Source: Agromyces aurantiacus (GTDB lineage Bacteria > Actinomycetota > Actinomycetes > Actinomycetales > Microbacteriaceae). Taken from it: 64,000 nucleotides of DNA. Positions 1-64,000 of this stretch are shown here, one piece after another. Made by a program: the position numbers and the translations under genes. Position 1 is the stretch's first letter. Each line of letters starts with the position of its first letter. A model generated the notes under the pieces. The model saw nothing but the letters and a program-made list of their open reading frames with translations, did no database searches and had not been told where the DNA came from. The stretch spans positions 3,410,001-3,474,000 of the forward strand of contig NZ_JAFBBW010000001.1 of assembly GCF_016907355.1 (NCBI RefSeq), read 5' to 3'.

Positions 1-121
1 GACGTCTCGTGGCGCGGACCTTCCGGTCCGGCGGGGCAGCGTGTGGGCTGCCGGGATCCAGCATCGGAGCGCGGCCCGTTCCGGCGGATGGGCACGCGAT
101 GCTCGGATCCGGCCCGCGGCG

Positions 122-170
122 TTGCTCAGCGGGGAGCTCCGATTGCTCATCCCGCGCGGCCGGTTGCTCA
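122..170 (+). promoter_or_regulatory. three TTGCTCA direct repeats at 21-bp pitch upstream of the LuxR gene
   Basis: TTGCTCA occurs at 122-128, 143-149 and 164-170, exactly 21 bp apart (two helical turns), 120-168 bp before the regulator start. The same heptamer recurs in a palindrome at 3374-3390 on the far side of the gene. This looks like cooperative binding by a dimeric regulator, perhaps autoregulation; that is inference. The rest of 1-289 holds a possible -10 (TACAGT, 247-252) and no gene I can recognise. Confidence 0.5.
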
Positions 171-289
171 GGCGGGCCCGCGGAGTGCCCATTCCTCCCC
201 CGTTCGGGGGGCGCTGCGCGCCGTGCCCCGGCGCGGTGCGGCGACGTACAGTGAGACGACCGGCTCCGCCGGAGACCCGAAAGGCCGAG

Positions 290-2953
290 ATGGTGGCGTT
301 GGTACCCGGGGGGCCGGCCGACCAGCCCCTCGCGCTGGACGAGAGCTGGCCGCTCGTCGGGCGCGATCCGGTGATCGAGCGCGCCCTCGCGGGCCTGCGG
401 GGCTCGACGCGCTCGGTCTTCGCGTACGGGCCGTCCGGCATCGGCAAGAGCCGGGTCGTGCACGCGGTGGCCGAGCGACTGGCCGACGACGGATGGCTCG
501 TGCTCACGGCCAGCGGCAATCCGGCGCTCAGCGCGGTGCCGCTCGGCGCGCTCGCCCCGGTGCTCGCGCGCGAGCCCGCGTCGATGGTCTCGGCCGCGAG
601 CGACCCGGTCGCGCTGTACGCGGCGGCGGATGCCGCGGTGCGGCGCCTGGCCGACGGCCGACCCGTGCTCCTCGTCGTCGACGACGTCTCCGTGGTCGAC
701 TCCGTCTCGGTCACGCTCATCGCGCAGCTCGCGCAGTCGGGCCGGCTCCGGCTCGCCGCGACGGTGCGCGAGTCCGACCCGGTGCCCGACGGGCTGCACC
801 CGGTCGCGGCATCCGCCGACGCCCTGCGGCTCGACGTCGGCCCGCTCGACGTCGACGAGGTCTCCGAGCTGCTCACGCGCGTGCTCGGCGGGCCGGTCGC
901 GCATCGCGACGCGGTCGAGCTGCACCGCGCCGCGCACGGCAATCCGCTGTTCCTGCGCGAGCTGGCGATCGGCGCGGCCGAGGCCGGATCGCTCGTCGCG
1001 GTCGACGGGCTCTGGCAGCTGGTCGGCGAGCCCGTGGGCACGCCGGCGCTGCGCGACCTGATCCGCGCACGCCTCCGGGTGCTCGGCGACGACGAGCGCG
1101 ACGCGCTCGAACGGCTCGCGCTGTGCGAGCCGCTCGCGTTCGACGAGTTCGCGAGGCCGGGCGCGGCGGAGGCGCTCGCCGCCCTCGAGATGCGTGGGTT
1201 GATCCGCGTCGACGAGTCCACCGCGCGCATGCGCGTCGCGCTCGCGCACCCCCACTACGCGGCCGCGGTGCGCGACCAGATCCCCCGCATCCGCGCGATG
1301 TCGCTGCTGCTCGAGCAGGCCGACCTCGTGGCCTCGCGCCGGATGGACGCGGGCGACGAACTGCGCGTCGCGATCTGGCGGCTCGACGCCGGACGCCCCT
1401 CGGACCCGGAGCTGCTGTCGCGGTCGGCGGCGCTCGCACAGCTCGCGCACGACCGGCGCACCGCCGAACGACTCGCCGCGGCCGCGGTCGAGGCGGGCGC
1501 CGACGACGCGCCGACGCTCCTGCTGCACGGCGAGGTGCTCTGGTCGCTCGGACGTGCCCAGGACGCCCTCGCGACGCTGACGCGGGCCGACGCCCGAGCC
1601 CGCGCCGAGGGCGCCCCCGACGAACTGCTGGCCGCGATCGGCCGGGCCCGCGCCGACGTGCTCGGCGGCGACCCGCTCGGCACGACCCGCGGGCTCGAGC
1701 TCCTCGAGGCCCTCGAGGCCGCGCTGCCGACCCAGGCCGCGGCGATCGGGCTCAGCAAGGCGGTGCTGCTGGTGAACCTCGAGTACGGGCGCGACGCGCT
1801 CGAGACGGTCGAGGCGTGCGCGGGGTCCGCGGCCGGCGCGTTCGAGCGCGCGGTCGCCGACCTGTCGTTCGCGATGCCGCTCTCGCTGGTCGGGCGCGGC
1901 GAGGAGGCGGTCGCGGCGGCGCAGCGCGCGGTCGACTTCGCGGCGGCGCCGGGCTCGGTCATCCCGCAGCGCCGAGCCGAGATCGTGCTCGCGCACGTGC
2001 TGATCGCGGCCGATCGCCTCGAGGAGGCGCGCGCCACGGTCATCGAGTCGCTGCACGCGGCCATCCGCGACGACGACGAGCTCACGGCCCGCCTCGACGA
2101 GTTCATGATGGGCCGGATCTTCTGGCAGGTCGGCCGGCTCGACACGGCCACGCGCTGGTTCCGCGACACGATCAGCGGTGCCGAGCTGCACGGCCCGAAG
2201 TCGCTGCGCGAGTTCGCGCTCTGCTTCCAGGCGGTCGTCGCGGCCGAGCAGGGCGATGCGGCGACCGCGCGCGCGCTGCGGGCGCGCGTCGTGCCCGGCC
2301 TCGAGCGCGACAGCTCGGCCACGGTGCTCGCCGACGCGTGGATCGACGCGGCCGAGGGCTCGGCCGACGCCGCGGCGGCGCGCATCTTCGCGCGCGTCGA
2401 CGAGGTCGCGCCGCGCGGCGCGGTCACGGTCGCGGCGACGCTGCTGCACCACGTGGTTCGGTTCGGCTCGCGCACGGCCACCGCCGAGGCGGCCGATCGG
2501 CTCGCGGCGCTCTCGGAGCAGTCCGACGCCCCCGAGGTGGCTCGCCGGCACGCGCACGCGCGCGCGGAGGCCGATGGCGACGCCGAGGGGCTGCGGCGCT
2601 CGGCCGACGAGTGGGAGCGCACGGGCAGCCTGCTCTTCGCGGCCGAGGCCTCCGCGTCGGCCGGCCAGGCGGCGCGCGCCGCCGGTCGCGGCCGCGAGGC
2701 GACGGCCGACCTGCAGCGCGCGGCGACGCTCGCCGCCGCCTGCGAGGGCGCGCGCACGCCCCTGCTGCGCTTCTCCGACGGGGCCGAGCCGCTGACGCCG
2801 CGCGAGCGCGAGATCGCCTCGCTCGCCGCGCAGGGCCTCAGCTCGAACGAGATCGCCGCACGGCTCTACCTCTCGCCGCGCACGGTCAACAATCACCTGC
2901 AGTCGACGTACGCCAAGCTCGGCATCCGCGGCCGGCACGAGCTCGCGGTCTGA
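290..2953 (+). CDS. large ATPase LuxR-family transcriptional regulator (LAL/MalT-like)
   Basis: Predicted cytoplasmic DNA-binding regulator of about 887 residues. A Walker A motif GPSGIGKS lies at residues 47-54 and a Walker B-like LLVVDDVS follows in an AAA/STAND-type ATPase domain. A long alpha-helical, TPR-like middle (about residues 370-810) follows, and the last 50 residues are a GerE/LuxR helix-turn-helix (LTPREREI, then RTVNNHL). This order is that of the LAL family, where ATP or ligand binding triggers oligomerisation and activation. I chose ATG 290 because it begins just before the conserved VGRD motif; the open frame runs back to 41 without recognisable protein. The inducer and target genes cannot be read from the sequence; the flanking TTGCTCA sites are candidate operators. 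Confidence 0.85.
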   Translation: MVALVPGGPADQPLALDESWPLVGRDPVIERALAGLRGSTRSVFAYGPSGIGKSRVVHAVAERLADDGWLVLTASGNPALSAVPLGALAPVLAREPASMVSAASDPVALYAAADAAVRRLADGRPVLLVVDDVSVVDSVSVTLIAQLAQSGRLRLAATVRESDPVPDGLHPVAASADALRLDVGPLDVDEVSELLTRVLGGPVAHRDAVELHRAAHGNPLFLRELAIGAAEAGSLVAVDGLWQLVGEPVGTPALRDLIRARLRVLGDDERDALERLALCEPLAFDEFARPGAAEALAALEMRGLIRVDESTARMRVALAHPHYAAAVRDQIPRIRAMSLLLEQADLVASRRMDAGDELRVAIWRLDAGRPSDPELLSRSAALAQLAHDRRTAERLAAAAVEAGADDAPTLLLHGEVLWSLGRAQDALATLTRADARARAEGAPDELLAAIGRARADVLGGDPLGTTRGLELLEALEAALPTQAAAIGLSKAVLLVNLEYGRDALETVEACAGSAAGAFERAVADLSFAMPLSLVGRGEEAVAAAQRAVDFAAAPGSVIPQRRAEIVLAHVLIAADRLEEARATVIESLHAAIRDDDELTARLDEFMMGRIFWQVGRLDTATRWFRDTISGAELHGPKSLREFALCFQAVVAAEQGDAATARALRARVVPGLERDSSATVLADAWIDAAEGSADAAAARIFARVDEVAPRGAVTVAATLLHHVVRFGSRTATAEAADRLAALSEQSDAPEVARRHAHARAEADGDAEGLRRSADEWERTGSLLFAAEASASAGQAARAAGRGREATADLQRAATLAAACEGARTPLLRFSDGAEPLTPREREIASLAAQGLSSNEIAARLYLSPRTVNNHLQSTYAKLGIRGRHELAV

Positions 2954-2962
2954 GGCGGCGGC

Positions 2963-3319
2963 TCAGGCGCCGACGACCTCGCTGCGCGCGAGCTCGAGCC
3001 GCTCGGCGACCCGGGTGACGACGTCCTGCTGCACGCCGAGGTCGGCCAGGCTCGTGCAGAGGGTCTGCACGATGCGGTCGAACGCGGCATCGGTGACGGC
3101 GAGTCCGGCGTGCGCGTCGGCGAGCGTCCGGCCCGAGAACACCTGCGGGCCGCCGAACGCCGCGGCGAGGAACGCGCGCTGGTGCGCCTTCAGCCGGTCG
3201 AGGTCGATGCCCTCGAACCAGGGGCCGAGCTCGTCGTCGTCGACCACCCGTCGGTAGAAGACGGCCACGGCCGTGCGCACCCCGTCGGGACCGCCGACCT
3301 CGTCGTAGAGCTCGGTCAT
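2963..3319 (-). CDS. glbN: group I truncated haemoglobin
   Basis: 118-residue truncated globin (2-over-2 fold), predicted to bind haem and O2/NO in the cytoplasm. It has the family pattern LYDEVGG at the N-terminus, FYRRVVDD, KAHQRAFLAAAFGGP (E helix) and AHAGL, whose His is the probable proximal haem ligand. The start at 3319 is set by a good Shine-Dalgarno GGGGAGG directly upstream; the open frame extends to 3391 but that part is not globin-like. It converges on the LuxR-type regulator with only 9 bp between the two stop codons. NO detoxification or O2 handling is family knowledge, not visible here. Confidence 0.88.
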   Translation of the reverse strand: MTELYDEVGGPDGVRTAVAVFYRRVVDDDELGPWFEGIDLDRLKAHQRAFLAAAFGGPQVFSGRTLADAHAGLAVTDAAFDRIVQTLCTSLADLGVQQDVVTRVAERLELARSEVVGA

Positions 3320-3373
3320 CTCGCCTCCCCTTCCGCTCGATCCTAGGGTCGCGGATGCCGCGGGCCGGCCACC

Positions 3374-3390
3374 TGAGCATCGATTGCTCA
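3374..3390. promoter_or_regulatory. inverted repeat TGAGCA-N5-TGCTCA between divergent globin and SpeE-like genes
   Basis: TGAGCATCGATTGCTCA has perfect 6-bp arms around 5 bp. It sits in the divergent spacer between the globin start (3319) and the next gene (3436), and repeats the TTGCTCA half-site seen at 122-170. This is a candidate operator for the neighbouring LuxR-type regulator (inference). Confidence 0.45.
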
Positions 3391-3435
3391 TTCCCGGGCT
3401 GGCCGCACCGGCACACGGCGTGGCACGATGCCCGC

Positions 3436-4191
3436 ATGGCGCCGCGCATCGAGTTCGAGGCCGACGTGTTCTCGTCGACCGGGCTCACGCTGCTCGTCGA
3501 CGGCGCCGCGCAGTCGCACGTCGACGCCGCCGACCCCACGCGCCTCTTCTTCGAGTACGTGCGCCGCATCGGGCACGTCGTCGACGCGATGGCCGACCCG
3601 GGCGCGCCGCTGGCCGTGCTCCACCTCGGTGGCGGCGCGATGACGCTCGCGCGCTACGTCGCGGCGACCCGCCCCGGTTCGGCGCAGGTCGTGGTCGACG
3701 CCGACGCGCGCCTCGTGGCGATCGTGCGGGAGCGGCTGCCGCTGCCGTCCGACGCCGGCATCGCGGTCATGGTCGCCGACGCGCGCGACGCGCTCGACCG
3801 CCTGCCGCCCGGGGAGCGCTTCGACCTCGTGATCGTCGACCTCTACGCGCGGCTCGAGGCGCCCGCCTTCGTCGACGAGCCCGCGTTCATGCGCCTCGCG
3901 CTCGACCGGCTCGCCGCCGGCGGGCTGCTGGTGGTCAACGTGGCGGACGCCGCGGGCGGCCCCCGGCTCGCGGCGCAGGCGCGCGCCGTGGCGCGCGCCG
4001 ATCCGGCGTGCGACCTGGTGGTGGTCGGCCCTCCGGCGGTGCTCGCGGGCGCCGAGGAGGGCAACGCCGTGATCGTGGCGGGACGCGGCATCCCGCCCCG
4101 CGTGCTCGAACGGCTGCGTGCGGCGGGACCGTTCCCCGTCGAGGTGCTCGAGGGCGCGCGGCTCGACGTCGTGCTGTGGGGCGCCTGCTGA
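3436..4191 (+). CDS. spermidine-synthase-like methyltransferase-fold protein, copy 1
   Basis: 251-residue protein with the aminopropyltransferase/Rossmann fold of SpeE. LHLGGGAMTLARYV is the nucleotide-binding glycine loop, VVDADARLVAIVRERLPLP the acidic beta-2 end, and DLVIVDLYA the catalytic-loop region. Actinobacterial members this short usually lack a proven polyamine activity, so a methyltransferase role is equally possible. The start at ATG 3436 is 6 nt after CACGAT, a weaker version of the leaderless -10 used by many neighbours. The next gene is a diverged paralogue starting 25 bp downstream, so the pair is probably one functional unit arising by tandem duplication. Confidence 0.72.
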   Translation: MAPRIEFEADVFSSTGLTLLVDGAAQSHVDAADPTRLFFEYVRRIGHVVDAMADPGAPLAVLHLGGGAMTLARYVAATRPGSAQVVVDADARLVAIVRERLPLPSDAGIAVMVADARDALDRLPPGERFDLVIVDLYARLEAPAFVDEPAFMRLALDRLAAGGLLVVNVADAAGGPRLAAQARAVARADPACDLVVVGPPAVLAGAEEGNAVIVAGRGIPPRVLERLRAAGPFPVEVLEGARLDVVLWGAC

Positions 4192-4215
4192 GCGGTCGGC
4201 GGTAGCGTGGCATCC

Positions 4216-5070
4216 GTGCCGAACCCCGAACGCCGCCTGTCCGTGAGCGGGCACGTCGCCCGCCTCGAGGAGTCGCGCACGCGCCCCGGCGCGTGGACGC
4301 TCTACGTCGACGGCACGCCGCAGTCGCACGTCGACCTCGAGGACCCGGAGTGGCTCGGCTTCGAGTACGTCCGGCGGATCGGGCACGCGATCGACCTCGT
4401 GCGGCCCGCGGGCGAGCCCATCACGGCGCTGCACCTCGGCGGGGGCGCGCTCACGCTCCCGCGGTACGTCATCGCGACGCGGCCCGGCTCGCGCCAGCAG
4501 GTCGTCGAGCTCGAGTCCGACCTCGTCGAGCTCGTCCGCGAGCACCTGCCGCTCCCCCGCGGCGCGCAGCTGCGCGTGCGGCACGGCGACGCGCGCGAGG
4601 TGCTCGCGAAGCTCCCGGCCGGCCTGCACGGCGCGGTCGACGTCGCGGTCGTCGACATCTTCTCGGGCTCGCGCACTCCGGCGCACGTCACGAGCGCCGA
4701 GTTCTACGGTCTGCTCGCGCCGCTCCTCGCGCCGGGCGGGATCGTGGCGGTGAACGTCGCCGACGGCGCCGGGCTCGCGTTCGCGCGTTCGCAGGCCGCG
4801 ACGCTCGCGCACGTCTTCGCGCACGTCGCGATCGCGGCCGACACGTCGATGCTGAAGGGGCGCCGGTTCGGCAACGTCGTCATGTACGCCTCCGACGCCG
4901 AACTGCCGTTCGCCTCGATGCCGCGGCGCCTCGCCGCCGACCCGGCGCCGGCCAAGCTCGTCGAGGGCGACGAGCTCGTGCGCTTCGTCGCAGGGGCGCC
5001 GGTCGTGACCGACGCGACCGCCGTGCCCTCGCCGCCGCCGTCGCGTTCGGTGTTCCTGACGAAGGGATAG
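4216..5070 (+). CDS. spermidine-synthase-like methyltransferase-fold protein, copy 2
   Basis: 284-residue paralogue of the preceding gene. It shares the pattern VDG-x-QSHVD, FEYVRRIGH, LHLGGGALTLPRYV and DVAVVDIFSG, but has an extra N-terminal strand and a longer C-terminus. I chose GTG 4216 because TAGCGT (4203-4208) lies 7 nt before it, the leaderless arrangement; the open frame begins three codons earlier. It keeps the SpeE-type binding loop, so S-adenosyl substrate binding is likely, but the acceptor is unknown. Two strong hairpins end the unit and separate it from the convergent hydrolase gene. Confidence 0.72.
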   Translation: MPNPERRLSVSGHVARLEESRTRPGAWTLYVDGTPQSHVDLEDPEWLGFEYVRRIGHAIDLVRPAGEPITALHLGGGALTLPRYVIATRPGSRQQVVELESDLVELVREHLPLPRGAQLRVRHGDAREVLAKLPAGLHGAVDVAVVDIFSGSRTPAHVTSAEFYGLLAPLLAPGGIVAVNVADGAGLAFARSQAATLAHVFAHVAIAADTSMLKGRRFGNVVMYASDAELPFASMPRRLAADPAPAKLVEGDELVRFVAGAPVVTDATAVPSPPPSRSVFLTKG

Positions 5071-5134
5071 GCGGGGCGGCACCCAGCAGCCGCCCCGCCC
5101 GTCGCGGACGAGGGGGCTCGAGTCCCCTCGTCCG
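5070..5134. terminator. double bidirectional terminator
   Basis: Two consecutive GC-rich hairpins lie between convergent genes: an 11-bp perfect stem 5070-5080/5089-5099, and an 11-bp perfect stem 5105-5115/5124-5134. Neither has a strong T tract. Confidence 0.7.
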
Positions 5135-5181
5135 CCGCAGCGGCCCGGTGCCGTCGCCCCCGCCGGCCCCGGGCCGCGGTC

Positions 5182-6807
5182 TCAGCGCACCGTCCGCGTG
5201 GCACTCGGCGCCGACTCGTTCCAGACCCGGTCGAGGGCGGTGACGGCGTACGTGTACGCGTGGCCGGGCTCGGCTGCGGTGTCCGTCCACTCCTGCCGCA
5301 CGCCGTCGGCGGCGCGCACCGTCGCGACCAGTGCACCTGCGTCCTCGATGTCGACGGAGCCGTCCCCGTCGACGCGGTACACCGCGAAGGACGTCGCGCG
5401 TGCGTCGCCCGGCACCGCGTCGTTCCAGGCGAGCCGGTTCCCGTCGGCGGTGCGGTCGGCGTTCGTCAGGACGGGCGGGCGCACGGCCGTCGCCGGCAGC
5501 CACTCCATGGCGGGCACGATCGCGGGGTGCGCGTAGTGGCGCTCGCGCACGAGGCTCATCGAGCCGTTCGGATCGGCGGGCACGTGCTTGGCCGAGAAGT
5601 ACACGTTGCCGTGCACGGGCGTGCCCGCGGCGTCGACCTCGCGGTCGAAGTCGAGGTGGTTCGCCAGTTCGGCCGGGTCGGTGAACACGCCCGAGGTGAC
5701 CTTGTACAGCGCCTCGCCGATGTAGAGGTGCGTGCCCGACTGCGCCGCGACATCCGCCCACCAGGGTACGAGCGCCGCGTAGTCGGCGACGGCGAGGCCG
5801 AACTGCCAGTAGATCTGCGGATTGATGTAGTCGAGCCAGCCCTCGAGCACCCAGCGGCGGGTGTCGGCGAACTGCATGTCGTACGACTGCGAGCCGCCGG
5901 TGGCCGACCCGAGCGCGTCGGTGGCCCGGTTGCGCCAGATGCCGAACGGGCTGATGCCGAACTTCACCCAGGGCTTGGCCTGCTTGATGCGCTCCGAGAT
6001 CGTCCGCACGAACGTGTCGACGTTGTGGCGGCGCCAGTCGGCGATGTCGCCGAAGCCCGCGCCGTACGCGGCGAAGGTCGCGGCATCCGGGATCGCCTGG
6101 CCGGCGACGGGGTACGGGTAGAAGTAGTCGTCGAAGTGCACCCCGTCGAGGTCGTAGTGCTCGACCGAGTGCAGGATGGCGCGCTGGATGTGCTCCTGCG
6201 CCTCGGGGATGCCCGGGTCGAAGTAGAGCTTGCCGCCGTAGGCCCACACCCACTCGGGGTGCTGCCGGGCCGGGTGCTCGGCGACGAGCTTCGCGGGGTC
6301 GGCCTGCATCGACACGCGGTAGGGGTTGTACCACGCGTGGAACTCGAGGTTGCGGGCGTGCGCCTCGTCGACCATGAACGCGAGCGGGTCGTAGCCCGGG
6401 TCCTGGCCCTGCACGCCCGTGAGGTACTGCGACCACGGCTCGTACGGGCTCGGCCAGAACGCGTCGGCCGTGGGCCGCACTTGGACGAAGACGGCGTTGA
6501 GCCGGAACTGCTCGGCCACGTCGAGCCAGTGGAGGAACTCGGCGCGCTGCTGGTCGGCGGTGAGCCCGGTGCGCGAGGGCCAGTCGATGTTCACGACCGA
6601 CGAGATCCACATGGCGCGCAGCTCGCGCTTGCGCGGGGCGAGGGCCGCGCCCTCGGCGGCGTGGGCCGGCAGCGTCGGCGCGGCCATCGTGCCGATCGTC
6701 ACGGTGAAGGCCGAGGCGGCGGCGCCCGCCACGGCGAGGGTGAGGAAGCCGCGTCGATCGAGCGCGGAGGCGTGCGGGTCGGGTCCGGGCGTGCGGAAGG
6801 GCGTCAT
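5182..6807 (-). CDS. Tat-exported glycoside-hydrolase-like protein (GHL10/DUF187)
   Basis: 541 residues. The N-terminus has a twin-arginine signal (DRRGFLTLA, about residues 17-25) with a hydrophobic stretch ending near AHAAEG, so export in folded form is likely. From about residue 60 the sequence follows the GHL10/DUF187 (YngK-like) pattern: RELRAMWISSVVNIDWPS, VFVQVRPTADAFWPS, EFHAWYNPYR and DLDGVHFDDYFYPYP. The C-terminal 100 residues look like a fibronectin-type module. Members are thought to act on cell-wall or amino-sugar glycans; the substrate here is not shown. GGAGGATCG precedes ATG 6807, and a TGGAA-N5-TTCCA inverted repeat lies 19 bp upstream, suggesting control by a sugar-responsive repressor. 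Confidence 0.82.
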   Translation of the reverse strand: MTPFRTPGPDPHASALDRRGFLTLAVAGAAASAFTVTIGTMAAPTLPAHAAEGAALAPRKRELRAMWISSVVNIDWPSRTGLTADQQRAEFLHWLDVAEQFRLNAVFVQVRPTADAFWPSPYEPWSQYLTGVQGQDPGYDPLAFMVDEAHARNLEFHAWYNPYRVSMQADPAKLVAEHPARQHPEWVWAYGGKLYFDPGIPEAQEHIQRAILHSVEHYDLDGVHFDDYFYPYPVAGQAIPDAATFAAYGAGFGDIADWRRHNVDTFVRTISERIKQAKPWVKFGISPFGIWRNRATDALGSATGGSQSYDMQFADTRRWVLEGWLDYINPQIYWQFGLAVADYAALVPWWADVAAQSGTHLYIGEALYKVTSGVFTDPAELANHLDFDREVDAAGTPVHGNVYFSAKHVPADPNGSMSLVRERHYAHPAIVPAMEWLPATAVRPPVLTNADRTADGNRLAWNDAVPGDARATSFAVYRVDGDGSVDIEDAGALVATVRAADGVRQEWTDTAAEPGHAYTYAVTALDRVWNESAPSATRTVR

Positions 6808-6825
6808 CGATCCTCCGAGTAGGGT

Positions 6826-6840
6826 TGGAAATTACTTCCA
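6826..6840. promoter_or_regulatory. inverted repeat TGGAAATTACTTCCA, probable operator
   Basis: 5-bp perfect arms with a 5-bp AT-rich centre in a 65% AT patch of a GC-rich genome. It lies just upstream of the GHL10 gene and downstream of the pxpC end. GGAAAT-type palindromes are known for RpiR/MurR-like amino-sugar regulators; that assignment is inference. Confidence 0.5.
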
Positions 6841-6875
6841 GCAACTATGCACCAGTTGACGAACGATTTCCAGAC

Positions 6876-7740
6876 CTACCTCGCGTGACGGAACCGGATC
6901 TCCTGCCCCGGACGCACCTGCGCCAGGCGGTCCAGCGAGCCGGGATCGACGATCGCCGCGACCGGATAGCCGCCGGTGACCGGGCGGTCGGCGAGCAGCA
7001 CCGTGGGCACGCCCGCACCGGTGACCTGGATGGCGCCAGCCACCGTCGGCTCGCTCAGGAGCTCGCCGACCACGCGCCGCTCGAGCACGGGTCCCTCGAG
7101 GCGCGCGCCGATGCGATCCGACGACGCCGAGAGCCGCCAGGGCGACTCGTACAGGGTCCCCAGCGCGGCATCCGTCAGCCAGTCGGCGCGCGGGCCCCGC
7201 AGGAGCCGCAGGGTGACCGGCCCGGTCGGCGGCGGGTAGGCGGCGTCATCGTCGAGGAGTGGCACGGATGCCGCGGGCTCGACGCCGACCTCGAGCAGGC
7301 GCCCCTCCTGCACGGGCTCCGGGCCCGATCCCGGCGAGCGTGTCGCGGCTGCGCGAGCCGAGCACCGCGGGCTCGTCGATGCCGCCGCGCACGGCGAGCG
7401 CGTACCGCAGTCCTCGCCGGGCGGGGCCGAGCTCGAGCGGCTCGCCCGCGCGCACGCGCACCGCGCGGTACGGCCCGGCGTCGCGGCCGGCGACGAGCAC
7501 CGGGCCCCACGCGCCCGCGACCGCGACCCAGACCTCGGCATCGGGCACGAGCCGGAGGCCGCCGAGCACGACCTCGAGGCCCGCCGCGCCGTCGGGATTG
7601 CCGACGAGCCGGTTCGCGAGCGCGAGCGCACCGCGGTCGAGCGCGCCCGAGGCGCCGACGCCGAGCCGCGCGAGGCCCGGGCGGCCGAGGTCCTCGACCA
7701 GCACGGGTCCGCCGACCGCCTCGACCCTGAGCGCGGTCAC
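6876..7740 (-). pseudogene. pxpC: 5-oxoprolinase subunit C (biotin-dependent carboxyltransferase family), frameshifted
   Basis: The N-terminal part is in one frame: EDLGRPGLARLGVGASGALD, LEVVLGGLRL, YALAVRGGIDEPAVLGSRSRDTLAGIGP. The C-terminal part (EPVQEGRLLEVG to IRFRHAR, including GYPVAAIV) is in another. The break falls at about 7319-7322, where one extra C in the run CTCCGGG (plus strand) would account for the shift. Removing it gives one continuous KipA/PxpC-type protein of about 287 residues. The GTG start at 7740 overlaps the pxpB stop by 4 nt (GTGA), so translational coupling is intact. With PxpA and PxpB it would form ATP-dependent 5-oxoprolinase (pyroglutamate to glutamate). Either a real inactivating mutation or a homopolymer sequencing error. 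Confidence 0.82.
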
Positions 7741-8378
7741 GAGCCCACCGCCCGGAACCTCACGGCCCGGCCGGGGGCCAGCAGGGCAGGAGGGTCGGCC
7801 GCGGGATCCCAGAGCGCGGCCTCCGTGCGCCCGACGAGCCGCCAGCCGCCCGGGCTCTCGCGCGGGTAGGCGCCGGAGAAGCCACCCGCGAGGCCGACCG
7901 CGCCGGAGGGCACGCGCGTGCGCGCGACATCGAGCCGCGGCACGTCGAACGGCCAGTCCTCGGCGACGAGGTAGCCGAACCCGGGCGCGAACCCGATGAA
8001 GGCGACGCGCCACGCGGTCGCGGTGTGGCGCGCGACGAGGTGCTCGGCCGAGACGCCGAGGAGGTCCGCCGTCGCGGCCAGGTCGACGCCGCGGTAGTCC
8101 ACGTCGACCACGACGGCATCGGCGAGGCCGGCGGGCGCCGGCGCGGCCGCCGTCGGCGCCTCCGCCGCCGCGGCGCGCACCCAGCTCGCCGCCGACTCGA
8201 GCGGCAGGCGGGCGGGGTCGAGCGAGACGAGCAGCGTGCGCGCGGCCGGCACGAGCTCGACCACGCCCGGGGGCGCGGACGCCGCGAGCACGTCGAGGAG
8301 CGCGAGGACGTCGGCGAGCGCGTCGCATTCGACCAGGAGCGCCGCGCGTCCCGACGGCAGCACGCGCGCGGTCATCAT
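7737..8378 (-). CDS. pxpB: 5-oxoprolinase subunit B (KipI-like)
   Basis: 213-residue protein of the KipI/PxpB family with the characteristic core VAFIGFAPGFGYL and PRLDVARTRVPSGAVGLAGGFSG towards the C-terminus (CT_C_D domain). The two adjacent ATGs at 8378 and 8375 overlap the pxpA stop, so the three genes are a tightly coupled operon in the order pxpA-pxpB-pxpC. In Bacillus and E. coli PxpB and PxpC form the ATP-using half of 5-oxoprolinase. Here the partner pxpC is frameshifted, so function of the complex is uncertain. Confidence 0.88.
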   Translation of the reverse strand: MMTARVLPSGRAALLVECDALADVLALLDVLAASAPPGVVELVPAARTLLVSLDPARLPLESAASWVRAAAAEAPTAAAPAPAGLADAVVVDVDYRGVDLAATADLLGVSAEHLVARHTATAWRVAFIGFAPGFGYLVAEDWPFDVPRLDVARTRVPSGAVGLAGGFSGAYPRESPGGWRLVGRTEAALWDPAADPPALLAPGRAVRFRAVGS

Positions 8379-9136
8379 GCGAACGGTCGGACGGCGTGTC
8401 CGGCCGCGTCGAGCGCGGCGCGCACCGCACGTGCGAGGTCGACGGATCCGGGCGTATCGCCGTGCAGGCACAGCGAGTCAGGCGCGAGCTCGATGCGCGC
8501 GCCGTCGTCGGCGGCGAGGCCCCCGGTCTCGACGAGCTCGAGCGCACGGTCGGCCGCGGCGACGGGGTCGTGGACGACCGCGCCGGGCTCGTGGCGCGGC
8601 ACGAGCGTGCCGTCGGCGAGGTAGCCGCGGTCGATGAACGCCTCTCGCGCGTAGCGCAGCCCGGCCGACGCGGCGGCCCGCTCGAGCTCGCCGCCCGGCG
8701 CGCCGAGCACCACGAGCCCCTCGTCGAATCCGGCGAGCGCGTCGGCGACCGCGCTCGCCGCCGACGCATCGGCACCGAGCCGGTGGTAGAGCGCGCCGTG
8801 CGCCTTGACGTAGCGCACCCGGGTGCCGGCGGAGCGGGCCATCGCGACGAGCGCGCCCACCTGGTAGGCGACCTCGGCGGCCAGTTCGGCGGCCGACACC
8901 GCGAGCTCGCGCCGACCGAAACCGGCCCGGTCGCGATAGCCCGGGTGCGCGCCCAGCACCACGTCGTGCTCGGCCGAGAGCCGCGCGCTGCGCAGCATCG
9001 TGAGCGGGTCGCCCGCATGGAAGCCGCACGCGACGTTCGCGCTCGAGACGAGCGCGAACATGGCCTCGTCGTCGCCCATGCGCCACGCGCCGTACGACTC
9101 CCCGAGGTCGGCGTTGAGGTCGATCGCGTGCGGCAT
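8375..9136 (-). CDS. pxpA: 5-oxoprolinase subunit A (LamB/YcsF family)
   Basis: 253-residue LamB/YcsF-family protein with all family signatures: DLNADLGESYG at the N-terminus, ANVACGFHAGDP with candidate metal-binding His and Asp, HPGYRDRAGFGRR and KAHGALYH. It is the first gene of the pxpABC operon, which hydrolyses the damage product 5-oxoproline to glutamate with ATP. GGGAGC before ATG 9136 is a usable ribosome binding site. The 69-bp gap to the divergent sugar dehydrogenase gene probably carries both promoters. Confidence 0.9.
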   Translation of the reverse strand: MPHAIDLNADLGESYGAWRMGDDEAMFALVSSANVACGFHAGDPLTMLRSARLSAEHDVVLGAHPGYRDRAGFGRRELAVSAAELAAEVAYQVGALVAMARSAGTRVRYVKAHGALYHRLGADASAASAVADALAGFDEGLVVLGAPGGELERAAASAGLRYAREAFIDRGYLADGTLVPRHEPGAVVHDPVAAADRALELVETGGLAADDGARIELAPDSLCLHGDTPGSVDLARAVRAALDAAGHAVRPFA

Positions 9137-9205
9137 GCTCCCATTCTCACCCCGGGGTCGCGATGCGGCAGCCGCTCGCGCAGACTGGAGGCCGGGGGTG
9201 ATCGG

Positions 9206-10366
9206 ATGCGTCACGGCGCTCGGCGAAGGGCGATCGTCGCGGGCGTGCCCGCGGTCGCCGCACTCCTCGTCGCCGGATGCGCGACACCCTCCGATTCCGG
9301 CCCCGTCATCACGACCCCGTCCGCGTCGGCCCCGACGTCCACGGTCGCGCCCGGCACGACGACGCCGCCTCGGCTCGCGCCCGCCGGCACCCCCGAGACG
9401 ATCGCCGAGGGCCTCGACGCACCCTGGTCGATCCTGCGGCTGCCCGACGGGGGCGTGCTCGTGAGCGAACGCGATCGCGGCCGCATCGTCGAGGTGCTCG
9501 CCGACGGCACGCTCCGCGAGGCCGGGGTGGTCCCGGGCGTCGCCCCGGGCGGCGAGGGCGGCCTGCTCGGCCTCGCCTACCTGCCTGGCGACGGCGACGA
9601 CGCGGCATCCGTGTTCGCCTACCTCACGACCGAGGCCGACAACCGCATCGTGCGCATGCCGCTCACCGGCGAGCCGGGCGAACTCGGCCTCGGCGAGCCC
9701 GCGGTCGTGCTCGATGGGATCCCCCGCGGCTCGCGGCACAACGGCGGCCGGCTCGCGATCGGCCCCGACGGGTTCCTCTACGCCACGGCGGGCGATGCCG
9801 GGCGGACCGAGCTCGCCCAGGATCCCGGCTCCCTCGGCGGCAAGATCCTGCGGATGACCGCCGACGGCGCACCCGCGCCCGGCAATCCGTTCGGCACGCT
9901 CGTCTACACGCTCGGCCACCGCAACCCGCAGGGCCTCGCGTGGGATGCCGCGGGCGGCATGTGGGCGGCCGAGTTCGGCCAGGACACGTGGGACGAGCTG
10001 AACCGGATCGTCCCCGGCGGGAACTACGGCTGGCCCGTCGTGGAGGGACGCGCCGGCGACGACCGCTTCGCGGACCCCGCCGTGCAGTGGCCGACCGACG
10101 AGGCGAGCCCGAGCGGCATCGCCGTGGTCGGCGACACCGTCGTGATCGCCGCGCTGCGCGGCGAACGGCTGTGGTGGGCGAGCCCCGCGACCACCTCCCC
10201 GACGGAGGTCGTGGACGCGTACGACGGCGAGTTCGGGCGTTTCCGCGACGTCGTGCCGGGCCCCGACGGCGAGCTCTGGGCGATCACGAACAACACCGAC
10301 GGGCGCGGCTCCCCTCGCGAGGGCGACGACCGCCTGCTGCGCATCCGGCTGGAGGCGACCGGCTGA
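9206..10366 (+). CDS. PQQ-dependent sugar dehydrogenase-like lipoprotein (glucose/sorbosone dehydrogenase fold)
   Basis: 386 residues. A basic N-terminus and hydrophobic stretch end in the lipobox LVAGC (Cys near residue 25), followed by a Ser/Thr/Pro-rich linker, so this is a predicted membrane-anchored extracellular lipoprotein. The remainder is a six-bladed beta-propeller of the GSDH family: LDAPWSILRLPDGGVLVSERDRG, GGEGGLLGLAYLP, GSRHNGGRLAIGPDGFLYATAGDAG and HRNPQGLAWD. Soluble members oxidise aldose sugars with PQQ; no PQQ biosynthesis gene is present in the window. It stands alone with its own promoter region. Confidence 0.85.
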   Translation: MRHGARRRAIVAGVPAVAALLVAGCATPSDSGPVITTPSASAPTSTVAPGTTTPPRLAPAGTPETIAEGLDAPWSILRLPDGGVLVSERDRGRIVEVLADGTLREAGVVPGVAPGGEGGLLGLAYLPGDGDDAASVFAYLTTEADNRIVRMPLTGEPGELGLGEPAVVLDGIPRGSRHNGGRLAIGPDGFLYATAGDAGRTELAQDPGSLGGKILRMTADGAPAPGNPFGTLVYTLGHRNPQGLAWDAAGGMWAAEFGQDTWDELNRIVPGGNYGWPVVEGRAGDDRFADPAVQWPTDEASPSGIAVVGDTVVIAALRGERLWWASPATTSPTEVVDAYDGEFGRFRDVVPGPDGELWAITNNTDGRGSPREGDDRLLRIRLEATG

Positions 10367-10406
10367 GCCCCGTGCCGACGCCGGTCGTGGGCGTTATCCT
10401 CATCCC

Positions 10407-10946
10407 ATGGCGGAACTCGACCGGGTTCGGATCTGGGCGGAGGCGCTCATCGCCCTGCACCTCGATCCGGCCGCCTGGAGCTTCGGCTTCGACAATGCCA
10501 AGAAGCGCGCCGGGCTGTGCAACTACACCGAGCGGCGCATCTCGGTCTCGCGCTACCTCGCCGCGCGCTACGACGACGACGAGATCCACCAGATCCTGCT
10601 GCACGAGGTCGCGCACGCCATGGCCGGCCCCCGCGCCGGGCACGGCCCGAAGTGGGCGCGCATCGCCGCCGAGATCGGCTACGTCGGGCGACGCACGCAC
10701 GACGGCGCGGTCGCGCACGAGCTGGCCCCGTGGGTCGGGCGCTGCCCCGCGGGCCACGAGCACTTCCGCTACCGTGCGCCGTCACGACCGCTCAGCTGCG
10801 GACTGTGCCGCCGCGGCTTCGACCACTCCAACCTCATCGTGTGGCGGCGCCGCGAGATCACCGAGGCGATGCGGCGGGCCGCCGCGGCCGCGGCGGCCGA
10901 CCCGGCCGCGCTCCGCCCGGCGTCACCGCCCCCGCCGAGCCGATAG
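10407..10946 (+). CDS. SprT-like zinc metalloprotease domain protein
   Basis: 179 residues. The HExxH zinc motif is in LLHEVAHAMAGP (about residues 68-79), preceded by the SprT-type DEIHQILL, and followed by a short zinc-ribbon with CPAGH and CGLC pairs. Prokaryotic SprT-like proteins are poorly characterised relatives of the eukaryotic protease SPRTN. TATCCT (10395-10400) lies 6 nt before ATG 10407, indicating a leaderless message. The next gene starts 9 bp downstream but has its own TAGGTT box, so the two may be only partly coupled. Confidence 0.82.
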   Translation: MAELDRVRIWAEALIALHLDPAAWSFGFDNAKKRAGLCNYTERRISVSRYLAARYDDDEIHQILLHEVAHAMAGPRAGHGPKWARIAAEIGYVGRRTHDGAVAHELAPWVGRCPAGHEHFRYRAPSRPLSCGLCRRGFDHSNLIVWRRREITEAMRRAAAAAAADPAALRPASPPPPSR

Positions 10947-10955
10947 GTTGGTGCG

Positions 10956-11570
10956 GTGCCCGTCTCGACCGTCTCGATCCCCGTCGGCCAGTGGTTCACC
11001 GATGACAGCGGCCGGTGGTGGTTCGACTCCGGCTCGTTCGCGCTCGACTTCGCCTACACCGGGGCGATCCGCGTCGCCGTCGCCCCCGAGCGCCTGCACG
11101 GCCCCGACGACCTGACGGCGTGGATGCGCGAGCGGTTCCCGATGCCCGTCGGCGCCGCGCGATCGCGCGACCTGTTCGACGCGGTGTCGCTGCGCGACGC
11201 GATCGGCCGGCTCGCGCTCGCCGCCGGGCGCGGCGAGGAGCTTCGCGCGCCCGACATCGACCTCGTCAACCTCTACGCGGCCACGCCCGACATCCCGCCG
11301 ACGCTCGCGGGCGGCTCGCGCCAGGCCGGGCGGTCGGTGCAGACCGTCGGCCAGGCGCTCTCGACGATCGCGCGCGACGCCGTGGACTGCTTCGGCCCCG
11401 CCAACGACGGCCGCGTGCGCATCTGCGCGGGCGGCTGCGGCATCGTCTACCTCGACACCTCGCGCGCCGCGAGCCGGCGGTGGTGCTCGATGCAGCGGTG
11501 CGGCAATCGCGCGAAGGTCCGCGCGCACCGCGCGCGGAAGTCGGGCAAGGTCGCACTCACGGCGGCCTGA
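10956..11570 (+). CDS. CGNR zinc-finger protein (ABATE domain)
   Basis: 204 residues. The last 45 residues carry the CGNR zinc finger: CAGGCGIVYLDTSRAASRRWCSMQRCGNRAK with four conserved cysteines. The N-terminal part is the stress-associated ABATE-type domain (SGSFALDFAYTG near residue 28). The family is regarded as transcriptional regulators, with no defined ligand here. GTG 10956 follows TAGGTT (10944-10949) by 6 nt, so a leaderless transcript starting at the GTG is likely, with its -10 inside the 3' end of the SprT-like gene. Confidence 0.83.
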   Translation: MPVSTVSIPVGQWFTDDSGRWWFDSGSFALDFAYTGAIRVAVAPERLHGPDDLTAWMRERFPMPVGAARSRDLFDAVSLRDAIGRLALAAGRGEELRAPDIDLVNLYAATPDIPPTLAGGSRQAGRSVQTVGQALSTIARDAVDCFGPANDGRVRICAGGCGIVYLDTSRAASRRWCSMQRCGNRAKVRAHRARKSGKVALTAA

Positions 11571-11615
11571 TCCGGCGAGCGCCCAGCGCTCCCCCGCGGC
11601 GGGATCCGCTGCTCC

Positions 11616-12191
11616 TCAGCGCTCCCGGACGACCCGGGCGGTCGCCGCCTCGTCGCGCGCCGCCGCCCGGCGCAGCACGGCGGGGTCGACGCCCGCCGCG
11701 ACGGCCTCGCGGCCCGCGACCGAGGCCGTGGCCAGGTGCGCGACCGCGCGGCGCAGCCCCGCGTACGCGAACGACGCGACGGCCGCCTCGGGCGACGTGT
11801 CGTCGATGCCGAGCTCGGTGAGCGCGTCGACGACGGCGCCCGCGGCGAGCACGTCGTCGGCCGCGAACCCGCCGTCGGCACGCCCCGCGGCGACGATCGC
11901 GAGGTACGAGCGCCGGCCGAGCCGTTCCTGGTCGGCGAGGATCCAGGCCGCGGCGGCGGCCGCGTCGCGCAGGCCGGCGACGAGCACCGCCGCGCCGGGT
12001 GCGGCCGCGAGGGCCTCGGCGGGAACGGGCGGTGCGGCCTCGCCGTCGGGCGCGGCATCCGCCACCTGGTCGACCCAGACGAGCACGTCGGCGGCGCCCG
12101 CGATGCGGCGCGCACCCTCGGCGCCCTGGTCGAATCGCACCTGGTACCTGGCCTGCGCGGCCGGATCGCCCGCCGGCGTCATCTCGCTCAC
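11616..12191 (-). CDS. 2-phosphosulfolactate phosphatase (ComB)-like protein, diverged
   Basis: 191 residues. The start ARYQVRFDQGAEGARRIAGAADVLVWVD and the end DTSPEAAVASFAYAGLRRAVAHLATASVAGRE with ARDEAAT resemble actinobacterial ComB-family proteins. The segment after VWVD, where ComB proteins normally have a Leu-Ser-Phe-Ser-Thr motif, reads QVADAAPDGEA here, so phosphatase activity is doubtful. GTG 12191 is 6 nt downstream of TACCCT on the minus strand, a leaderless pattern. It is divergent from an SDR gene and no sulfolactate or coenzyme M gene is nearby. Confidence 0.6.
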   Translation of the reverse strand: MSEMTPAGDPAAQARYQVRFDQGAEGARRIAGAADVLVWVDQVADAAPDGEAAPPVPAEALAAAPGAAVLVAGLRDAAAAAAWILADQERLGRRSYLAIVAAGRADGGFAADDVLAAGAVVDALTELGIDDTSPEAAVASFAYAGLRRAVAHLATASVAGREAVAAGVDPAVLRRAAARDEAATARVVRER

Positions 12192-12241
12192 CGCGACAGG
12201 GTACGCGATCGGCCGGGGCCCGGCCCTCGTAGGGTGGATGC

Positions 12242-13006
12242 ATGACCTCGCATGTCGACGCCAGGCCCGTGACCGTCATCACCGGCGGAGGCCGCGGCAT
12301 CGGCGCAGCGATCGCCGAACGCCTCGCCGCCGACGGGCACGACCTGCTCCTGACCTACCGCGAGCGCGCCGACGAGGCCGAGCGCGTCGCCGACGGATGC
12401 CGCGCGGCCGGCGCCCGCGTCGAGCTGCTGCAGGTCGACCTCGCCGACCTCGACGCGGCCGCGCAGGTCGTGCCCGAGGCCGTCCGGCGGTTCGGGCGGG
12501 TCACGGGGCTCGTGAACAACGCCGGGATCACCGGCCGCATCGGGCCCTTCCTCGACGGCTCGATCGAGGAGTCCGAGCTGGTGTTCCGCATCAACGTGCT
12601 CGCACCCATGGTGCTGTGCCGCGCCGCGATCGCGCACATGGCGACGGACCACGGCGGCGCCGGCGGGGCGATCGTGAACATCTCCTCGGGTGCGGCGACG
12701 CACGGCGCACCCGACACGTACATCCCGTACGCCGCGAGCAAGGCCGCCGTGAACATCATGAGCGTCGGCCTCGCGAAGGAGTTCGCGTCGGCGGGCGTGC
12801 GCGTGAACACCGTCTCGCCGGGCACCACGCGCACCGAGATCCACGCGGCGGCCGGGCGGCCGAACGCGCCCGAGGAGCGCGCGGCGGGCATCCCGATGCG
12901 CCGGCCCGGGGAGCCGCACGAGATCGCCGGCGCGGTCGCGTGGCTGCTCTCCGCCGACGCGTCGTACACGACGGGTGCCGACATCCGCGTCTCCGGGGGC
13001 AAGTAG
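12242..13006 (+). CDS. SDR-family oxidoreductase
   Basis: 254 residues, a classical short-chain dehydrogenase. The cofactor loop is TGGGRGIG (about residues 15-22), NNAGITG lies in the core, and the catalytic set Ser (ISSGAA) and YAASK carries the Tyr and Lys. The C-terminal SGGK end resembles the FabG/glucose-dehydrogenase group. The basic, Arg-bearing end of beta-2 (TYRERAD) suggests NADP(H). The substrate cannot be inferred. TAGGGT (12230-12235) is 6 nt before ATG 12242, so the message is probably leaderless. It stands alone, divergent from the ComB-like gene. Confidence 0.87.
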   Translation: MTSHVDARPVTVITGGGRGIGAAIAERLAADGHDLLLTYRERADEAERVADGCRAAGARVELLQVDLADLDAAAQVVPEAVRRFGRVTGLVNNAGITGRIGPFLDGSIEESELVFRINVLAPMVLCRAAIAHMATDHGGAGGAIVNISSGAATHGAPDTYIPYAASKAAVNIMSVGLAKEFASAGVRVNTVSPGTTRTEIHAAAGRPNAPEERAAGIPMRRPGEPHEIAGAVAWLLSADASYTTGADIRVSGGK

Positions 13007-13061
13007 CCGGGGGCCGCCCGGCGCCCGGGGCTGCTCGAAGGGGCGGCGGCGGTCTGCGCCG

Positions 13062-14342
13062 TCAGCGGTGCAGCGCCGCGTAGTGCGCGAGCGCCTCGGC
13101 GTCGCTCGCACGGGCGGCCGCGCGGCGTGCCGCGTCGAGTGCGGCGACGGGGTCGGCCTCGCGCCGCGCGATGCCGAGCTGCCGCTCCGCCTCGGCCAGG
13201 CGCGTACGGGCGTCGGCACCGACGAAGGCGCGGGCCCGTTCCATCGCGCCCTGCGCGACCGCGATCTGGCTCTCGGCGATCGCGAGGGCGCCCGGCAGCG
13301 CATCGCGCGCCCCGTCGAGCCGCTGCTCGGCGCGCCGGGCGGTCGCACGCGCCACCTCGAGGCGGTCCCGCGCGGCGCGGAGGCGGTCGCGCTCGGCGAA
13401 CGGGTCGGCGGCCCGCTCCTCTCGGCCGACGAGCATCGGCGAGAGCTCGCCGATCGCGGCGGCGAGCGCGGCGCCCGCGTCGGGATCCGTGGCCCCGTCG
13501 CGTTCGCGGCGCGCGGCCACGAGGTCGACGTCGAGCGCGGTGGCCTCCGCGGCCGCGTCCTGCGCGGCCGCGGCGAGGTCGAGCTCGACGCGTTCGACCG
13601 AGGCGAGCTCGGCCTCGGCGCGGTCGAGCGCGTGCGCCGCGCGGCCGAGCACGTCGGCGACCGGCCGGGCGGCGGCGACCGGCGTCGCGGGCGCGCCGAG
13701 CCGGCTCTCGGCCTCCTCGAGCGCCGCGGCGGCGCCCTCCAGGTCGCGGTCGGCCCGCGCGAGCGCGCCGTACGCTCCGGCGAGCGCCGATGCCGAGAAC
13801 CGCGTGCCCAGTCGCGCGAGGGCGGACGCGCCATCCGCTCGGCGCGCCGCCAGCCGTGTCGCGCGCTCGCGCTGCACGGGAGCCTCGTCGGCCGCGCCGC
13901 GCTCGGCCGCACGGCGGCCGGCGAGCCCCGCACCGGCCTCGGCGAGCGCGTGCTCGACGGAGTCGCACAGCGAGGCGATGCGCGCACTGCGGGCGCGGCG
14001 CGCGGCCGCCGGATCGTGTTCGGCCTCGTCGAGGCGCTGCTGGAGCAGGAACGCCTCGCGCAGCCGGCCCCGGGCCTGCTCCACGGTCGAGGCGAGCTCG
14101 CGCGCGGCCTCGGCGCCGAACTGGGCCTCGGTGAAGCGGACCTCCTGCTCGGCGTCGCGCACCGCCTCGTCGGCGTGCACGAGCCTCGCCTTGGCCGAGC
14201 GCTCGAACGCGCGGGCGGCATCGGCGTCGCGCGCCTCGCGCCTCGAACCCAGCCGGCGGAACCCGATGATGCCCGCCGCGAACGCGATCGCCGCGGCGCC
14301 GAACACCACGAGCGAGGGCAGCCACTCCAGACCGTCGGGCAT
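13062..14342 (-). CDS. membrane-anchored coiled-coil protein resembling the C-terminal part of TPM-domain proteins
   Basis: 426 residues. One N-terminal transmembrane helix (LVVFGAAAIAFAAGIIGF, about residues 11-28) is followed by an almost uninterrupted Ala/Arg/Glu-rich coiled coil. The end ARTRLAEAERQLGIARREADPVAALDAARRA resembles the tail of actinobacterial TPM-domain proteins, but the phosphatase-like TPM domain that normally precedes the helix is absent and none is encoded upstream. TAGGCT lies 6 nt before ATG 14342 on the minus strand. A scaffold or cell-envelope role is possible; no function can be assigned. Confidence 0.68.
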   Translation of the reverse strand: MPDGLEWLPSLVVFGAAAIAFAAGIIGFRRLGSRREARDADAARAFERSAKARLVHADEAVRDAEQEVRFTEAQFGAEAARELASTVEQARGRLREAFLLQQRLDEAEHDPAAARRARSARIASLCDSVEHALAEAGAGLAGRRAAERGAADEAPVQRERATRLAARRADGASALARLGTRFSASALAGAYGALARADRDLEGAAAALEEAESRLGAPATPVAAARPVADVLGRAAHALDRAEAELASVERVELDLAAAAQDAAAEATALDVDLVAARRERDGATDPDAGAALAAAIGELSPMLVGREERAADPFAERDRLRAARDRLEVARATARRAEQRLDGARDALPGALAIAESQIAVAQGAMERARAFVGADARTRLAEAERQLGIARREADPVAALDAARRAAARASDAEALAHYAALHR

Positions 14343-14389
14343 GGCGCGAGCCTAGCCTGACCGCCGGCAGGATGCCCTAGGGTCGAGCC

Positions 14390-14905
14390 ATGCGGGTGCT
14401 GCTGAAGCTGACCCTCGACTGCGATGCGGATGCGGCGTGGCGCGCCATCCGCAGCCCCGCCGTGCTGCGCGAGGTCGTCGCGCCCTGGCTCGACTTCGAG
14501 TCGCTCGAGGCGGGCGGGTTCCCCGCGACCTGGCCCGAGGGCGCCCACCGGCTGCGCGCGCTGGCGTTCGGCACCGCGCCGATCGGCGAGGAGGTCATCG
14601 ACGTGTCGTACCCGGGCGGCCTCCCGCCCGGCGTGCGGATGCTGCGCGACGGCGGCGGCGCCCTCACCGGTCCGCTCTCCGCGTTCCGCACCTGGGACCA
14701 CCGCATGGCCGTCTCGGCGCTGCCCGACGGGCGCACCCTCTACCGCGACCAGCTGCGCGCGAGCGCCGGGCCCGTGCTCGACGCGCTGCTCTGGTACCCG
14801 ACCTGGGCGTTCTGGCAGTGGCGCGGCGTGCGCCTGAGGCAGCTCGCGCCCACCTGGGCGTTCGACCCGCCCGGCACGGCTGATGCCGCGAGGGCCGTCG
14901 CATGA
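14390..14905 (+). CDS. SRPBCC-like protein
   Basis: 171 residues with the START/SRPBCC beginning (LLKLTLDCDADAAWRAIRSPAVLREVVAPW), typical of small hydrophobic-ligand-binding helix-grip proteins. No catalytic residues are evident. TAGGGT (14378-14383) is 6 nt before the ATG. The stop overlaps the start of the next gene by 4 nt (ATGA), so the pair is translationally coupled, suggesting both work on the same unknown ligand. Confidence 0.66.
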   Translation: MRVLLKLTLDCDADAAWRAIRSPAVLREVVAPWLDFESLEAGGFPATWPEGAHRLRALAFGTAPIGEEVIDVSYPGGLPPGVRMLRDGGGALTGPLSAFRTWDHRMAVSALPDGRTLYRDQLRASAGPVLDALLWYPTWAFWQWRGVRLRQLAPTWAFDPPGTADAARAVA

Positions 14906-15531
14906 CCGCGACGCTCGGCGCGCTGCAGCTGCAGGACTGGCGGCGCCGCGTGTTCGGGCTCTACGCGGGCGTGCGGCATCTCAGCCTCCACGACCCCGCC
15001 GAGGGCCACGAGCTCTGGCGGTCGGGCCGCGACGAGCTGTTCGCGGGGCATCCGCAGTCGCCGCTGCTGCCCGACGACCGCGCCCGGTTCACGGGGCTGA
15101 CCGTGTCGCGCTACGACCCCGACTGGCGTTTCGTGCTCGAGGTGCACCGCGCCGAGGAACCCGTGCGGATGGTGGTCGACGATTCCAGCGACGGCGCCAT
15201 CCCGTTCTCGCTCGTCGGCACCGTGCGGATCCCCTACCTCGGCACGCTCGACGTGTGGCGCCTGCGCACCTATGGCGGCGGCCTCTTCCTGCCCGTCAAG
15301 GACTCGCTCGCCGGCCAGCCGGGCGGCACCTACGGCGGCGGCCGGTACCTGCTCGACACCATCAAGGGCGCCGATCTCGGCTCCGCGGGCGACGACGACG
15401 CGCTCGTCATCGACTTCAACTTCGCGTACAACCCGTCGTGCGCCTACGACCCGTCCTGGTCGTGCCCGCTCGCGCCGGCAGGAAACACGGTGGCCGTCGA
15501 GATCCCGGTCGGCGAGCGGATGCCGCGCTGA
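14902..15531 (+). CDS. DUF1684 domain protein
   Basis: 209 residues with the DUF1684 signature near the C-terminus: PGGTYGGGRYLLDTIKGAD, VIDFNFAYNPSCAYDPSWSCPLAP. The family is widespread in actinobacteria, haloarchaea and Bacteroidetes and has no established biochemical role. It overlaps the SRPBCC-like gene by 4 nt and has no promoter of its own. Inverted repeats begin at its stop codon. Confidence 0.82.
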   Translation: MTATLGALQLQDWRRRVFGLYAGVRHLSLHDPAEGHELWRSGRDELFAGHPQSPLLPDDRARFTGLTVSRYDPDWRFVLEVHRAEEPVRMVVDDSSDGAIPFSLVGTVRIPYLGTLDVWRLRTYGGGLFLPVKDSLAGQPGGTYGGGRYLLDTIKGADLGSAGDDDALVIDFNFAYNPSCAYDPSWSCPLAPAGNTVAVEIPVGERMPR

Positions 15532-15666
15532 GCGCTCCTGCACCGCCGGCGCTTCGTGCCATCCGCCATGTGCGCAATTCAGGAGCGCACGGCGTGTCGC
15601 GGCCGCGCACCCGGCGTGTCGTGCCGACACCCCGCACAGCTTCCTGAATTCCGCTCCTGCTATGGT
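15532..15666. promoter_or_regulatory. CGCTCCTG/CAGGAGCG repeat cluster and promoter region of the DEAD-box helicase gene
   Basis: The 322-bp gap before the helicase has no gene. GCGCTCCTG (15532-15540) pairs with CAGGAGCGC (15580-15588); AATTCAGGA (15576-15584) pairs with TCCTGAATT (15642-15650); and CGCTCCTG recurs at 15653-15660 immediately before a probable -10 TATGGT (15661-15666). If that -10 is used the leader is about 180 nt long. The repeats could be protein-binding sites or alternative RNA structures for read-through transcripts. Confidence 0.45.
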
Positions 15667-15853
15667 GGTCTCCGGCGAGCGCGACGATCGCGCCGCCTGC
15701 GTCGTAGACACGCTTCCGGGCCCAGCGCCCGTCGACTTCATACGGCGAACGGATTCGCCGACCGGCGTCTTCGCCATTCCCTCCCATCGCCGGGTCTCGA
15801 CCTGCCGCCGCGCGGCTCGACCCTGCTGGGTGCCTTCCCGATCGGAACCCCCT

Positions 15854-17428
15854 TTGACCGAGATCACCTTCGGCGCGCTCGGCGTGCCCGCCCCCCTCGT
15901 CGCCGCCCTCGCGGCCGACGGCAAGACCACCCCGTTCCCCATCCAGGCCGACACCCTGCCCGACACGCTCGCCGGACGCGACGTGCTCGGCCGCGGCAAG
16001 ACCGGCTCGGGCAAGACCATCGCGTTCGCGCTGCCCATGGTCGCGCGCCTCGGCACGTCGCTCGCCGGCGGCCGGCGCCGTGCGGGCCGCCCGCTCGGCC
16101 TCGTGCTCGCCCCCACGCGCGAGCTCGCCACGCAGATCACGCAGACCTTCGAGCCGCTCGCGGCCGCGTACGACCTGAAGGTCACGACGATCTTCGGCGG
16201 CATCAACCAGACCCGCCAGGTCACCGCGCTGCGCGCCGGGGTCGACATCGTCGTGGCCACGCCCGGCCGCCTCGAGGACCTCATGAAGCAGGGCTTCCTG
16301 ACCCTCGACGCGATCGAGATCACGGTGCTCGACGAGGCCGACCACATGGCCGACCTCGGCTTCCTGCCGGTCGTCACGCGCATCCTCGACAAGACCCCCC
16401 GCGGCGGACAGCGCCTCCTGTTCTCGGCGACGCTCGACAACGGCGTGGACCGGCTCGTGAAGCGCTACCTGCAGAACGAGGTGCTGCACTCGGTCGACGA
16501 GGCCAACTCCCCCGTCGCCGCGATGACGCACCACGTGTTCGAGATCGACGACGTCGACGGCAAGAACGAGCTCGTGCGCACGCTCGCGTCGGGCACCGGC
16601 CGTCGCATCCTGTTCATGCGCACCAAGCACCACGCCAAGAAGCTCGCGAAGAAGCTCACCGAGCAGGGCATCCCCGCGGTCGACCTGCACGGCAACCTGT
16701 CGCAGCCGCAGCGCGACCGCAACCTCGCCGCGTTCGGCGACGGCTCGGTCAAGGTCCTGGTGGCGACGGATGTCGCGGCGCGCGGCGTGCACGTCGACAA
16801 CGTCGAGCTCGTGATCCACGTCGACCCGCCCATGGAGCACAAGGCGTACCTGCACCGCTCCGGCCGCACCGCTCGCGCGGGCAGCGAGGGCGACGTCGTC
16901 ACGATCTGCCTGCCCGGCCAGAAGCAGGACCTGAAGACGCTGCTCCGCAAGGCCGACATCCGCGTGACCCCCCAGCCGGTGACCGCCCAGTCGCCCGCCG
17001 TCGCGAAGCTCGTCGGCGAGGTCGCCCCGTACGTGAAGCCGCAGCCCAAGGCCGCGCCGCAGCAGCAGGGCGGCGGCGGCCGGTCGCAGGGCGCCAACGC
17101 GCAGCGCAAGCGCGCGGCGCGCGACGCCGCGGCGGCCGGCACGCCGTCGGCCCCCGGCCAGGGACGCCGGAGCCGGGGTCGCGGTCGCGGCGCCGGCGCG
17201 GGGGCGGATGTCGCCCCGCAGACGCCGCGCGGCGGCGAGCGCGCGGGTCGCGCCGCCGAGACGCGCGCGCACGCCCCGAAGCAGGCCGGCGGCCAGGGCC
17301 GCCCCGCGAAGGCGTCGGGCGCGCAGGGCGGTTCCGGCCGCCAGGGCGCCCAGAAGGCGCCGCTCCGGGTCGGCAGCCTCGTCTCGCCGTCGCGCAACAC
17401 CCGCACCAACCGTCGCGCGCAGGGCTGA
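15854..17428 (+). CDS. DEAD-box ATP-dependent RNA helicase
   Basis: 524 residues. All helicase motifs are present: FGALGVPAPL and PIQADTLP (Q-motif region), GKTGSGKT (Walker A), PTRELATQI (Ia), VLDEADHMADLGF (DEAD), FSATLD (SAT), ATDVAARGVHVDNVE (V) and HRSGRTARAG (VI). A basic Gly/Arg/Ala-rich tail from about residue 395 probably binds RNA non-specifically. The likely role is RNA remodelling, ribosome assembly or cold adaptation. The start is TTG 15854, as upstream codons do not resemble the family. A rare TTG start behind a long leader suggests post-transcriptional control. Confidence 0.9.
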   Translation: MTEITFGALGVPAPLVAALAADGKTTPFPIQADTLPDTLAGRDVLGRGKTGSGKTIAFALPMVARLGTSLAGGRRRAGRPLGLVLAPTRELATQITQTFEPLAAAYDLKVTTIFGGINQTRQVTALRAGVDIVVATPGRLEDLMKQGFLTLDAIEITVLDEADHMADLGFLPVVTRILDKTPRGGQRLLFSATLDNGVDRLVKRYLQNEVLHSVDEANSPVAAMTHHVFEIDDVDGKNELVRTLASGTGRRILFMRTKHHAKKLAKKLTEQGIPAVDLHGNLSQPQRDRNLAAFGDGSVKVLVATDVAARGVHVDNVELVIHVDPPMEHKAYLHRSGRTARAGSEGDVVTICLPGQKQDLKTLLRKADIRVTPQPVTAQSPAVAKLVGEVAPYVKPQPKAAPQQQGGGGRSQGANAQRKRAARDAAAAGTPSAPGQGRRSRGRGRGAGAGADVAPQTPRGGERAGRAAETRAHAPKQAGGQGRPAKASGAQGGSGRQGAQKAPLRVGSLVSPSRNTRTNRRAQG

Positions 17429-17460
17429 GCCCTCCAAAAGCGGACCCCGCACTTCCCGAG

Positions 17461-17509
17461 TGGGCGATCTTGGCGGGCGCACCTTCCGCGCTACAGCCAG
17501 GATCGCCCA
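17461..17509. repeat. inverted repeat with 14-bp arms
   Basis: TGGGCGATCTTGGC (17461-17474) and GCCAGGATCGCCCA (17496-17509) are reverse complements at 13 of 14 positions around 21 bp, and the complementarity extends outward with mismatches. It precedes a separate, stronger terminator hairpin, so it may be a dispersed palindromic element rather than the terminator. Confidence 0.5.
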
Positions 17510-17539
17510 GTCGACGCGGACGCCGAGCATGACGAGCGC

Positions 17540-17578
17540 CGAACGGCCCCGCACCCGGAATGGGTGCGGGGCCGTTCG
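17540..17578. terminator. bidirectional terminator between helicase and serine protease genes
   Basis: Perfect 17-bp stem (17540-17556/17562-17578) with a 5-nt loop between two convergent genes. Confidence 0.8.
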
Positions 17579-17589
17579 CGTCGGTGGGC

Positions 17590-19095
17590 TCAGTACGCGG
17601 CGTAGAAGCTGCCGAGCACGCGGTCGGCCGCCTCGAGGTCGGCGTCGCTGATCGCCTGGGCCGCCACCACCACGGTGTACGAGCCGCTGATGTCGTTCGC
17701 GCCCACGACCACGAAGGTCGCGCTGCCGCCGCAGCCGGTGAAGATCTCCCAGACGCCGGTGTGCAGGCCGTCGTCGTACGGCTCGCGCCCGGTCGAGGTG
17801 CAGCCCTGCTCGGCGAGGCCCTCGGTGAGCAGGTTCGCCGCGTCATCCGGCGACATGCCCGCCGCGTCCTGCGACGCGTAGACCGTCATGCCGGGCGCGC
17901 CCCAGGAGCCGGTGTAGCCGGCGAGGTCGGGCGACGCCGAGACCGACTCCCAGGTGGTGCCGTTCGCGTCGGTGACGGCGGCGCCGTCGACCCCGGTCCA
18001 CGTCGAGGGCACCTCGACGCCGATGACGCCGGAGTCGTCGCTGACGGCGACGTAGTCGCCCGAGCCCGGGTCCTCGGTGCCGGTGCCGGCCACCACCGGC
18101 ACGGCCGTGATGGGCTCGCCGTTGAACTGGCCGCGGTAGGTCAGCCCGTCGGCCGGGCGGTACAGCTCGACCGAGAGCGTGGCGTCCTGGCCGTGCGTGC
18201 GCAGCACGTCGCAGTACTCGGTCATGGTGCCCTCGGCGCCGAGCGAGACGCCCTCCATGCGCGTGAGCAGGTCGCCCGGCTCCACGCCGGCCTCGTCGGC
18301 CGTCGAGCCGGACTTGACCGAGTTCACCCAGATGCCGAGGCCCGTGCCGTCCTCGCCGACGAGCGCCTCGCCGTTGATGCCGAGGCTGAGCACGTCCGTG
18401 CCGTCGACCAGGTCGGAGACCACGTCGAGCACCTCGTCGCGGTGGATGGCGTAGTTGTAGTCGAGCGTGTCGTTGCCGGCGTAGTTCACGCCCACGAGCG
18501 CGCCCTCGGAGTCGACGAGCGGTCCGCCCGAGTTGCCGCCGCGGATGCGCGCGTCGTGCTCGATGACGCCGTCGATCGAGGCCCACGGCGTCTCGCCGCT
18601 CGTGACGGCCTTCGACACGATGCCCTTCGTCTCGGTGAAGGTCGGGTCGCCGAGCGGGAAGCCGGCCGCGTACACGTCGAGCGCGGTGTCGATGTCGCCC
18701 TTGCGCCAGTCGAGGAACGGGTACCCGTCGCCCTCGAGCTGCACGACCGCGAGGTCGAGGCACTCCGAGGTGCCGAGCACCTTCGCGCTCAGCTCCTTCG
18801 TGGTGTCGCCGCCACGCCACACCTTGATGGTGCCGGCGCCCGTGACGACGTGGTTGTTGGTGACGGCGAGGCCGTCGGGCGTGATGATGAAGCCGGAGCC
18901 GCGCCCCGCCGCCTCGTAGCCGCCCTCCTCGGGCGAGACGAAGGTGCCGACGGCCTCGAGCTGGATGGTCGCGGACTGGACGCCGTCGAAGCCGACGGGA
19001 GCCGGTCCGGACGGCGAGGCGACGCAGCCGGCGAGGCCGACGGCGACGGCCGTCGCGGCGACGGCAGCACTGATCCTGGTGGTGTTCGAAGTCAT
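17590..19095 (-). CDS. secreted trypsin-like serine protease lipoprotein (S1C) with PDZ domain
   Basis: 501 residues. A signal sequence ends in the lipobox VGLAGC, so it is a predicted lipoprotein outside the membrane. The HtrA-type protease domain has VTNNHVV (His), LDLAVVQLEG (Asp) and IRGGNSGGPLV (Ser). A PDZ-like segment follows (GIWVNSVKSGSTADEAGVEPGDLLTRMEG), and the last 170 residues form an extra domain of unknown fold. The role is probably envelope protein quality control or signalling. The start at 19095 lies 7 nt after TACCGT, matching the leaderless pattern; an open frame extends upstream to 19725 but is antisense to the acetyltransferase gene. Confidence 0.88.
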   Translation of the reverse strand: MTSNTTRISAAVAATAVAVGLAGCVASPSGPAPVGFDGVQSATIQLEAVGTFVSPEEGGYEAAGRGSGFIITPDGLAVTNNHVVTGAGTIKVWRGGDTTKELSAKVLGTSECLDLAVVQLEGDGYPFLDWRKGDIDTALDVYAAGFPLGDPTFTETKGIVSKAVTSGETPWASIDGVIEHDARIRGGNSGGPLVDSEGALVGVNYAGNDTLDYNYAIHRDEVLDVVSDLVDGTDVLSLGINGEALVGEDGTGLGIWVNSVKSGSTADEAGVEPGDLLTRMEGVSLGAEGTMTEYCDVLRTHGQDATLSVELYRPADGLTYRGQFNGEPITAVPVVAGTGTEDPGSGDYVAVSDDSGVIGVEVPSTWTGVDGAAVTDANGTTWESVSASPDLAGYTGSWGAPGMTVYASQDAAGMSPDDAANLLTEGLAEQGCTSTGREPYDDGLHTGVWEIFTGCGGSATFVVVGANDISGSYTVVVAAQAISDADLEAADRVLGSFYAAY

Positions 19096-19242
19096 GCCTC
19101 CGACGGTATGGAAGGGGCCCGGGGGCGAGGCACCGGGCGCACCCTGCATGTCCGGCAGGGCAACCCTGAGCGCGGCACGGTGCCAGCCCTGAGACGCGTC
19201 ACCGATTTCTCCATGTCGGGGAGGCGGGGTTAGCCTGACGGC

Positions 19243-19746
19243 ATGAGCACCGAGGTCGTTGCCGATGTCGTCATCCGTCCCGTCCGCGATTCCGACGCGG
19301 AGGCGCTGGGCCGCGTGCACGCGCAGTGCTGGCACGAGGACTACGACACCCTCGTGAGCCGCGCCACCCTGGAGAACCTGTCGCCGCGCCGGATGGCCGA
19401 GCTCTGGACGCACTGGATGGGTCAGGGCGACGACTTCACCCACGTCGCCGCGCTCATCGACGGCGAGATCGTCGGATTCGCCGGCGCCGGTCCGGCCCGC
19501 GACGAGGAGGCGCCGCGCGAGCGCGAGCTCTACTTCATGCACCTGCGGCACGAGCACCACGGCAAGGGCATCGGGCAGAAGCTGTTCGACGCGGCGATCG
19601 GCGACGGGCCCGCCTACCTGTGGGTGCCCTCGGCCAACGAGCGGGCCGTGCACTTCTACACGCGCAACGGCCTCGTCGCCGACGGCGCCTGGCAGGACGA
19701 GCCGTTCCTCGGCGAGACCGTCCACGAGATCCGGATGGTGCGCTGA
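19243..19746 (+). CDS. GNAT-family N-acetyltransferase
   Basis: 167 residues with the GNAT acetyl-CoA site in LRHEHHGKGIGQKLFD (R/Q-x-x-G-x-G/A type, about residues 101-116) and the C-terminal ANERAVHFYTRNGLVADG strand-helix of the fold. The acceptor substrate is not identifiable. TAGCCT (19231-19236) lies 6 nt before ATG 19243, so the transcript is probably leaderless. It converges with the Nudix-like gene, 12 bp separating the stop codons. Confidence 0.86.
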   Translation: MSTEVVADVVIRPVRDSDAEALGRVHAQCWHEDYDTLVSRATLENLSPRRMAELWTHWMGQGDDFTHVAALIDGEIVGFAGAGPARDEEAPRERELYFMHLRHEHHGKGIGQKLFDAAIGDGPAYLWVPSANERAVHFYTRNGLVADGAWQDEPFLGETVHEIRMVR

Positions 19747-19758
19747 CGCGCACGCCCG

Positions 19759-20346
19759 TCAGGGCAGCGCGCCGACCGCGGCGAGCGCTCGGCGCAGCAG
19801 CACGCCGCGCCCGCCCTCCATCTCGGCCGAGAGCGAGTCGCTCGAGGCCTCGGCGGGCGACATCCACGTGACCTCGAGCGCATCCTGGCGCGGCTCGCAC
19901 GTGCCCGTGACCGGCACGACGTAGGCGAGCGAGACGGCGTGCTGCCGCTCGTCGGTGAACGGCGTGATGCCGGGCAGCGGGAAGTATTCGGCGACCGCGA
20001 CGGGCACCGGGCTCGCGGGCAGCAGCGGGAACGCCATCGGGCCGAGGTCCTTCTCGAGGTGCCGGAACAGGGCGTCGCGGATGGTCTCGCCGTACATGAC
20101 GCGGCCGGAGACGAGCGTGCGGGTCATCTCGCCCACCGCGTTCGCACGCAGCAGCATGCCCACCTCGGTGACCTGGCCCATGCCGTCCACCCGCACCGGG
20201 ATCGCCTCGACGTAGAGCAGCGGCAGCCGCCCCCGGACCTCGGCGAGCTCGAGGTCGGAGAGCCAGCCCGGGTTCGCGGGCGGTTGGACGACGGGCTCGT
20301 CGCCGGGTTCCCAGTCGGGGTGCGGGTCGGGTGTGCGCACGGCCAT
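19759..20346 (-). CDS. Nudix-fold protein of the DUF4916 family with a degenerate Nudix box
   Basis: 195 residues, following the DUF4916 pattern: NPGWLSDLELAEVRGRLPLLYVEAIPVRVD, LVSGRVMYGETIRDALFRHLEKDLG, AVAEYFP, RQHAVSLAYVVPV. The Nudix box region keeps the spacing Gly81-x5-Glu87-x7-Arg95, but the catalytic Arg-Glu is Arg-His and the Glu-Glu pair is Lys99-Asp100, so metal-dependent hydrolysis is doubtful. A binding or regulatory role is more likely. The start at ATG 20346 faces the esterase gene; 42 bp separate the two starts. Confidence 0.78.
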   Translation of the reverse strand: MAVRTPDPHPDWEPGDEPVVQPPANPGWLSDLELAEVRGRLPLLYVEAIPVRVDGMGQVTEVGMLLRANAVGEMTRTLVSGRVMYGETIRDALFRHLEKDLGPMAFPLLPASPVPVAVAEYFPLPGITPFTDERQHAVSLAYVVPVTGTCEPRQDALEVTWMSPAEASSDSLSAEMEGGRGVLLRRALAAVGALP

Positions 20347-20388
20347 GCCTCGATTCTGCCCCACGACGGCCGGGGGTACGATGCCCGG

Positions 20389-21024
20389 ATGCGGATCGAT
20401 GACGAGGCGGTGCTCTGGTCGGCCTCCCCGGCCGATCGGGCGGACCGGCCGGTGCTGGTACTGCTGCACGGCTACGGTTCGCACGAGGGCGACCTGTTCG
20501 GCCTGAGCCCGTACCTGCCGTTGCAGCCCGCGATCGCCTCGCTGCGCGCGCCGATCGCGATGGGGTGGGGGCACTCCTGGTTCCCGCTCCCGGAGCAGGC
20601 CGACGACGAACTCACGGCCGTCGACGCCGAAGCGGCCGTGACCGCGGTGCTGGAGTGGCTCGACCGCGTGGTGCCCGAGACGACCCCGGTCGGGCTGCTC
20701 GGCTTCTCGCAGGGCGGCGCGATGGCCATCGAGCTGCTGCGCCGGGCTCCGGAGCGGTTCGCGTTCGCGGTCAGCCTCGCGGGATTCGCGTTGCCTGGCG
20801 ACCGCGAGGGCGACGAGCGGATGTCGCGGCTCGCGCCGCCCGTGTTCTGGGGCCGCGGCGCGGCCGACGACGTGATCCCGGCGGCCGCGATCGCGCAGAC
20901 GCAGGCGTGGCTGCCCGCGCACGCCGACCTCGACCAGCGCGTGTACGAGGGGCTCGGCCATGCGGTGTCCGATCGCGAGCTCGCGGACGTCAGCGCGTTC
21001 CTGCGCGCGCGGTACGCGGCCTGA
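20389..21024 (+). CDS. phospholipase/carboxylesterase family alpha/beta hydrolase
   Basis: 211 residues. LLHGYGSHEGDLFGL forms the oxyanion region, GFSQGGAM carries the nucleophile Ser, GRGAADDVIP the catalytic Asp and GLGHAVS the His; together this is a complete Ser-Asp-His triad of the YpfH/acyl-protein-thioesterase group. There is no signal peptide, so it is cytoplasmic. TACGAT (20377-20382) is 6 nt before ATG 20389. The natural ester is unknown. Confidence 0.85.
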   Translation: MRIDDEAVLWSASPADRADRPVLVLLHGYGSHEGDLFGLSPYLPLQPAIASLRAPIAMGWGHSWFPLPEQADDELTAVDAEAAVTAVLEWLDRVVPETTPVGLLGFSQGGAMAIELLRRAPERFAFAVSLAGFALPGDREGDERMSRLAPPVFWGRGAADDVIPAAAIAQTQAWLPAHADLDQRVYEGLGHAVSDRELADVSAFLRARYAA

Positions 21025-21057
21025 CGGTCGCGTGCCCGGCCCGCTCCGCGGCGATGC

Positions 21058-21498
21058 TCAGACGCCCGCGCCGCCTCCGCCGCCGCCGCGCGGTTCCTCC
21101 GCGGCCCCGCGCGCCGCGCGCTCGGCGTCGCGCTCGGCGATCCGCCGCTTCTCCGCGCGCACCCCGGCCTGACGCGCCCGCTCCTCGACCAGCCACGCGG
21201 GCGGATCGGCGAGCAGCGCCTTGATCTCCGCGGTCGTGAGGGGGTCGACCACCCCCGCCCGCGCGAGGCCGGAGTTGGACACGCCGAGCTTCGCGGCGAC
21301 CACGCCCTTCGGGTGCGGGCCCTCGCGGCGCAGGTCCACGAGCCACTCGGGCGGGTCGGCCTGCATCGCGGCGAGCTCCTCGCGCGTCACGGGCGAGGAC
21401 TGGAACTCGTCGGGCGTGGCCTCGAGCAGGATGCCGAGCTTCTTGGCCGCCGTCTCGGGCTTCATCGACTGGGACTGGCGGCGCTTCGCATCGTTCAC
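21058..21498 (-). CDS. DUF5997 family protein
   Basis: 146 residues. The conserved core is MKPETAAKKLGILLEATPDEFQ, ELAAMQADPPEWLVDLRREGPHPKGVVAAKLGVSNSGLARAGV and LLADPPAWL, which is the DUF5997 family pattern; the last 15 residues are Glu/Gly-rich. GTG 21498 is 6 nt downstream of TACCGT (minus strand), supporting the longer form over an internal Met at codon 12. The gene is divergent from a LysR-substrate-domain gene, an arrangement common in Microbacteriaceae, so a shared role is likely but undefined. Confidence 0.78.
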   Translation of the reverse strand: MNDAKRRQSQSMKPETAAKKLGILLEATPDEFQSSPVTREELAAMQADPPEWLVDLRREGPHPKGVVAAKLGVSNSGLARAGVVDPLTTAEIKALLADPPAWLVEERARQAGVRAEKRRIAERDAERAARGAAEEPRGGGGGGAGV

Positions 21499-21638
21499 CC
21501 CTCCACGGTAGTCCGCTCCGGTCCTCGCCGCCCGCGCGGCAGGCCGCTACGCCCGTCCGGGGGCGTCACGCACCGACCGGACCACCTCCGGCGACGCTAG
21601 CCTGAGAGGGCCGCGCGGCGCGGCGGGAAGGGGCGGAC

Positions 21639-22280
21639 GTGTCGTTGCGGCTGCGGTACGTCGCGGGCGTGAGCCCCGCGAAATGGCTGCGCGCGTGGGC
21701 CGAGCGCCGACCCGACCTGCCGATCGAGGCCGAGCGCGTCGACGAGCCCCACCAGCTCGACGCGCTCGTCACGGGCGAGGCCGACGTCGCGTTCGTCCGG
21801 CTCCCGATCGAGGACGAGGGCCTGCACGCGATCCCGCTCTGGGAGGAGGTCGCCGTCGCGGTCCTCCCGAAGGACCATCCGCTCGCGGCCGCCGAGGCGA
21901 TCGAGCTCGCCGACCTCGCCGGGGAGCCTCCCGCGCCGGGCCAGGACGACCCGGCGATGACCGTCGAGCTCGTCGCCGCGGGCACCGGCTGGGCTGTCCT
22001 GCCCCACAGCCTGGCGCGCCTGCACCACCGCCGCGACGTGGTCGCGGTCCCCGTGACGGATGCCGCGCCGACCCGCATCGCGCTCGTCTGGCGCGTCGAG
22101 CGCGACGACGACGACATCCAGGAGTTCGTGGGCGTCGTGCGGGGCCGCACCGCGCGCAGCTCGCGCGGCGCGCAGCCGCCCGAGCCGGCACCGCCGACAC
22201 CGAAGCGGGCACCGCGCCGGCCCGAGCCGCGCTCGGCGCGCGGTCGCGGCACCCGGCCCGGGAAGCGGCGCGGGCGATGA
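21639..22280 (+). CDS. LysR substrate-binding-domain protein without HTH
   Basis: 213 residues. It consists only of the periplasmic-binding-protein-like effector domain of LysR regulators (LRYVAGVSPAKWLRAWAERRPDLPIE, VAVLPKDHPLA, LVAAGTGWAVLPHSLA) plus a basic Arg/Pro-rich tail of about 45 residues. The DNA-binding HTH is absent. Unlike its neighbours it has a normal leader: TAGCCT (21598-21603) about 36 nt before GTG 21639 and a GGGAAGGGG ribosome site. The tail may bind nucleic acid or protein. Divergent from DUF5997 and overlapping the next gene by 4 nt. Confidence 0.8.
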   Translation: MSLRLRYVAGVSPAKWLRAWAERRPDLPIEAERVDEPHQLDALVTGEADVAFVRLPIEDEGLHAIPLWEEVAVAVLPKDHPLAAAEAIELADLAGEPPAPGQDDPAMTVELVAAGTGWAVLPHSLARLHHRRDVVAVPVTDAAPTRIALVWRVERDDDDIQEFVGVVRGRTARSSRGAQPPEPAPPTPKRAPRRPEPRSARGRGTRPGKRRGR

Positions 22281-23029
22281 GCGGCCGCTTCCTCCTCGTC
22301 TCCGCGCGGCCCGAACTCGACGCGGTCGGCCCCGAGCGGGCCTCCGTGCTCCGCGCCACCGGGCTCGACCCGGCGCGCCTCGAGCACCTTCGCCTCGACG
22401 TCGAGCCGCTCGGCGACCGCGCGCCGCAGCAGTATGACGGCGTGGTCGTCGGCGGCAGCCCCTTCAACGTGACGACGCCCGAGGAGGCGAAGTCGCCCGT
22501 GCAGCGCCGCGTCGAGGCCGACCTCGCGCGGCTCGCCGAACGCGCGCTCGCGACCGACCACCCCGTGATGTTCACCTGCTACGGCATCGGCGTGCTCACG
22601 CGCGTGCTCGGCGGCACCGTCGACACCCTCCACGGCGAGCAGGCGTCGGCGGTGGAGATCACCCTCACCGACGAGGGCCGGGCCGACCCGGTCGTGGGCG
22701 GCCTCCCGGTGCGCTTCGACGCGCTCGTGGGGCACAAGGAGGCCACCGGTCGGCTGCCCCCGGACGCGGTGCTGCTCGCGCGGTCCGCGGGATGCCCGGT
22801 GCAGGTCTACCGGGCGGGTGCGAACGTGTACGCCACGCAGTTCCATCCCGAGGTCTCCACGGCCGACTTCATCGCGCGCGCTCAGGTCTACCGGCACCAC
22901 GGGTACTTCCCCGCGCACGAGTTCGACGCGCTGAGCACGCGCGTGCGCGCGGCATCCATCACCGAGCCGCAACGCCTGCTGCGCCGTTTCGTCGAACTGG
23001 CCGAGGCGCGGGCGGGCGCCCACGCCTGA
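22277..23029 (+). CDS. class I glutamine amidotransferase-like protein
   Basis: 250 residues with the GATase1 triad: VMFTCYGIGVL containing the nucleophile Cys, and TQFHPEVS with the His and Glu. The oxyanion region VVVGGSPFNV precedes it. As in GuaA-like stand-alone amidotransferases, no synthetase partner is adjacent, so the acceptor is unknown. ATG 22277 overlaps the upstream stop by 4 nt, coupling it to the LysR-domain protein. A strong terminator follows the stop. Confidence 0.84.
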   Translation: MSGRFLLVSARPELDAVGPERASVLRATGLDPARLEHLRLDVEPLGDRAPQQYDGVVVGGSPFNVTTPEEAKSPVQRRVEADLARLAERALATDHPVMFTCYGIGVLTRVLGGTVDTLHGEQASAVEITLTDEGRADPVVGGLPVRFDALVGHKEATGRLPPDAVLLARSAGCPVQVYRAGANVYATQFHPEVSTADFIARAQVYRHHGYFPAHEFDALSTRVRAASITEPQRLLRRFVELAEARAGAHA

Positions 23030-23033
23030 CGCA

Positions 23034-23074
23034 CCGGAGGGCCCGGCCGACACGAGGTCGGACGGGCCCTCCGG
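23034..23074. terminator. bidirectional terminator
   Basis: Two nested stems: 12 bp perfect (23034-23045/23063-23074) and 5 bp (CCGAC/GTCGG) inside, between convergent genes. Confidence 0.85.
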
Positions 23075-23088
23075 GGGCGACCGGTCGA

Positions 23089-23355
23089 TCAGGCGGTACG
23101 CCGGCGATTGACGATGAGGCCGTAGATCAGGAGCACGACGATGGCACCGCCGATGGCGAGCAGCCACGTGCTCAGGTCCCAGAACTCCTCGAGGCCGACG
23201 CCGAACAGCACGCTGCCGAGCCACCCTCCGAGGAGGGCTCCGACGACGCCCAGCAGGAGCGTGATCAGCCATCCGCCGCCCTGCCGGCCAGGCAGGATCA
23301 GCTTCGCGATGGCACCGGCGATCAGGCCGAGGAGCAGGAATGCGAGGATACTCAT
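23089..23355 (-). CDS. GlsB/YeaQ/YmgE-family small membrane protein
   Basis: 88 residues with three transmembrane helices. The Gly-rich signature GLIAGAIAKLILPG and WLITLLLGVVGALLGGWLG identifies the transglycosylase-associated (GlsB/YmgE) family. These proteins are induced by envelope or general stress in several bacteria; the mechanism is unknown. GGAAGGAG with 5-nt spacing precedes ATG 23355. It stands alone between a terminator and the divergent polymerase gene. Confidence 0.9.
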   Translation of the reverse strand: MSILAFLLLGLIAGAIAKLILPGRQGGGWLITLLLGVVGALLGGWLGSVLFGVGLEEFWDLSTWLLAIGGAIVVLLIYGLIVNRRRTA

Positions 23356-23451
23356 GGGGGTTCTCCTTCCGTTGGCCACCACTGTCCTCCTGATCGCAAT
23401 CCCCCGGCAACGGGTTGCGCCGGTGTGTCGAAACGCGCTATTCAGGGGCGC

Positions 23452-24534
23452 GTGAGCCGTGATCCGGCCCTTTGGGTGCTGCACGTCGACCTCGACCAGT
23501 TCATCGCCGCGGTCGAGGTGCTGCGGCGCCCCGAGCTGGCGGGGCGACCCGTGATCGTCGGCGGCCGGGGCGACCCCACCGAGCGGGCCGTGGTGTCGAC
23601 CGCCTCGTACGAGGCCCGCGAGTTCGGCGTCGGCTCGGGGATGCCGCTGCGCATCGCCGCGCGCAAGGCGCCCGACGCCGTGATCCTGCCCGTCGACGCG
23701 CCCGCCTACACCGCGGCATCCGAGGAGGTCATGGCGACGCTCCGCGCGCAACCGGGTGCGATCGTGCAGGTGCTGGGCTGGGACGAGGCGTTCGTCGGCG
23801 TCGCCACCGACGACCCCGAGGCGTACGCCCGCGAGGTGCAGCGCGCCATCTTCGGGCGCACCGGGCTGCACTGCAGCGTCGGCATCGGCGACACGCTCGT
23901 GCGCGCCAAGGTCGCGACCGGGTTCGGCAAGCCCGGCGGCGTGTTCCGGCTCACGGCGTCGAACTGGCTCGAGGTGATGGGCCACCGACCGACCATCGAG
24001 CTGTGGGGCGTCGGCAGCAAGGTGTCGCGCCGGCTCGCCGCGCACGGCATCACGACCGTCGCCGAGCTCGCGCGCGCCGACCCGGCCGTGCTGGCGGCCG
24101 AGTTCGGTCCGCGGATGGGGCCCTGGTATCGGCAGCTCGGCCGCGGCGAGGGCGCCCGCGTGGTCGACGACACGCCGTGGGTCGCGCGCGGCCACAGCCG
24201 GGAGACCACCTTCCAGCAGGACCTCGCCGACCCGGCCGAGATCGACGCGGCGCTGCGCGAGCTCGTCGCGCGCGTGCTCGACGACGTCGCCGCGGAGGGC
24301 CGCCCCGTGATCGGGCTCACGCTCAAGGTGCGCTACGCCCCGTTCCTCACGAAGACCTACCAGCGGCGGATCCCCGAGACCTCCGACCGCGCCGACGTGC
24401 TCGCGAGGGTGCTCGGGCTCGCGGCCGAGCGCATCGAGCCCGGTCGCGCCATCCGGCTGCTGGGGCTGCGTGCCGAGATGCCGATGCCCGACGACGCGCG
24501 GGAGGGACACACGCCGACCCGCAGCGGATGGTGA
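23452..24534 (+). CDS. DinB2-type Y-family DNA polymerase with Ile at the steric-gate position
   Basis: 360 residues, homologous to mycobacterial DinB2. The first metal site is HVDLDQFIAAVE (Asp13, Asp15 region), the second GWDEAF (Asp111, Glu112), then ASYEAREFGVGSGMPL and the helix-hairpin-helix region LWGVGSKVSRRLAAHGITT. At the steric gate, where canonical DinB has Phe or Tyr after the first Phe, this protein has Ile18. Mycobacterium smegmatis DinB2 has Leu there and is known to use ribonucleotides readily, so relaxed sugar selection is likely here. There is no C-terminal beta-clamp motif that I can recognise. GTG 23452 follows AGGGG. It converges on a canonical Pol IV gene, 6 bp between stops. 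Confidence 0.86.
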   Translation: MSRDPALWVLHVDLDQFIAAVEVLRRPELAGRPVIVGGRGDPTERAVVSTASYEAREFGVGSGMPLRIAARKAPDAVILPVDAPAYTAASEEVMATLRAQPGAIVQVLGWDEAFVGVATDDPEAYAREVQRAIFGRTGLHCSVGIGDTLVRAKVATGFGKPGGVFRLTASNWLEVMGHRPTIELWGVGSKVSRRLAAHGITTVAELARADPAVLAAEFGPRMGPWYRQLGRGEGARVVDDTPWVARGHSRETTFQQDLADPAEIDAALRELVARVLDDVAAEGRPVIGLTLKVRYAPFLTKTYQRRIPETSDRADVLARVLGLAAERIEPGRAIRLLGLRAEMPMPDDAREGHTPTRSGW

Positions 24535-24540
24535 GCGGAA

Positions 24541-25737
24541 TCACTCGTGCTCGGGCAGCACCGGCGTCGACCAGCCCGGATCACGGCCCAGCTGCGCCGC
24601 GCGGGCGACCGAGGCAGCGCCGAACCGATCATGGACGGCATCGAGCACCGCGTCGAGTCGTGCACCCTCGCCCCAGTCGATCGGGAGCTCGGGCTGCACG
24701 GAATCGGCGCGATCCAGTTTCGAGAACGAGAGGCGGATGAGCGTGATCCCTCGCTCCGAGATCAGCGGCTGGGCGCCGGCGAGCAGCGCTCGGGCGACGG
24801 CCAGCAGCACCGCCGTACGGTCGGTCGGCGGACCCACGGTGTGCGACCGGGTCGCCCTGGTGAAGTCGCCGGATCGGAGCCGCAGCACCACCGTGCGGCA
24901 CACCCGGTCGCGGTCCCGCAGGCGACGGGCCAGCCGGTCGACGATCTGCGTGAGGATGACGTCGAGTTCCTCGGGCGAGCGCGGCCGGCGGCCGAGCGCT
25001 CGCTGCGATCCGATGGATCCGCGGCGCCGGGTCGTGTCGACCGGGCGCGGATCCCGCAGCCGCGCGAGCGCGTGCAGGTGCGCGCCCGTCGCTTTGCCCA
25101 GGAGCCGCTCGGTGGCATCCGCCTCGAGTTCGGCCAGCTGCCCGACCGTGCGGATGCCGAGCCGGTGCAGCTTCTCGGCCGTGACGGCGCCGACGCCCCA
25201 GAGCCGTTCGACGGGCAGCGGGAGCAGGAACGCCTCCTCCCGGTCGGGCTCGACCACCAGGAGGCCGTCGGGCTTGCTGACCGCGCTCGCGACCTTGGCG
25301 AGGAACTTGGTGCGCGCGATCCCGACCGAGATGGGGAGCCCGACCTCAGCGCGAACCCGCTGGCGCAATCGCACCGCGATCTCCTCGGGCGTGCCCGCGA
25401 TGCGCCGCAGCCCGCCGACCTCGAGGAACGCCTCGTCGATGGAGATCCCCTCGACGAGCGGCGTCGTGTCGCGGAAGATCGCGAACACCTCCTTGCTGGC
25501 CTCGGAGTAGGCGTCCATCCGGGGTGGGACCACCACGGCGTCAGGACACAGGCCGCGCGCTTCGCGGCCGCCCATCGCGGTGCGCACGCCACGCGCCTTC
25601 GCCTCGTAGCTCGCCGCGAGCACGACCCCGCCGCCGACGATGACGGGCCGCCCTCGCAGCTCGGGAGCGTCGCGCTGCTCGACCGACGCGTAGAACGCGT
25701 CGAGGTCGGCGTGCAGCACGCTCGCCTCGCCCCGCAT
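24541..25737 (-). CDS. dinB: DNA polymerase IV (canonical DinB)
   Basis: 398 residues. HADLDAFYASVE gives the catalytic Asp11 and a normal aromatic steric gate Tyr16; SIDEAFLEV holds the second Asp-Glu pair; VGIARTKFLAKVASAVSKPDG and WGVGAVTAEKLHRLGI (HhH) follow, then a little-finger domain ending in a Pro-rich tail. It performs translesion synthesis. GGGAGG upstream fits ATG 25737. It is tail-to-tail with the DinB2-type gene, giving two polymerases with different sugar gates side by side. No LexA-type box was recognised upstream. Confidence 0.9.
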   Translation of the reverse strand: MRGEASVLHADLDAFYASVEQRDAPELRGRPVIVGGGVVLAASYEAKARGVRTAMGGREARGLCPDAVVVPPRMDAYSEASKEVFAIFRDTTPLVEGISIDEAFLEVGGLRRIAGTPEEIAVRLRQRVRAEVGLPISVGIARTKFLAKVASAVSKPDGLLVVEPDREEAFLLPLPVERLWGVGAVTAEKLHRLGIRTVGQLAELEADATERLLGKATGAHLHALARLRDPRPVDTTRRRGSIGSQRALGRRPRSPEELDVILTQIVDRLARRLRDRDRVCRTVVLRLRSGDFTRATRSHTVGPPTDRTAVLLAVARALLAGAQPLISERGITLIRLSFSKLDRADSVQPELPIDWGEGARLDAVLDAVHDRFGAASVARAAQLGRDPGWSTPVLPEHE

Positions 25738-25826
25738 GCCGCCTCCCTCCCCCGCGGCGGCATCGTCGCACGCACCGGCGACACCGGCTGGGACGCGGGT
25801 TCGTCGCGAACGGTCCCGGAGAAACA

Positions 25827-25854
25827 GAGAACCCCTGCCTCAGCAGGGGTTCTC
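25827..25854 (-). terminator. terminator of tRNA-Ser
   Basis: Perfect 12-bp stem (25827-25838/25843-25854) with a 4-nt loop; on the minus strand it is followed by a T-rich TGTTTCT stretch, right after the encoded CCA of the tRNA. Confidence 0.85.
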
Positions 25855-25858
25855 ATGG

Positions 25859-25945
25859 CGGTACCGGTGGGATTTGAACCCACGGTGCGCTTTCACGCAC
25901 ACAACTTTTCGAGAGTTGCACCTTCGGCCGCTCGGACACGGTACC
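25859..25945 (-). tRNA. tRNA-Ser (CGA)
   Basis: 87-nt minus-strand tRNA with 7-bp acceptor GGTACCG/CGGTACC, anticodon loop CTCGAAA (CGA), a long class II variable arm, T-loop GGTTCAAATCC and discriminator G. CCA is encoded at 25858-25856. Confidence 0.95.
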
Positions 25946-25952
25946 GAGATCG

Positions 25953-25981
25953 ATAGTAGACGACTCGGTCGCGAGGTTCAA
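25953..25981 (-). promoter_or_regulatory. sigma-70-type promoter of tRNA-Ser
   Basis: Minus strand: -35 TTGAAC (25981-25976), 17-bp spacer, -10 TACTAT (25958-25953), 7 nt before the tRNA 5' end. Confidence 0.8.
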
Positions 25982-26028
25982 AACGAGCGGATGGCGCGAC
26001 GCCACGCCCGCGACGTCGCCTCGCGGTG

Positions 26029-27234
26029 CTACGCCGCGAGCTGCGCGGCGACCACCGCCGCGTCCTCGCCGACGCCCAGCAGCAGCGGCGACTTGCGTGA
26101 GCGCATCCACGGCACGCCGACGAAGTAGAGGCCGGGGACGACCGTGCTCGCGCCATCCCGTTGCAGGGGCAGGCCGAACTCGTCGACGACGCCCGGCAGG
26201 CCGATCCACCGGTAGTCGGGGCGGAAGCCGCAGGCCACGACCACGCTCGCGAGATCGGCCAGGCGCGGCGGCGGGGCGACGGGGATGCTGCCGGCGGGCA
26301 TGCTCGGCAGCTCGGGCTCGGGCATCCCGAGGCTGCGGGCGGTCGACGCGATGAGGGCGCAGATGTACGCCCAGCCCTCATCCCCCACGGCGATGGAGTC
26401 GGCCAGGTCGTCGGCGACCACGAGGCGATCGCCGTCGAGCCCCGTGATGTGCCCCATGAGCTGCGCGCCCGCCTCGGCGAGCGTGCGCAGGTTCAGGTCG
26501 TGCCCTCCGCGCCGGCCGGTCACGAGCGGGTTCGGCCCGAGTCGCGCCGCTGGCGACGGGAGGTCGGCGGCGGTCTGCTCGAAGAAGCCAGAGTCCAGGA
26601 GCCAGTCGATGCCGTCACGACCCGCGACGCGCCGCGGCATCGCCGGCGCGCGCCCGGCGGAGAGCACCACCTCGCGGCCGGAGAGCAGCAGCTCCTCGGC
26701 GATCTGCCCGGCCGTCTGCCCACCGCCGATCACGAGCACACGCCCCTCGGGCAGCGAGTCGGGCGAGCGGTACGAGGTGGCGCCGACGACCGGCACGTGC
26801 CTCGCGAGCTCCTCGACCACCGGCGGACGGCGTTCCCGGTGGTACGCGCCCGTCGCCGCGACGACCCGCCGCGCACGCACCGGCCCGCCCTCGGTCTGCG
26901 CGACGAAGCCCTCGTCGACGACCCGCAGCGAGGACACCCCGGCGTGCTCGCGGATGGGCGCGCCGAACGACGCGGCGTACCGGCGCAGGTGCACGATGAC
27001 CTGCTCGCGGGTCAGGTACCCGCCGGGGTCGTCGCCGTCGTACTCCCCGCCGGGCAGCCGGATGAGGTGGTTCGGGGTCACCAGGCAGAAGCTGTTCCAG
27101 CGCACGTACCACGCGGCGCCGGCGCGCTCGCGATCCACGACCACGTGGTCGATGCCGAGCTGCGTGAGTTCGTGGCTCATCGCGAGTCCGGCCTGTCCAG
27201 CGCCGACGACGAGCACGTCGGTGTCCGCGAGCAT
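26029..27234 (-). CDS. flavin-dependent monooxygenase-like oxidoreductase
   Basis: 401 residues. FAD-binding Rossmann motif VLVVGAGQAGLAMS at the N-terminus and a second nucleotide (NADPH) motif VLVIGGGQTAGQIAEELL near residue 170, with an ATGAYH hinge between, as in bacterial flavin monooxygenases of the CzcO/ArsO type. ATG 27234 is 6 nt downstream of TACGCT on the minus strand; the open frame to 27309 is not conserved-looking. No arsenic or metal genes are adjacent, so the substrate is unassigned. Confidence 0.85.
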   Translation of the reverse strand: MLADTDVLVVGAGQAGLAMSHELTQLGIDHVVVDRERAGAAWYVRWNSFCLVTPNHLIRLPGGEYDGDDPGGYLTREQVIVHLRRYAASFGAPIREHAGVSSLRVVDEGFVAQTEGGPVRARRVVAATGAYHRERRPPVVEELARHVPVVGATSYRSPDSLPEGRVLVIGGGQTAGQIAEELLLSGREVVLSAGRAPAMPRRVAGRDGIDWLLDSGFFEQTAADLPSPAARLGPNPLVTGRRGGHDLNLRTLAEAGAQLMGHITGLDGDRLVVADDLADSIAVGDEGWAYICALIASTARSLGMPEPELPSMPAGSIPVAPPPRLADLASVVVACGFRPDYRWIGLPGVVDEFGLPLQRDGASTVVPGLYFVGVPWMRSRKSPLLLGVGEDAAVVAAQLAA

Positions 27235-27359
27235 GGCGTCAGCGTAGGCGCGTGCACGGGGGAACGGAAGGGCCGCTGGTCCCGCCGCGACGGTGCCGCC
27301 ACGAGGCATCCGGGCCGCAACCCCTCGCTCGCGGACGCGCGCTGACGTAGCGTCGAGGC

Positions 27360-28223
27360 ATGGCCGATGAACGTTCCGCGGTCGAGTCCGCCATGACCAC
27401 GCTCGTGCCGCTCGCCCTGCTCGCCGGGGTCGCGCTGGCCGCGCGCGCCGCCTGGCGGCGGTTCCGATCGCGCATCACCGAGAACAGCGTCATCCTCAAC
27501 GAGACCCTGCCCGTGCACTCGAAGTGGTGGCGCGACCACGCCAAGGTGCGCGGCGAGTTGCTCTACGTCGCGCTCGGCGACAGCGCGGCGCAGGGCATCG
27601 GGGCGAGCCGGCCCGACCACAGCTACGTCGGGCTGCTCGCGCGCACCATCCGCGATACGACCCGCCGTTCGGTGCGCGTCGTGAACCTCAGCGTCTCGGG
27701 CGCGACGACCGCGCTCGCCGTGCAGGACCAGCTGCCGAAGCTCGCCAAGTACCGCCCCGACGTCATGACCGTGTCGATCGGCGCGAACGACATCGCCAAG
27801 TGGGACCAGGACGGGTTCGAGCGGAACCTCGCCGCCATCCTCGACGCGGTGCCGCCGCACGCGCTCGTCGCCGACCTGCCGTTCTTCTACTTCCCGCACA
27901 ACGAGCGCAAGGTCGCGGTGGCGAACGAGATCCTCCGGCGGCTCGTCGCCGAGCGCGGGCTCCGGCTCGTGCGGCTGCATCGCGAGACCCGGCTCCGCGG
28001 GTTCCGCCGCATCTTCACGCACTTCGCGAACGACTGGTTCCACCCCAACGACCACGGCTATCGCGTGTGGGCCGACGCGTTCCGGCCCGCCCTCGTCGCG
28101 CAGCTGGTCGAGCGCTTCCCGCCCGACGCGGAGCCGGATGCCGCGACCGCGCCGGGCGGGCCGGTCGAGACGGTCCTCGGCGCACCCGTGCCGTCGACGG
28201 CGGATGTCGCCGGGCGCCCCTAG
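27360..28223 (+). CDS. SGNH/GDSL-family hydrolase with N-terminal membrane anchor
   Basis: 287 residues. One hydrophobic N-terminal helix (LVPLALLAGVALAARAAW) is followed by the SGNH set: ALGDSAAQGIG (block I Ser), LSVSGATT (block II Gly), GANDIAKW (block III Asn) and NDWFHPNDHGY (block V Asp and His). It is an esterase or lipase probably tethered to the membrane with the catalytic domain outside. TAGCGT (27348-27353) lies 6 nt before ATG 27360. The radA gene begins 10 bp after its stop but has its own -10. Confidence 0.85.
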   Translation: MADERSAVESAMTTLVPLALLAGVALAARAAWRRFRSRITENSVILNETLPVHSKWWRDHAKVRGELLYVALGDSAAQGIGASRPDHSYVGLLARTIRDTTRRSVRVVNLSVSGATTALAVQDQLPKLAKYRPDVMTVSIGANDIAKWDQDGFERNLAAILDAVPPHALVADLPFFYFPHNERKVAVANEILRRLVAERGLRLVRLHRETRLRGFRRIFTHFANDWFHPNDHGYRVWADAFRPALVAQLVERFPPDAEPDAATAPGGPVETVLGAPVPSTADVAGRP

Positions 28224-28233
28224 GCTCGGGGGC

Positions 28234-29598
28234 ATGGCGAAGCCCTCCACCGCGTACCGTTGCACCGAGTGCGGGTGGAGCACCGTCAAGTGGGTCGGCC
28301 GGTGCGCCGAGTGCCAGCAGTGGGGCACGGTCGTCGAGGCCGGCACCGAGACCGGCCTCGTGCGCAGCCTCCAGCCCGTGGCGCCCTCGGCGGCGCGCGC
28401 GGCGCGACCCATCGCGCAGGTCGAGGCCGAGCTCACGGCCCACCGGCCGAGCGGCGTCGGCGAGTTCGACCGCGTGCTCGGCGGCGGCATCGTCGCGGGC
28501 GCGGCCATCCTGCTCTCGGGCGAACCGGGTGTGGGCAAGTCCACGCTGCTGCTCGAGGTCGCCGCGCGCGTGGCCGCGACCGGGCGGCGCGTGCTGTACG
28601 TCAGCGCCGAGGAGTCCACGGCCCAGGTGCGCCTGCGCGCCGGCCGCACGGGCGCGCTGCACGACGAGCTCTACCTCGCCTCCGAGACCGACCTGGCGAC
28701 GATCCTCGGTCAGGTCGACGAGGTCTCCCCCGAGCTGCTCATCGTCGACTCGGTGCAGACCGTGTCGAGCTCGCTCTCCGACGGGCTGCCCGGGCAGCCC
28801 AGCCAGGTGCGCGAGGTGGCCTCCACGCTCATCCGCGTCGCGAAGGAACGCGACCTGCCGGTGCTGCTCGTCGGTCACGTCACGAAGGATGGCACGATTG
28901 CCGGTCCGCGCCTGCTCGAGCACCTCGTCGACGTCGTGTGCCAGTTCGAGGGCGACCGGCAGACCGCGCTGCGCTTCGTGCGCGCGCTCAAGAACCGCTT
29001 CGGCCCCACCGACGAGGTCGGCTGCTTCGAGATGACCGGCGACGGCATCGCCGAGGTGCCCGACCCGTCCGGGCTCTTCCTCAGCCGCTCGCGCACGGCC
29101 GTGAGCGGCACGTGCGTGACCGTCGCGCTCGAGGGCCGGCGCGCGCTGCCCGTCGAGGTGCAGGCACTCGTCGTCGGCACCAAGGCGCCCCAGCCGCGCC
29201 GCGTGGTCAACGGCGTCGACCCGTCGCGCGTCGCGATGATCATCGCGGTGCTCGAGCGGCGGGCCGGGCTTCGGCAGCTCGGCGAGCACGACGTCTACGT
29301 GTCGACGGTCGGCGGAGTGCGCCTCGTCGAACCCGCCGCCGATCTCGCGATCGCGGTCGCGATCGCGAGCGCGATGCGCGACCGTGCGGTGCCGCACGAG
29401 CTCGCCGCGGTGGGCGAGATCAGCCTCGCGGGCGAGGTGCGCCCCGTGGCATCCGCCCGTCAACGCGCCGCCGAGGCGCGGCGCCTCGGCTACACGGCGC
29501 TCCTCGACGACGAGCTCGGCAGCGTGCGCGCCGCCGTCGAACGCGCGATGATCGCCGCGACCGGCGCGCGCGAGCGCGAGCTCGACGCCGCGTTCTAG
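28234..29598 (+). CDS. radA: DNA repair protein RadA
   Basis: 454 residues. N-terminal four-Cys zinc finger (YRCTECGWSTVKWVGRCAEC), RecA-like ATPase with GEPGVGKST (Walker A) and LLIVDSVQT (Walker B), the RadA-specific KNRFG motif (ALKNRFGPTDE) and a C-terminal Lon-like domain (AVGEISLAGEVRP). It is a hexameric helicase for branch migration in recombinational repair. TAGGCT (28221-28226) is 7 nt before ATG 28234, so its promoter overlaps the 3' end of the SGNH gene. Confidence 0.95.
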   Translation: MAKPSTAYRCTECGWSTVKWVGRCAECQQWGTVVEAGTETGLVRSLQPVAPSAARAARPIAQVEAELTAHRPSGVGEFDRVLGGGIVAGAAILLSGEPGVGKSTLLLEVAARVAATGRRVLYVSAEESTAQVRLRAGRTGALHDELYLASETDLATILGQVDEVSPELLIVDSVQTVSSSLSDGLPGQPSQVREVASTLIRVAKERDLPVLLVGHVTKDGTIAGPRLLEHLVDVVCQFEGDRQTALRFVRALKNRFGPTDEVGCFEMTGDGIAEVPDPSGLFLSRSRTAVSGTCVTVALEGRRALPVEVQALVVGTKAPQPRRVVNGVDPSRVAMIIAVLERRAGLRQLGEHDVYVSTVGGVRLVEPAADLAIAVAIASAMRDRAVPHELAAVGEISLAGEVRPVASARQRAAEARRLGYTALLDDELGSVRAAVERAMIAATGARERELDAAF

Positions 29599-29629
29599 CG
29601 CCGCGTTCTCGCGCCGCGGCCTGCGACGG

Positions 29630-30067
29630 CTACACCTCGAGCGCCTTCCGGAGTTCGGCCGGCGACGCCTGCATCGGGTGCGGCCCGGCGATGTCGAGGA
29701 ACACCGTGGTGATCGTCGACTCGTGGCGCTTCAGGAACGTCTTCAGCCACGCCGGGCTCTGCAATCCGACCGCGGGCGGCAGGTTGGCGGGCTTGTTCGC
29801 GGCATCGCTGAAGAGCAGCAGCGCGACCTCGCCCGTGTTCGGGTCCCGGTAGGTCCACACCTCGCCGCCGTCGAGCGGCTTGTCGCGGGGGCCGGGCTTG
29901 ATGAGCGGCACCACCGTGTTGCCGTGCCGCAGCGCGAGCGCGACCGCGGCCATGTCCTGTCGCTCGAGCGCCTCGGCGAGCGCCTGCGACCGGAACTCCA
30001 GCGCTTCGGCGCCCTTCGACGCCCTCGATGCCTTCGAACCCTTCGCGGAACGCTTCCCACCGGCCAT
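29630..30067 (-). CDS. SseB-like domain protein
   Basis: 145 residues. A Lys/Ser-rich N-terminal extension precedes an SseB-type N-terminal domain: QALAEALERQDMAAVALALRHGNTVVPLI, EVWTYRDPNTGEVALLLFSDAA. The role of such stand-alone proteins is unknown. TAGGCT (plus-strand 30074-30079 complement) is 6 nt before ATG 30067, so the message is probably leaderless. The promoter abuts the first tandem repeat array, which begins 24 bp further upstream. Confidence 0.66.
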   Translation of the reverse strand: MAGGKRSAKGSKASRASKGAEALEFRSQALAEALERQDMAAVALALRHGNTVVPLIKPGPRDKPLDGGEVWTYRDPNTGEVALLLFSDAANKPANLPPAVGLQSPAWLKTFLKRHESTITTVFLDIAGPHPMQASPAELRKALEV

Positions 30068-30090
30068 CCCGCCAGCCTACCGATCGCCCG

Positions 30091-30607
30091 CGAACCCGCC
30101 CCGCGACCACCTCCCCCACCCCACACCGCGAATCCCGAGTTCCCGCGGGTACACCCGCCCCAACCCGGGACTCGACAACGAACCCGCCCCGCGACCACCC
30201 GCCCCACCCCGCGAATCCCGCATTCCCGCGGGTACACCCGCACCAACCCGGGACTCGACAACGCGCCCGCGCCGCGACCACCCGCCCCCGCGCCGCGAAT
30301 CCCGCATTCCCGCGGGTACACCCGCACCAACCCGGGACTCGGCAACGCGACCGCGCCGCGACCACCCGCCCCACCCCGCGAATCCCGCGTTCCCGCGGGT
30401 ACACCCGCACCAACCCGGGACTCGGCAACCCGCCCGCGCCGCGACCACCCGCCCCACCCCGCGAATCCCGCGTTCCCGCGGGTACACCCGCACCAACCCG
30501 GGACTCGGCAACCCGCCCGCGCCGCGACCACCCGCCCCCGCGCCGCGAATCCCGCATTTCCGCGGGTACACCCGCACCAACCCGGGACTCGGCAACGCGA
30601 CCGCGCG
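30091..30607. repeat. tandem array 1: about six 83/84-bp units with nested-palindrome core
   Basis: Cores begin (GCGAATCCCG) at 30128, 30211, 30295, 30378, 30461 and 30545, giving periods 83, 84, 83, 83 and 84. Each core has CGAATCCCG, then the near-palindrome GCGGGTACACCCGC, then CAACCCGGGACTCG; spacers share CCGCGACCACCCGCCCC in two alternating variants. Outer arms and inner palindrome can fold as one hairpin per unit. The period is not a multiple of 3 and every frame is open on both strands, so this is not coding. It fills the gap between two minus-strand genes. The same core recurs at 41994-42292. Confidence 0.93.
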
Positions 30608-30631
30608 GACAGCGCCGGCCGGCGGCGCGCG

Positions 30632-31303
30632 TCAGTAGAGCAGGAACTGCTTCGACGTCGTCGACTCGAAGCCCGACACCGACACCGACAGGTGATATGA
30701 CGCGCCGCCGCCGGGCACCGCGCTGCGCGCGTCGCCGCACGTGTCGGGCGTCGAGCGCGTGCGGTCCCAGACGATGGGCTCGCTGGAGGAGATCGGCGTG
30801 TTGGGCTCGAGCGACACCTCGGCGTCGACGGCGTCGACCTGGCAGTCGGTCGACCTCCAGTAGACGTCGTTGCCGCTCGAGATCGTGAACACCTGCGCGG
30901 CCGTCCCGGCGTTGAGCACGCAGGTGTTCGAGCCCGTGTTGATGATCGTGACCGACAGCTTGGGCTGCTCGCCGGCCGCGTACACCTCGGCGTCGGTCAC
31001 CGCCTCGACGACGACCTGCCCGTCCGTGCAGTCGGCGCCGTCCTCGGCGGGCTCCTCGGGCGCTGCCGGCGCCGGGGACTCCGACGACGGCGCCTCGGCG
31101 GCCGGCGCGCCGGATGCCGCGGGGCTCGGCGACGCCGACGGCAGCGTGGTCTGCGACACCTCGTCGCCCTGGCTCGCTCCGGGCCGCACGATCACGAGCA
31201 CGATCGCGACGATGACCGCGACGAGGCCGAGCAGCACCATGAGCCGGCGCCGCCGGTACACGGATGCGGGCAGGCGCCCGGGCGCGGGTCGGTTCGACGT
31301 CAT
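30632..31303 (-). CDS. membrane-anchored protein with Ser/Pro/Ala-rich linker and DUF4232-like domain
   Basis: 223 residues: a basic cytoplasmic start (VYRRRR), one transmembrane helix (MVLLGLVAVIVAIVLVIV, about residues 22-39), a 50-residue Ser/Pro/Ala/Glu linker, then an exported beta-sandwich-like domain with four Cys (DCTDG, NTCVLN, TDCQVD, DTCGD) likely in two disulfides. It resembles DUF4232-type secreted domains; function unknown. TAGCCT (minus strand) is 6 nt before ATG 31303. Its 3' end runs into array 1, so read-through transcripts would carry the repeat hairpins as 3' UTR. Confidence 0.72.
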   Translation of the reverse strand: MTSNRPAPGRLPASVYRRRRLMVLLGLVAVIVAIVLVIVRPGASQGDEVSQTTLPSASPSPAASGAPAAEAPSSESPAPAAPEEPAEDGADCTDGQVVVEAVTDAEVYAAGEQPKLSVTIINTGSNTCVLNAGTAAQVFTISSGNDVYWRSTDCQVDAVDAEVSLEPNTPISSSEPIVWDRTRSTPDTCGDARSAVPGGGASYHLSVSVSGFESTTSKQFLLY

Positions 31304-31376
31304 GCGCTCAGGCTACGACCGGCGCCTCGCCGGACCCGGTCGGCACCGCGGCGCGCCGGGAGGCGGTGAGGAACAC

Positions 31377-31883
31377 TCAGAGCATTTTCAGCATGCGCGT
31401 GTTGCCGAGGGTGTTCTGCTTCACGCGCGCGAGGTCGAGGAACTCGGCCACGCCCTCGTCGTGCGAGCGCACGAGCTCGGCGTACACCTCGGGGTCCACG
31501 GTCTCGCCGCCCATGTCCTGGAACCCGTGCCGGCCGAAGAAGCCGACCTCGAACGTGAGGCAGAACAGTCGGCTCAAGCCGAGCTCGCGCGCATCCTCCT
31601 CGAGCGCGTCGAGCAGCGCGTGCCCGACGCCGTGCCCGAGCCAGTCGTCGCGCACGGCGAGCGTGCGCACCTCGCCGAGGTCCTCCCACATCACGTGCAG
31701 CGCGCCGCAGCCGACGACCTCGCCGTCGTCGGACTCGGCCACCCGGAACTCCTGGACCGCCCCGTAGAGGTCGACGCGTTCCTTGCCGAGCAGGATGCGC
31801 CGGGCCACGAGCGGTTCCACGAGGTCGAGGATCGTCGGCACGTCGTGCGTGCGCGCACGGCGCACGAGGAAGGGCTGGGCCAT
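31377..31883 (-). CDS. argA: amino-acid N-acetyltransferase (short ArgA type)
   Basis: 168 residues. A GNAT domain with VRTLAVRDDWLGHGVGHALLDALEEDA (acetyl-CoA loop) and the C-terminal RLFCLTFEVGFFGRHGF typical of the short actinobacterial N-acetylglutamate synthase (Rv2747-like), which starts arginine biosynthesis. No kinase-like domain is fused, as expected for this type. ATG 31883 is 6 nt downstream of TACGAT; nine codons of open frame further upstream are ignored. No other arg gene is in the window. Confidence 0.84.
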   Translation of the reverse strand: MAQPFLVRRARTHDVPTILDLVEPLVARRILLGKERVDLYGAVQEFRVAESDDGEVVGCGALHVMWEDLGEVRTLAVRDDWLGHGVGHALLDALEEDARELGLSRLFCLTFEVGFFGRHGFQDMGGETVDPEVYAELVRSHDEGVAEFLDLARVKQNTLGNTRMLKML

Positions 31884-31942
31884 CCGCTCATCGTATTGCC
31901 CACGGCGCACGCCGCCCAGCGCGCCTCCGCGTGCGCCGCGGG

Positions 31943-32021
31943 CCTGCTCCGGGGGTCGTTCCGCGACATCCGCCGTCGTGCGCCGGCCCGCCGATGGCGC
32001 GAATCGACCCCCGCGAGCAGG
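31943..32021. repeat. imperfect inverted repeat enclosing 46 bp
   Basis: CCTGCTCCGGGGGTCG (31943-31958) and CGACCCCCGCGAGCAGG (32005-32021) are inverted copies apart from one inserted base; the enclosed stretch itself contains GCGCC/GGCGC arms. It lies in the 213-bp gap between argA and the clpC terminator, which otherwise holds nothing gene-like. Confidence 0.45.
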
Positions 32022-32042
32022 CAGCCGCCCCGACAGAGACGA

Positions 32043-32076
32043 CGAGGGGGCGGATGCCGCGGCATCCGCCCCCTCG
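32043..32076 (-). terminator. clpC terminator built on a perfect 34-bp palindrome
   Basis: 17-bp perfect arms meeting without a loop, containing two facing copies of GGATGCCGC, 21 bp after the clpC stop. Confidence 0.75.
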
Positions 32077-32096
32077 GGTCGAACCGGTCGTGCGGG

Positions 32097-34619
32097 TTAC
32101 TGCCCCGCCGCCAGGTCGGGCGTGGCCGGCCCGGTGCCGATCGCGGCGCCGGTGTTGACGCCCACGCCGACGGGCAGCGCCCGCTGGGTCGTGGTGAACA
32201 CGAACTCGCCGTCCTTGAAGTCGACGTGCACGTGGTCGCCCGAGTTGAGCTCGCCGTGCAGGATCTTCTCCGAGAGGCGGTCCTCGACCTCGTGCTGCAC
32301 CGCGCGGCGCAGCGGGCGGGCGCCGAGCGCCGGGTCGAACCCGACCTCGATGAGCCGCTCCTTGGCCGCGGTGGTGAGCTCGACGGTCATGTCGCGGTCG
32401 AGCATGCGCTCGCCCAGGCGCTTGATGAACAGGTCGACGATCTGCAGCAGCTCCTCCTTGCTGAGCTGCGGGAAGACGATGATCTCGTCGACGCGGTTGA
32501 GGAACTCGGGCTTGAAGTGCTTCTTCAGCTCCTCGTTCACCTTCGCGCGCATGAGGTCGTAGCCCGTGCGGGTGTCGCCTTCGATCTGGAAGCCGACGGG
32601 GCCGCCCGAGATGTCCTTCGTGCCGAGGTTGGTCGTCATGATGATGACGGTGTTCTTGAAGTCGACGACCCGGCCCTGGCCATCCGTCAACCGGCCCTCC
32701 TCCAGGATCTGGAGGAGCGAGTTGAAGATGTCGGGGTGAGCCTTCTCGATCTCGTCGAAGAGCACGACCGAGAACGGCTTGCGGCGCACCTTCTCGGTGA
32801 GCTGGCCGCCCTCCTCGAAGCCGACGAAGCCGGGAGGGGCGCCGAAGAGGCGCGAGACCGTGTGCTTCTCGCCGTACTCCGACATGTCGAGCGAGATCAT
32901 CGCCGACTCGTCGTCGAAGAGGAACTCCGCGAGCGCCTTCGCGAGCTCGGTCTTGCCGACGCCCGTGGGGCCGGCGAAGATGAACGAGCCCGAGGGACGC
33001 TTCGGGTCCTTGAGGCCGGCGCGCGTGCGGCGGATCGTCTTCGACAGGGCGGAGATCGCCTCCTCCTGGCCGATGACGCGCTCGTGCAGCGCCTTCTCCA
33101 TGAAGACGAGTCGCGACGACTCCTCTTCGGTCAGCTTGAAGACGGGGATGCCGGTGGCCTGCGCGAGCACCTCGGCGATCAGGCCCTCGTCGACGACCGC
33201 GGTCGTCTTGACCTCGCCCGACTTCCACTGCTTCTCGAGGCGGAGGCGCTCGCCGAGCAGGGTCTTCTCCTCGTCGCGAAGCGACGCGGCCTTCTCGAAG
33301 TCCTGCTCCTCGATCGCGGTCTCCTTGGCGGCGCGGACGACGGCGATCTTCTCGTCGAACTCGCGCAGCTCGGGCGGCGACGACAGGATCGACAGGCGCA
33401 GGCGGGCGCCCGCCTCGTCGATCAGGTCGATGGCCTTGTCGGGCAGGAACCGATCGCTGATGTAGCGGTCGGCGAGGTTCGCGGCGGCGACGATCGCGCC
33501 ATCCGTGATCGAGACCTTGTGGTGCGCCTCGTAACGGTCGCGGAGCCCCTTGAGGATGTTGATCGCGTGCGGGAGCGACGGCTCGGCGACCTGGATCGGC
33601 TGGAAGCGGCGCTCGAGCGCGGCATCCTTCTCGAAGTGCTTGCGGTACTCGTCGAGCGTGGTCGCGCCGATGGTCTGCAGCTCGCCGCGCGCGAGCAGCG
33701 GCTTGAGGATCGAGGCGGCGTCGATCGCGCCCTCGGCGGCGCCCGCACCCACGAGGGTGTGGATCTCGTCGATGAAGACGATGATGTCGCCGCGCGTGCG
33801 GATCTCCTTGGTGACCTTCTTCAGGCGCTCCTCGAAGTCGCCGCGGTAGCGCGAGCCGGCGATGAGCGAGCCGAGGTCGAGCGAGTAGAGCTGCTTGTCC
33901 TTGAGCGTCTCGGGCACCTCGCCCTTGACGATCGCCTGCGCGAGGCCCTCGACGACCGCGGTCTTGCCGACGCCGGGCTCGCCGATGAGCACGGGGTTGT
34001 TCTTGGAGCGGCGCGAGAGGATCTGCATGACCCGCTCGATCTCCTTCTCGCGGCCGATCACGGGGTCGAGCTTCGACTCGCGGGCAGCCTGCGTGAGGTT
34101 GCGGCCGAACTGGTCGAGGATCTGCGATCCGCCCTGGGCCTGCTGCTGCTCGGTCGCGCCGACCTGCACCTGCTCCTTGCCCTGGTAGCCGGAGAGGAGC
34201 TGGATGACCTGCTGGCGCACGCGGTTGAGGTCGGCGCCGAGCTTGACGAGCACCTGCGCGGCGACGCCCTCGCCCTCGCGGATGAGCCCGAGGAGGATGT
34301 GCTCGGTGCCGATGTAGTTGTGGCCGAGCTGCAGGGCCTCGCGCAGCGAGAGCTCGAGCACCTTCTTGGCGCGCGGCGTGAACGGGATGTGCCCGGTCGG
34401 CTGCTGCTGGCCCTGTCCGATGATGTCCTGCACCTGCTCGCGCACGGCGTCGAGCGAGATCCCGAGGGACTCGAGCGCCTTGGCGGCCACGCCCTCACCC
34501 TCGTGGATGAGGCCGAGCAGGATGTGCTCGGTGCCGATGTAGTTGTGGTTGAGCATCTTGGCCTCTTCTTGGGCCAGGACGACGACACGTCGGGCGCGGT
34601 CGGTGAATCTCTCGAACAT
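32097..34619 (-). CDS. clpC: ATP-dependent Clp protease ATP-binding subunit ClpC
   Basis: 840 residues. Two N-terminal Clp-N repeats ([19 protein letters not shown] and [19 protein letters not shown]), D1 AAA+ with [13 protein letters not shown], a middle domain with a UVR-like stretch ([16 protein letters not shown]), D2 AAA+ with [13 protein letters not shown] and a typical C-terminus. As the unfoldase of ClpCP it feeds substrates to ClpP1P2. I chose ATG 34619 because GAGGAG is optimally spaced from it and the protein then begins [11 protein letters not shown] as in homologues; an ATG lies one codon earlier. The 5' leader is AT-richer than average (34640-34680), but no ClgR-type site is clear. 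Confidence 0.96.
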
Positions 34620-34801
34620 CATCAACTCCTCACGGCGCCGGGTAGGGGCGTCGATACAACAACGGTAACGACCGCGATCGCGCGGCGGGTGCGTGTTCGC
34701 CGTGGGCGCATCGCTGCCGGGGCGCGCTTCGTCATGCGAGCCGGGCGGATGTCGCGAGCCCCCGGGATGCCGATTGACAGCGACGCGCGGCATCCGTAGC
34801 T

Positions 34802-34832
34802 TATCGAATATCGTTGTTATCGTTCTTCGATA
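34802..34832. promoter_or_regulatory. TATCG repeat operator of the DUF2975-Xre operon
   Basis: TATCGAA (34802-34808) and TTCGATA (34826-34832) are an inverted pair; TATCG also occurs directly at 34809-34813 and 34818-34822 (9-bp pitch). This AT-rich block overlaps the expected promoter and is probably bound by the Xre protein encoded as the second gene. Confidence 0.6.
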
Positions 34833-34846
34833 TGAAAGGCAACTCC

Positions 34847-35473
34847 ATGGACCCGAACTCCGTCACCGCAACACGCCTCCCCTCGCGCGCCGACACCGTC
34901 GGCATCTGGGCCTTCATGGTCGCCGGCACCGGCATCGTCGCCTGGGCGGTGGTCGGCGCCGTCCTGCGGATCACGGACGCGCTCTCCTCCCCCGAGGTCC
35001 GCGTGCTCGCCGAGTTCGCCGGAACGCCCGCCGAAGCGCCGATCGGCCCCGGCGGTGCGCCCGTCGCGATCGAGCTCGACCGCGCGTTCCTCTTCACCGA
35101 CGAACTGCCCGGCCCGTCGCTCGTGGCGCTCGTGCTCTCGGAGATCGCGTTCGCGGTCAGCGTCGCCGCCGTGGTGGCATGCCTGCTCCTGCTGAGCGCG
35201 TCCACCCTGCGCGGCCGGGTGTTCAGCCGGCGCAACACGCGCCTCGTCGCCACGGCCGGCACGGCCGGCCTGGTCGGTGCGGCCGCGGTGCCGTTCCTCG
35301 CCAACATGGTCGCCAACGGCGCGTTCGCGCGCATCTCCGACGGCGAGTTCGACAACGTGCTGATGTCCGTCGACCTCATGCCGTTCGTCCTCGCCGCCTT
35401 CGTGGTCGCGATCATCACGACGGCCTTCGCCGTCGGCGAGCGCCTGCAGCGCGACACCGAGGGCCTCGTCTGA
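34847..35473 (+). CDS. DUF2975 membrane protein
   Basis: 208 residues with four predicted transmembrane helices, in the order FMVAGTGIVAWAVVGAVL, LVLSEIAFAVSVAAVVACLLLL, GTAGLVGAAAVPFLANMV and FVLAAFVVAIITTAFAVGERL, and a large extracytoplasmic loop after the first. This is the DUF2975 topology, regularly paired with a small Xre regulator. AAAGG with 7-nt spacing selects ATG 34847 over ATG 34832. The stop codon overlaps the next ATG (TGATG). Confidence 0.84.
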   Translation: MDPNSVTATRLPSRADTVGIWAFMVAGTGIVAWAVVGAVLRITDALSSPEVRVLAEFAGTPAEAPIGPGGAPVAIELDRAFLFTDELPGPSLVALVLSEIAFAVSVAAVVACLLLLSASTLRGRVFSRRNTRLVATAGTAGLVGAAAVPFLANMVANGAFARISDGEFDNVLMSVDLMPFVLAAFVVAIITTAFAVGERLQRDTEGLV

Positions 35474-35742
35474 TGGCGCCGGCCGAGCCCGATGACGCGC
35501 ACGACGTGCACTGCCGCCTCGACGAGCTCCTCGCCGCGCGCGGGATGACCCTGACGAGGCTCGCCGAGCTCGTCGGCGTGAGCGTGGTGAACCTCAGCGT
35601 GCTGAAGAACGATCGCGCGCGCGCCATCCGGTTCTCGACGCTGCAGGCGATCTGCCGTGCCCTCGACTGCGAGATCGGCGAGCTGCTGGTGCTGCGACGA
35701 ACGGATGACCCGGGGGCCGCGTCGGAGGCGACGGCCCGCTGA
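35473..35742 (+). CDS. small Xre-family HTH regulator
   Basis: 89 residues: a single HTH_26/Xre helix-turn-helix (LDELLAARGMTLTRLAELVGVSVVNLSVLKNDRARAIRFSTLQAICRALDCEIGELL) of the YozG type with short flanks. It is translationally coupled to the DUF2975 gene (shared TGATG). In this common gene pair the regulator is presumed to control its own operon; the TATCG cluster at 34802-34832 is the candidate operator. Confidence 0.87.
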   Translation: MAPAEPDDAHDVHCRLDELLAARGMTLTRLAELVGVSVVNLSVLKNDRARAIRFSTLQAICRALDCEIGELLVLRRTDDPGAASEATAR

Positions 35743-35782
35743 CCGCCTCGACGCACCGGCCCGCGCGTGGTTGGATGCACGC

Positions 35783-36301
35783 ATGCCCAGACTCGTGCTG
35801 ACCGTCATCGGAGACGACCGCGCAGGCCTCGTCGAGGCCCTCGCCGACGCCGTGAACGCCCACGGCGGCAACTGGGAGCAGAGCCAGATGGCCGAGCTCG
35901 CCGGCCAGTTCGCGGGGATCGTCGTGGTGACGGTGCCGGCCGAGCGGGCCGACGAGCTGCGCGAGGCGCTCGACGGGCTCGAGGGGCTGCTCGAGGTCGC
36001 GGCGCACCCGGGCTCCGAGGAGCCGGCGGGGGCCGACCACTGGCGTCGCCTGCGCATCGACCTCGTCGGCAGCGACCGGCCGGGCATCGTGCACGACGTG
36101 TCGGCCGTGCTCGCGCGTCACGGGCTCAGCATCGAGACCATCACGACCGAGCGCCGCGACGCGCCCATGTCGGGCGGCATCCTCTTCGAGGCGCACATCG
36201 CGGTGCGCGTGCCCCCGGGCGGCGACCCCGCCGACGTGCGGCAGGACCTCGAGCAGGTCGCGAGCGAGCTGTTCGTCGACCTCACGGTCGGGCAGGAGTA
36301 G
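35783..36301 (+). CDS. double ACT-domain protein (GcvR-like)
   Basis: 172 residues containing two ACT domains: LVLTVIGDDRAGLVEALADAVNAHGGNWEQSQMA (residues 4-37) and LRIDLVGSDRPGIVHDVSAVLARHGLSIE (about 90-118). The layout matches glycine-cleavage repressor GcvR-like proteins, which bind amino acids and lack DNA-binding domains. TTGGAT lies 6 nt before ATG 35783, a weaker version of the leaderless box. No glycine-cleavage gene is in the window. Confidence 0.82.
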   Translation: MPRLVLTVIGDDRAGLVEALADAVNAHGGNWEQSQMAELAGQFAGIVVVTVPAERADELREALDGLEGLLEVAAHPGSEEPAGADHWRRLRIDLVGSDRPGIVHDVSAVLARHGLSIETITTERRDAPMSGGILFEAHIAVRVPPGGDPADVRQDLEQVASELFVDLTVGQE

Positions 36302-36330
36302 GGCGCCCGGGCCGTCGGCCGGCTCCGGCG

Positions 36331-36843
36331 CTACTTGATCGGCACCGTGACGACCGCGTCGCCGACGGTGACCTCGAGCGGCTCGGTCGTCGTCACGTCG
36401 TAGGGCGTCGAGAATACCGTCGTGTGGGGCACGAAGTCGGCCGTGCACGGGCCATCCTCGGGCTCGGGCAGCACGGCCTCGACGGCGTTGCCCTCGCCCG
36501 CCGGCGCGGTCACGCGGAGGTCGGTCGACACGACGGGGCAGGTCGACGAGCCCCAGATGGTGATCGCGAGCCGGCCGCCGTCCTGGAGGTACTGCACGTA
36601 GGGCTCGTCTCCGGTCGGCTCGGGGACCTCCTCGGCCGAGCCCTGCTCGGTCTCATCCTCGGTCTCGCCACCCTGGTCGGTGTTCTCGGCCTCGCCCGCG
36701 GCCTCCTGCTCCTCGTCGAGCACCGGGAGGCCCGCGAAGTCCTCGACCGGACCCGACCCGGGCGCGCAGCCCGCGAGCAGGAGCGTCGCGGCGACGGCGA
36801 CGGTGGTGAACAGGAGGCGGCGGACGTCTGCGTGCGGGGCCAT
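36331..36843 (-). CDS. putative lipoprotein, function unknown
   Basis: 170 residues. The signal peptide ends in the lipobox LLLAGC (Cys about residue 26). A Glu-rich acidic linker follows, then a small domain with two Cys (TCPVV and GPCTADF) and beta-rich sequence. There is no recognisable family. ATG 36843 is 7 nt downstream of TAGCAT on the minus strand, favoured over an ATG three codons upstream that overlaps the -10. Confidence 0.68.
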   Translation of the reverse strand: MAPHADVRRLLFTTVAVAATLLLAGCAPGSGPVEDFAGLPVLDEEQEAAGEAENTDQGGETEDETEQGSAEEVPEPTGDEPYVQYLQDGGRLAITIWGSSTCPVVSTDLRVTAPAGEGNAVEAVLPEPEDGPCTADFVPHTTVFSTPYDVTTTEPLEVTVGDAVVTVPIK

Positions 36844-36915
36844 GTGCGACATGCTAGCCCGCGGCATCCGCTCAGGGCAGGATGTCGCGCCGCGACCCGC
36901 GCGTAGGATGCGGGA

Positions 36916-37950
36916 ATGAGCAACCTCGAGCGCGACCCCGTCGAACTGCTCTGCCCGCCCGAGACGCCGCACGGCCCGGCCGTGCAGGTGCTCGAGTTCC
37001 GCGAGGTGCCGCTCGGCGGGCCGCGCGCGATGCCGGTGCGGCGCACCCTCCCGCAGCGCGGGCGCACGACCATCGGCGCGTGGTGCTTCGCCGACCACTA
37101 CGGGCCCGACGACGTGTCGGACACGGGCGGCATGGTCGTGCCGCCGCACCCCCACACGGGCCTGCAGACCGTGAGCTGGCTGTTCGAGGGCGAGATCGAG
37201 CACCGCGACTCGACCGGCAGCCACGAGCTCGTGCGCCCCGGCGGGGTGAACCTGATGACCGCCGGTCGCGGCATCTCGCACTCCGAGGTCTCGACCGCCG
37301 CGACGACGCGACTGCACGGCGTGCAGCTGTGGGTCGCGCTGCCCGAGGCCTCCCGGCACGTCGCGCCGTTCTTCGAGCACGCCGACACGACGCCGTTCCG
37401 GCTGGGCGACGCCACGGTGCGCGTCTTCGTGGGCGAGCTCGCGGGCGAGGGCGAGTCCGCCGCGTCGGCCGAGACGACGGATGCCGCGTCCGCGGCGGTC
37501 ACCGTCTTCTCGCCGCTGCTCGGGGCCCAGGTCGACCTGCCCGCGGGCGGCACGGTCGACGTGCCGCTCGACCCGCGCTTCGAACACGGCGTGCTCGTCG
37601 ACGCCGGACCCGCGCACGTCGAAGTCGCCGGGGCAGGTGCCGCGACCGAGGTTGCGTGGTCGAACCTGGCCTACCTCGAGCCGGGGCACGCGAGCCTGCG
37701 GCTGCGCGCCGACGCCGACCCCGTGCGCGTGGTGCTGCTCGGCGGCGTGCCGTTCGGCGAGGAGCTCGTGATGTGGTGGAACTTCATCGGACGCTCGCAC
37801 GACGAGGTGGTCGAGTTCCGGCGCCGTTGGCAGTCCGACGTGATCGACCGAAACGACCCCGACGGGCCGTTCGGCACCGTGGCGGGCTACGACGGGCGCC
37901 CGCTGCCCGCGCCCGAGCTGCCGACGGTGCGGCTGAAGCCGCGGCGGTGA
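36916..37950 (+). CDS. pirin family protein
   Basis: 344 residues of the bicupin pirin family. The N-terminal cupin has the metal-ligand pattern DHYGPDD, PPHPHTGLQTVSWLFEGEIEHRDS and GRGISHSE (three His and Glu). The C-terminal cupin includes GVPFGEELVMWWNFIGRSHDEV. Some pirins are quercetin dioxygenases, others redox-sensing regulators. TAGGAT (36904-36909) lies 6 nt before ATG 36916. It is divergent from the lipoprotein gene with separate promoters. Confidence 0.9.
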   Translation: MSNLERDPVELLCPPETPHGPAVQVLEFREVPLGGPRAMPVRRTLPQRGRTTIGAWCFADHYGPDDVSDTGGMVVPPHPHTGLQTVSWLFEGEIEHRDSTGSHELVRPGGVNLMTAGRGISHSEVSTAATTRLHGVQLWVALPEASRHVAPFFEHADTTPFRLGDATVRVFVGELAGEGESAASAETTDAASAAVTVFSPLLGAQVDLPAGGTVDVPLDPRFEHGVLVDAGPAHVEVAGAGAATEVAWSNLAYLEPGHASLRLRADADPVRVVLLGGVPFGEELVMWWNFIGRSHDEVVEFRRRWQSDVIDRNDPDGPFGTVAGYDGRPLPAPELPTVRLKPRR

Positions 37951-37982
37951 GGCGCGCGCCGCGACATCCGCAGACGCGCCGA

Positions 37983-38012
37983 CGGCCGGTGCCCAGGAGG
38001 GAGCACCGGCCG
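37983..38012. terminator. bidirectional terminator between pirin and fruA genes
   Basis: Perfect 10-bp stem CGGCCGGTGC/GCACCGGCCG with a 10-nt loop between convergent genes. Confidence 0.7.
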
Positions 38013-38033
38013 CCGGGGTGATCGCGTGGCCGA

Positions 38034-40097
38034 TCAGGCCACGGCCACCTCAGGCGCACCCACCGCCTGCTCTTCCCGCACCGGGCGCCGGTGGGCCCAG
38101 CGCTTGAGTGCGATGACCACCAGGGCACCGACCACCGAGCCGGCGATGATCGCGAGGACGAACCAGAGCAGGTTGCCGATCGCGAAGAACACGAAGATGC
38201 CGCCGTGGGGCGCCTGCGACGTCACGTCCATGCCCATGCAGATCGCGCCGGCCACGGCACCGCCGATGACGGTCGCCGGGATGACCCGGAAGATGTCGGC
38301 CGCCGCGAACGGGATCGCACCCTCCGAGATGAACGCCGCACCGAGCAGCCACGCGGCCTTGCCGTTCTCGCGCTCGACCGGGGTGAACAGCCGGCGATCG
38401 ATCACGGTCGCGAGGGCCATGGCGAGCGGCGGGACCATCCCGGCGGCCATGACCGCGGCCATGATCGCCCACGGCGCCTGGTTGTCGGGCGAGCCCGCAC
38501 CGAGGCCGGCGACCGCGAACGCGTAGGCGACCTTGTTGACCGGACCGCCGAGGTCGAAGCCCATCATCGCGCCGAGGATGAGGCCGAGCAGCACCGCGCC
38601 GGCACCCGAGAGGCTCGACAGCCAGTCGTTGAGCGCGGTCGAGAACGCCGAGATCGGTCCGGCGAGCACGACGATCATGAGGCCGGAGGCCACGATCGAC
38701 GCGAGCAGCGGGATGATCACGACCGGCATCAGGCCCTTGAGCCAGCGCGGCACGTCGAGTCGCGCGAGCATGAGCGCGATCCATCCGGCGAGCAGGCCGC
38801 CCACGAGGCCGCCGATGAAGCCGGCGCCCATGAGCCCCGCGACCGAGCCCGCGACGAAGCCGGGCGCGATGCCCGGGCGGTCCGCGATGGCGTAGGCGAT
38901 GTAGCCGGCCAGCGCCGGCACGAGGAAGCCCATCGAGATCGCGCCGATCGAGAAGAACACGGCGCCGAGGTAGATGCCCAGGCCGCCCTCGGGGAGGTTC
39001 CAGAGCGCGTTGGTCGTGACGATCTCGGTCGCGTTCTCGGTGATGTCGTACCCGCCGAGGAGGAACCCGAGCGCGATGAGCAGACCACCGCCCGCGACGA
39101 ACGGGATCATGTAGCTGACGCCGGTGAGCAGCACGCGCTTGATCTTCTGGCCGAAGTGCTCGTGCGCCACCGCGGCCGCCGCACTCTCGGCGGCGGCGTC
39201 GCCCGCGACGCGCGGTGCCGCCGGGTCGTCGATCGCGGCGACGGCCTCGCGGATCATCTCGGCGGGGTGGTCGATGCCGCGCTTGACCGGTCCGGCCACG
39301 ACGGGCTTGCCGGCGAACCGGGACTTGTCGCGCACGTCGACGTCGACCGCGAAGATGACGGCGTCGGCCCGCTCGATGACGGACGGCGCGACCGGGGTCG
39401 CTCCCGCCGAGCCCTGGGTCTCGACGTGCAGCTCGACCCCCGCCTCATCGCCCGCCTTGGCGAGCGCGTCGGCGGCCATGTACGTGTGGGCGATGCCCGT
39501 GGGGCACGCGGTGACGGCGATGATCACGGGCTTGCCCGTGTGGTGCGCGGCAGCGGGCGCGGTCGCGGTCGCGGTCCCGCCGGACGCAGCGGTGGCGGCC
39601 GCCGTCGCGCCGGTCGCCGCGGCCGCGGCCGCCGCGGGAGCGGGCTCGGGCGCGAGCGCGGCCTCGACGTGCGCGACGAACGTCGCGGCGTCGGGCGCCG
39701 ATCGCAGCGACGCGACGAAGTCGTCCTTGATGAGCGAGCGCGCGAGCGTCGAGAGCACCGCGAGGTGGTCCTGCGTCGAGGCGGTCGGCACCGCGATGAG
39801 GAACACGAGGTCGGCGGGCCCGTCGAACGAGCCGAAGTCGACCCCCTCGGGCAGGCGCGCCGCCGCGAGCGTCGGACGCGTGACCGCGTCGGACTTGGCG
39901 TGCGGGATGGCGATGCCGCCGGGCACCCCCGTGGAGTCCTTCTCCTCGCGGGCCCATGCGTCGGCGAAGAGCGCCTCCGCGTCGGTGGCGCGGCCGGCCG
40001 CGACGACGCGCTCGGCGAGCGCGCGGATCACGTCGGCCTTGTCGGCGCCGAGCGGCGCGTCGAGGCTCACGAGCCCCTGGTCGATGACGTCGGACAT
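38034..40097 (-). CDS. fruA: PTS fructose transporter, fused IIA-IIB-IIC
   Basis: 687 residues in the order IIA-IIB-IIC. IIA (1-150) has the phospho-His in GGIAIPHAKSD (His66). An Ala-rich linker leads to IIB with the phospho-Cys in VTACPTGIAHTYMAADAL (Cys198). IIC (about 330-655) has eight or more membrane helices with GFLLGGYDI and GPVNKVAYAFAVAG. It imports fructose as fructose 1-phosphate. It is the last gene of fruR-fruK-fruA, 11 bp after fruK, with AGGAGG and 7-nt spacing before ATG 40097. Confidence 0.95.
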   Translation of the reverse strand: MSDVIDQGLVSLDAPLGADKADVIRALAERVVAAGRATDAEALFADAWAREEKDSTGVPGGIAIPHAKSDAVTRPTLAAARLPEGVDFGSFDGPADLVFLIAVPTASTQDHLAVLSTLARSLIKDDFVASLRSAPDAATFVAHVEAALAPEPAPAAAAAAATGATAAATAASGGTATATAPAAAHHTGKPVIIAVTACPTGIAHTYMAADALAKAGDEAGVELHVETQGSAGATPVAPSVIERADAVIFAVDVDVRDKSRFAGKPVVAGPVKRGIDHPAEMIREAVAAIDDPAAPRVAGDAAAESAAAAVAHEHFGQKIKRVLLTGVSYMIPFVAGGGLLIALGFLLGGYDITENATEIVTTNALWNLPEGGLGIYLGAVFFSIGAISMGFLVPALAGYIAYAIADRPGIAPGFVAGSVAGLMGAGFIGGLVGGLLAGWIALMLARLDVPRWLKGLMPVVIIPLLASIVASGLMIVVLAGPISAFSTALNDWLSSLSGAGAVLLGLILGAMMGFDLGGPVNKVAYAFAVAGLGAGSPDNQAPWAIMAAVMAAGMVPPLAMALATVIDRRLFTPVERENGKAAWLLGAAFISEGAIPFAAADIFRVIPATVIGGAVAGAICMGMDVTSQAPHGGIFVFFAIGNLLWFVLAIIAGSVVGALVVIALKRWAHRRPVREEQAVGAPEVAVA

Positions 40098-40108
40098 CGG
40101 ATTCCCTC

Positions 40109-41080
40109 CTATGGGATGACCGGGGCGACGGCGCCCCGGATTCGGGTGACGGTGATGGCGGACGCATCGGCGATCTCCCGCGAGGGGACCGCCGAGCCCG
40201 GGAGCGACGCAGCCGCCGCCCCGTGTGCGACCGCCTGGGCGAGCGCCCGCTCGGGCGCCGCCCCTTCGGTCACGGCGAGCAGGAAGCCGGCGAGCGAGCT
40301 GTCGCCCGCGCCGACCGTGCTGCGCGGCACGATGCGCGGCGCCGGGGCGAACCACGCCCCGTCGCCGTCGACGAGCACGGCTCCGGTGGAGCCGAGCGTG
40401 ACGAGGGCCGAACGGATGCCGCGGGGCACGAGCGTCGCGGCGACCTCGGCGACCCGCTCGGGGTCGGCCTCGAGTGCCTCGGCGTCGGCCAGGCCGACCA
40501 GCTCGGCGAGCTCCTCGCCGTTGGGCTTGATGAGGTCGACGGGCTCGCCGGCCTCCACGATCGCGGCGAGCGGGGCGCCCGAGGTGTCGACCGCGATGCG
40601 GGCGACGACGCCCGCGGCGCGCGCCTCACGCACGACTCGCACGTAGAAGTCGGCCGGGAGCGACGGCGGCAGCGAGCCGGCGAGCACGAGCCACGAGGCA
40701 TCCGCCGACTGGGCGATGACCGCCGCGATGAGCGCCCGCTGCTCGGCCTCGGTGAGCTCGGGGCCGAGCTCGTTGAGCTTGGTGGTGACGCCGTCGGGCT
40801 CGGTGACCGTGATGTTCGAGCGCAGGCGCGCGGTGATCGGCACGGTCGCGACCGGCACGCCGGCCGACGCGAGCGCCACGACGAGCGGGTCGTCACCGCG
40901 GCCCGGCAGCACGGCGACGGATGCCGCGCCCGCGGCGTCGAGCGCCCGCGTGACGTTGACCCCCTTGCCGCCGGGCTCCTCGACGCTGCGGAGGACGCGC
41001 TGCACCTCGCCGCGCGAGAGCGCCTGCTCGAGCTCGACCGTGCGGTCGAGCGACGGGTTGACGGTCAGCGTGATGATCAT
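40109..41080 (-). CDS. fruK: 1-phosphofructokinase
   Basis: 323 residues, PfkB sugar-kinase family: the N-terminal IITLTVNPSLDRTV and PGGKGVNVTRAL are typical of FruK, and the C-terminal STVGAGDSSLAGFL contains the catalytic Asp in GAGDS. It converts fructose 1-phosphate to the 1,6-bisphosphate. Its ATG overlaps the fruR stop by 4 nt (ATGA), and fruA follows, so import and phosphorylation are one operon. Confidence 0.94.
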   Translation of the reverse strand: MIITLTVNPSLDRTVELEQALSRGEVQRVLRSVEEPGGKGVNVTRALDAAGAASVAVLPGRGDDPLVVALASAGVPVATVPITARLRSNITVTEPDGVTTKLNELGPELTEAEQRALIAAVIAQSADASWLVLAGSLPPSLPADFYVRVVREARAAGVVARIAVDTSGAPLAAIVEAGEPVDLIKPNGEELAELVGLADAEALEADPERVAEVAATLVPRGIRSALVTLGSTGAVLVDGDGAWFAPAPRIVPRSTVGAGDSSLAGFLLAVTEGAAPERALAQAVAHGAAAASLPGSAVPSREIADASAITVTRIRGAVAPVIP

Positions 41081-41865
41081 GCGACCCGCACCTCCACCTC
41101 GGCGTCGTCGAGCGCCTCGGCGAGTGCCGGGGGCGGCGGCGCATCCGTGATCAGCACGTCGACCTCGTCGAGGCATGCGAACCGGTGCAGCGCCTCGTCG
41201 TCGTGCTTGGAGGCGTCGACGAGCACGACCGCGAGCCGCGACCGCTCGACCATGGCGCGCTTGACCTGCGCCTCGAGCTCGTCGGGCGTCGAGAGCCCGA
41301 ACTCGGCGCTCACGCCGTTGGTGCCGACGAACGAGATGTCTGGGCGGATGTCGGCGAGCTGGGCGACCGCGGTCGGTCCGACCGCGGCACTGGTCACGCC
41401 GCGGACGGTGCCGCCGATGACGCGGACGATGAGGTCGGCGTTGCCGTGCAGGAGCGCCGCGATGGGCACCGAGTTCGTGTAGACGGTGAGCGGTGCGATG
41501 CCGGCCGCCGGGTGCCATCCGGCGAGTGCCTCGGCGAATGCGCCCGTGGTCGTGCCCGCGTCGAGCAGGATCGAGCCGGTGAACGTGGGCGGCACGAGCG
41601 CGAGCGCAGCCTGCGCGATCGCGCGCTTGGCGTCGGTGTGGCGCTCGGTGCGCTCGAGCACCGTCGTCTCGGCGAGGCTCGCGCGCGACGCGCTCACGGC
41701 GCCGCCGTGGACGCGACGGACGTGGCCCGCCTTCTCGAGCGCGTCGAGGTCGCGCCGGATGGTCTCGGCGGTGACGTCGAGCTCGGCGGCGAGGTCGGCG
41801 ACCGAGACGCGGCCCGTGCGGGCGAGCGCGTCGAGGATGTGCTCGTGTCGCTCCATCGCGTACAT
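41077..41865 (-). CDS. fruR: DeoR-family regulator of the fructose operon
   Basis: 262 residues. The N-terminal DeoR HTH (ERHEHILDALARTGRVSVADLAAELDVTAETIRRDL) is followed by a DeoRC sensor domain (LDAGTTTGAFAEAL, IGGTVRG, DISFVGTNGVS) that usually binds a phosphosugar, here probably fructose 1-phosphate. It is the first gene of the operon with AAGGGGG before ATG 41865. A -35/-10 pair and an ACACAAACGCA-type stretch upstream suggest autoregulation. Confidence 0.9.
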   Translation of the reverse strand: MYAMERHEHILDALARTGRVSVADLAAELDVTAETIRRDLDALEKAGHVRRVHGGAVSASRASLAETTVLERTERHTDAKRAIAQAALALVPPTFTGSILLDAGTTTGAFAEALAGWHPAAGIAPLTVYTNSVPIAALLHGNADLIVRVIGGTVRGVTSAAVGPTAVAQLADIRPDISFVGTNGVSAEFGLSTPDELEAQVKRAMVERSRLAVVLVDASKHDDEALHRFACLDEVDVLITDAPPPPALAEALDDAEVEVRVA

Positions 41866-41907
41866 GCGGCCCCCTTGCCGGATCGAACTGCAACCTGCGT
41901 TTGTGTG

Positions 41908-41937
41908 AGTTTAGCTCGTTATCTCAGCGTAATGCAA
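41908..41937 (-). promoter_or_regulatory. promoter of fruR-fruK-fruA
   Basis: Minus strand: -35 TTGCAT (41937-41932), 18-bp spacer, -10 TAAACT (41913-41908). The leader (about 35 nt) begins near ACACAAACGCAGG, a plausible DeoR-type operator overlapping the start site. Confidence 0.7.
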
Positions 41938-41993
41938 GACATTCGCAGAAATTCCCACAGACCCCAACATTCTCGCGTGCGCCGAGCCCTTCA

Positions 41994-42292
41994 CGAGTCC
42001 CGGGTTTCTGCGGGTGCACCCGCAGAACCGCGGGACTCGCACGCATGGAGGCGCAGCCGGCCCCCGATCCCACCACCCGAATCCCGGATTTCTGCGGGTG
42101 CATTCGCGACAACCCGGGACTCGCGCACCCCCAGGCACACCCGAACGCCCCCAGACCACCCGAATCCCGGATTCGTGCGGGTGCACCCGCGACAACCCGG
42201 GACTCGCGCACCCTCAGCACACCCGAACGCCCCCAGACCACCCGAATCCCGGACTCGCGCGGGTGCACCCGCGACAACCCGGGACTCGGGAA
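41994..42292. repeat. tandem array 2: four 82-84-bp units sharing the array 1 core
   Basis: Cores begin (CGARTCCCGG) at 41994, 42078, 42161 and 42243, giving periods 84, 83 and 82. The core is CGAATCCCGG, about 7 bp, GCGGGTGCACCCGC (perfect 14-bp palindrome in three units), then CAACCCGGGACTCG in three of the four units. Spacers (CACCCGAACGCCCCCAGACCAC) differ from array 1 although the core is the same. The first unit has fully complementary outer arms (CGAGTCCCGG/CGCGGGACTCG region). The array lies between the 3' end of the phospholipase D gene and the fru promoter. The 77 bp after it (42293-42369) is a GA/GC low-complexity tract without a gene. Confidence 0.92.
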
Positions 42293-42369
42293 GGCGACCG
42301 GGCGCGCGAGAGAGCGAGGGCGCGAGAGCGAGCGAGCGCGCGAGCGCGGCGCGCGCGCCATCCGCCCCG

Positions 42370-43836
42370 CTACTGCAGCGCCGAGGTGAGCCGCGCGAGG
42401 TTGTCGAGGATGGTGGAGCGCAGCGGCTGCCGCATCCACTCCTCGAGCGTGAGCTCGCGGCTGTCGCGCCGGTAGCCGTCCTCGACGGCGCGCATCTCGC
42501 GCACGAACGACTCGCCGCGCACCAGCAGCGAGACCTCCATGTTGAGCTCGAACGAGCGGATGTCCATGTTGCTCGAGCCGATGACGGCGACGTCGTCGTC
42601 GATCGTGAAGTGCTTCGCGTGCAGGATGAACGGCGCCTTGTACATGTAGATGCGCACGCCGGCGCGCAGCAGCGCCTCGTAGTACGACCGCTGCGCGTGG
42701 TACACGAGCGCCTGGTCGCCGATCTCGGAGACGAACAGCTCGACGTGCACGCCCCGCTGGGTCGCTCCGCTGATGGCGCGCAGCATCGCCTCGTCGGGCA
42801 CGAAGTACGGGCTCGTGATGATGATGCGCTCGCGCGCCGCGTAGAGCAGCGCGAGGAAGAGCTTGAGGTTGTTCTCGTTCGCGTAACCGGGGCCGCTCGG
42901 CACGACCTGGCAGTCGAGGTCCTGCTGCTCCGCCTCCTGCTCGAACGGGATCAGCTCGTCGCGCGAGGGCGCCTCGCCGGTCTCGAGGTACCAGTCGGTC
43001 GCGAAGATCGCGTCGAGGCCCGACACGATCGGCCCCTCGACCTCGGCGACGAGCTCCTGCCACTTCAGTCCGCGGCGGATGTTGCTGCGCTTGTGGTAGC
43101 TGCGGTCGACGATGTTCTGCGAGCCGAGGTAGCCGATCTCGCCGTCGACCACGAGGATCTTGCGGTGGTTGCGGAGGTCGGGCCGCTGGTACTTGCCCTT
43201 GAGCGGCATGACCGGCAGCATGAGCCGCCAGGCGACGCCCATGTCGGTGAGGCGCCGGATGGTGCGCCGGTAGCCCTTCACGCGCCGCGACGCGATGTGG
43301 TCGATGAGCACCTTCACCTCGACGCCGCGCGCGACGGCGTCGCCGAGGGCGTCGACGAAGCGCTCCGTCGTCGAGTCGTACGCGAAGATGTAGAACTCGG
43401 CGTGCACGTAGCGCTCGGCGCCGGCGATGGCGTCGGTCATCGCGTCGAGCGAGGCCTGGTAGTCGCCGATGAGGCGTGCGCCGTTCGAGCCGATGAGCGG
43501 CATCGCGCCGAGGTTGCGGTTCAGGCGCACGACGCCCTCGAACCAGGTCGGCCACTTCGTGCTGTCGCTCACGCGCTCGACGCCGTGGGTGCTCTCGCGG
43601 ATGAACCGGTCGACCTCGTCCTGCTTGGCGCGCCGCGCCTTGGGCAGCTTGGGGTTGCCGATGAGCAGGAAGAACAGGATCCCGAGGTACGGGATGAAGA
43701 AGATGGCGAGCAGCCACGCCATCCCGGCAGTGGGCCGGCGGTTGCGCGGCACCACGATGATCGCGATGACGCGGATGACGAGGTCGACGATCACCAGCAG
43801 GGCGGCGATGATCGCCGTCGTCTGCGCCTCGGTCAT
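42370..43836 (-). CDS. cls: cardiolipin synthase-like phospholipase D family protein
   Basis: 488 residues. Two N-terminal membrane helices (PLDc_N) are followed by two HKD motifs: NHRKILVVDGEIGYLGSQN and LHAKHFTIDDDVAVIGSSN. This is the bacterial ClsA-type layout, predicted to make cardiolipin from phosphatidylglycerol at the membrane, although actinobacteria often also use a CDP-alcohol type enzyme. It is the last gene of a leftward run with two tiny membrane proteins and lysS. Its 3' end leads into array 2. Confidence 0.88.
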   Translation of the reverse strand: MTEAQTTAIIAALLVIVDLVIRVIAIIVVPRNRRPTAGMAWLLAIFFIPYLGILFFLLIGNPKLPKARRAKQDEVDRFIRESTHGVERVSDSTKWPTWFEGVVRLNRNLGAMPLIGSNGARLIGDYQASLDAMTDAIAGAERYVHAEFYIFAYDSTTERFVDALGDAVARGVEVKVLIDHIASRRVKGYRRTIRRLTDMGVAWRLMLPVMPLKGKYQRPDLRNHRKILVVDGEIGYLGSQNIVDRSYHKRSNIRRGLKWQELVAEVEGPIVSGLDAIFATDWYLETGEAPSRDELIPFEQEAEQQDLDCQVVPSGPGYANENNLKLFLALLYAARERIIITSPYFVPDEAMLRAISGATQRGVHVELFVSEIGDQALVYHAQRSYYEALLRAGVRIYMYKAPFILHAKHFTIDDDVAVIGSSNMDIRSFELNMEVSLLVRGESFVREMRAVEDGYRRDSRELTLEEWMRQPLRSTILDNLARLTSALQ

Positions 43837-43842
43837 GCCGGG

Positions 43843-44019
43843 CTACGCGGCTCGGTGTTCAGCGGCTCGCTTGGCCCGCTCTTCGGCCTCGATCTTGGCG
43901 TACGCGTCGCGTTCGCTGCGGTCGGCGCGCACCACCGCGCGCATCACGAACCAGAACAGCAGTCCGATCAGCACGGTCGGCGCGAGCGACCAGATCGCGT
44001 TCACCCAGAAGTCGTCCAT
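43843..44019 (-). CDS. small single-pass membrane protein
   Basis: 58 residues: a membrane helix LAPTVLIGLLFWFVMRAVV near the N-terminus and a charged cytoplasmic tail rich in Arg, Glu and Ala. ATG 44019 is preceded by GGAG and by a possible -10 TATTCT; an in-frame GTG two codons earlier is an alternative. It ends 6 bp before the cardiolipin-synthase-like gene, implying co-transcription. No named family is recognised. Confidence 0.65.
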   Translation of the reverse strand: MDDFWVNAIWSLAPTVLIGLLFWFVMRAVVRADRSERDAYAKIEAEERAKRAAEHRAA

Positions 44020-44059
44020 AGCCACTCCAGAATACGGGGGTTTCCTCGGGTTCGCTGCG

Positions 44060-44206
44060 TCAGCCGCCCGTGACGATGCCCCAGATGCCGGACCCGAGGA
44101 GGTAGAGCCCGACGGCGCCGACGATGATCCAGATGGCCACGCGCGTGTTCGAGGGCTTCCGCGGGTCGCGGGGCTCGAGCTCGGACTTCGGCAGGTAGTC
44201 GTTCAT
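44060..44206 (-). CDS. 48-residue membrane protein downstream of lysS
   Basis: A short frame encodes a charged, Pro-rich cytoplasmic start (NDYLPKSELEPRDPRKPSN) followed by one membrane helix (VAIWIIVGAVGLYLLGSGIWGIV) and a Gly-Gly end. It begins 13 bp after the lysS stop in the same direction. The clear helix with positive-inside charge makes coding likely despite its size. Confidence 0.62.
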   Translation of the reverse strand: MNDYLPKSELEPRDPRKPSNTRVAIWIIVGAVGLYLLGSGIWGIVTGG

Positions 44207-44219
44207 CGCGGCGTCCGTC

Positions 44220-45728
<1,509 letters not shown>

Positions 45729-45842
45729 GGGGTCTCCGGATGGTTCGGCGGGCATGCGGGCACGGCGTCCGTGCGGACGCCATGGACCAGCGTAGTCCGC
45801 CGCCGTGCGGCGATCCTGACCGGCCGCCGGATGCCGCCGGCC

Positions 45843-46733
45843 TCAGCCGAGCGTGACGAGCGCGTTGTCGACGAGGCGGGTCGTGCCCACGCGCGCCGCG
45901 ACGAGCACGCGAGCGAGCCCCGTCGTGCCCTCGACCACGGGCAGGAACGTGTCGGGGTCGACCACGACGAGGTAGTCGAGCTCGATGCCGTCGTGGTCGC
46001 CGAACGCACCGGCCGCCTCGGCGAGCACCTCGTCGAGCCCGTCGGCTCCCGCGGCCTCGGCGGCCGCGAGCGACTCGGAGAGCGCGAGCGCGATGCGCCG
46101 CTGCGCGGCGTCGAGGTAGCGGTTGCGGCTCGACAGGGCCAGGCCGTCGGGCTCGCGCACGGTCGGCACGACCTCGATGCGGACGGGGATGTCGAGGTCG
46201 CGCACCATCCGCTGCACGAGGAAGACCTGCTGGGCGTCCTTCTGCCCGAACAGCGCGTGGTCGGGCGTGACGATGTGGAACAGCTTCGAGACGACGGTGA
46301 GCACGCCGTCGAAGTGGCCGGGGCGCGATGCGCCCTCGTAGAGCGTGCCGACGTGCCCGGCCGTGACGCGGGTCTCGACCTCGCCGACGGGGTACATCTC
46401 GGCCGCGGTCGGCGCGAACACGAGCGCGACGCCCTCGCGGGCGAGCGCGGCGAGGTCGGCCTCGAGCGTGCGCGGGTAGCGGTCGAGGTCTTCCCCGGTG
46501 CCGAACTGCAGCGGGTTCACGAAGATCGAGACCACGACGACGTCGGCGAGCTCGCGGGCGCGGCGCACGAGCGCCAGGTGGCCGTCGTGCAGCGCCCCCA
46601 TGGTGGGCACGAGCGCGACGGTGCGTCCCGCCATCCGGTGCTCGCGGACGGCGCCGCGGATGCCCGCGATCGTGTCGGCGACCAGCGGTGCGGATGTCGC
46701 GGTGCCGCCGCCTCGCGTCGCTTCGCCCGTCAC
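45843..46733 (-). CDS. panC: pantoate--beta-alanine ligase
   Basis: 296 residues. The nucleotidyltransferase HIGH-type motif PTMGALHDGHLALVRRA, FVNPLQFGTGEDLDRYPR, ASRPGHFDGVLTVVSKLF, FGQKDAQQVFLVQRM and ALSSRNRYL are all PanC signatures. It makes pantothenate from pantoate and beta-alanine. The GTG start overlaps the DUF2520 stop by 4 nt. No panB or panD is in the window. Confidence 0.94.
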   Translation of the reverse strand: MTGEATRGGGTATSAPLVADTIAGIRGAVREHRMAGRTVALVPTMGALHDGHLALVRRARELADVVVVSIFVNPLQFGTGEDLDRYPRTLEADLAALAREGVALVFAPTAAEMYPVGEVETRVTAGHVGTLYEGASRPGHFDGVLTVVSKLFHIVTPDHALFGQKDAQQVFLVQRMVRDLDIPVRIEVVPTVREPDGLALSSRNRYLDAAQRRIALALSESLAAAEAAGADGLDEVLAEAAGAFGDHDGIELDYLVVVDPDTFLPVVEGTTGLARVLVAARVGTTRLVDNALVTLG

Positions 46734-47491
46734 ACCGCACCTCCCGACGGCCAACCGTCGTCGGCCCCGTCGATCGTAGCGGCCCCGTCGACGCCCGCGC
46801 CCGGGTCGTGCCGGGCGAGCGCGTTCTCGACCGCGCTGCGCACGAGTGGTGCGAGCACCGAGCCGGCGCGCGCGACGCCGATGCGGTCGAGGATCCCCGA
46901 CGCCTGGTCGACGATCGCGGTCGAGAAGGACACGGCCGTGTCGATCGCCTCGGCGTAGGCCGGCCGGTCCGCCTCGGCGACCACGAACGGCTCGCCGCCC
47001 ATCTCGACGACGAGGGCCTGGGCGATGGGCAGCACGGGTGCCGGCGCCGTCACGGCGAACCAGGTGCCGGCGAGCCGGCCGAGGTCGATGCTCGTGCCCG
47101 TGAAGGTCATGGCCGGATGGATGGCGAGCGGGATCGCGCCCGCGCGGAACGCCGGCTCGAGCACGTCGACGCCGTGGCGCGCCGCCGTGTGCACGACGAG
47201 CTGGCCGGGTCGCCACGCGCCCGCCGCGGCGAGTCCGTCGACGAGCGAGGGGAGCTCGTCGGCCGGCACCGCGAGCAGCACGAGCTCGCTGCGTTCGATG
47301 ATCTCGGGGATCGGGAGGATCGGCACCTCGGGGAGCATGGCGGACGCGCGTTCGCGGCTCGCGTCGGAGACCGCCGCGATGCCCGTGAGCGCGTGCCCCG
47401 CACCGCCGAGCGCCGACGCGAGCACCGCGCCGACGCGTCCGGCGCCGATCGTGCCGACGCCGAGGCGCCCGGCCCGCTGCTCAGCGCGCAT
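46730..47491 (-). CDS. Rossmann-fold DUF2520 protein
   Basis: 253 residues: an NAD(P)-binding GTIGAGRVGAVLASALGGAGH at the N-terminus, HPAMTFTG in the middle and an all-helical DUF2520 C-terminal domain. The fold resembles ketopantoate and pyrroline-5-carboxylate reductases. Its fixed position immediately before panC suggests it may supply pantoate, but that is inference. It overlaps both neighbours (11 nt with the PH gene, 4 nt with panC). Confidence 0.86.
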   Translation of the reverse strand: MRAEQRAGRLGVGTIGAGRVGAVLASALGGAGHALTGIAAVSDASRERASAMLPEVPILPIPEIIERSELVLLAVPADELPSLVDGLAAAGAWRPGQLVVHTAARHGVDVLEPAFRAGAIPLAIHPAMTFTGTSIDLGRLAGTWFAVTAPAPVLPIAQALVVEMGGEPFVVAEADRPAYAEAIDTAVSFSTAIVDQASGILDRIGVARAGSVLAPLVRSAVENALARHDPGAGVDGAATIDGADDGWPSGGAV

Positions 47492-49109
47492 CGAGGCCGA
47501 CCCCCCAACGGTCGCTCCGGTCCCGGATGGCGCGGGCCACCGCCTCGGTCGCGATCGCGTCGAACGCGGCGTCGGCGTCGGCGCGTGCGAGCGCAGGCAC
47601 GTCGGGCGTGACGGGTCCGGCGACGGTGTGCAGGCGCAGCGACGCGAGCCCGAGCGCGCGACGCACGGGGCCGCGCGCGACCGCGACGGACTGCAGGCGC
47701 GCGAGCGGCACCAGCACGAGGCTGCGCAGCACCCAGCCCCGGCGCAGCAGTGCGACGCCGCCCGCGAGCGCGAGGCCGATCCGTCGCCACGAGGTCGGAC
47801 GGATCCACGCCGCACGGCGCGGTGCGGCGACGAAGCCGCCGTCGCCGCCGCGGCCGGTGAGCCCGGCGTCGAGGGCGGGGCCGATCTCGACCGCGGCGTC
47901 GGGCGCGAGCAGGCCGACCACGCGCCGCACGTCGTCGGCGGTGCCGACGGGCAGCACGAGCGTGCGCTGGATGGCGTCGCCGCCGCCCGTCACGGACTGC
48001 CCCGCGACGTTGATGCGGACCGTCCACCACCCGAACGGCCGCCACAGCAGCCACTGCGTCGCCTCGATCGCGTGCACGCGCCCGGGCGGGATGGTCTGGT
48101 TCGTGGTCGACAGCAGTCCCGAGCCGATGCGCACGCCGTCGGGCGTGCCGGCGATGGAGTACCGCAGCGACTTCGTGATGCGCGACCAGAGGTAGCTGAC
48201 CAGGCCGATCGCGGCCGGCACGAACGTGAAGAGCAGCCACGGCGCGCCAGTCGCCACCCCGATCGTGATCGCCGCGACCAGCACGACGAACCAGACCATC
48301 GAGCCGCCGAGCAGCGACGAGGCGATCACGCGCGCCAAGGGGATCCGCACGACCGACTCGGGCGGGGCGAGCGTCGGATCCAGCTCGGGCGCGAGGAACT
48401 CGTCGACCCGCCGGTTCACGAGGCCGCCCGCGCGGGCCGCGAGCGACGCCGCCGACGGCGCGCCATCGAGTGCGGCGCCGGGCGCGGCATCCGGACCGAC
48501 GGATTCGGCGGCGGCACGGCGCGCGCCCGACGCGAGTCGCAGCAGGTCGGCGCGCAACCGGTCGGCCTGCGCGGAGCCGAGATACGACAGGTCGACGTTG
48601 CCCGACTGCCCCGCGACCGAGACGTCGAGCTTCGCCGCGCCGAAGAGCCTCGCGAACACCGGCCGGGCGACGTTGATGCCCTGGATGCGGTCGAGGCGCG
48701 CGCTGCGGTGCGAGCGGATCAGGATGCCGCTGCGCACCTCGAGCGCCTCGTTCGTCACGCGGAAGCTGTGCATGCGCCACGCCAGCCAGAAGCCGAGCAC
48801 GACGAGCACGATGACGGCGGCGAGGCCGGCGAGCGCCCAGCCCACGAGCCCGTTGGCGACGATGCCCGTGATCGGATCCTCGGCCCAGTCGCCCTCGAAG
48901 TCACCGGGCGCGAACCCGCGGTCGTCGCCGCCGGGTGCGACGAGGAGGAGGAACACCTCGACGAGCCGTTCCCGCAGGTTCGCGAGCACGAAGCCGAGCA
49001 CGGCGATGAACACGAGGCCGCCGCGGAGCAGCGGGCTCGCGGGGTGCAGGCGGTGCCACTCGCCGTCGGCGAGGTCGCGCGCCGAGGTGCGGGGATCGAC
49101 GGAGGTCAC
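47481..49109 (-). CDS. PH-domain (bPH2/DUF304) membrane protein, large, YdbT-like
   Basis: 542 residues with at least four hydrophobic helices (GLVFIAVLGFVLANL, LVGWALAGLAAVIVLVVLGFWLAW, a pair near residues 265-305) separating three bPH2 modules marked by the pattern SARLDRIQGINVARPVFARLFGAAKLDV and QTIPPGRVHAIEATQ. It is the YdbT-like partner of the shorter PH protein upstream. The function is unknown; membrane proteins of this type confer bacteriocin resistance in some Bacillus. GGAGGAG precedes GTG 49109. Confidence 0.84.
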   Translation of the reverse strand: MTSVDPRTSARDLADGEWHRLHPASPLLRGGLVFIAVLGFVLANLRERLVEVFLLLVAPGGDDRGFAPGDFEGDWAEDPITGIVANGLVGWALAGLAAVIVLVVLGFWLAWRMHSFRVTNEALEVRSGILIRSHRSARLDRIQGINVARPVFARLFGAAKLDVSVAGQSGNVDLSYLGSAQADRLRADLLRLASGARRAAAESVGPDAAPGAALDGAPSAASLAARAGGLVNRRVDEFLAPELDPTLAPPESVVRIPLARVIASSLLGGSMVWFVVLVAAITIGVATGAPWLLFTFVPAAIGLVSYLWSRITKSLRYSIAGTPDGVRIGSGLLSTTNQTIPPGRVHAIEATQWLLWRPFGWWTVRINVAGQSVTGGGDAIQRTLVLPVGTADDVRRVVGLLAPDAAVEIGPALDAGLTGRGGDGGFVAAPRRAAWIRPTSWRRIGLALAGGVALLRRGWVLRSLVLVPLARLQSVAVARGPVRRALGLASLRLHTVAGPVTPDVPALARADADAAFDAIATEAVARAIRDRSDRWGVGLDAR

Positions 49110-49176
49110 GGCGCTCCTCCGCCCGCGCCGCCGCTCGGGCCGCGCGCCGTCGGCGTGCGCCGTGCCCGCCGCCTGC

Positions 49177-49749
49177 TCACAGCCCGGCCCGGCGGGTCTC
49201 GGCGAGCGCGACGAGGTGGTCGCGCAGGCGCTCCGCCTCCTCGAGCGGCAGGCCGGGCAGCGTGACCGCGGTGGCGGCGGCGGCCGTGACGAACTTCAGG
49301 TCGGCGAGCCCGAGCGCGCGCGAGACGGGGCCGCGCGTGATGTCGACGAGCTGCATGCGGCCGTAGGGCACCGCGACCTGGCGCTGGTACATGATGCCGC
49401 GGCGGAAGACCAGGTCGTCGGCGCGCAGCAGGTACCGGATGGAACGGACGCGCCGCGGCTCGAGCGCAATCGAGACGAGCGCGAGGAGCCCGACGCCCGC
49501 CGCGATCCACGCGAGGAACGGCAGGCCGAGCCACGCGCTCGCGACGAGCAGCCCCGCGACGGCGAGGCCGGCGCCGATGATCGAGCCGACGACCTCGACG
49601 ACGACGTGCTTGGGCGAGACGCCGCGCCACTCGGGCTCGGCCGGCCCGGCTGCGTGCGCTGGCGGGACCTCGGGCCCGGGACCGGCCGACTCGATCGTCT
49701 CGGCCGGCTCGGCCGCCTGGACCGGCGGCACCTGCTCGGGCTCAGGCAT
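49177..49749 (-). CDS. PH-domain (bPH2/DUF304) membrane protein, small, YdbS-like
   Basis: 190 residues: a Pro/Ala/Glu-rich N-terminus, two membrane helices (VVGSIIGAGLAVAGLLVA, LAWIAAGVGLLALVSIAL), then one bPH2 module (YLLRADDLVFRRGIMYQRQVAVPYGRMQLVDITRGPVSRALGLADL). It pairs with the larger PH protein downstream; the start overlaps the DUF3180 stop by 8 nt. Confidence 0.84.
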   Translation of the reverse strand: MPEPEQVPPVQAAEPAETIESAGPGPEVPPAHAAGPAEPEWRGVSPKHVVVEVVGSIIGAGLAVAGLLVASAWLGLPFLAWIAAGVGLLALVSIALEPRRVRSIRYLLRADDLVFRRGIMYQRQVAVPYGRMQLVDITRGPVSRALGLADLKFVTAAAATAVTLPGLPLEEAERLRDHLVALAETRRAGL

Positions 49750-50212
49750 GCGCCGACCCCTCCTCCTCGTCGGGTTCGTCGGGCGGGAGCGTGCAGAAGT
49801 GCTCGGCGACCAGGCCGCCCGCGAGCAGCAGCGCCGCGCCCACGGCGGTGGCCACCGCCATCCAGATCGTCCCGGCCGGCGGCAGCACGCTGCGCGTCAG
49901 CAGGAACAGCGTGATGCCGAGCCCGACCCCGAGCACGAGCGCGCCCGTCACGCTGCTCGCCTTGGCGAGCACGGCGACCCGCGCCGCGCGGAACGGGTCG
50001 ATACGGCGCGTGGTGCTGCCGCGCACGGCCTGCCGGATGGGCCAGGCCATCGCGACCACGATGGCCGCGACGCCGACCAGCGTGACCGCGAGCGAGACGG
50101 GCGGCACGATCGCGGACGCGCCGCCGCTGACGAGCGCGAGCTCGCCGAGGTAGCCGAACGCGAGGCCGCCGACGGTGAACGCGACGAGCGTGGAGGGGTG
50201 GGTGCGCTTCAT
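49742..50212 (-). CDS. DUF3180 membrane protein
   Basis: 156 residues with four membrane helices, in the DUF3180 family by position and pattern (MKRTHPSTLVAFTVGGLAFGYL, RIDPFRAARVAVLAKASS, LPPAGTIWMAVATAVGAALLLAGGLVAEHFC). The family is confined to actinobacteria and is almost always next to folK. Its ATG overlaps the folK stop by 4 nt. Function unknown. Confidence 0.86.
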   Translation of the reverse strand: MKRTHPSTLVAFTVGGLAFGYLGELALVSGGASAIVPPVSLAVTLVGVAAIVVAMAWPIRQAVRGSTTRRIDPFRAARVAVLAKASSVTGALVLGVGLGITLFLLTRSVLPPAGTIWMAVATAVGAALLLAGGLVAEHFCTLPPDEPDEEEGSAHA

Positions 50213-50694
50213 CGCCGCTCCACCTCGTCGGTCGCGGCGGCGCGCAGGTCGGCGACCCGGCCGCGGCCCGCGAGCTCGGCGTCGGGCTCGACGTCGAGCC
50301 AGGGCTGGAGCACGAAGGCCCGCTCCCACGCGCGCGGGTGCGGGAGCACGAGCCGCTCGTCGGCGAGCACGAGGCCGTCGACGTCGATGAGGTCGAGGTC
50401 GAGCGTGCGGTCGCCCCAGCGCGTCTCGCGCGTGCGGCCGTGCTCGTGCTCGATGCGCTGGAGCAGGTCGAGGAGCGCGTGCGGCTCGAGGCGGGTCTCG
50501 ACCACCACGACGCCGTTGAGGTAGCGGGGGGCGTCGGCGTCGACGCCGTCGAGCTTGATCGCGGGCGTCTCGTAGACCGGCGACACCGCGACGAGCCGCA
50601 CGCCGGGCGCGTCGGCGAGCTCGCGCGTGGCGGCGGCGATCGTGCCCTCGCGGTCGCCGAGGTTCGCCCCGAACGCGATGACGGCGCGGCTCAT
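50209..50694 (-). CDS. folK: 6-hydroxymethyl-7,8-dihydropterin pyrophosphokinase
   Basis: 161 residues with all HPPK landmarks: AFGANLGDREGTIAAA, YLNGVVVVET, ALLDLLQRIEHEHGR and RWGDRTLDLDLIDVDG (Mg-binding Asp pair). It activates the pterin for folate synthesis. It overlaps folB by 4 nt in a strictly coupled fol operon. Confidence 0.94.
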   Translation of the reverse strand: MSRAVIAFGANLGDREGTIAAATRELADAPGVRLVAVSPVYETPAIKLDGVDADAPRYLNGVVVVETRLEPHALLDLLQRIEHEHGRTRETRWGDRTLDLDLIDVDGLVLADERLVLPHPRAWERAFVLQPWLDVEPDAELAGRGRVADLRAAATDEVERR

Positions 50695-51062
50695 GCGCGC
50701 CCTCGCACGATCGTGACCGACACGTCGTCGAACGGCACCGCGATCGGCGCCTGCGGCTTGTGCACCGTCACCGTGGCCTCCTCGACGCCCGCGAACCCCA
50801 GCGCGACGCCCGCCACGCGCTCGGCGACGGTCTCGATGAGGTCGACGGGATCGCGCTCGACGGCCTCGGCGACCGCGACCGCGAGCTCCCCGTAGTGCAC
50901 GGTGCGCGCGAGCTCGTCGCCCGATGCGGCGGCCGCGAGGTCGACGGCGACGGTCACGTCGATCACGAACTCCTGCCCCTGCTCGCGCTCGAAGTCGAAG
51001 ACGCCGTGGTGCGCGCGCACCCGGATCCCGGTCACCGAGATCCGATCACGAGTGCTGGCCAC
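50691..51062 (-). CDS. folB: dihydroneopterin aldolase
   Basis: 123 residues: VTGIRVRAHHGVFDFEREQGQEFVIDV at the N-terminus, ELARTVHYGELA, DLIETVAERVA (active-site Glu) and VTVHKPQAPI (Lys). I chose GTG 51062; this start overlaps the folP 3' end by 17 nt and gives the normal family length. It cleaves dihydroneopterin in folate synthesis. Confidence 0.92.
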   Translation of the reverse strand: MASTRDRISVTGIRVRAHHGVFDFEREQGQEFVIDVTVAVDLAAAASGDELARTVHYGELAVAVAEAVERDPVDLIETVAERVAGVALGFAGVEEATVTVHKPQAPIAVPFDDVSVTIVRGRA

Positions 51063-51906
51063 GTCGTCCACTCTGCCATGCGCGGGCGACGTCGAGCGCG
51101 ACCCGGGTCGAGGCGACATCGTGCACCCGCACGCCCCAGGCGCCCGCCTGCGCGGCGAGCGCGCTGACCACGGCCGTGGGCAGGTCGCGCTGCTCGACGG
51201 GCGTGCCCTCGGGCAGCAGCGCGCCGAGGAACCGCTTGCGCGAGGCGCCCACGAGGATCGGGTGGCCGAGCCCGGCGAGCACGTCGAGGTTCGCGAGCAG
51301 CTCCCAGTTCTGCGCGCCGCGCTTGGCGAAGCCGAGGCCCGGGTCGAGGATGATCCGGTCGGCCGCGACGCCGGCGTCGAGCAGCGCGTCGACGCGTCGT
51401 GCGAGCTCGTCCCGGACCTCGACGGCGACGTCGGCGTACTCGGCGAGATCGTCCATCCGGTCGGAGTGCCCGCGCCAGTGCATGGCGACGTAGCGCGCGC
51501 CGGTCTCGGCGGCGATCCGCGCCATCGCCTCGTCGGCGAGGCCCGCGGACACGTCGTTGATGATCTCGGCGCCGGCCGCGACCGCCGCGGCGGCGGTGGA
51601 CGCGCGCATGGTGTCGACGCTCACCCGCAGGCCGCGCGAGGCGAGTTCGCGGATGACGGGGATCACGCGCCGCAGCTCCTCGTCGGGGTCGACGCGCGCG
51701 GCGCCCGGCCGGGTCGACTCGCCGCCCACGTCGAGGAGGTCGGCCCCGGCCTCGGCGAGCTCGACGCCGTGCGCGACGGCGGCGTCGGCGTCGAACCAGC
51801 GCCCGCCGTCGCTGAACGAGTCGGGCGTGACGTTCACGACGCCCATCACGAGCGTCCCGCGACCGGGGTCGGCCGGCGCCGCGGGGGGCGCGCCCGCCTC
51901 AGGCAC
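51046..51906 (-). CDS. folP: dihydropteroate synthase
   Basis: 286 residues, TIM-barrel DHPS: VMGVVNVTPDSFSDGG, LDVGGESTRPGA, EIINDVSAG, ILDPGLGFAKRGAQNWELL and GASRKRFLG. It condenses p-aminobenzoate with the pterin diphosphate and is the sulfonamide target. The GTG start overlaps the folE stop by 8 nt; a slightly shorter start within the Pro/Ala-rich first 17 residues is possible. Confidence 0.94.
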   Translation of the reverse strand: MPEAGAPPAAPADPGRGTLVMGVVNVTPDSFSDGGRWFDADAAVAHGVELAEAGADLLDVGGESTRPGAARVDPDEELRRVIPVIRELASRGLRVSVDTMRASTAAAAVAAGAEIINDVSAGLADEAMARIAAETGARYVAMHWRGHSDRMDDLAEYADVAVEVRDELARRVDALLDAGVAADRIILDPGLGFAKRGAQNWELLANLDVLAGLGHPILVGASRKRFLGALLPEGTPVEQRDLPTAVVSALAAQAGAWGVRVHDVASTRVALDVARAWQSGRRGQHS

Positions 51907-52495
51907 CTCGGCTCGATCCGATGAGCCCGATGATCTCGGCCCGTGCGGCGGGCTCGGCGAGCGCGCCGCGGCTCGCGATCGTGATCGTCGAGCTGTGCTC
52001 CTGGCGGGCGCCTCGCGTGGTCACGCAGCCGTGCACGGCGTCGAGCACGACGAGCACGCCCCGCGGCTCGAGACCAGCCTCGAGCGCGTCGGCGATCTCC
52101 TCCGCGAGGCGCTCCTGCACCTGCGGGCGACTGGCGAGCGTGTCGACGACGGCCGGGATGCGGCTGAGGCCGACGACCTTGGCGCCGGGCAGGTACGCCA
52201 CGTGCGCGGTGCCGATGAAGGGCAGCAGGTGGTGCTCGCACACCGAACGGAAGTGGAGGTCGCGCAGCACGACGGCGTCGCCCGTGGCGGGCTCGCCGTC
52301 GTCGGCCGAGCCGGTGTCGACGGAGTCGGCGAGGAGGGCCTGCGGGTCGGCGCCGATGCCGCGGAAGTACTCGGCGTACGCCTCGGCGACGCGGGCGGGG
52401 GTGCGCTCGAGCCCGGGCCGTTCGGGGTCCTCGCCGATGGCGAGCAGCAGCTCGCGCACGGCGCGCTCGATGCGGGCGGTGTCGACCCCCGTCAT
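51899..52495 (-). CDS. folE: GTP cyclohydrolase I
   Basis: 198 residues: SVCEHHLLPFIGTAHVAYLPG (zinc Cys and His), GLSRIPAVVDTLASRPQVQERLAEEIADAL and GCVTTRGARQEHSST (second Cys and catalytic His). It is the first committed step of folate synthesis. It starts 22 bp after ftsH with GAGGAGG upstream of ATG 52495, and leads folE-folP-folB-folK. Confidence 0.95.
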   Translation of the reverse strand: MTGVDTARIERAVRELLLAIGEDPERPGLERTPARVAEAYAEYFRGIGADPQALLADSVDTGSADDGEPATGDAVVLRDLHFRSVCEHHLLPFIGTAHVAYLPGAKVVGLSRIPAVVDTLASRPQVQERLAEEIADALEAGLEPRGVLVVLDAVHGCVTTRGARQEHSSTITIASRGALAEPAARAEIIGLIGSSRGA

Positions 52496-52517
52496 GGCAC
52501 CCTCCTCACCGGCCGGC

Positions 52518-54533
<2,016 letters not shown>

Positions 54534-54615
54534 GGTCCTGCAAGGCTACAGCGGTGCCGCTGTGGACCGGCTCCCTGTTCGCTGAAAGCGGTGCGGGGCG
54601 GATGCCGCGGCGCGC

Positions 54616-56313
54616 CTACGACGTCGGCGGCTCCTCGAACGGCTCGCGCGGTCCGCGCTCCTGCCACTGCCCGAGGCGGTCGTCCATGTCGACCTCGGCC
54701 TGCCGCGCGCTGGGCGTGTACCCGAGCACGATGGGCAGGAAGCGGTCGCACGTCAGCGCCTGCAGCCGGAGGTCGCTCGTGGCCAGCACGGTGGCCGTGC
54801 GCGGGGTGCGCCGCAGCAGCGCGATCTCGCCGAAGCCCTCGCCCGGGCCGAGGGCGGCGACGACGCGCCCGTCGCCGACCACGTCGGCGTCGCCCGACTC
54901 GATGACGTAGAACCGGTCGCCGGCCTCGCCCTGCGTGAACACCGGCACGCCCGCGGGGACCGCGACCGGCTCGAGCGCCCGCGCGAGCTGCTCGATCGAG
55001 GGCAGCGGCAGCGTGTTCAGCATCGGCACCTGCCGGAGCAGCCCGACGTGCTGGTCGAGGTCGCCGACGGTGCGGTCGAGCGCGCGCAACCGGCGCCACG
55101 ACAGCGCGGCGAGCACGGGGCACAGCAGCCCGATCGCGATGAGGGCCGCCTGCACGCCGAGCCACTCGACGAGCACGGATGCCACGACCGCGCCGATCCC
55201 GACGAACACCGCGACGAGGCTCTCGAGCACGCCGAAGATGCGGGCGAGCACCTCGTCGGGCGCCATCCTCGCGATGAGCGTGAAGCCGGCGACGTCGACG
55301 AGGGCGTTGCCGATCCCGACGAACGAGAGCAGCGCCAGCGCGGTCGCCTGCTGCGGGAACACGCCGATGAGCGCGATCGGCAGGCCCCACAGTCCGATGC
55401 CGACCGCGAACCATCCGCCCAGCCGACTCGTGCCGACGAGGAGCGACGCCCCGAGCGACCCGAGCACGGCGCCGACACCCACCGCCGTCATGAGCGCCCC
55501 GACGCCGGGCTCGCCCGTCGCGAGCAGCTCGATCGCGACCACGACCGAGAACACGGTGAGCGCGCCGCGCGTGAGCGCCTGCGCGGCGGCGAGCGCGAGG
55601 ATCAGCACGAGGTCGCGGTTGCGCGCGACGGCCCTGAGCCCGTCGGCGGCCTCCCTCGCGAGGTTCGGGCGGCTCGGCGCCGGAGGACGCGGGGGCGCCT
55701 CGTAGCGGAGCCCCACGAGCACGGCCGCGGCGGCGAACGAGGCGGCGGCCGCGACGGCGAACACCACGTCGACGCCGGTGAACTGGAGCAGCACCGCCGC
55801 CAGGAGCGGACCCACGAGCGTGGCCGCCGAGTCGAGCAGGCCCCGGACCATGTTGGCGCTCGCGAGCTCGTACCCGGTGCGGCAGAGCGAGGGCAGCAGG
55901 GCGGAGTGCGCCGGCCGGTAGAGCGTCGCCGCGATCGTCGAGACGACCGCGAGGGCGTAGACGATGCCGGTCTCGCCTCCGACCGCGACGACCACGGCGG
56001 CGCCCGCGGTCGCGACCCCGCGGACGAGCGAGACCAGGATGAGCACGCGCTCGCGCCGGCCGCGGTCGGCGATCGGCGCGAGCAGCGGCGCGAAGACCGC
56101 GGACGGCACCATCCGGAGCAGCCCGACGAGCCCCACGGCCACCGCGCCGCCGGCGCGATACGCGACGATCCCGAGCGCCACGGTGAACGCCCACTCGGCG
56201 GTCCAGGCGCCGAGGAAGCTGAGCTGCGCACGGCGCAGGTCGGGATTGACCCACTTGCTCGCGAACGCGGCGGCGGCGCCGCGCACCCGGCTCCGACGCC
56301 CCCCTCGGCTCAT
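54616..56313 (-). CDS. MFS-type transporter fused to a C-terminal cyclic-nucleotide-binding domain
   Basis: 565 residues. Residues 1-410 form about twelve membrane helices with MFS_3-like sequence and a cytoplasmic GYELASANMVRGLLDSAATLVGP loop. Residues 430-540 are a cNMP-binding (CAP_ED) jelly roll: PSIEQLARALEPVAVPAGVPVFTQGEAGDRFYVIESGDADV, then GPGEGFGEIALLRRTPRTATV in the position of the phosphate-binding cassette. Transport may be gated by a cyclic nucleotide. TAGAGT lies 6 nt before ATG 56313. It sits between hpt and ftsH, which are adjacent in many actinobacteria. Confidence 0.86.
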   Translation of the reverse strand: MSRGGRRSRVRGAAAAFASKWVNPDLRRAQLSFLGAWTAEWAFTVALGIVAYRAGGAVAVGLVGLLRMVPSAVFAPLLAPIADRGRRERVLILVSLVRGVATAGAAVVVAVGGETGIVYALAVVSTIAATLYRPAHSALLPSLCRTGYELASANMVRGLLDSAATLVGPLLAAVLLQFTGVDVVFAVAAAASFAAAAVLVGLRYEAPPRPPAPSRPNLAREAADGLRAVARNRDLVLILALAAAQALTRGALTVFSVVVAIELLATGEPGVGALMTAVGVGAVLGSLGASLLVGTSRLGGWFAVGIGLWGLPIALIGVFPQQATALALLSFVGIGNALVDVAGFTLIARMAPDEVLARIFGVLESLVAVFVGIGAVVASVLVEWLGVQAALIAIGLLCPVLAALSWRRLRALDRTVGDLDQHVGLLRQVPMLNTLPLPSIEQLARALEPVAVPAGVPVFTQGEAGDRFYVIESGDADVVGDGRVVAALGPGEGFGEIALLRRTPRTATVLATSDLRLQALTCDRFLPIVLGYTPSARQAEVDMDDRLGQWQERGPREPFEEPPTS

Positions 56314-56344
56314 GAGGAGACTCTAGGCCGGGGCGGCCCGGCTG

Positions 56345-56896
<552 letters not shown>

Positions 56897-56956
56897 CCCG
56901 GGCTCCTCCATCTGGTCCATGGGCGAACGGATGGCACGAGCCTAGCCCGCGCGCGT

Positions 56957-57964
56957 TCAGGCCGAGGCGCCCGCCGTGAACTCGATCCGGGCGCCGACCC
57001 GCGCGGCGCGGCATCCCGGCAGGTCGATCGGGCCCTGCCCGCGCCAGTCGGTCACGAGACGGGCGACCTCGAGCGTCTGCCGGCGGCTCAGCGCGACGCC
57101 GAACTCGCTCGCGACCACGTGCCGGATGATCCGCTGGCGTAGGGCGGCAGGGTTCGCGGCAAGCGCGCCGACCGAGACGGCGATGCCGGCCTCGGCGGGC
57201 TCGCAGATCTCCTCGATGAACTCCTCGATCTGCTCGGCGAACGCCTGCTCGTCCTCCCGGAGCTGCTCGGCCGTGCGCGCGAGGGCCTCGGCGACGCCCG
57301 GCCCGAGCTCGGCCTCGAGCACCGGCAGCACGCGCTCGCGCACGCGCACGCGCGCATACGCGGGATCGGTGTTGTGCGGGTCGTCCCACGGCACGAGACC
57401 CGCGTCGAGGCAGGCCTGCCGCGTGGTCGCGCGGCGGATGCCGAGCAGCGGCCGCGCGTACCGCCCCGACCGGGGTGCCATGCCGGCGAGGCTCGCGGCG
57501 CCCGAGCCGCGCGCGAGTCCGAGCAGCACGGTCTCGGCCTGATCGTCGAGCGTGTGGCCGAGCAGCACGAGCTCGGCTCCGGTCTCGCCGGCGGCCGCGT
57601 CGAGCGCGGCGTAGCGTGCGGCGCGCGCGGCGCCCTCGGGTCCCGCGCCACCGGGTGCGGCGCCCGCGTCGACGCGGCGCACGAGCACCGGCTCGAGGCC
57701 GAGGTCGCGGGCGACGGATGCCGCGGCATCCGCCTGCTCGCCCGACCCCGGCTGCAGGCCGTGGTCGACGATCACCGCGCCCGCGCGCCATTCGGCCCTC
57801 GGGGCCTCGAACGCAGCGGCCGCGGCGAGCGCGAGCGAGTCGGGCCCGCCCGACAAGGCGACGAGCGCGAGGGGGGCATCCTCCCGGGACGCCAGCACCG
57901 AGCGCACCGCGCGCCGCACGTCGGCGATCGGCGGCGTCAGGCGTGGACGGCGCTCGGAGGGCAT
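56957..57964 (-). CDS. tilS: tRNA(Ile)-lysidine synthetase
   Basis: 335 residues. The PP-loop ALSGGPDSLAL (about residues 37-47), GHTLDDQAETVLLGLARGSG and DDPHNTDPAYARVRVRERVLP are TilS signatures; a helical C-terminal domain follows. It modifies C34 of tRNA-Ile(CAU), allowing AUA decoding. ATG 57964 is 6 nt downstream of TAAGGT, so the message is probably leaderless. Its -10 overlaps that of the divergent ppa gene. Confidence 0.92.
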   Translation of the reverse strand: MPSERRPRLTPPIADVRRAVRSVLASREDAPLALVALSGGPDSLALAAAAAFEAPRAEWRAGAVIVDHGLQPGSGEQADAAASVARDLGLEPVLVRRVDAGAAPGGAGPEGAARAARYAALDAAAGETGAELVLLGHTLDDQAETVLLGLARGSGAASLAGMAPRSGRYARPLLGIRRATTRQACLDAGLVPWDDPHNTDPAYARVRVRERVLPVLEAELGPGVAEALARTAEQLREDEQAFAEQIEEFIEEICEPAEAGIAVSVGALAANPAALRQRIIRHVVASEFGVALSRRQTLEVARLVTDWRGQGPIDLPGCRAARVGARIEFTAGASA

Positions 57965-57968
57965 CACG

Positions 57969-57976
57969 TAACCTTA
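57969..57976. promoter_or_regulatory. overlapping divergent -10 boxes of tilS and ppa
   Basis: The 8 bp TAACCTTA contain TAACCT on the plus strand (for ppa, leader about 45 nt) and TAAGGT on the minus strand (for tilS, leaderless). One site therefore probably drives both directions. Confidence 0.55.
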
Positions 57977-58025
57977 TTCCGGCCATCCGGGCGCGAGCGC
58001 GCCATCCGGACACGAGGAGAACAGC

Positions 58026-58517
58026 ATGGGCGAGTACGCCGCCGTCATCGAGATCCCCAAGGGGAGCCGCAACAAGTACGAGGTCGACCACGAGACCGGC
58101 CGGGTCTTCCTCGACCGCGTGCTCTACACGAACTTCGTCTACCCGACCGACTACGGGTTCTTCGAGAACACGCTCGGCGACGACGGCGACCCGCTCGACG
58201 TGCTCGTGCTCACCCAGTACCCGCTGTTCCCGGGCGTGGGCGTGAAGGTTCGCCCGGTCGGCGTCTTCAACATGGTCGACGACGGCGGCGGCGACGCGAA
58301 GATCATCGCGGTGCCCGCGGGCGACCCCCGCTGGGACTACATCCAGGACGTCGACTCGATCCCCGAGTACACGAAGAAGGAGATCGAGCACTTCTTCGAG
58401 CACTACAAGGACCTCGAGCCCGGCAAGTGGGTCAAGACCGAGGGGTGGGCGAACGCGGCCGAGGCCGAGGCGCTCATCGCGAAGGCGATCGAGGCGTTCC
58501 CGGGCCACGGGCACTGA
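58026..58517 (+). CDS. ppa: inorganic pyrophosphatase
   Basis: 163 residues, family I PPase: [38 protein letters not shown] (Asp cluster binding Mg), [13 protein letters not shown] and [16 protein letters not shown]. It drives biosynthetic reactions by removing PPi. It has an excellent ribosome site, GAGGAGAACAGC before ATG 58026, and more AAG/AAC codons than its neighbours, as expected for a highly expressed gene. Confidence 0.96.
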
Positions 58518-58523
58518 GCATCG

Positions 58524-58545
58524 GGCGGATGTCGCGACATCCGCC
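58524..58545. repeat. perfect 22-bp palindrome of two facing GGATGTCGC motifs
   Basis: GGCGGATGTCG meets its reverse complement with no loop, 6 bp after the ppa stop and before a separate terminator hairpin. It is one of several such head-to-head pairs (also at 32043-32076 and 57715-57735). Confidence 0.7.
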
Positions 58546-58554
58546 GCACGCATC

Positions 58555-58586
58555 GAACGGGGCGAGCCGACCGGCTCGCCCCGTTC
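58555..58586. terminator. bidirectional terminator between ppa and the M23 gene
   Basis: Perfect 14-bp stem GAACGGGGCGAGCC/GGCTCGCCCCGTTC with a 4-nt loop, between convergent genes. Confidence 0.85.
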
Positions 58587-58592
58587 CGCGTC

Positions 58593-59921
58593 TCAGCCCA
58601 GGTAGACCCCGCGTGCCGCCATGAAGGGCACCGGGTCGATGCGGCTCCAGCCGTTGTAGACCTCGAAGTGCAGGTGGCATCCGGTGGATGCGCCCGTGGT
58701 GCCGCTCGAGGCGATGACCTGGCCCGAACTCACCCACTGGCCGTAGCCGACGAACAGGCCGCCGTCCCGGATGTGCGCGTAGCCGGTGTAGATGCCGCCG
58801 CCGTGGTCGATCTTCAGGTAGTTGCCGTAGCTGCCCGACCAGCCGGCGTAGACGACCGTGCCGGAGTAGGCGGCGTAGATCGGCGCCGAGCATCCGGTGG
58901 CGATGTCGGTCGCGTAGTGGAACGGGTTCGAGCAGTAGCCGCCACTGCAGATCACTTCGCGCGGGCCGTAGTTGCCCGAGATGTAGCCGTACGCCGGCTT
59001 CGACCATCCCGAGGAGGATGGCGCACCCGCGCCGCCTCCACCACTGCCGCCTCCGCCGCCGGCCGCTGCGGCCTCCGCCTCGCGACGGCGCCGCTCCTCC
59101 TCGGCCTTGCGCCGGCGCTCCTCCTCTTCCTTGCGCTTGCGCTCGCCCTCCTGGTACGCGGCGGTCGTCTTCGCCTCCGTGTCCTTCAGGAACTTCAGCT
59201 GCTGGTCGAGCTCGATCTTGCGCGCCTCCGACTCGGCGAGCGCCGCCTCGGCCGCGGCCTGCGCGGCCTGCGCCGCGGCGAGCGCCTCCTCGGCGGCGAT
59301 GCGCAGCTTCTCGCGCTCGGCCCGCGCGACCTCGGCCTGGTCGGCGAGCGATTGCGCGGTGTTGGTCGACTCCTTGGCCTCGGCGTAGATGTCGGCGGTG
59401 CGCTCGACGAGCTTCTCCATCGAGCCGAGCTTCGCCAGCAGCTCGTCGGTGCGCGCGGACTCCCCCGCGTCGAGCATGAGGTTCACGCCGAGGTCGGTGC
59501 CGCCCGTGCGGTACAGCTGCGCGGCGAGCTGGCCGGCGTTGCGCTCGGCGTCGGCCGCCTCGGCCGCGGCGCTGTCGGCCTGCGCCTGGATCTCGTCGGC
59601 GCGGCGCACGGCATCGTCGTACTGCTGCTGCGCGACCAGCAGCTCCTCGGTGCGGCGCTCGGCCTCGGCACGCGCGACCGCGACGTTCTCCTCGAGCTGG
59701 GCGATGAGCCCGATGATCTGGTCCACGGCCTTCGCGGCGGCGGCGGTGTCGGCCTTGGCCTTCTGCACCTCGTCCCACGTGGGGTAGTCGGCGGCGATCG
59801 CCGGAACCGGATCGGCCACGACGCCGCCCGTCGCCGCGATCACGAGGGCGAGCACGGCGGCGAAGGCACGCAGGCGCGAGCCCACCCGGCCGAACGCTCG
59901 GCGCTCTGCGGTTCGCGACAT
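58593..59921 (-). CDS. secreted M23-family peptidoglycan hydrolase with coiled coil
   Basis: 442 residues. The signal peptide (basic start, then FAAVLALVIAATGGVVA) ends near AIAADYP. Residues 45-320 are a long coiled coil rich in Ala, Glu and Arg ending in a KRKEEEERRRKAEEERRRRE stretch and a Gly/Ser linker. The C-terminal M23 domain has FHYATDIATG (His, Asp) and HLHFEV (His-x-His) zinc ligands. The layout matches NlpC/EnvC-like cell-separation or wall-cleavage factors. ATG 59921 has a GGGGA ribosome site; TAGTGT at 59994-59989 is a likely -10. Confidence 0.88.
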   Translation of the reverse strand: MSRTAERRAFGRVGSRLRAFAAVLALVIAATGGVVADPVPAIAADYPTWDEVQKAKADTAAAAKAVDQIIGLIAQLEENVAVARAEAERRTEELLVAQQQYDDAVRRADEIQAQADSAAAEAADAERNAGQLAAQLYRTGGTDLGVNLMLDAGESARTDELLAKLGSMEKLVERTADIYAEAKESTNTAQSLADQAEVARAEREKLRIAAEEALAAAQAAQAAAEAALAESEARKIELDQQLKFLKDTEAKTTAAYQEGERKRKEEEERRRKAEEERRRREAEAAAAGGGGGSGGGGAGAPSSSGWSKPAYGYISGNYGPREVICSGGYCSNPFHYATDIATGCSAPIYAAYSGTVVYAGWSGSYGNYLKIDHGGGIYTGYAHIRDGGLFVGYGQWVSSGQVIASSGTTGASTGCHLHFEVYNGWSRIDPVPFMAARGVYLG

Positions 59922-60057
59922 GATTCCCCATCCGCGCGGGCCCTGCGGCGCCGCGCTCATGACTCTCGTGCGGGCAGTGGCCCTTGCCACACTAAGGACG
60001 CACGGGCCGGTCCCCCGGCATTTCCGCGGGCATCGGCGTGTCGCGGACGCGCTCGTT

Positions 60058-60086
60058 TTGGAATCTCGCAGCCGACCGCGTATGCT
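60058..60086 (+). promoter_or_regulatory. promoter of the tRNA-Glu-Asp transcript
   Basis: -35 TTGGAA (60058-60063), 17-bp spacer, -10 TATGCT (60081-60086), about 45 bp before tRNA-Glu. Confidence 0.75.
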
Positions 60087-60131
60087 CTCTTCTCGGCGGT
60101 CGTGCCCAGCACGGCCACTGCCGGAACATCC

Positions 60132-60204
60132 GGCCCCATCGTTTAGCGGCCTAGGACACCGCCCTTTCACGGCGGCAGCACGGGTTCGAATCCCGTTGGG
60201 GTCA
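60132..60204 (+). tRNA. tRNA-Glu (TTC)
   Basis: 73 nt. Acceptor GGCCCCA/TGGGGTC (one G-U pair), anticodon stem-loop CCGCC-CTTTCAC-GGCGG with anticodon TTC, T-loop GGTTCGAATCC, discriminator A. CCA is not encoded. Confidence 0.95.
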
Positions 60205-60242
60205 CTCGATGGGTCCGGTACAATTGAACAGCTTCTTTACGA

Positions 60243-60316
60243 GGCCCTGTGGCGCAGTTGGTTAGCGTGCCGCCCTGTCACGGCGGAGGTCGCGGGTTCA
60301 AGTCCCGTCAGGGTCG
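60243..60316 (+). tRNA. tRNA-Asp (GTC)
   Basis: 74 nt. Acceptor GGCCCTG/CAGGGTC, anticodon stem-loop CCGCC-CTGTCAC-GGCGG with anticodon GTC, T-loop GGTTCAAGTCC, discriminator G. Confidence 0.95.
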
Positions 60317-60326
60317 CTCAGGCGAC

Positions 60327-60356
60327 AAGCCCTTTCCCTTTCGAGAGAAGGGGCTT
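60327..60356 (+). terminator. terminator after tRNA-Asp
   Basis: AAGCCCTTTC pairs with GAAGGGGCTT (one G-U), followed by TCTCCTTAT. Confidence 0.75.
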
Positions 60357-60400
60357 TCTCCTTATCGAGGCACCGTCCGGTTCGCCGGCGGATGTCGCGA

Positions 60401-60473
60401 GGCTCTGTAGCTCAGTTGGTAGAGCGTTCGACTGAAAATCGAAAGGTCACCGGATCGATGCCGGTCGGAGCCA
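60401..60473 (+). tRNA. tRNA-Phe (GAA)
   Basis: 73 nt. Acceptor GGCTCTG/CGGAGCC, anticodon stem-loop TTCGA-CTGAAAA-TCGAA with anticodon GAA, discriminator A followed by an unrelated CA. Confidence 0.95.
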
Positions 60474-60484
60474 CATCGAGATGA

Positions 60485-60512
60485 AGACCCCCGGGCAGGC
60501 GCCCGGGGGTCT
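60485..60512 (+). terminator. terminator after tRNA-Phe
   Basis: Perfect 12-bp stem AGACCCCCGGGC/GCCCGGGGGTCT with a 4-nt loop and a following TCTCGTTC. The stretch from here to the operator at 60707 (about 195 bp) holds no gene I can support. Confidence 0.85.
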
Positions 60513-60706
60513 TCTCGTTCCGGCCGGGCCGGCGGGTGCGGTTCCGCGGCCGATTCAGGCAATCCGCGCGCACGCAACGTGATCGGAGACCACGGCCGCC
60601 TCGGAGCCTGGGGCACCCGTCAGCCATCGCGACGGCCCCGGCGTCGGATGGCACGTCCGTGGGGCACCCCGGCCGTGCGCCGTCTGACTGGTTTCGGGCG
60701 AATCGG

Positions 60707-60725
60707 AATACCCCCTAGGGGTATT
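60707..60725. promoter_or_regulatory. CsoR-type operator AATACCCC-CTA-GGGGTATT
   Basis: 8-bp perfect arms around CTA, 45 bp before the MFS start. Pseudo-palindromes of the TACCCC/GGGGTA kind are recognised by CsoR/CstR/RcnR-family copper, persulfide or nickel sensors; no such regulator gene is in the window. Confidence 0.65.
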
Positions 60726-60769
60726 TGGTTACACAGGTATCCCGACCCGGTCCTCGCAGGAGGAAGACC

Positions 60770-62035
60770 ATGCGACTGTTCAAGATCCGCGACTACCGCC
60801 ACCTCTTCAGCGCGCAGGTGATCGCACTGTTCGGCACCGGGCTGACGACCGTCGCCCTCGGCCTGCTGGCCTATGATCTCGCCGGACCCCAGGCCGGTCA
60901 GGTGCTCGGCACGGCGCTGACGATCAAGATGGTCCTCTATGTGATCATCGCCCCGATCGCAGCGGCATACATCGACCGGCTTCCCCGGCGGGTGTTCCTC
61001 GTCACGCTGGACGCCCTGCGCGCCATCGTCGTCCTCGCGCTTCCGTTCATCACCGAGGTCTGGCACGTGTACGTCCTGATCGGCCTCCTCCAGGCCTCCT
61101 CCGCGGCGTTCACCCCGACGTTCCAAGCGGTGATCCCCGACATCGTGACCGACAAGGCCGACTACACGCGGGCCCTGTCCGCCTCGCAGGTCGCCTACAC
61201 GATGGAGAGCCTGCTCAGCCCGGTGCTGGCCGCCATCGCGCTCAGCTTCATGAGCTTCAGCTGGCTGTTCCTCGGCACGTCGCTCGGCTTCATCCTCTCC
61301 ACCCTGCTCGTCCTCTCGACCCGCATCCCGAACGCCGGCCGAGGCACGCGCTCCGGCGCCTGGGACCGTGCCACCTCGGGGATCAGGACATTCCTGCGCA
61401 CACCGAAGCTCCGCGGCGTGATCGCCCTCAACCTGGTCGTCGCGGCCGCCGGCTCGATCGTGATCGTCAACACGGTCACCTACGTGCGCGACGAACTCGG
61501 CGGCTCGCAATCGGCCGTCGCCTGGATGCTCGCCGCGTCCGGCACGGGCTCACTGATCGCAGCCCTCACCCTCCCCCGCGTGCTGGACCGGATCGCCGAA
61601 CGCACGGTCATGCTGACCGGCGCCGCAGTGCTGTCGGTCGCCACGATCACGGCCGCCGCGCTCACCGCCGCCGGGATCATCACGTGGGCCGGCACCGCCA
61701 TCCTCTGGCTCCTGATCGGATCGGGCATGGCCATGATCGTCACGCCCACGGGACGGATCCTTCGCGGATCAGTGGAACCCACGAGGCTGCCCCAGGTCTT
61801 CGCCGCGCAGTTCTCGCTGTCGCACCTGGCCTGGCTCCTGACGTACCCGATCGCGGGATGGCTCGGTACGGCCATGGGGCTTACGATCACCTGGTCCGCG
61901 CTCGCCATCCTGGCGGTGGCCGGAGCAGTCGCCGCCCGCTCGCTCTGGACCCGGAACGGAGCGCGCGGACCGGCTCAGGCACCGGCGACCTCGCTCCGGG
62001 CTCGCGGCCCGCTGGGCTCGGTCGAGCACGCCTGA
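60770..62035 (+). CDS. MFS transporter under a CsoR-like operator
   Basis: 421 residues with about twelve membrane helices. The N-terminus MRLFKIRDYRHLFSAQVIALFGTGLTTVALGLLAYDLAG and the loop AAAYIDRLPRRVFLVTLDALRA are MFS_3-like drug/metabolite efflux signatures. AGGAGGAAGACC precedes ATG 60770. The operator upstream suggests induction by copper or reactive sulfur, and efflux of a related stressor is the natural inference. Codon use is slightly less GC3-extreme than in neighbours, and the gene sits directly after a tRNA cluster, a common integration site, so acquisition is possible. Confidence 0.82.
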   Translation: MRLFKIRDYRHLFSAQVIALFGTGLTTVALGLLAYDLAGPQAGQVLGTALTIKMVLYVIIAPIAAAYIDRLPRRVFLVTLDALRAIVVLALPFITEVWHVYVLIGLLQASSAAFTPTFQAVIPDIVTDKADYTRALSASQVAYTMESLLSPVLAAIALSFMSFSWLFLGTSLGFILSTLLVLSTRIPNAGRGTRSGAWDRATSGIRTFLRTPKLRGVIALNLVVAAAGSIVIVNTVTYVRDELGGSQSAVAWMLAASGTGSLIAALTLPRVLDRIAERTVMLTGAAVLSVATITAAALTAAGIITWAGTAILWLLIGSGMAMIVTPTGRILRGSVEPTRLPQVFAAQFSLSHLAWLLTYPIAGWLGTAMGLTITWSALAILAVAGAVAARSLWTRNGARGPAQAPATSLRARGPLGSVEHA

Positions 62036-62054
62036 TTCCCAGACCTTCGCTGAT

Positions 62055-62435
62055 CTAGCCGGTGACGGCGGTCATCCGGATGGAGACGAGGATGCCGGGG
62101 AATTCGACGCCGAGCTTCGCGACGTACCGCGTCGGCGGAGCCGACGGGAACCAGCGTGCGTACTCTTCGTTGAGGCCGGGGAAGTCCTCGGGGCGGGTGA
62201 GCAGCACGCCGACCTCGACGACGTCGTCGAGCGTCGCCCCGCCCGCCTTCAGGATCGCCTCGCAGTTCGCGAGCGCCTGCCGGGTCTGCTCCTGGATGGT
62301 GTCACCCGCGAGCACCCCGCTTCTCACGTCGACGCCCACCGTGCCCGAGACGTAGACGTGCGCCCCGACTCGCACGCCCTGGCTGTAGAACGGCGACGTC
62401 GGTGCATCCGGGGTGCTGATGATCTCCTTGGCCAT
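62055..62435 (-). CDS. RidA family (YjgF/YER057c/UK114) protein
   Basis: 126 residues: PFYSQGVRVGAHVYVSGTVGVD, QTRQALANCEAILKAGGATLDDVVEVGVLL and the C-terminal PPTRYVAKLGVEFPGILVSIRMTAV. The conserved Arg (RYVA in place of the usual R before the acidic residue) is retained, so enamine/imine deaminase activity is plausible. GGGAGGAGG with 6-nt spacing precedes ATG 62435. It follows the deaminase gene in the same direction. Confidence 0.88.
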   Translation of the reverse strand: MAKEIISTPDAPTSPFYSQGVRVGAHVYVSGTVGVDVRSGVLAGDTIQEQTRQALANCEAILKAGGATLDDVVEVGVLLTRPEDFPGLNEEYARWFPSAPPTRYVAKLGVEFPGILVSIRMTAVTG

Positions 62436-62511
62436 TGCGAGCCTCCTCCCTCGGCGCACGCACCCGATCGATGGTGTGCATCGTGGCAGAGGTCGGCGCG
62501 CGCCGCACGCC

Positions 62512-63528
62512 TCATTCCGATCGATCGCGCTTCCACGCGTCGATCTCGCCGTGGAGTCGCGCCCGTCCGACCGGATCGAGGAAGGCGGAATCGACGGAGT
62601 TCCTCGCCAACTGCTCGACCGCTCCGGCATCCAGGCCGAACTGCGTGACGACGGCGTCGAAGTTCGCGTCGAGGTAGCCGCCGAAGTACGCCGGGTCGTC
62701 GGAGTTCACGCTCACGAGGAGGCCGAGCTCGAGCATCCGGGGCAGCGGATGGTCGGCCATCGTGTCGACCGTGCGCAGTCGCACGTTCGACAGCGGGCAG
62801 ACGGTGAGCGGAACGCGATCGCGGACCAGGCGCTCGACGAGGTCGGGGTCCTCCAGGCTCCGGATGCCGTGGTCGACGCGTTCGACGTGCAGCAGGTCGA
62901 GCGCCTCCCGGACGTACTCGGCCGGGCCCTCCTCGCCGGCGTGCGCCACGACGTGGAGCCCCGCGTCGCGAGCCATCCGGTAGACCTCGACGAAGAGCGA
63001 CGGCGGGTAGCCGACCTCCGCCGAGTCCAAGCCGATGCCGTCGATCGGCAGGCCGGCGTCGAGCACGTGGGCGAGGGCATCCATCGCATCCCCCGGCGGG
63101 AGGTCGCGCCAGAACGACATGATGAGCTTCGTCGTCATCCCGTGGTCGGTGAGGCCTCGGTCCAGTGCGCTGCGGATGCCGCCGATCACTGTCTCGGCCG
63201 GGATGCCGCGTCGCGTGTGCGCCTGGATGTCGAAGAAGATCTCGGCGTGCCGCACGCCCGCGGCCGAGGCGCGAGCGAGGTAGCGATGGGTGACCGCTGC
63301 GAAGTCGTCCGCGTCGCGCAGGACCTCGAGGTTCACGTAGAGCAGGTCGAGGAACGACTGGAGATCGGTGAAGTCGTACTGCGCCTCGAGGTGCTCGAGC
63401 GACCGCCACGGGAGGTCGATGCCGTTCTCCCCCGCAGTCTCGATGATGAACGCGGGCTCGAGGGTTCCCTCGAGGTGGACGTGGAGTTCCGCGACCGGGG
63501 GTCTCGCGACGCGTAGACGATCGGTCAT
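62512..63528 (-). CDS. adenosine/adenine deaminase family protein, adenine-deaminase (Aah1) type
   Basis: 338 residues. Metal and catalytic motifs: AELHVHLEGTLEP (His-x-His), HAEIFFDIQAHTRRGI, VVAHAGEEGPAEYV (His, Glu), VDHGIR and VNSDDPAYFGGYL (Asp-Asp). The pattern FFDxQxHTxRGI together with DPAYFGGY is that of prokaryotic adenine deaminases of the Aah1 group rather than adenosine deaminase, so adenine to hypoxanthine is the likelier reaction; this would feed hpt. ATG 63528 overlaps the upstream peptidase stop by 4 nt. Confidence 0.83.
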   Translation of the reverse strand: MTDRLRVARPPVAELHVHLEGTLEPAFIIETAGENGIDLPWRSLEHLEAQYDFTDLQSFLDLLYVNLEVLRDADDFAAVTHRYLARASAAGVRHAEIFFDIQAHTRRGIPAETVIGGIRSALDRGLTDHGMTTKLIMSFWRDLPPGDAMDALAHVLDAGLPIDGIGLDSAEVGYPPSLFVEVYRMARDAGLHVVAHAGEEGPAEYVREALDLLHVERVDHGIRSLEDPDLVERLVRDRVPLTVCPLSNVRLRTVDTMADHPLPRMLELGLLVSVNSDDPAYFGGYLDANFDAVVTQFGLDAGAVEQLARNSVDSAFLDPVGRARLHGEIDAWKRDRSE

Positions 63529-64000
63529 CCGGATGCCACCGGGAGGGGGAAGTGCGTCCAGGATCCCTCTGACACGACTCGGACCGCGCCGGCGGCGACC
63601 ACGATGGCCGTGTCGTCGTCGATGGCGTATGCCGCGTTCGGCAGGGTGGCGGCCCATCGTTCCGCGTGGGCGAGGGTGTTCTGCGGGAGGTTCGGATGGT
63701 CCAGGTGCGGGAAGATCGAGAAGTCGACGACGCCCAGGGCCTCGTTTCCGCCGCCGGGCGGCTGCCACTCGACGAAGTACTCGCCGATCCGGGGCGTGAG
63801 CGCCATGCTCCCGGCGCTCAGGCCCACCCAGACGGTATTCGACAGGGTGGGGAGCAGGTCGACGAACCCGGACTCGCGCATCCAGTGCGCCAGGTACAGG
63901 GAGTCACCTCCGCCGGCCAGCAGGACGTCGGCCTGCTCCAGGACCGGGACCCAGAGCTCCCGCTCGATGCTCGGCAGGGCGGTGAGTTCCAGGACGCCCA
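63525..64000 (-). CDS. peptidase S51 (dipeptidase E)-like protein, 5' end outside the window
   Basis: At least 158 residues, the reading frame continuing open to the window edge. Visible parts are LLAGGGDSLYLAHWM and VWVGLSAGSMAL, where the Ser in GxSAGS is the nucleophile of the S51/GATase1-like fold, and a C-terminal domain with FSIFPHLDHP (His) and an AYAIDDDTAIVV strand. Such enzymes cleave Asp-X dipeptides. It is coupled to the deaminase gene by a 4-nt overlap. The start codon is beyond position 64000. Confidence 0.8.
   Translation of the reverse strand, partial: GVLELTALPSIERELWVPVLEQADVLLAGGGDSLYLAHWMRESGFVDLLPTLSNTVWVGLSAGSMALTPRIGEYFVEWQPPGGGNEALGVVDFSIFPHLDHPNLPQNTLAHAERWAATLPNAAYAIDDDTAIVVAAGAVRVVSEGSWTHFPLPVASG

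What the first reader, a model, noticed from the sequence alone, without database searches (positions are those of the whole stretch)
30091..42292. Two unlinked tandem arrays built on one nested-palindrome core
Arrays at 30091-30607 (6 units) and 41994-42292 (4 units) share the core CGARTCCCG / GCGGGT-N2-ACCCGC / CCCGGGACTCG at 82-84-bp pitch, while their spacers differ. A shared core with unshared spacers means the core is what is conserved. Both arrays lie in the same genic setting and orientation: after the 3' end of one minus-strand gene and just before the promoter of the next. The combination looks like an undescribed dispersed repeat family with a defined job (3'-end processing, termination, nucleoid protein binding or supercoil relief).
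Basis: partly seen in the sequence, partly recalled or inferred. Interest (0 to 1): 0.82.

Follow-up and report, generated by a model that had tools for sequence, protein, structure and literature searches.

The report
Replication-oriented, helix-spaced palindrome arrays
One high-GC bacterium carries 87 copies of a 46-base near-palindrome at 23 places between genes; most copies are spaced by whole turns of the DNA helix and point with DNA replication rather than with the neighbouring genes, which suggests a DNA-protein docking site and not an RNA signal.

Summary
The two arrays (six and four cores) belong to a family of 87 copies at 23 loci of this genome, 20 arrays and 3 single copies. No other genome searched has it as a family (59 of the genus, 397 of the family, 295 of the class, overlapping sets); a few relatives have single look-alikes. 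None of the 23 loci overlaps a predicted gene; all lie just after a stop codon (18 between same-strand genes, 5 convergent, 0 divergent).

Three features were not foreseen.
1. Core-to-core distances cluster near 73, 83, 94 and 104 bp, whole helical turns (56 of 64).
2. The slightly asymmetric core follows the replication fork in 17 of 18 polar arrays, but the nearest gene in only 9 of 17.
3. 22 of 23 loci lie within 1.05 Mb of dnaA, on both arms.

Core halves match each other less than random halves do, so hairpin pairing is not what is kept. At purA the array sits before a conserved terminator-like hairpin. No Y1/RAYT transposase was found.

Best reading: double-stranded polar protein-binding sites, recently amplified. 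Main rival: a mobile repeat inserting by strand at the fork. All rests on one genome; no protein is identified.

The parts
30129..30174 (-). core copy 1 of array 1 (46 bp; polarity '-': minus strand reads CGAGTCCCG...CGGGATTCG)
30212..30257 (-). core copy 2 of array 1
30296..30341 (-). core copy 3 of array 1
30379..30424 (-). core copy 4 of array 1
30462..30507 (-). core copy 5 of array 1
30546..30591 (-). core copy 6 of array 1
30129..30591 (.). array 1: pitch 83,84,83,83,84 bp (about 8 helical turns); linkers C-rich on the + strand, G-rich on the minus (leading) strand, + strand GC skew -0.46
30632..31303 (-). predicted gene whose stop codon lies 40 bp before array 1 (no Pfam family)
29630..30067 (-). 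next minus-strand predicted gene; start 61 bp beyond array 1 (no Pfam family)
41994..42039 (.). core copy 1 of array 2 (symmetric at columns 4/43)
42078..42123 (-). core copy 2 of array 2
42161..42206 (-). core copy 3 of array 2
42243..42288 (-). core copy 4 of array 2
41994..42288 (.). array 2: pitch 84,83,82 bp; linkers G-rich on the minus (leading) strand, + strand GC skew -0.49
42370..43836 (-). gene with PLD-like domains whose stop lies 81 bp before array 2
41077..41865 (-). DeoR-family regulator gene; start 128 bp beyond array 2

Best explanation
The 46-bp core is a double-stranded DNA site with two related but systematically unequal halves, CGARTCCCG-NN-TT-NNN-GCGGGT / ACCCGC-NNN-AA-NN-CGGGAYTCG, so it has a direction. 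One or more copies are set mostly on the same face of the helix at whole-turn distances, so that the bound proteins can touch each other along the array. The arrays are placed after 3' ends, where they harm no gene, and are kept in one direction relative to the replication fork inside an origin-centred half of the chromosome. The most likely job is chromosome organisation or fork- or segregation-coupled loading or roadblock activity by a sequence-specific protein. Shown: copy number, placement, phase, polarity, origin-proximal distribution, lack of hairpin covariation, empty sites in relatives. Inferred: that a protein binds, that bound copies contact each other, and the chromosome-level role.
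For: Phase: 64 pitches, best period 10.45 bp (R = 0.73), phase offset -0.05 bp at 10.4 bp; 56 of 64 lie within 0.2 turn of a whole number at 10.45 bp. With one median per array (20 arrays) R = 0.71, p about 4e-5, and 0 of 20,000 uniform draws reach it. Polarity: core direction agrees with the leading strand in 17 of 18 polar arrays (p = 1.4e-4; 13 of 14 merged clusters). Linker G-richness agrees in 15 of 16 arrays with |skew| >= 0.15, or 17 of 20 of all multi-copy arrays. Agreement with the nearest gene is 9 of 17. General strand bias is too weak to cause this: third-position GC skew is -0.145 on leading and -0.143 on lagging genes of the left arm, and -0.168 on both for the right arm. Location: 22 of 23 loci within 1.05 Mb of dnaA; KS p = 2.6e-4, or 2.8e-3 for 17 clusters; no model match better than E = 0.099 in a 300-kb sample at 2.1-2.4 Mb. 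The catalogue is complete at 2 mismatches: the whole genome has 83 forward skeleton matches and the fetched regions hold 83. Halves of one core are less alike than random halves (16.3 against 17.2 of 21 positions; 0 of 5000 shuffles as low).
Against: No binding protein is identified, and no binding or chromosome-conformation data exist here. Relatives do without the family, so the function cannot be essential in the genus. Polarity and origin bias are also expected of an element that inserts at forks. Polarity, phase and position were all noticed after looking, in one genome, and the p-values are not corrected for that. Copies inside an array are duplicates, so the independent sample is about 17-23. 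The period is poorly fixed: 10 to 11 bp fits nearly as well (R = 0.71 at both), the 30 distinct pitches are best at 10.7 and the set joined with the second family at 10.25. Five pitches (79, 80, 90, 100, 130) lie at least 0.3 turn off, so some arrays change by about half turns (84 to 100, 94 to 79, 93 to 130). Array 3306076 points the wrong way.
Confidence: 0.45

Rival explanations
1. Non-autonomous mobile repeat (REP-like in habit) that inserts into one strand at the replication fork, such as the lagging-strand template, then expands locally into tandem arrays. Only copies after 3' ends survive. No host function.
For: The array is absent after purA in all 11 relatives read, of 29 relatives' loci returned (in 4 of the 11 other sequence follows purA and one contig ends), and from two further gaps of G017. 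The family is restricted to one genome. Polarity with the fork is a known property of IS200/IS605 elements, which use the lagging-strand template (passages of PMC6006769). Placement downstream of genes matches REPs (abstract of PMC3733652). The leading-sequence strand makes the more stable DNA hairpin in 16 of 23 loci, the less stable in 3 (margin 0.2 kcal/mol).
Against: No Y1 transposase (PF01797) match in the genome, while 5 of 14 control genomes ring. Core halves do not covary and are less complementary than chance, unlike an element recognised as a hairpin. Helical phasing and the near-absence from the terminus half are not explained by insertion alone.
Confidence: 0.33
2. RNA element in 3' untranslated regions: bidirectional terminator, mRNA 3'-end stabiliser or processing hairpin.
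For: All 23 loci start 2-170 bp after a stop codon and none lies between divergent genes. Divergent gaps are 40 of 144 array-free gaps. Two singletons (2707367, 3739293) are near-perfect 46-bp palindromes. A near-palindrome can work in both directions, so lack of a gene-direction bias does not exclude a terminator by itself.
Against: Direction ignores transcription, 9 of 17. There is no covariation and pairing is lower than shuffled. At purA the terminator-like hairpin lies beyond the array and is found without any array in 6 of 11 relatives read. No hairpin plus T-run at the two window arrays (the other 21 loci were not scanned). Whole-turn spacing has no meaning in RNA. The only Rfam matches in 6 of the 19 regions, holding 10 of 23 loci, are four tRNAs elsewhere in the window.
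Confidence: 0.1
3. Replication-strand mutation bias on a once symmetric repeat (C to T on the leading strand at column 43) produced the polarity, and selection was not involved.
For: Read on the leading strand, column 43 is T in 17 of 18 polar arrays. Intergenic skews have the matching sign (3-4% GC, 6-7% TA), though the arrays themselves are part of that intergenic sequence.
Against: Third-position GC skew is equal on leading and lagging genes. Other C's in the same cores are nearly invariant. Linker skews are 0.31-0.64 in 16 of 20 arrays, far larger, and they flip together with the core in the exceptional array 3306076.
Confidence: 0.05
4. Phasing is a by-product of how tandem units duplicate, not of binding.
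For: Copies within an array share linkers (for the window arrays; by eye for most others), so pitch is inherited within an array. Some arrays change pitch by about half turns (84 to 100, 94 to 79, 93 to 130).
Against: Different arrays with different linkers fall on different whole-turn classes, and some arrays change class internally by about 1-3 turns: 84 to 93, 73 to 105, 94 to 115. A second, unrelated palindrome family in the genus also shows 84, 94, 103-105 and 115 bp.
Confidence: 0.07

Closest known systems
REP / BIME / REPIN elements (GTAG- and CGTC-tagged; PMC3733652, abstract and passages seen)
   Same: Extragenic palindromes in many copies, located downstream of genes between same-strand and convergent genes, some grouped or reiterated in tandem.
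   Different: 46 bp rather than 20-40 bp; no GTAG/CGTC tag noticed by eye; no Y1/RAYT match in the genome; head-to-tail arrays; direction follows replication; spacing mostly follows the helix.
BoxC / TMECO triplex motif of E. coli (PMC4666352, passages seen)
   Same: Intergenic near-palindrome. In E. coli K-12 the paper says it seems to cluster in the origin half of both replichores.
   Different: 37 nt; the paper reports no strand-orientation bias, says that other E. coli strains and other bacteria did not show the origin clustering, and mentions tandem inverted rather than phased head-to-tail copies.
BRE repeat of Betaproteobacteria (PMC3110155, passages seen)
   Same: About 90 bp, usually intergenic, tandem at some loci, species-variable.
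   Different: The paper states that the repeats are not co-oriented with the direction of the replication fork; units in tandem are separated by no or only a few nucleotides.
Chromosome-organising sites such as parS, KOPS, matS, Noc and SlmA sites (recalled, no call)
   Same: Works like: short dispersed sites read by a dedicated protein, with regional (ori or ter) or fork-polar distribution.
   Different: No sequence match was sought to any of them; the sites recalled are single, not helix-phased 46-bp arrays, and are conserved more widely.
CRISPR arrays (recalled)
   Same: Palindromic 46-bp repeat; linkers of 25-84 bp.
   Different: Linkers are near-copies of each other within an array (93-94% period matches for the window arrays); the family is dispersed over 23 loci with 1-6 copies each.

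Membership tests
REP/BIME | extragenic, predominantly downstream of genes | tested here: met
   23 of 23 loci outside predicted genes and after a stop codon (587524 by reading ORFs)
REP/BIME | associated Y1 (RAYT) transposase in the genome | tested here: not met
   PF01797: 0 matches in G000; 5 of 14 controls ring. CGTC-type REPs also lack a known dedicated transposase (abstract)
REP/BIME | paired stem kept by covariation | tested here: not met
   80.8% of cells paired against 84.5% in shuffles, all 500 shuffles at least as high; 0 of 5000 as low at array level
REP/BIME | terminal GTAG or CGTC tag | tested here: inconclusive
   none seen by eye in flanks printed; no systematic scan
CRISPR | unique, unrelated spacers | tested here: not met
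   linkers repeat within the window arrays and by eye in most others
CRISPR | adjacent cas genes | not tested
   no cas search was run; of 20 of 44 neighbouring proteins scanned none matched a cas model over its cut-off, one regulator matched cas_HTH below it
Intrinsic terminator | hairpin followed by a T-run at the transcript end of the gene | tested here: inconclusive
   no hairpin plus T-run at the two window arrays; direction ignores gene strand, 9 of 17; separate terminator-like hairpin beyond the array at purA. Transcripts not measured, other loci not scanned
Phased protein-binding array | site spacing in whole helical turns | tested here: met
   56 of 64 within 0.2 turn; 5 at least 0.3 turn off
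Phased protein-binding array | a cognate protein binds | not testable with these tools
   no protein known
Replication-polar chromosome site (KOPS-like class) | orientation follows the replichore | tested here: met
   17 of 18 polar arrays; ori taken at dnaA, terminus not located
Replication-polar chromosome site (KOPS-like class) | conserved across relatives | tested here: not met
   absent as a family in 59 genus, 397 family and 295 class genomes
Replication-polar chromosome site (KOPS-like class) | read by a known translocase or organiser protein | not tested
   no call
Integron attC | folded single-strand site recombined by an integron integrase | not tested
   integrase not searched; lack of covariation does not favour it

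The most novel reading that the evidence does not exclude
A lineage-specific system that marks the origin-proximal half of the chromosome: fork-polar, helix-phased docking arrays for an unknown actinobacterial protein, evolved recently. The genus may have a general habit of building helix-phased arrays from different palindromes, since an unrelated 54-bp family in the same genus obeys the same spacing rule at short range.
Probability: 0.28. Interest if true: 0.86.

Novelty: new variant of a known kind. Interest (0 to 1): 0.68.

Why it matters
Dispersed palindromic repeats are usually discussed as hairpins, terminators or transposon remnants. Here the repeat's own geometry separates these ideas: it looks as if read as a duplex, mostly counted in helical turns, and aligned with replication rather than transcription. 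If a protein reads it, this would be a recently evolved chromosome-organising or fork-coupled site set. If it is selfish, it would be an element with strong fork polarity that shows no Y1 transposase and no hairpin signature. The prediction can be tested directly by pull-down of the 46-bp duplex.

Tried and rejected
Terminator or RNA element: rejected as main reading, not excluded. REP/RAYT membership: rejected for lack of a Y1_Tnp match and of covariation. CRISPR: rejected on repeated spacers. Plasmid or phage origin: array 1 was compared with plasmids and array 2 with phages, no match (the other two combinations were not run). The exact core gives 0 loci in genome contigs and viral contigs (the tool may leave out this genome and very near ones). 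The looser skeleton gives 0 in viral contigs and 2 Spirosoma loci in genome contigs, which carry a palindrome with the same ends and an AT-rich middle and look like an unrelated resemblance. Wider-ends pattern in the family: 12 of 397 other genomes have one place each, mostly not palindromic inside by eye; its reversed control also rings in 3 of 398, so this is near chance. In the genus the same control is 0 of 60. A dif motif recalled from memory gave 0 hits, so the terminus is unplaced. Equal-distance pairing of arrays on the two arms was considered by eye and not tested. A first simple gene caller gave overlaps with long wrong-frame ORFs and was replaced by one trained against the five wrong frames; placement counts use the second, corrected at 587524 by reading ORFs (that ORF looks like an HTH regulator by eye and was not scanned). 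The second palindrome family was absent (best E = 0.061) from 34 regions of G000 read for the first family and the terminus sample. Literature: searches listed no paper that, by title and abstract start, describes this repeat or the combination of features; this rests on those searches of an open-licence library alone.
Full report
WHAT WAS CHECKED. The two arrays are as described. The window lies at 3,410,001-3,474,000 of a single-contig genome of 3,884,057 bp, here G000.

HOW MANY AND WHERE. A covariance model from 45 copies and a pattern scan of the fetched regions give 87 copies at 23 loci, 20 arrays and 3 single copies. The model's whole-genome run was capped at 150 scored candidates. Of the 87, 83 match the 22-base skeleton with up to 2 mismatches. 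The whole genome has 83 such forward matches and the fetched regions hold 83, all in the catalogue, so the catalogue is complete at that stringency. The other four are degenerate or one-base-longer copies beside good ones.

NOT A GENUS-WIDE FAMILY. The model finds 6 of 60 genus genomes (own included). The five others have one to four weak strand matches with 26-43 bits, against up to 72 bits in G000. The ends-only pattern finds 4 of 60 in the genus and 13 of 398 in the family, own included each time; in the family run the reversed control also rings in 3 of 398. The skeleton with 2 mismatches finds 1 of 296 in the class, G000 itself. A few relatives (G011, G017, G031, G047) have palindromes of 45-47 bp with CGAGTCCCG-like ends and different inner arms, a possible source of the family.

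PLACEMENT. With a codon scorer trained against wrong frames, 0 of 23 loci overlap a predicted gene. Twenty-two begin 11-170 bp after a stop codon, median 50. The remaining one, 587524, begins 2 bp after the stop of an ORF that my scorer had missed. Gene arrangement is 18 same-strand, 5 convergent, 0 divergent. Divergent gaps make up 40 of 144 array-free gaps of at least 20 bp in the same regions, so 0 of 23 has probability about 6e-4, or 4e-3 for 17 clusters. Neighbours are mixed: adenylosuccinate lyase, glycyl-tRNA synthetase, D-Ala-D-Ala ligase, regulators, a PLD-like enzyme and others (20 of 44 listed neighbours scanned), plus purA, recognised by eye; its protein matches in 57 of 60 genus genomes.

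EMPTY SITES. Downstream of purA, 11 relatives were read of 29 whose loci were returned. None of the 11 has the array. In six (G017, G031, G011, G058, G053, G037) a GC-rich hairpin of the type GGGGCGGATG...CATCCGCCCC, with variants, follows purA. In G000 a hairpin of this type is kept beyond the array (L071 4550-4581). G028 breaks off inside its left arm, and in G021, G024, G023 and G052 other sequence follows. Calling the hairpin a terminator is inference from its form and place. Two other orthologous gaps in G017 also lack cores. The arrays are therefore additions to existing gaps in this lineage.

PHASE. Of 64 core-to-core distances, 7 are 72-74, 23 are 82-86, 20 are 92-95 and 6 are 102-105; the rest are 71, 79, 80, 90, 100, 113, 115 and 130. 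The best common period is 10.45 bp with R = 0.73, and at 10.4 bp the offset is -0.05 bp. Counting distinct values per array (30) gives R = 0.63 and Rayleigh p about 8e-6. One median per array (20) gives R = 0.71 and p about 4e-5, with 0 of 20,000 uniform draws as good. Periods between 10 and 11 bp fit nearly as well, so the period itself is only roughly measured, and the p-values do not allow for having looked first. At 10.45 bp, 56 of 64 are within 0.2 turn of a whole number and 5 (79, 80, 90, 100, 130) are at least 0.3 turn off.

POLARITY. Columns 4 and 43 make the core directional (CGAGT...GATTCG on one strand). Taking ori at dnaA (365,791), this strand is the leading strand in 17 of 18 arrays that have a direction; five loci are symmetric. 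The linkers are G-rich on the leading strand in 15 of 16 arrays with |skew| >= 0.15 and in 17 of 20 of all multi-copy arrays. The exceptional array 3306076 has both core and linker reversed together. Merged to clusters closer than 20 kb, 13 of 14 agree (p = 1.8e-3). Agreement with the nearest upstream gene is 9 of 17, or 10 of 18 with 587524 added by hand. The genome's own strand bias is tiny.

POSITION. 22 of 23 loci lie within 1.05 Mb of dnaA on both arms; the exception is a lone near-perfect palindrome at 2,707,367. KS against uniform distance gives p = 2.6e-4 for 23 loci and 2.8e-3 for 17 clusters. In 300 kb at 2.1-2.4 Mb the best model match has E = 0.099. The terminus was not located.

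DUPLEX OR HAIRPIN. On the alignment of 45 copies, pairing across the dyad is below the shuffles: 80.8% against 84.5%, all 500 shuffles at least as high. At locus level, halves of the same core match at 16.3 of 21 positions, against 17.2 for random halves, 0 of 5000 as low. Conserved columns are symmetric, but variable columns do not compensate. That is what a duplex site read by two subunits would show, with either selection for direction or avoidance of long perfect palindromes. The two near-perfect palindromes are singletons, not arrays; the third singleton, 422322, is not near-perfect.

A SECOND FAMILY. A 54-bp palindrome CAGGATGA...TCATCCTG occurs in 20 of 60 genus genomes by exact ends, G000 included, and in 13 of 60 by its own model at E <= 1e-5. 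The model and counts use 32 copies that I picked from the cut listing. Unlike the first family it does covary (0 of 500 shuffles reach its covariation score). Its close tandem distances are again near whole turns: 84, 94 four times, 103.5, 104.5 and 114.7 bp (R = 0.98 for 8 arrays under 120 bp). All 15 distances, including seven of 133-210 bp, give R = 0.62, p about 0.003. Some of these arrays may be orthologous to each other.

INTERPRETATION. Phase argues for contact on double-stranded DNA. Polarity and origin bias argue for a tie to replication or segregation. Lack of covariation argues against hairpin recognition. Absence in relatives argues for recent amplification, which both the functional and the selfish reading must accommodate. 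I hold the duplex docking-site reading at 0.45 and the fork-targeted mobile repeat at 0.33. They are not exclusive: a binding site may have spread by a mobile mechanism. Polarity of single-strand transposons at forks is documented (PMC6006769, passages seen), but no Y1-type transposase was found. Other HUH enzymes, group II introns and integron integrases were not searched.

LIMITS. One genome; features found by inspection and then tested on the same data; copies inside arrays are related; gene calls are mine; no expression or binding data.

Noticed in passing
L145 2743-2889, L147 2626-2763, L148 3351-3404, 13012-13065 and 13194-13247, L149 2742-2955, L146 3062-3115 (G000); L150-L164 in relatives: A second palindrome family, 54 bp, outer arms CAGGATGA/TCATCCTG, inner arms covary; in 20 of 60 genus genomes by exact ends; close tandem copies at 84, 94, 103-105 and 115 bp.
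   Followed up: partly
G017:C1 about 3,660,584-3,660,776 (in L133): Another two-unit tandem array of about 103 bp with arms CGAGGTGACGC...GCGTCATCTCGG beside a 54-bp-family copy.
   Followed up: no
L071 4550-4581 (beyond array 3874083); L088, L092, L093, L094, L095, L097 in relatives: Hairpin of the type GGGGCGGATG...CATCCGCCCC after purA in G000 and 6 of 11 relatives read, probably a bidirectional terminator.
   Followed up: partly
L069 4794-4839; L066 4868-4913: The only near-perfect 46-bp palindromes among the 23 loci's representative copies are isolated singletons.
   Followed up: partly
loci at 48160, 544985, 587524, 743823, 1299573, 1414614, 3314547, 3440129, 3451994, 3701443: G-quadruplex patterns occur on the leading-sequence strand in 10 of 23 loci and on the other strand in 2 (3306076, 3830440).
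   Followed up: partly
L070 4941-5441 (array 3830440): Linkers of this array have almost no GC skew (0.01), as do those of 1298388, 325478 and 544985 (|skew| up to 0.10); its cores are symmetric at columns 4/43.
   Followed up: no
L073 6289-6334; L074 6203-6248: Two Spirosoma genomes carry one palindrome with the same CGAGTCCCG ends and an AT-rich middle at what looks like the same site.
   Followed up: no
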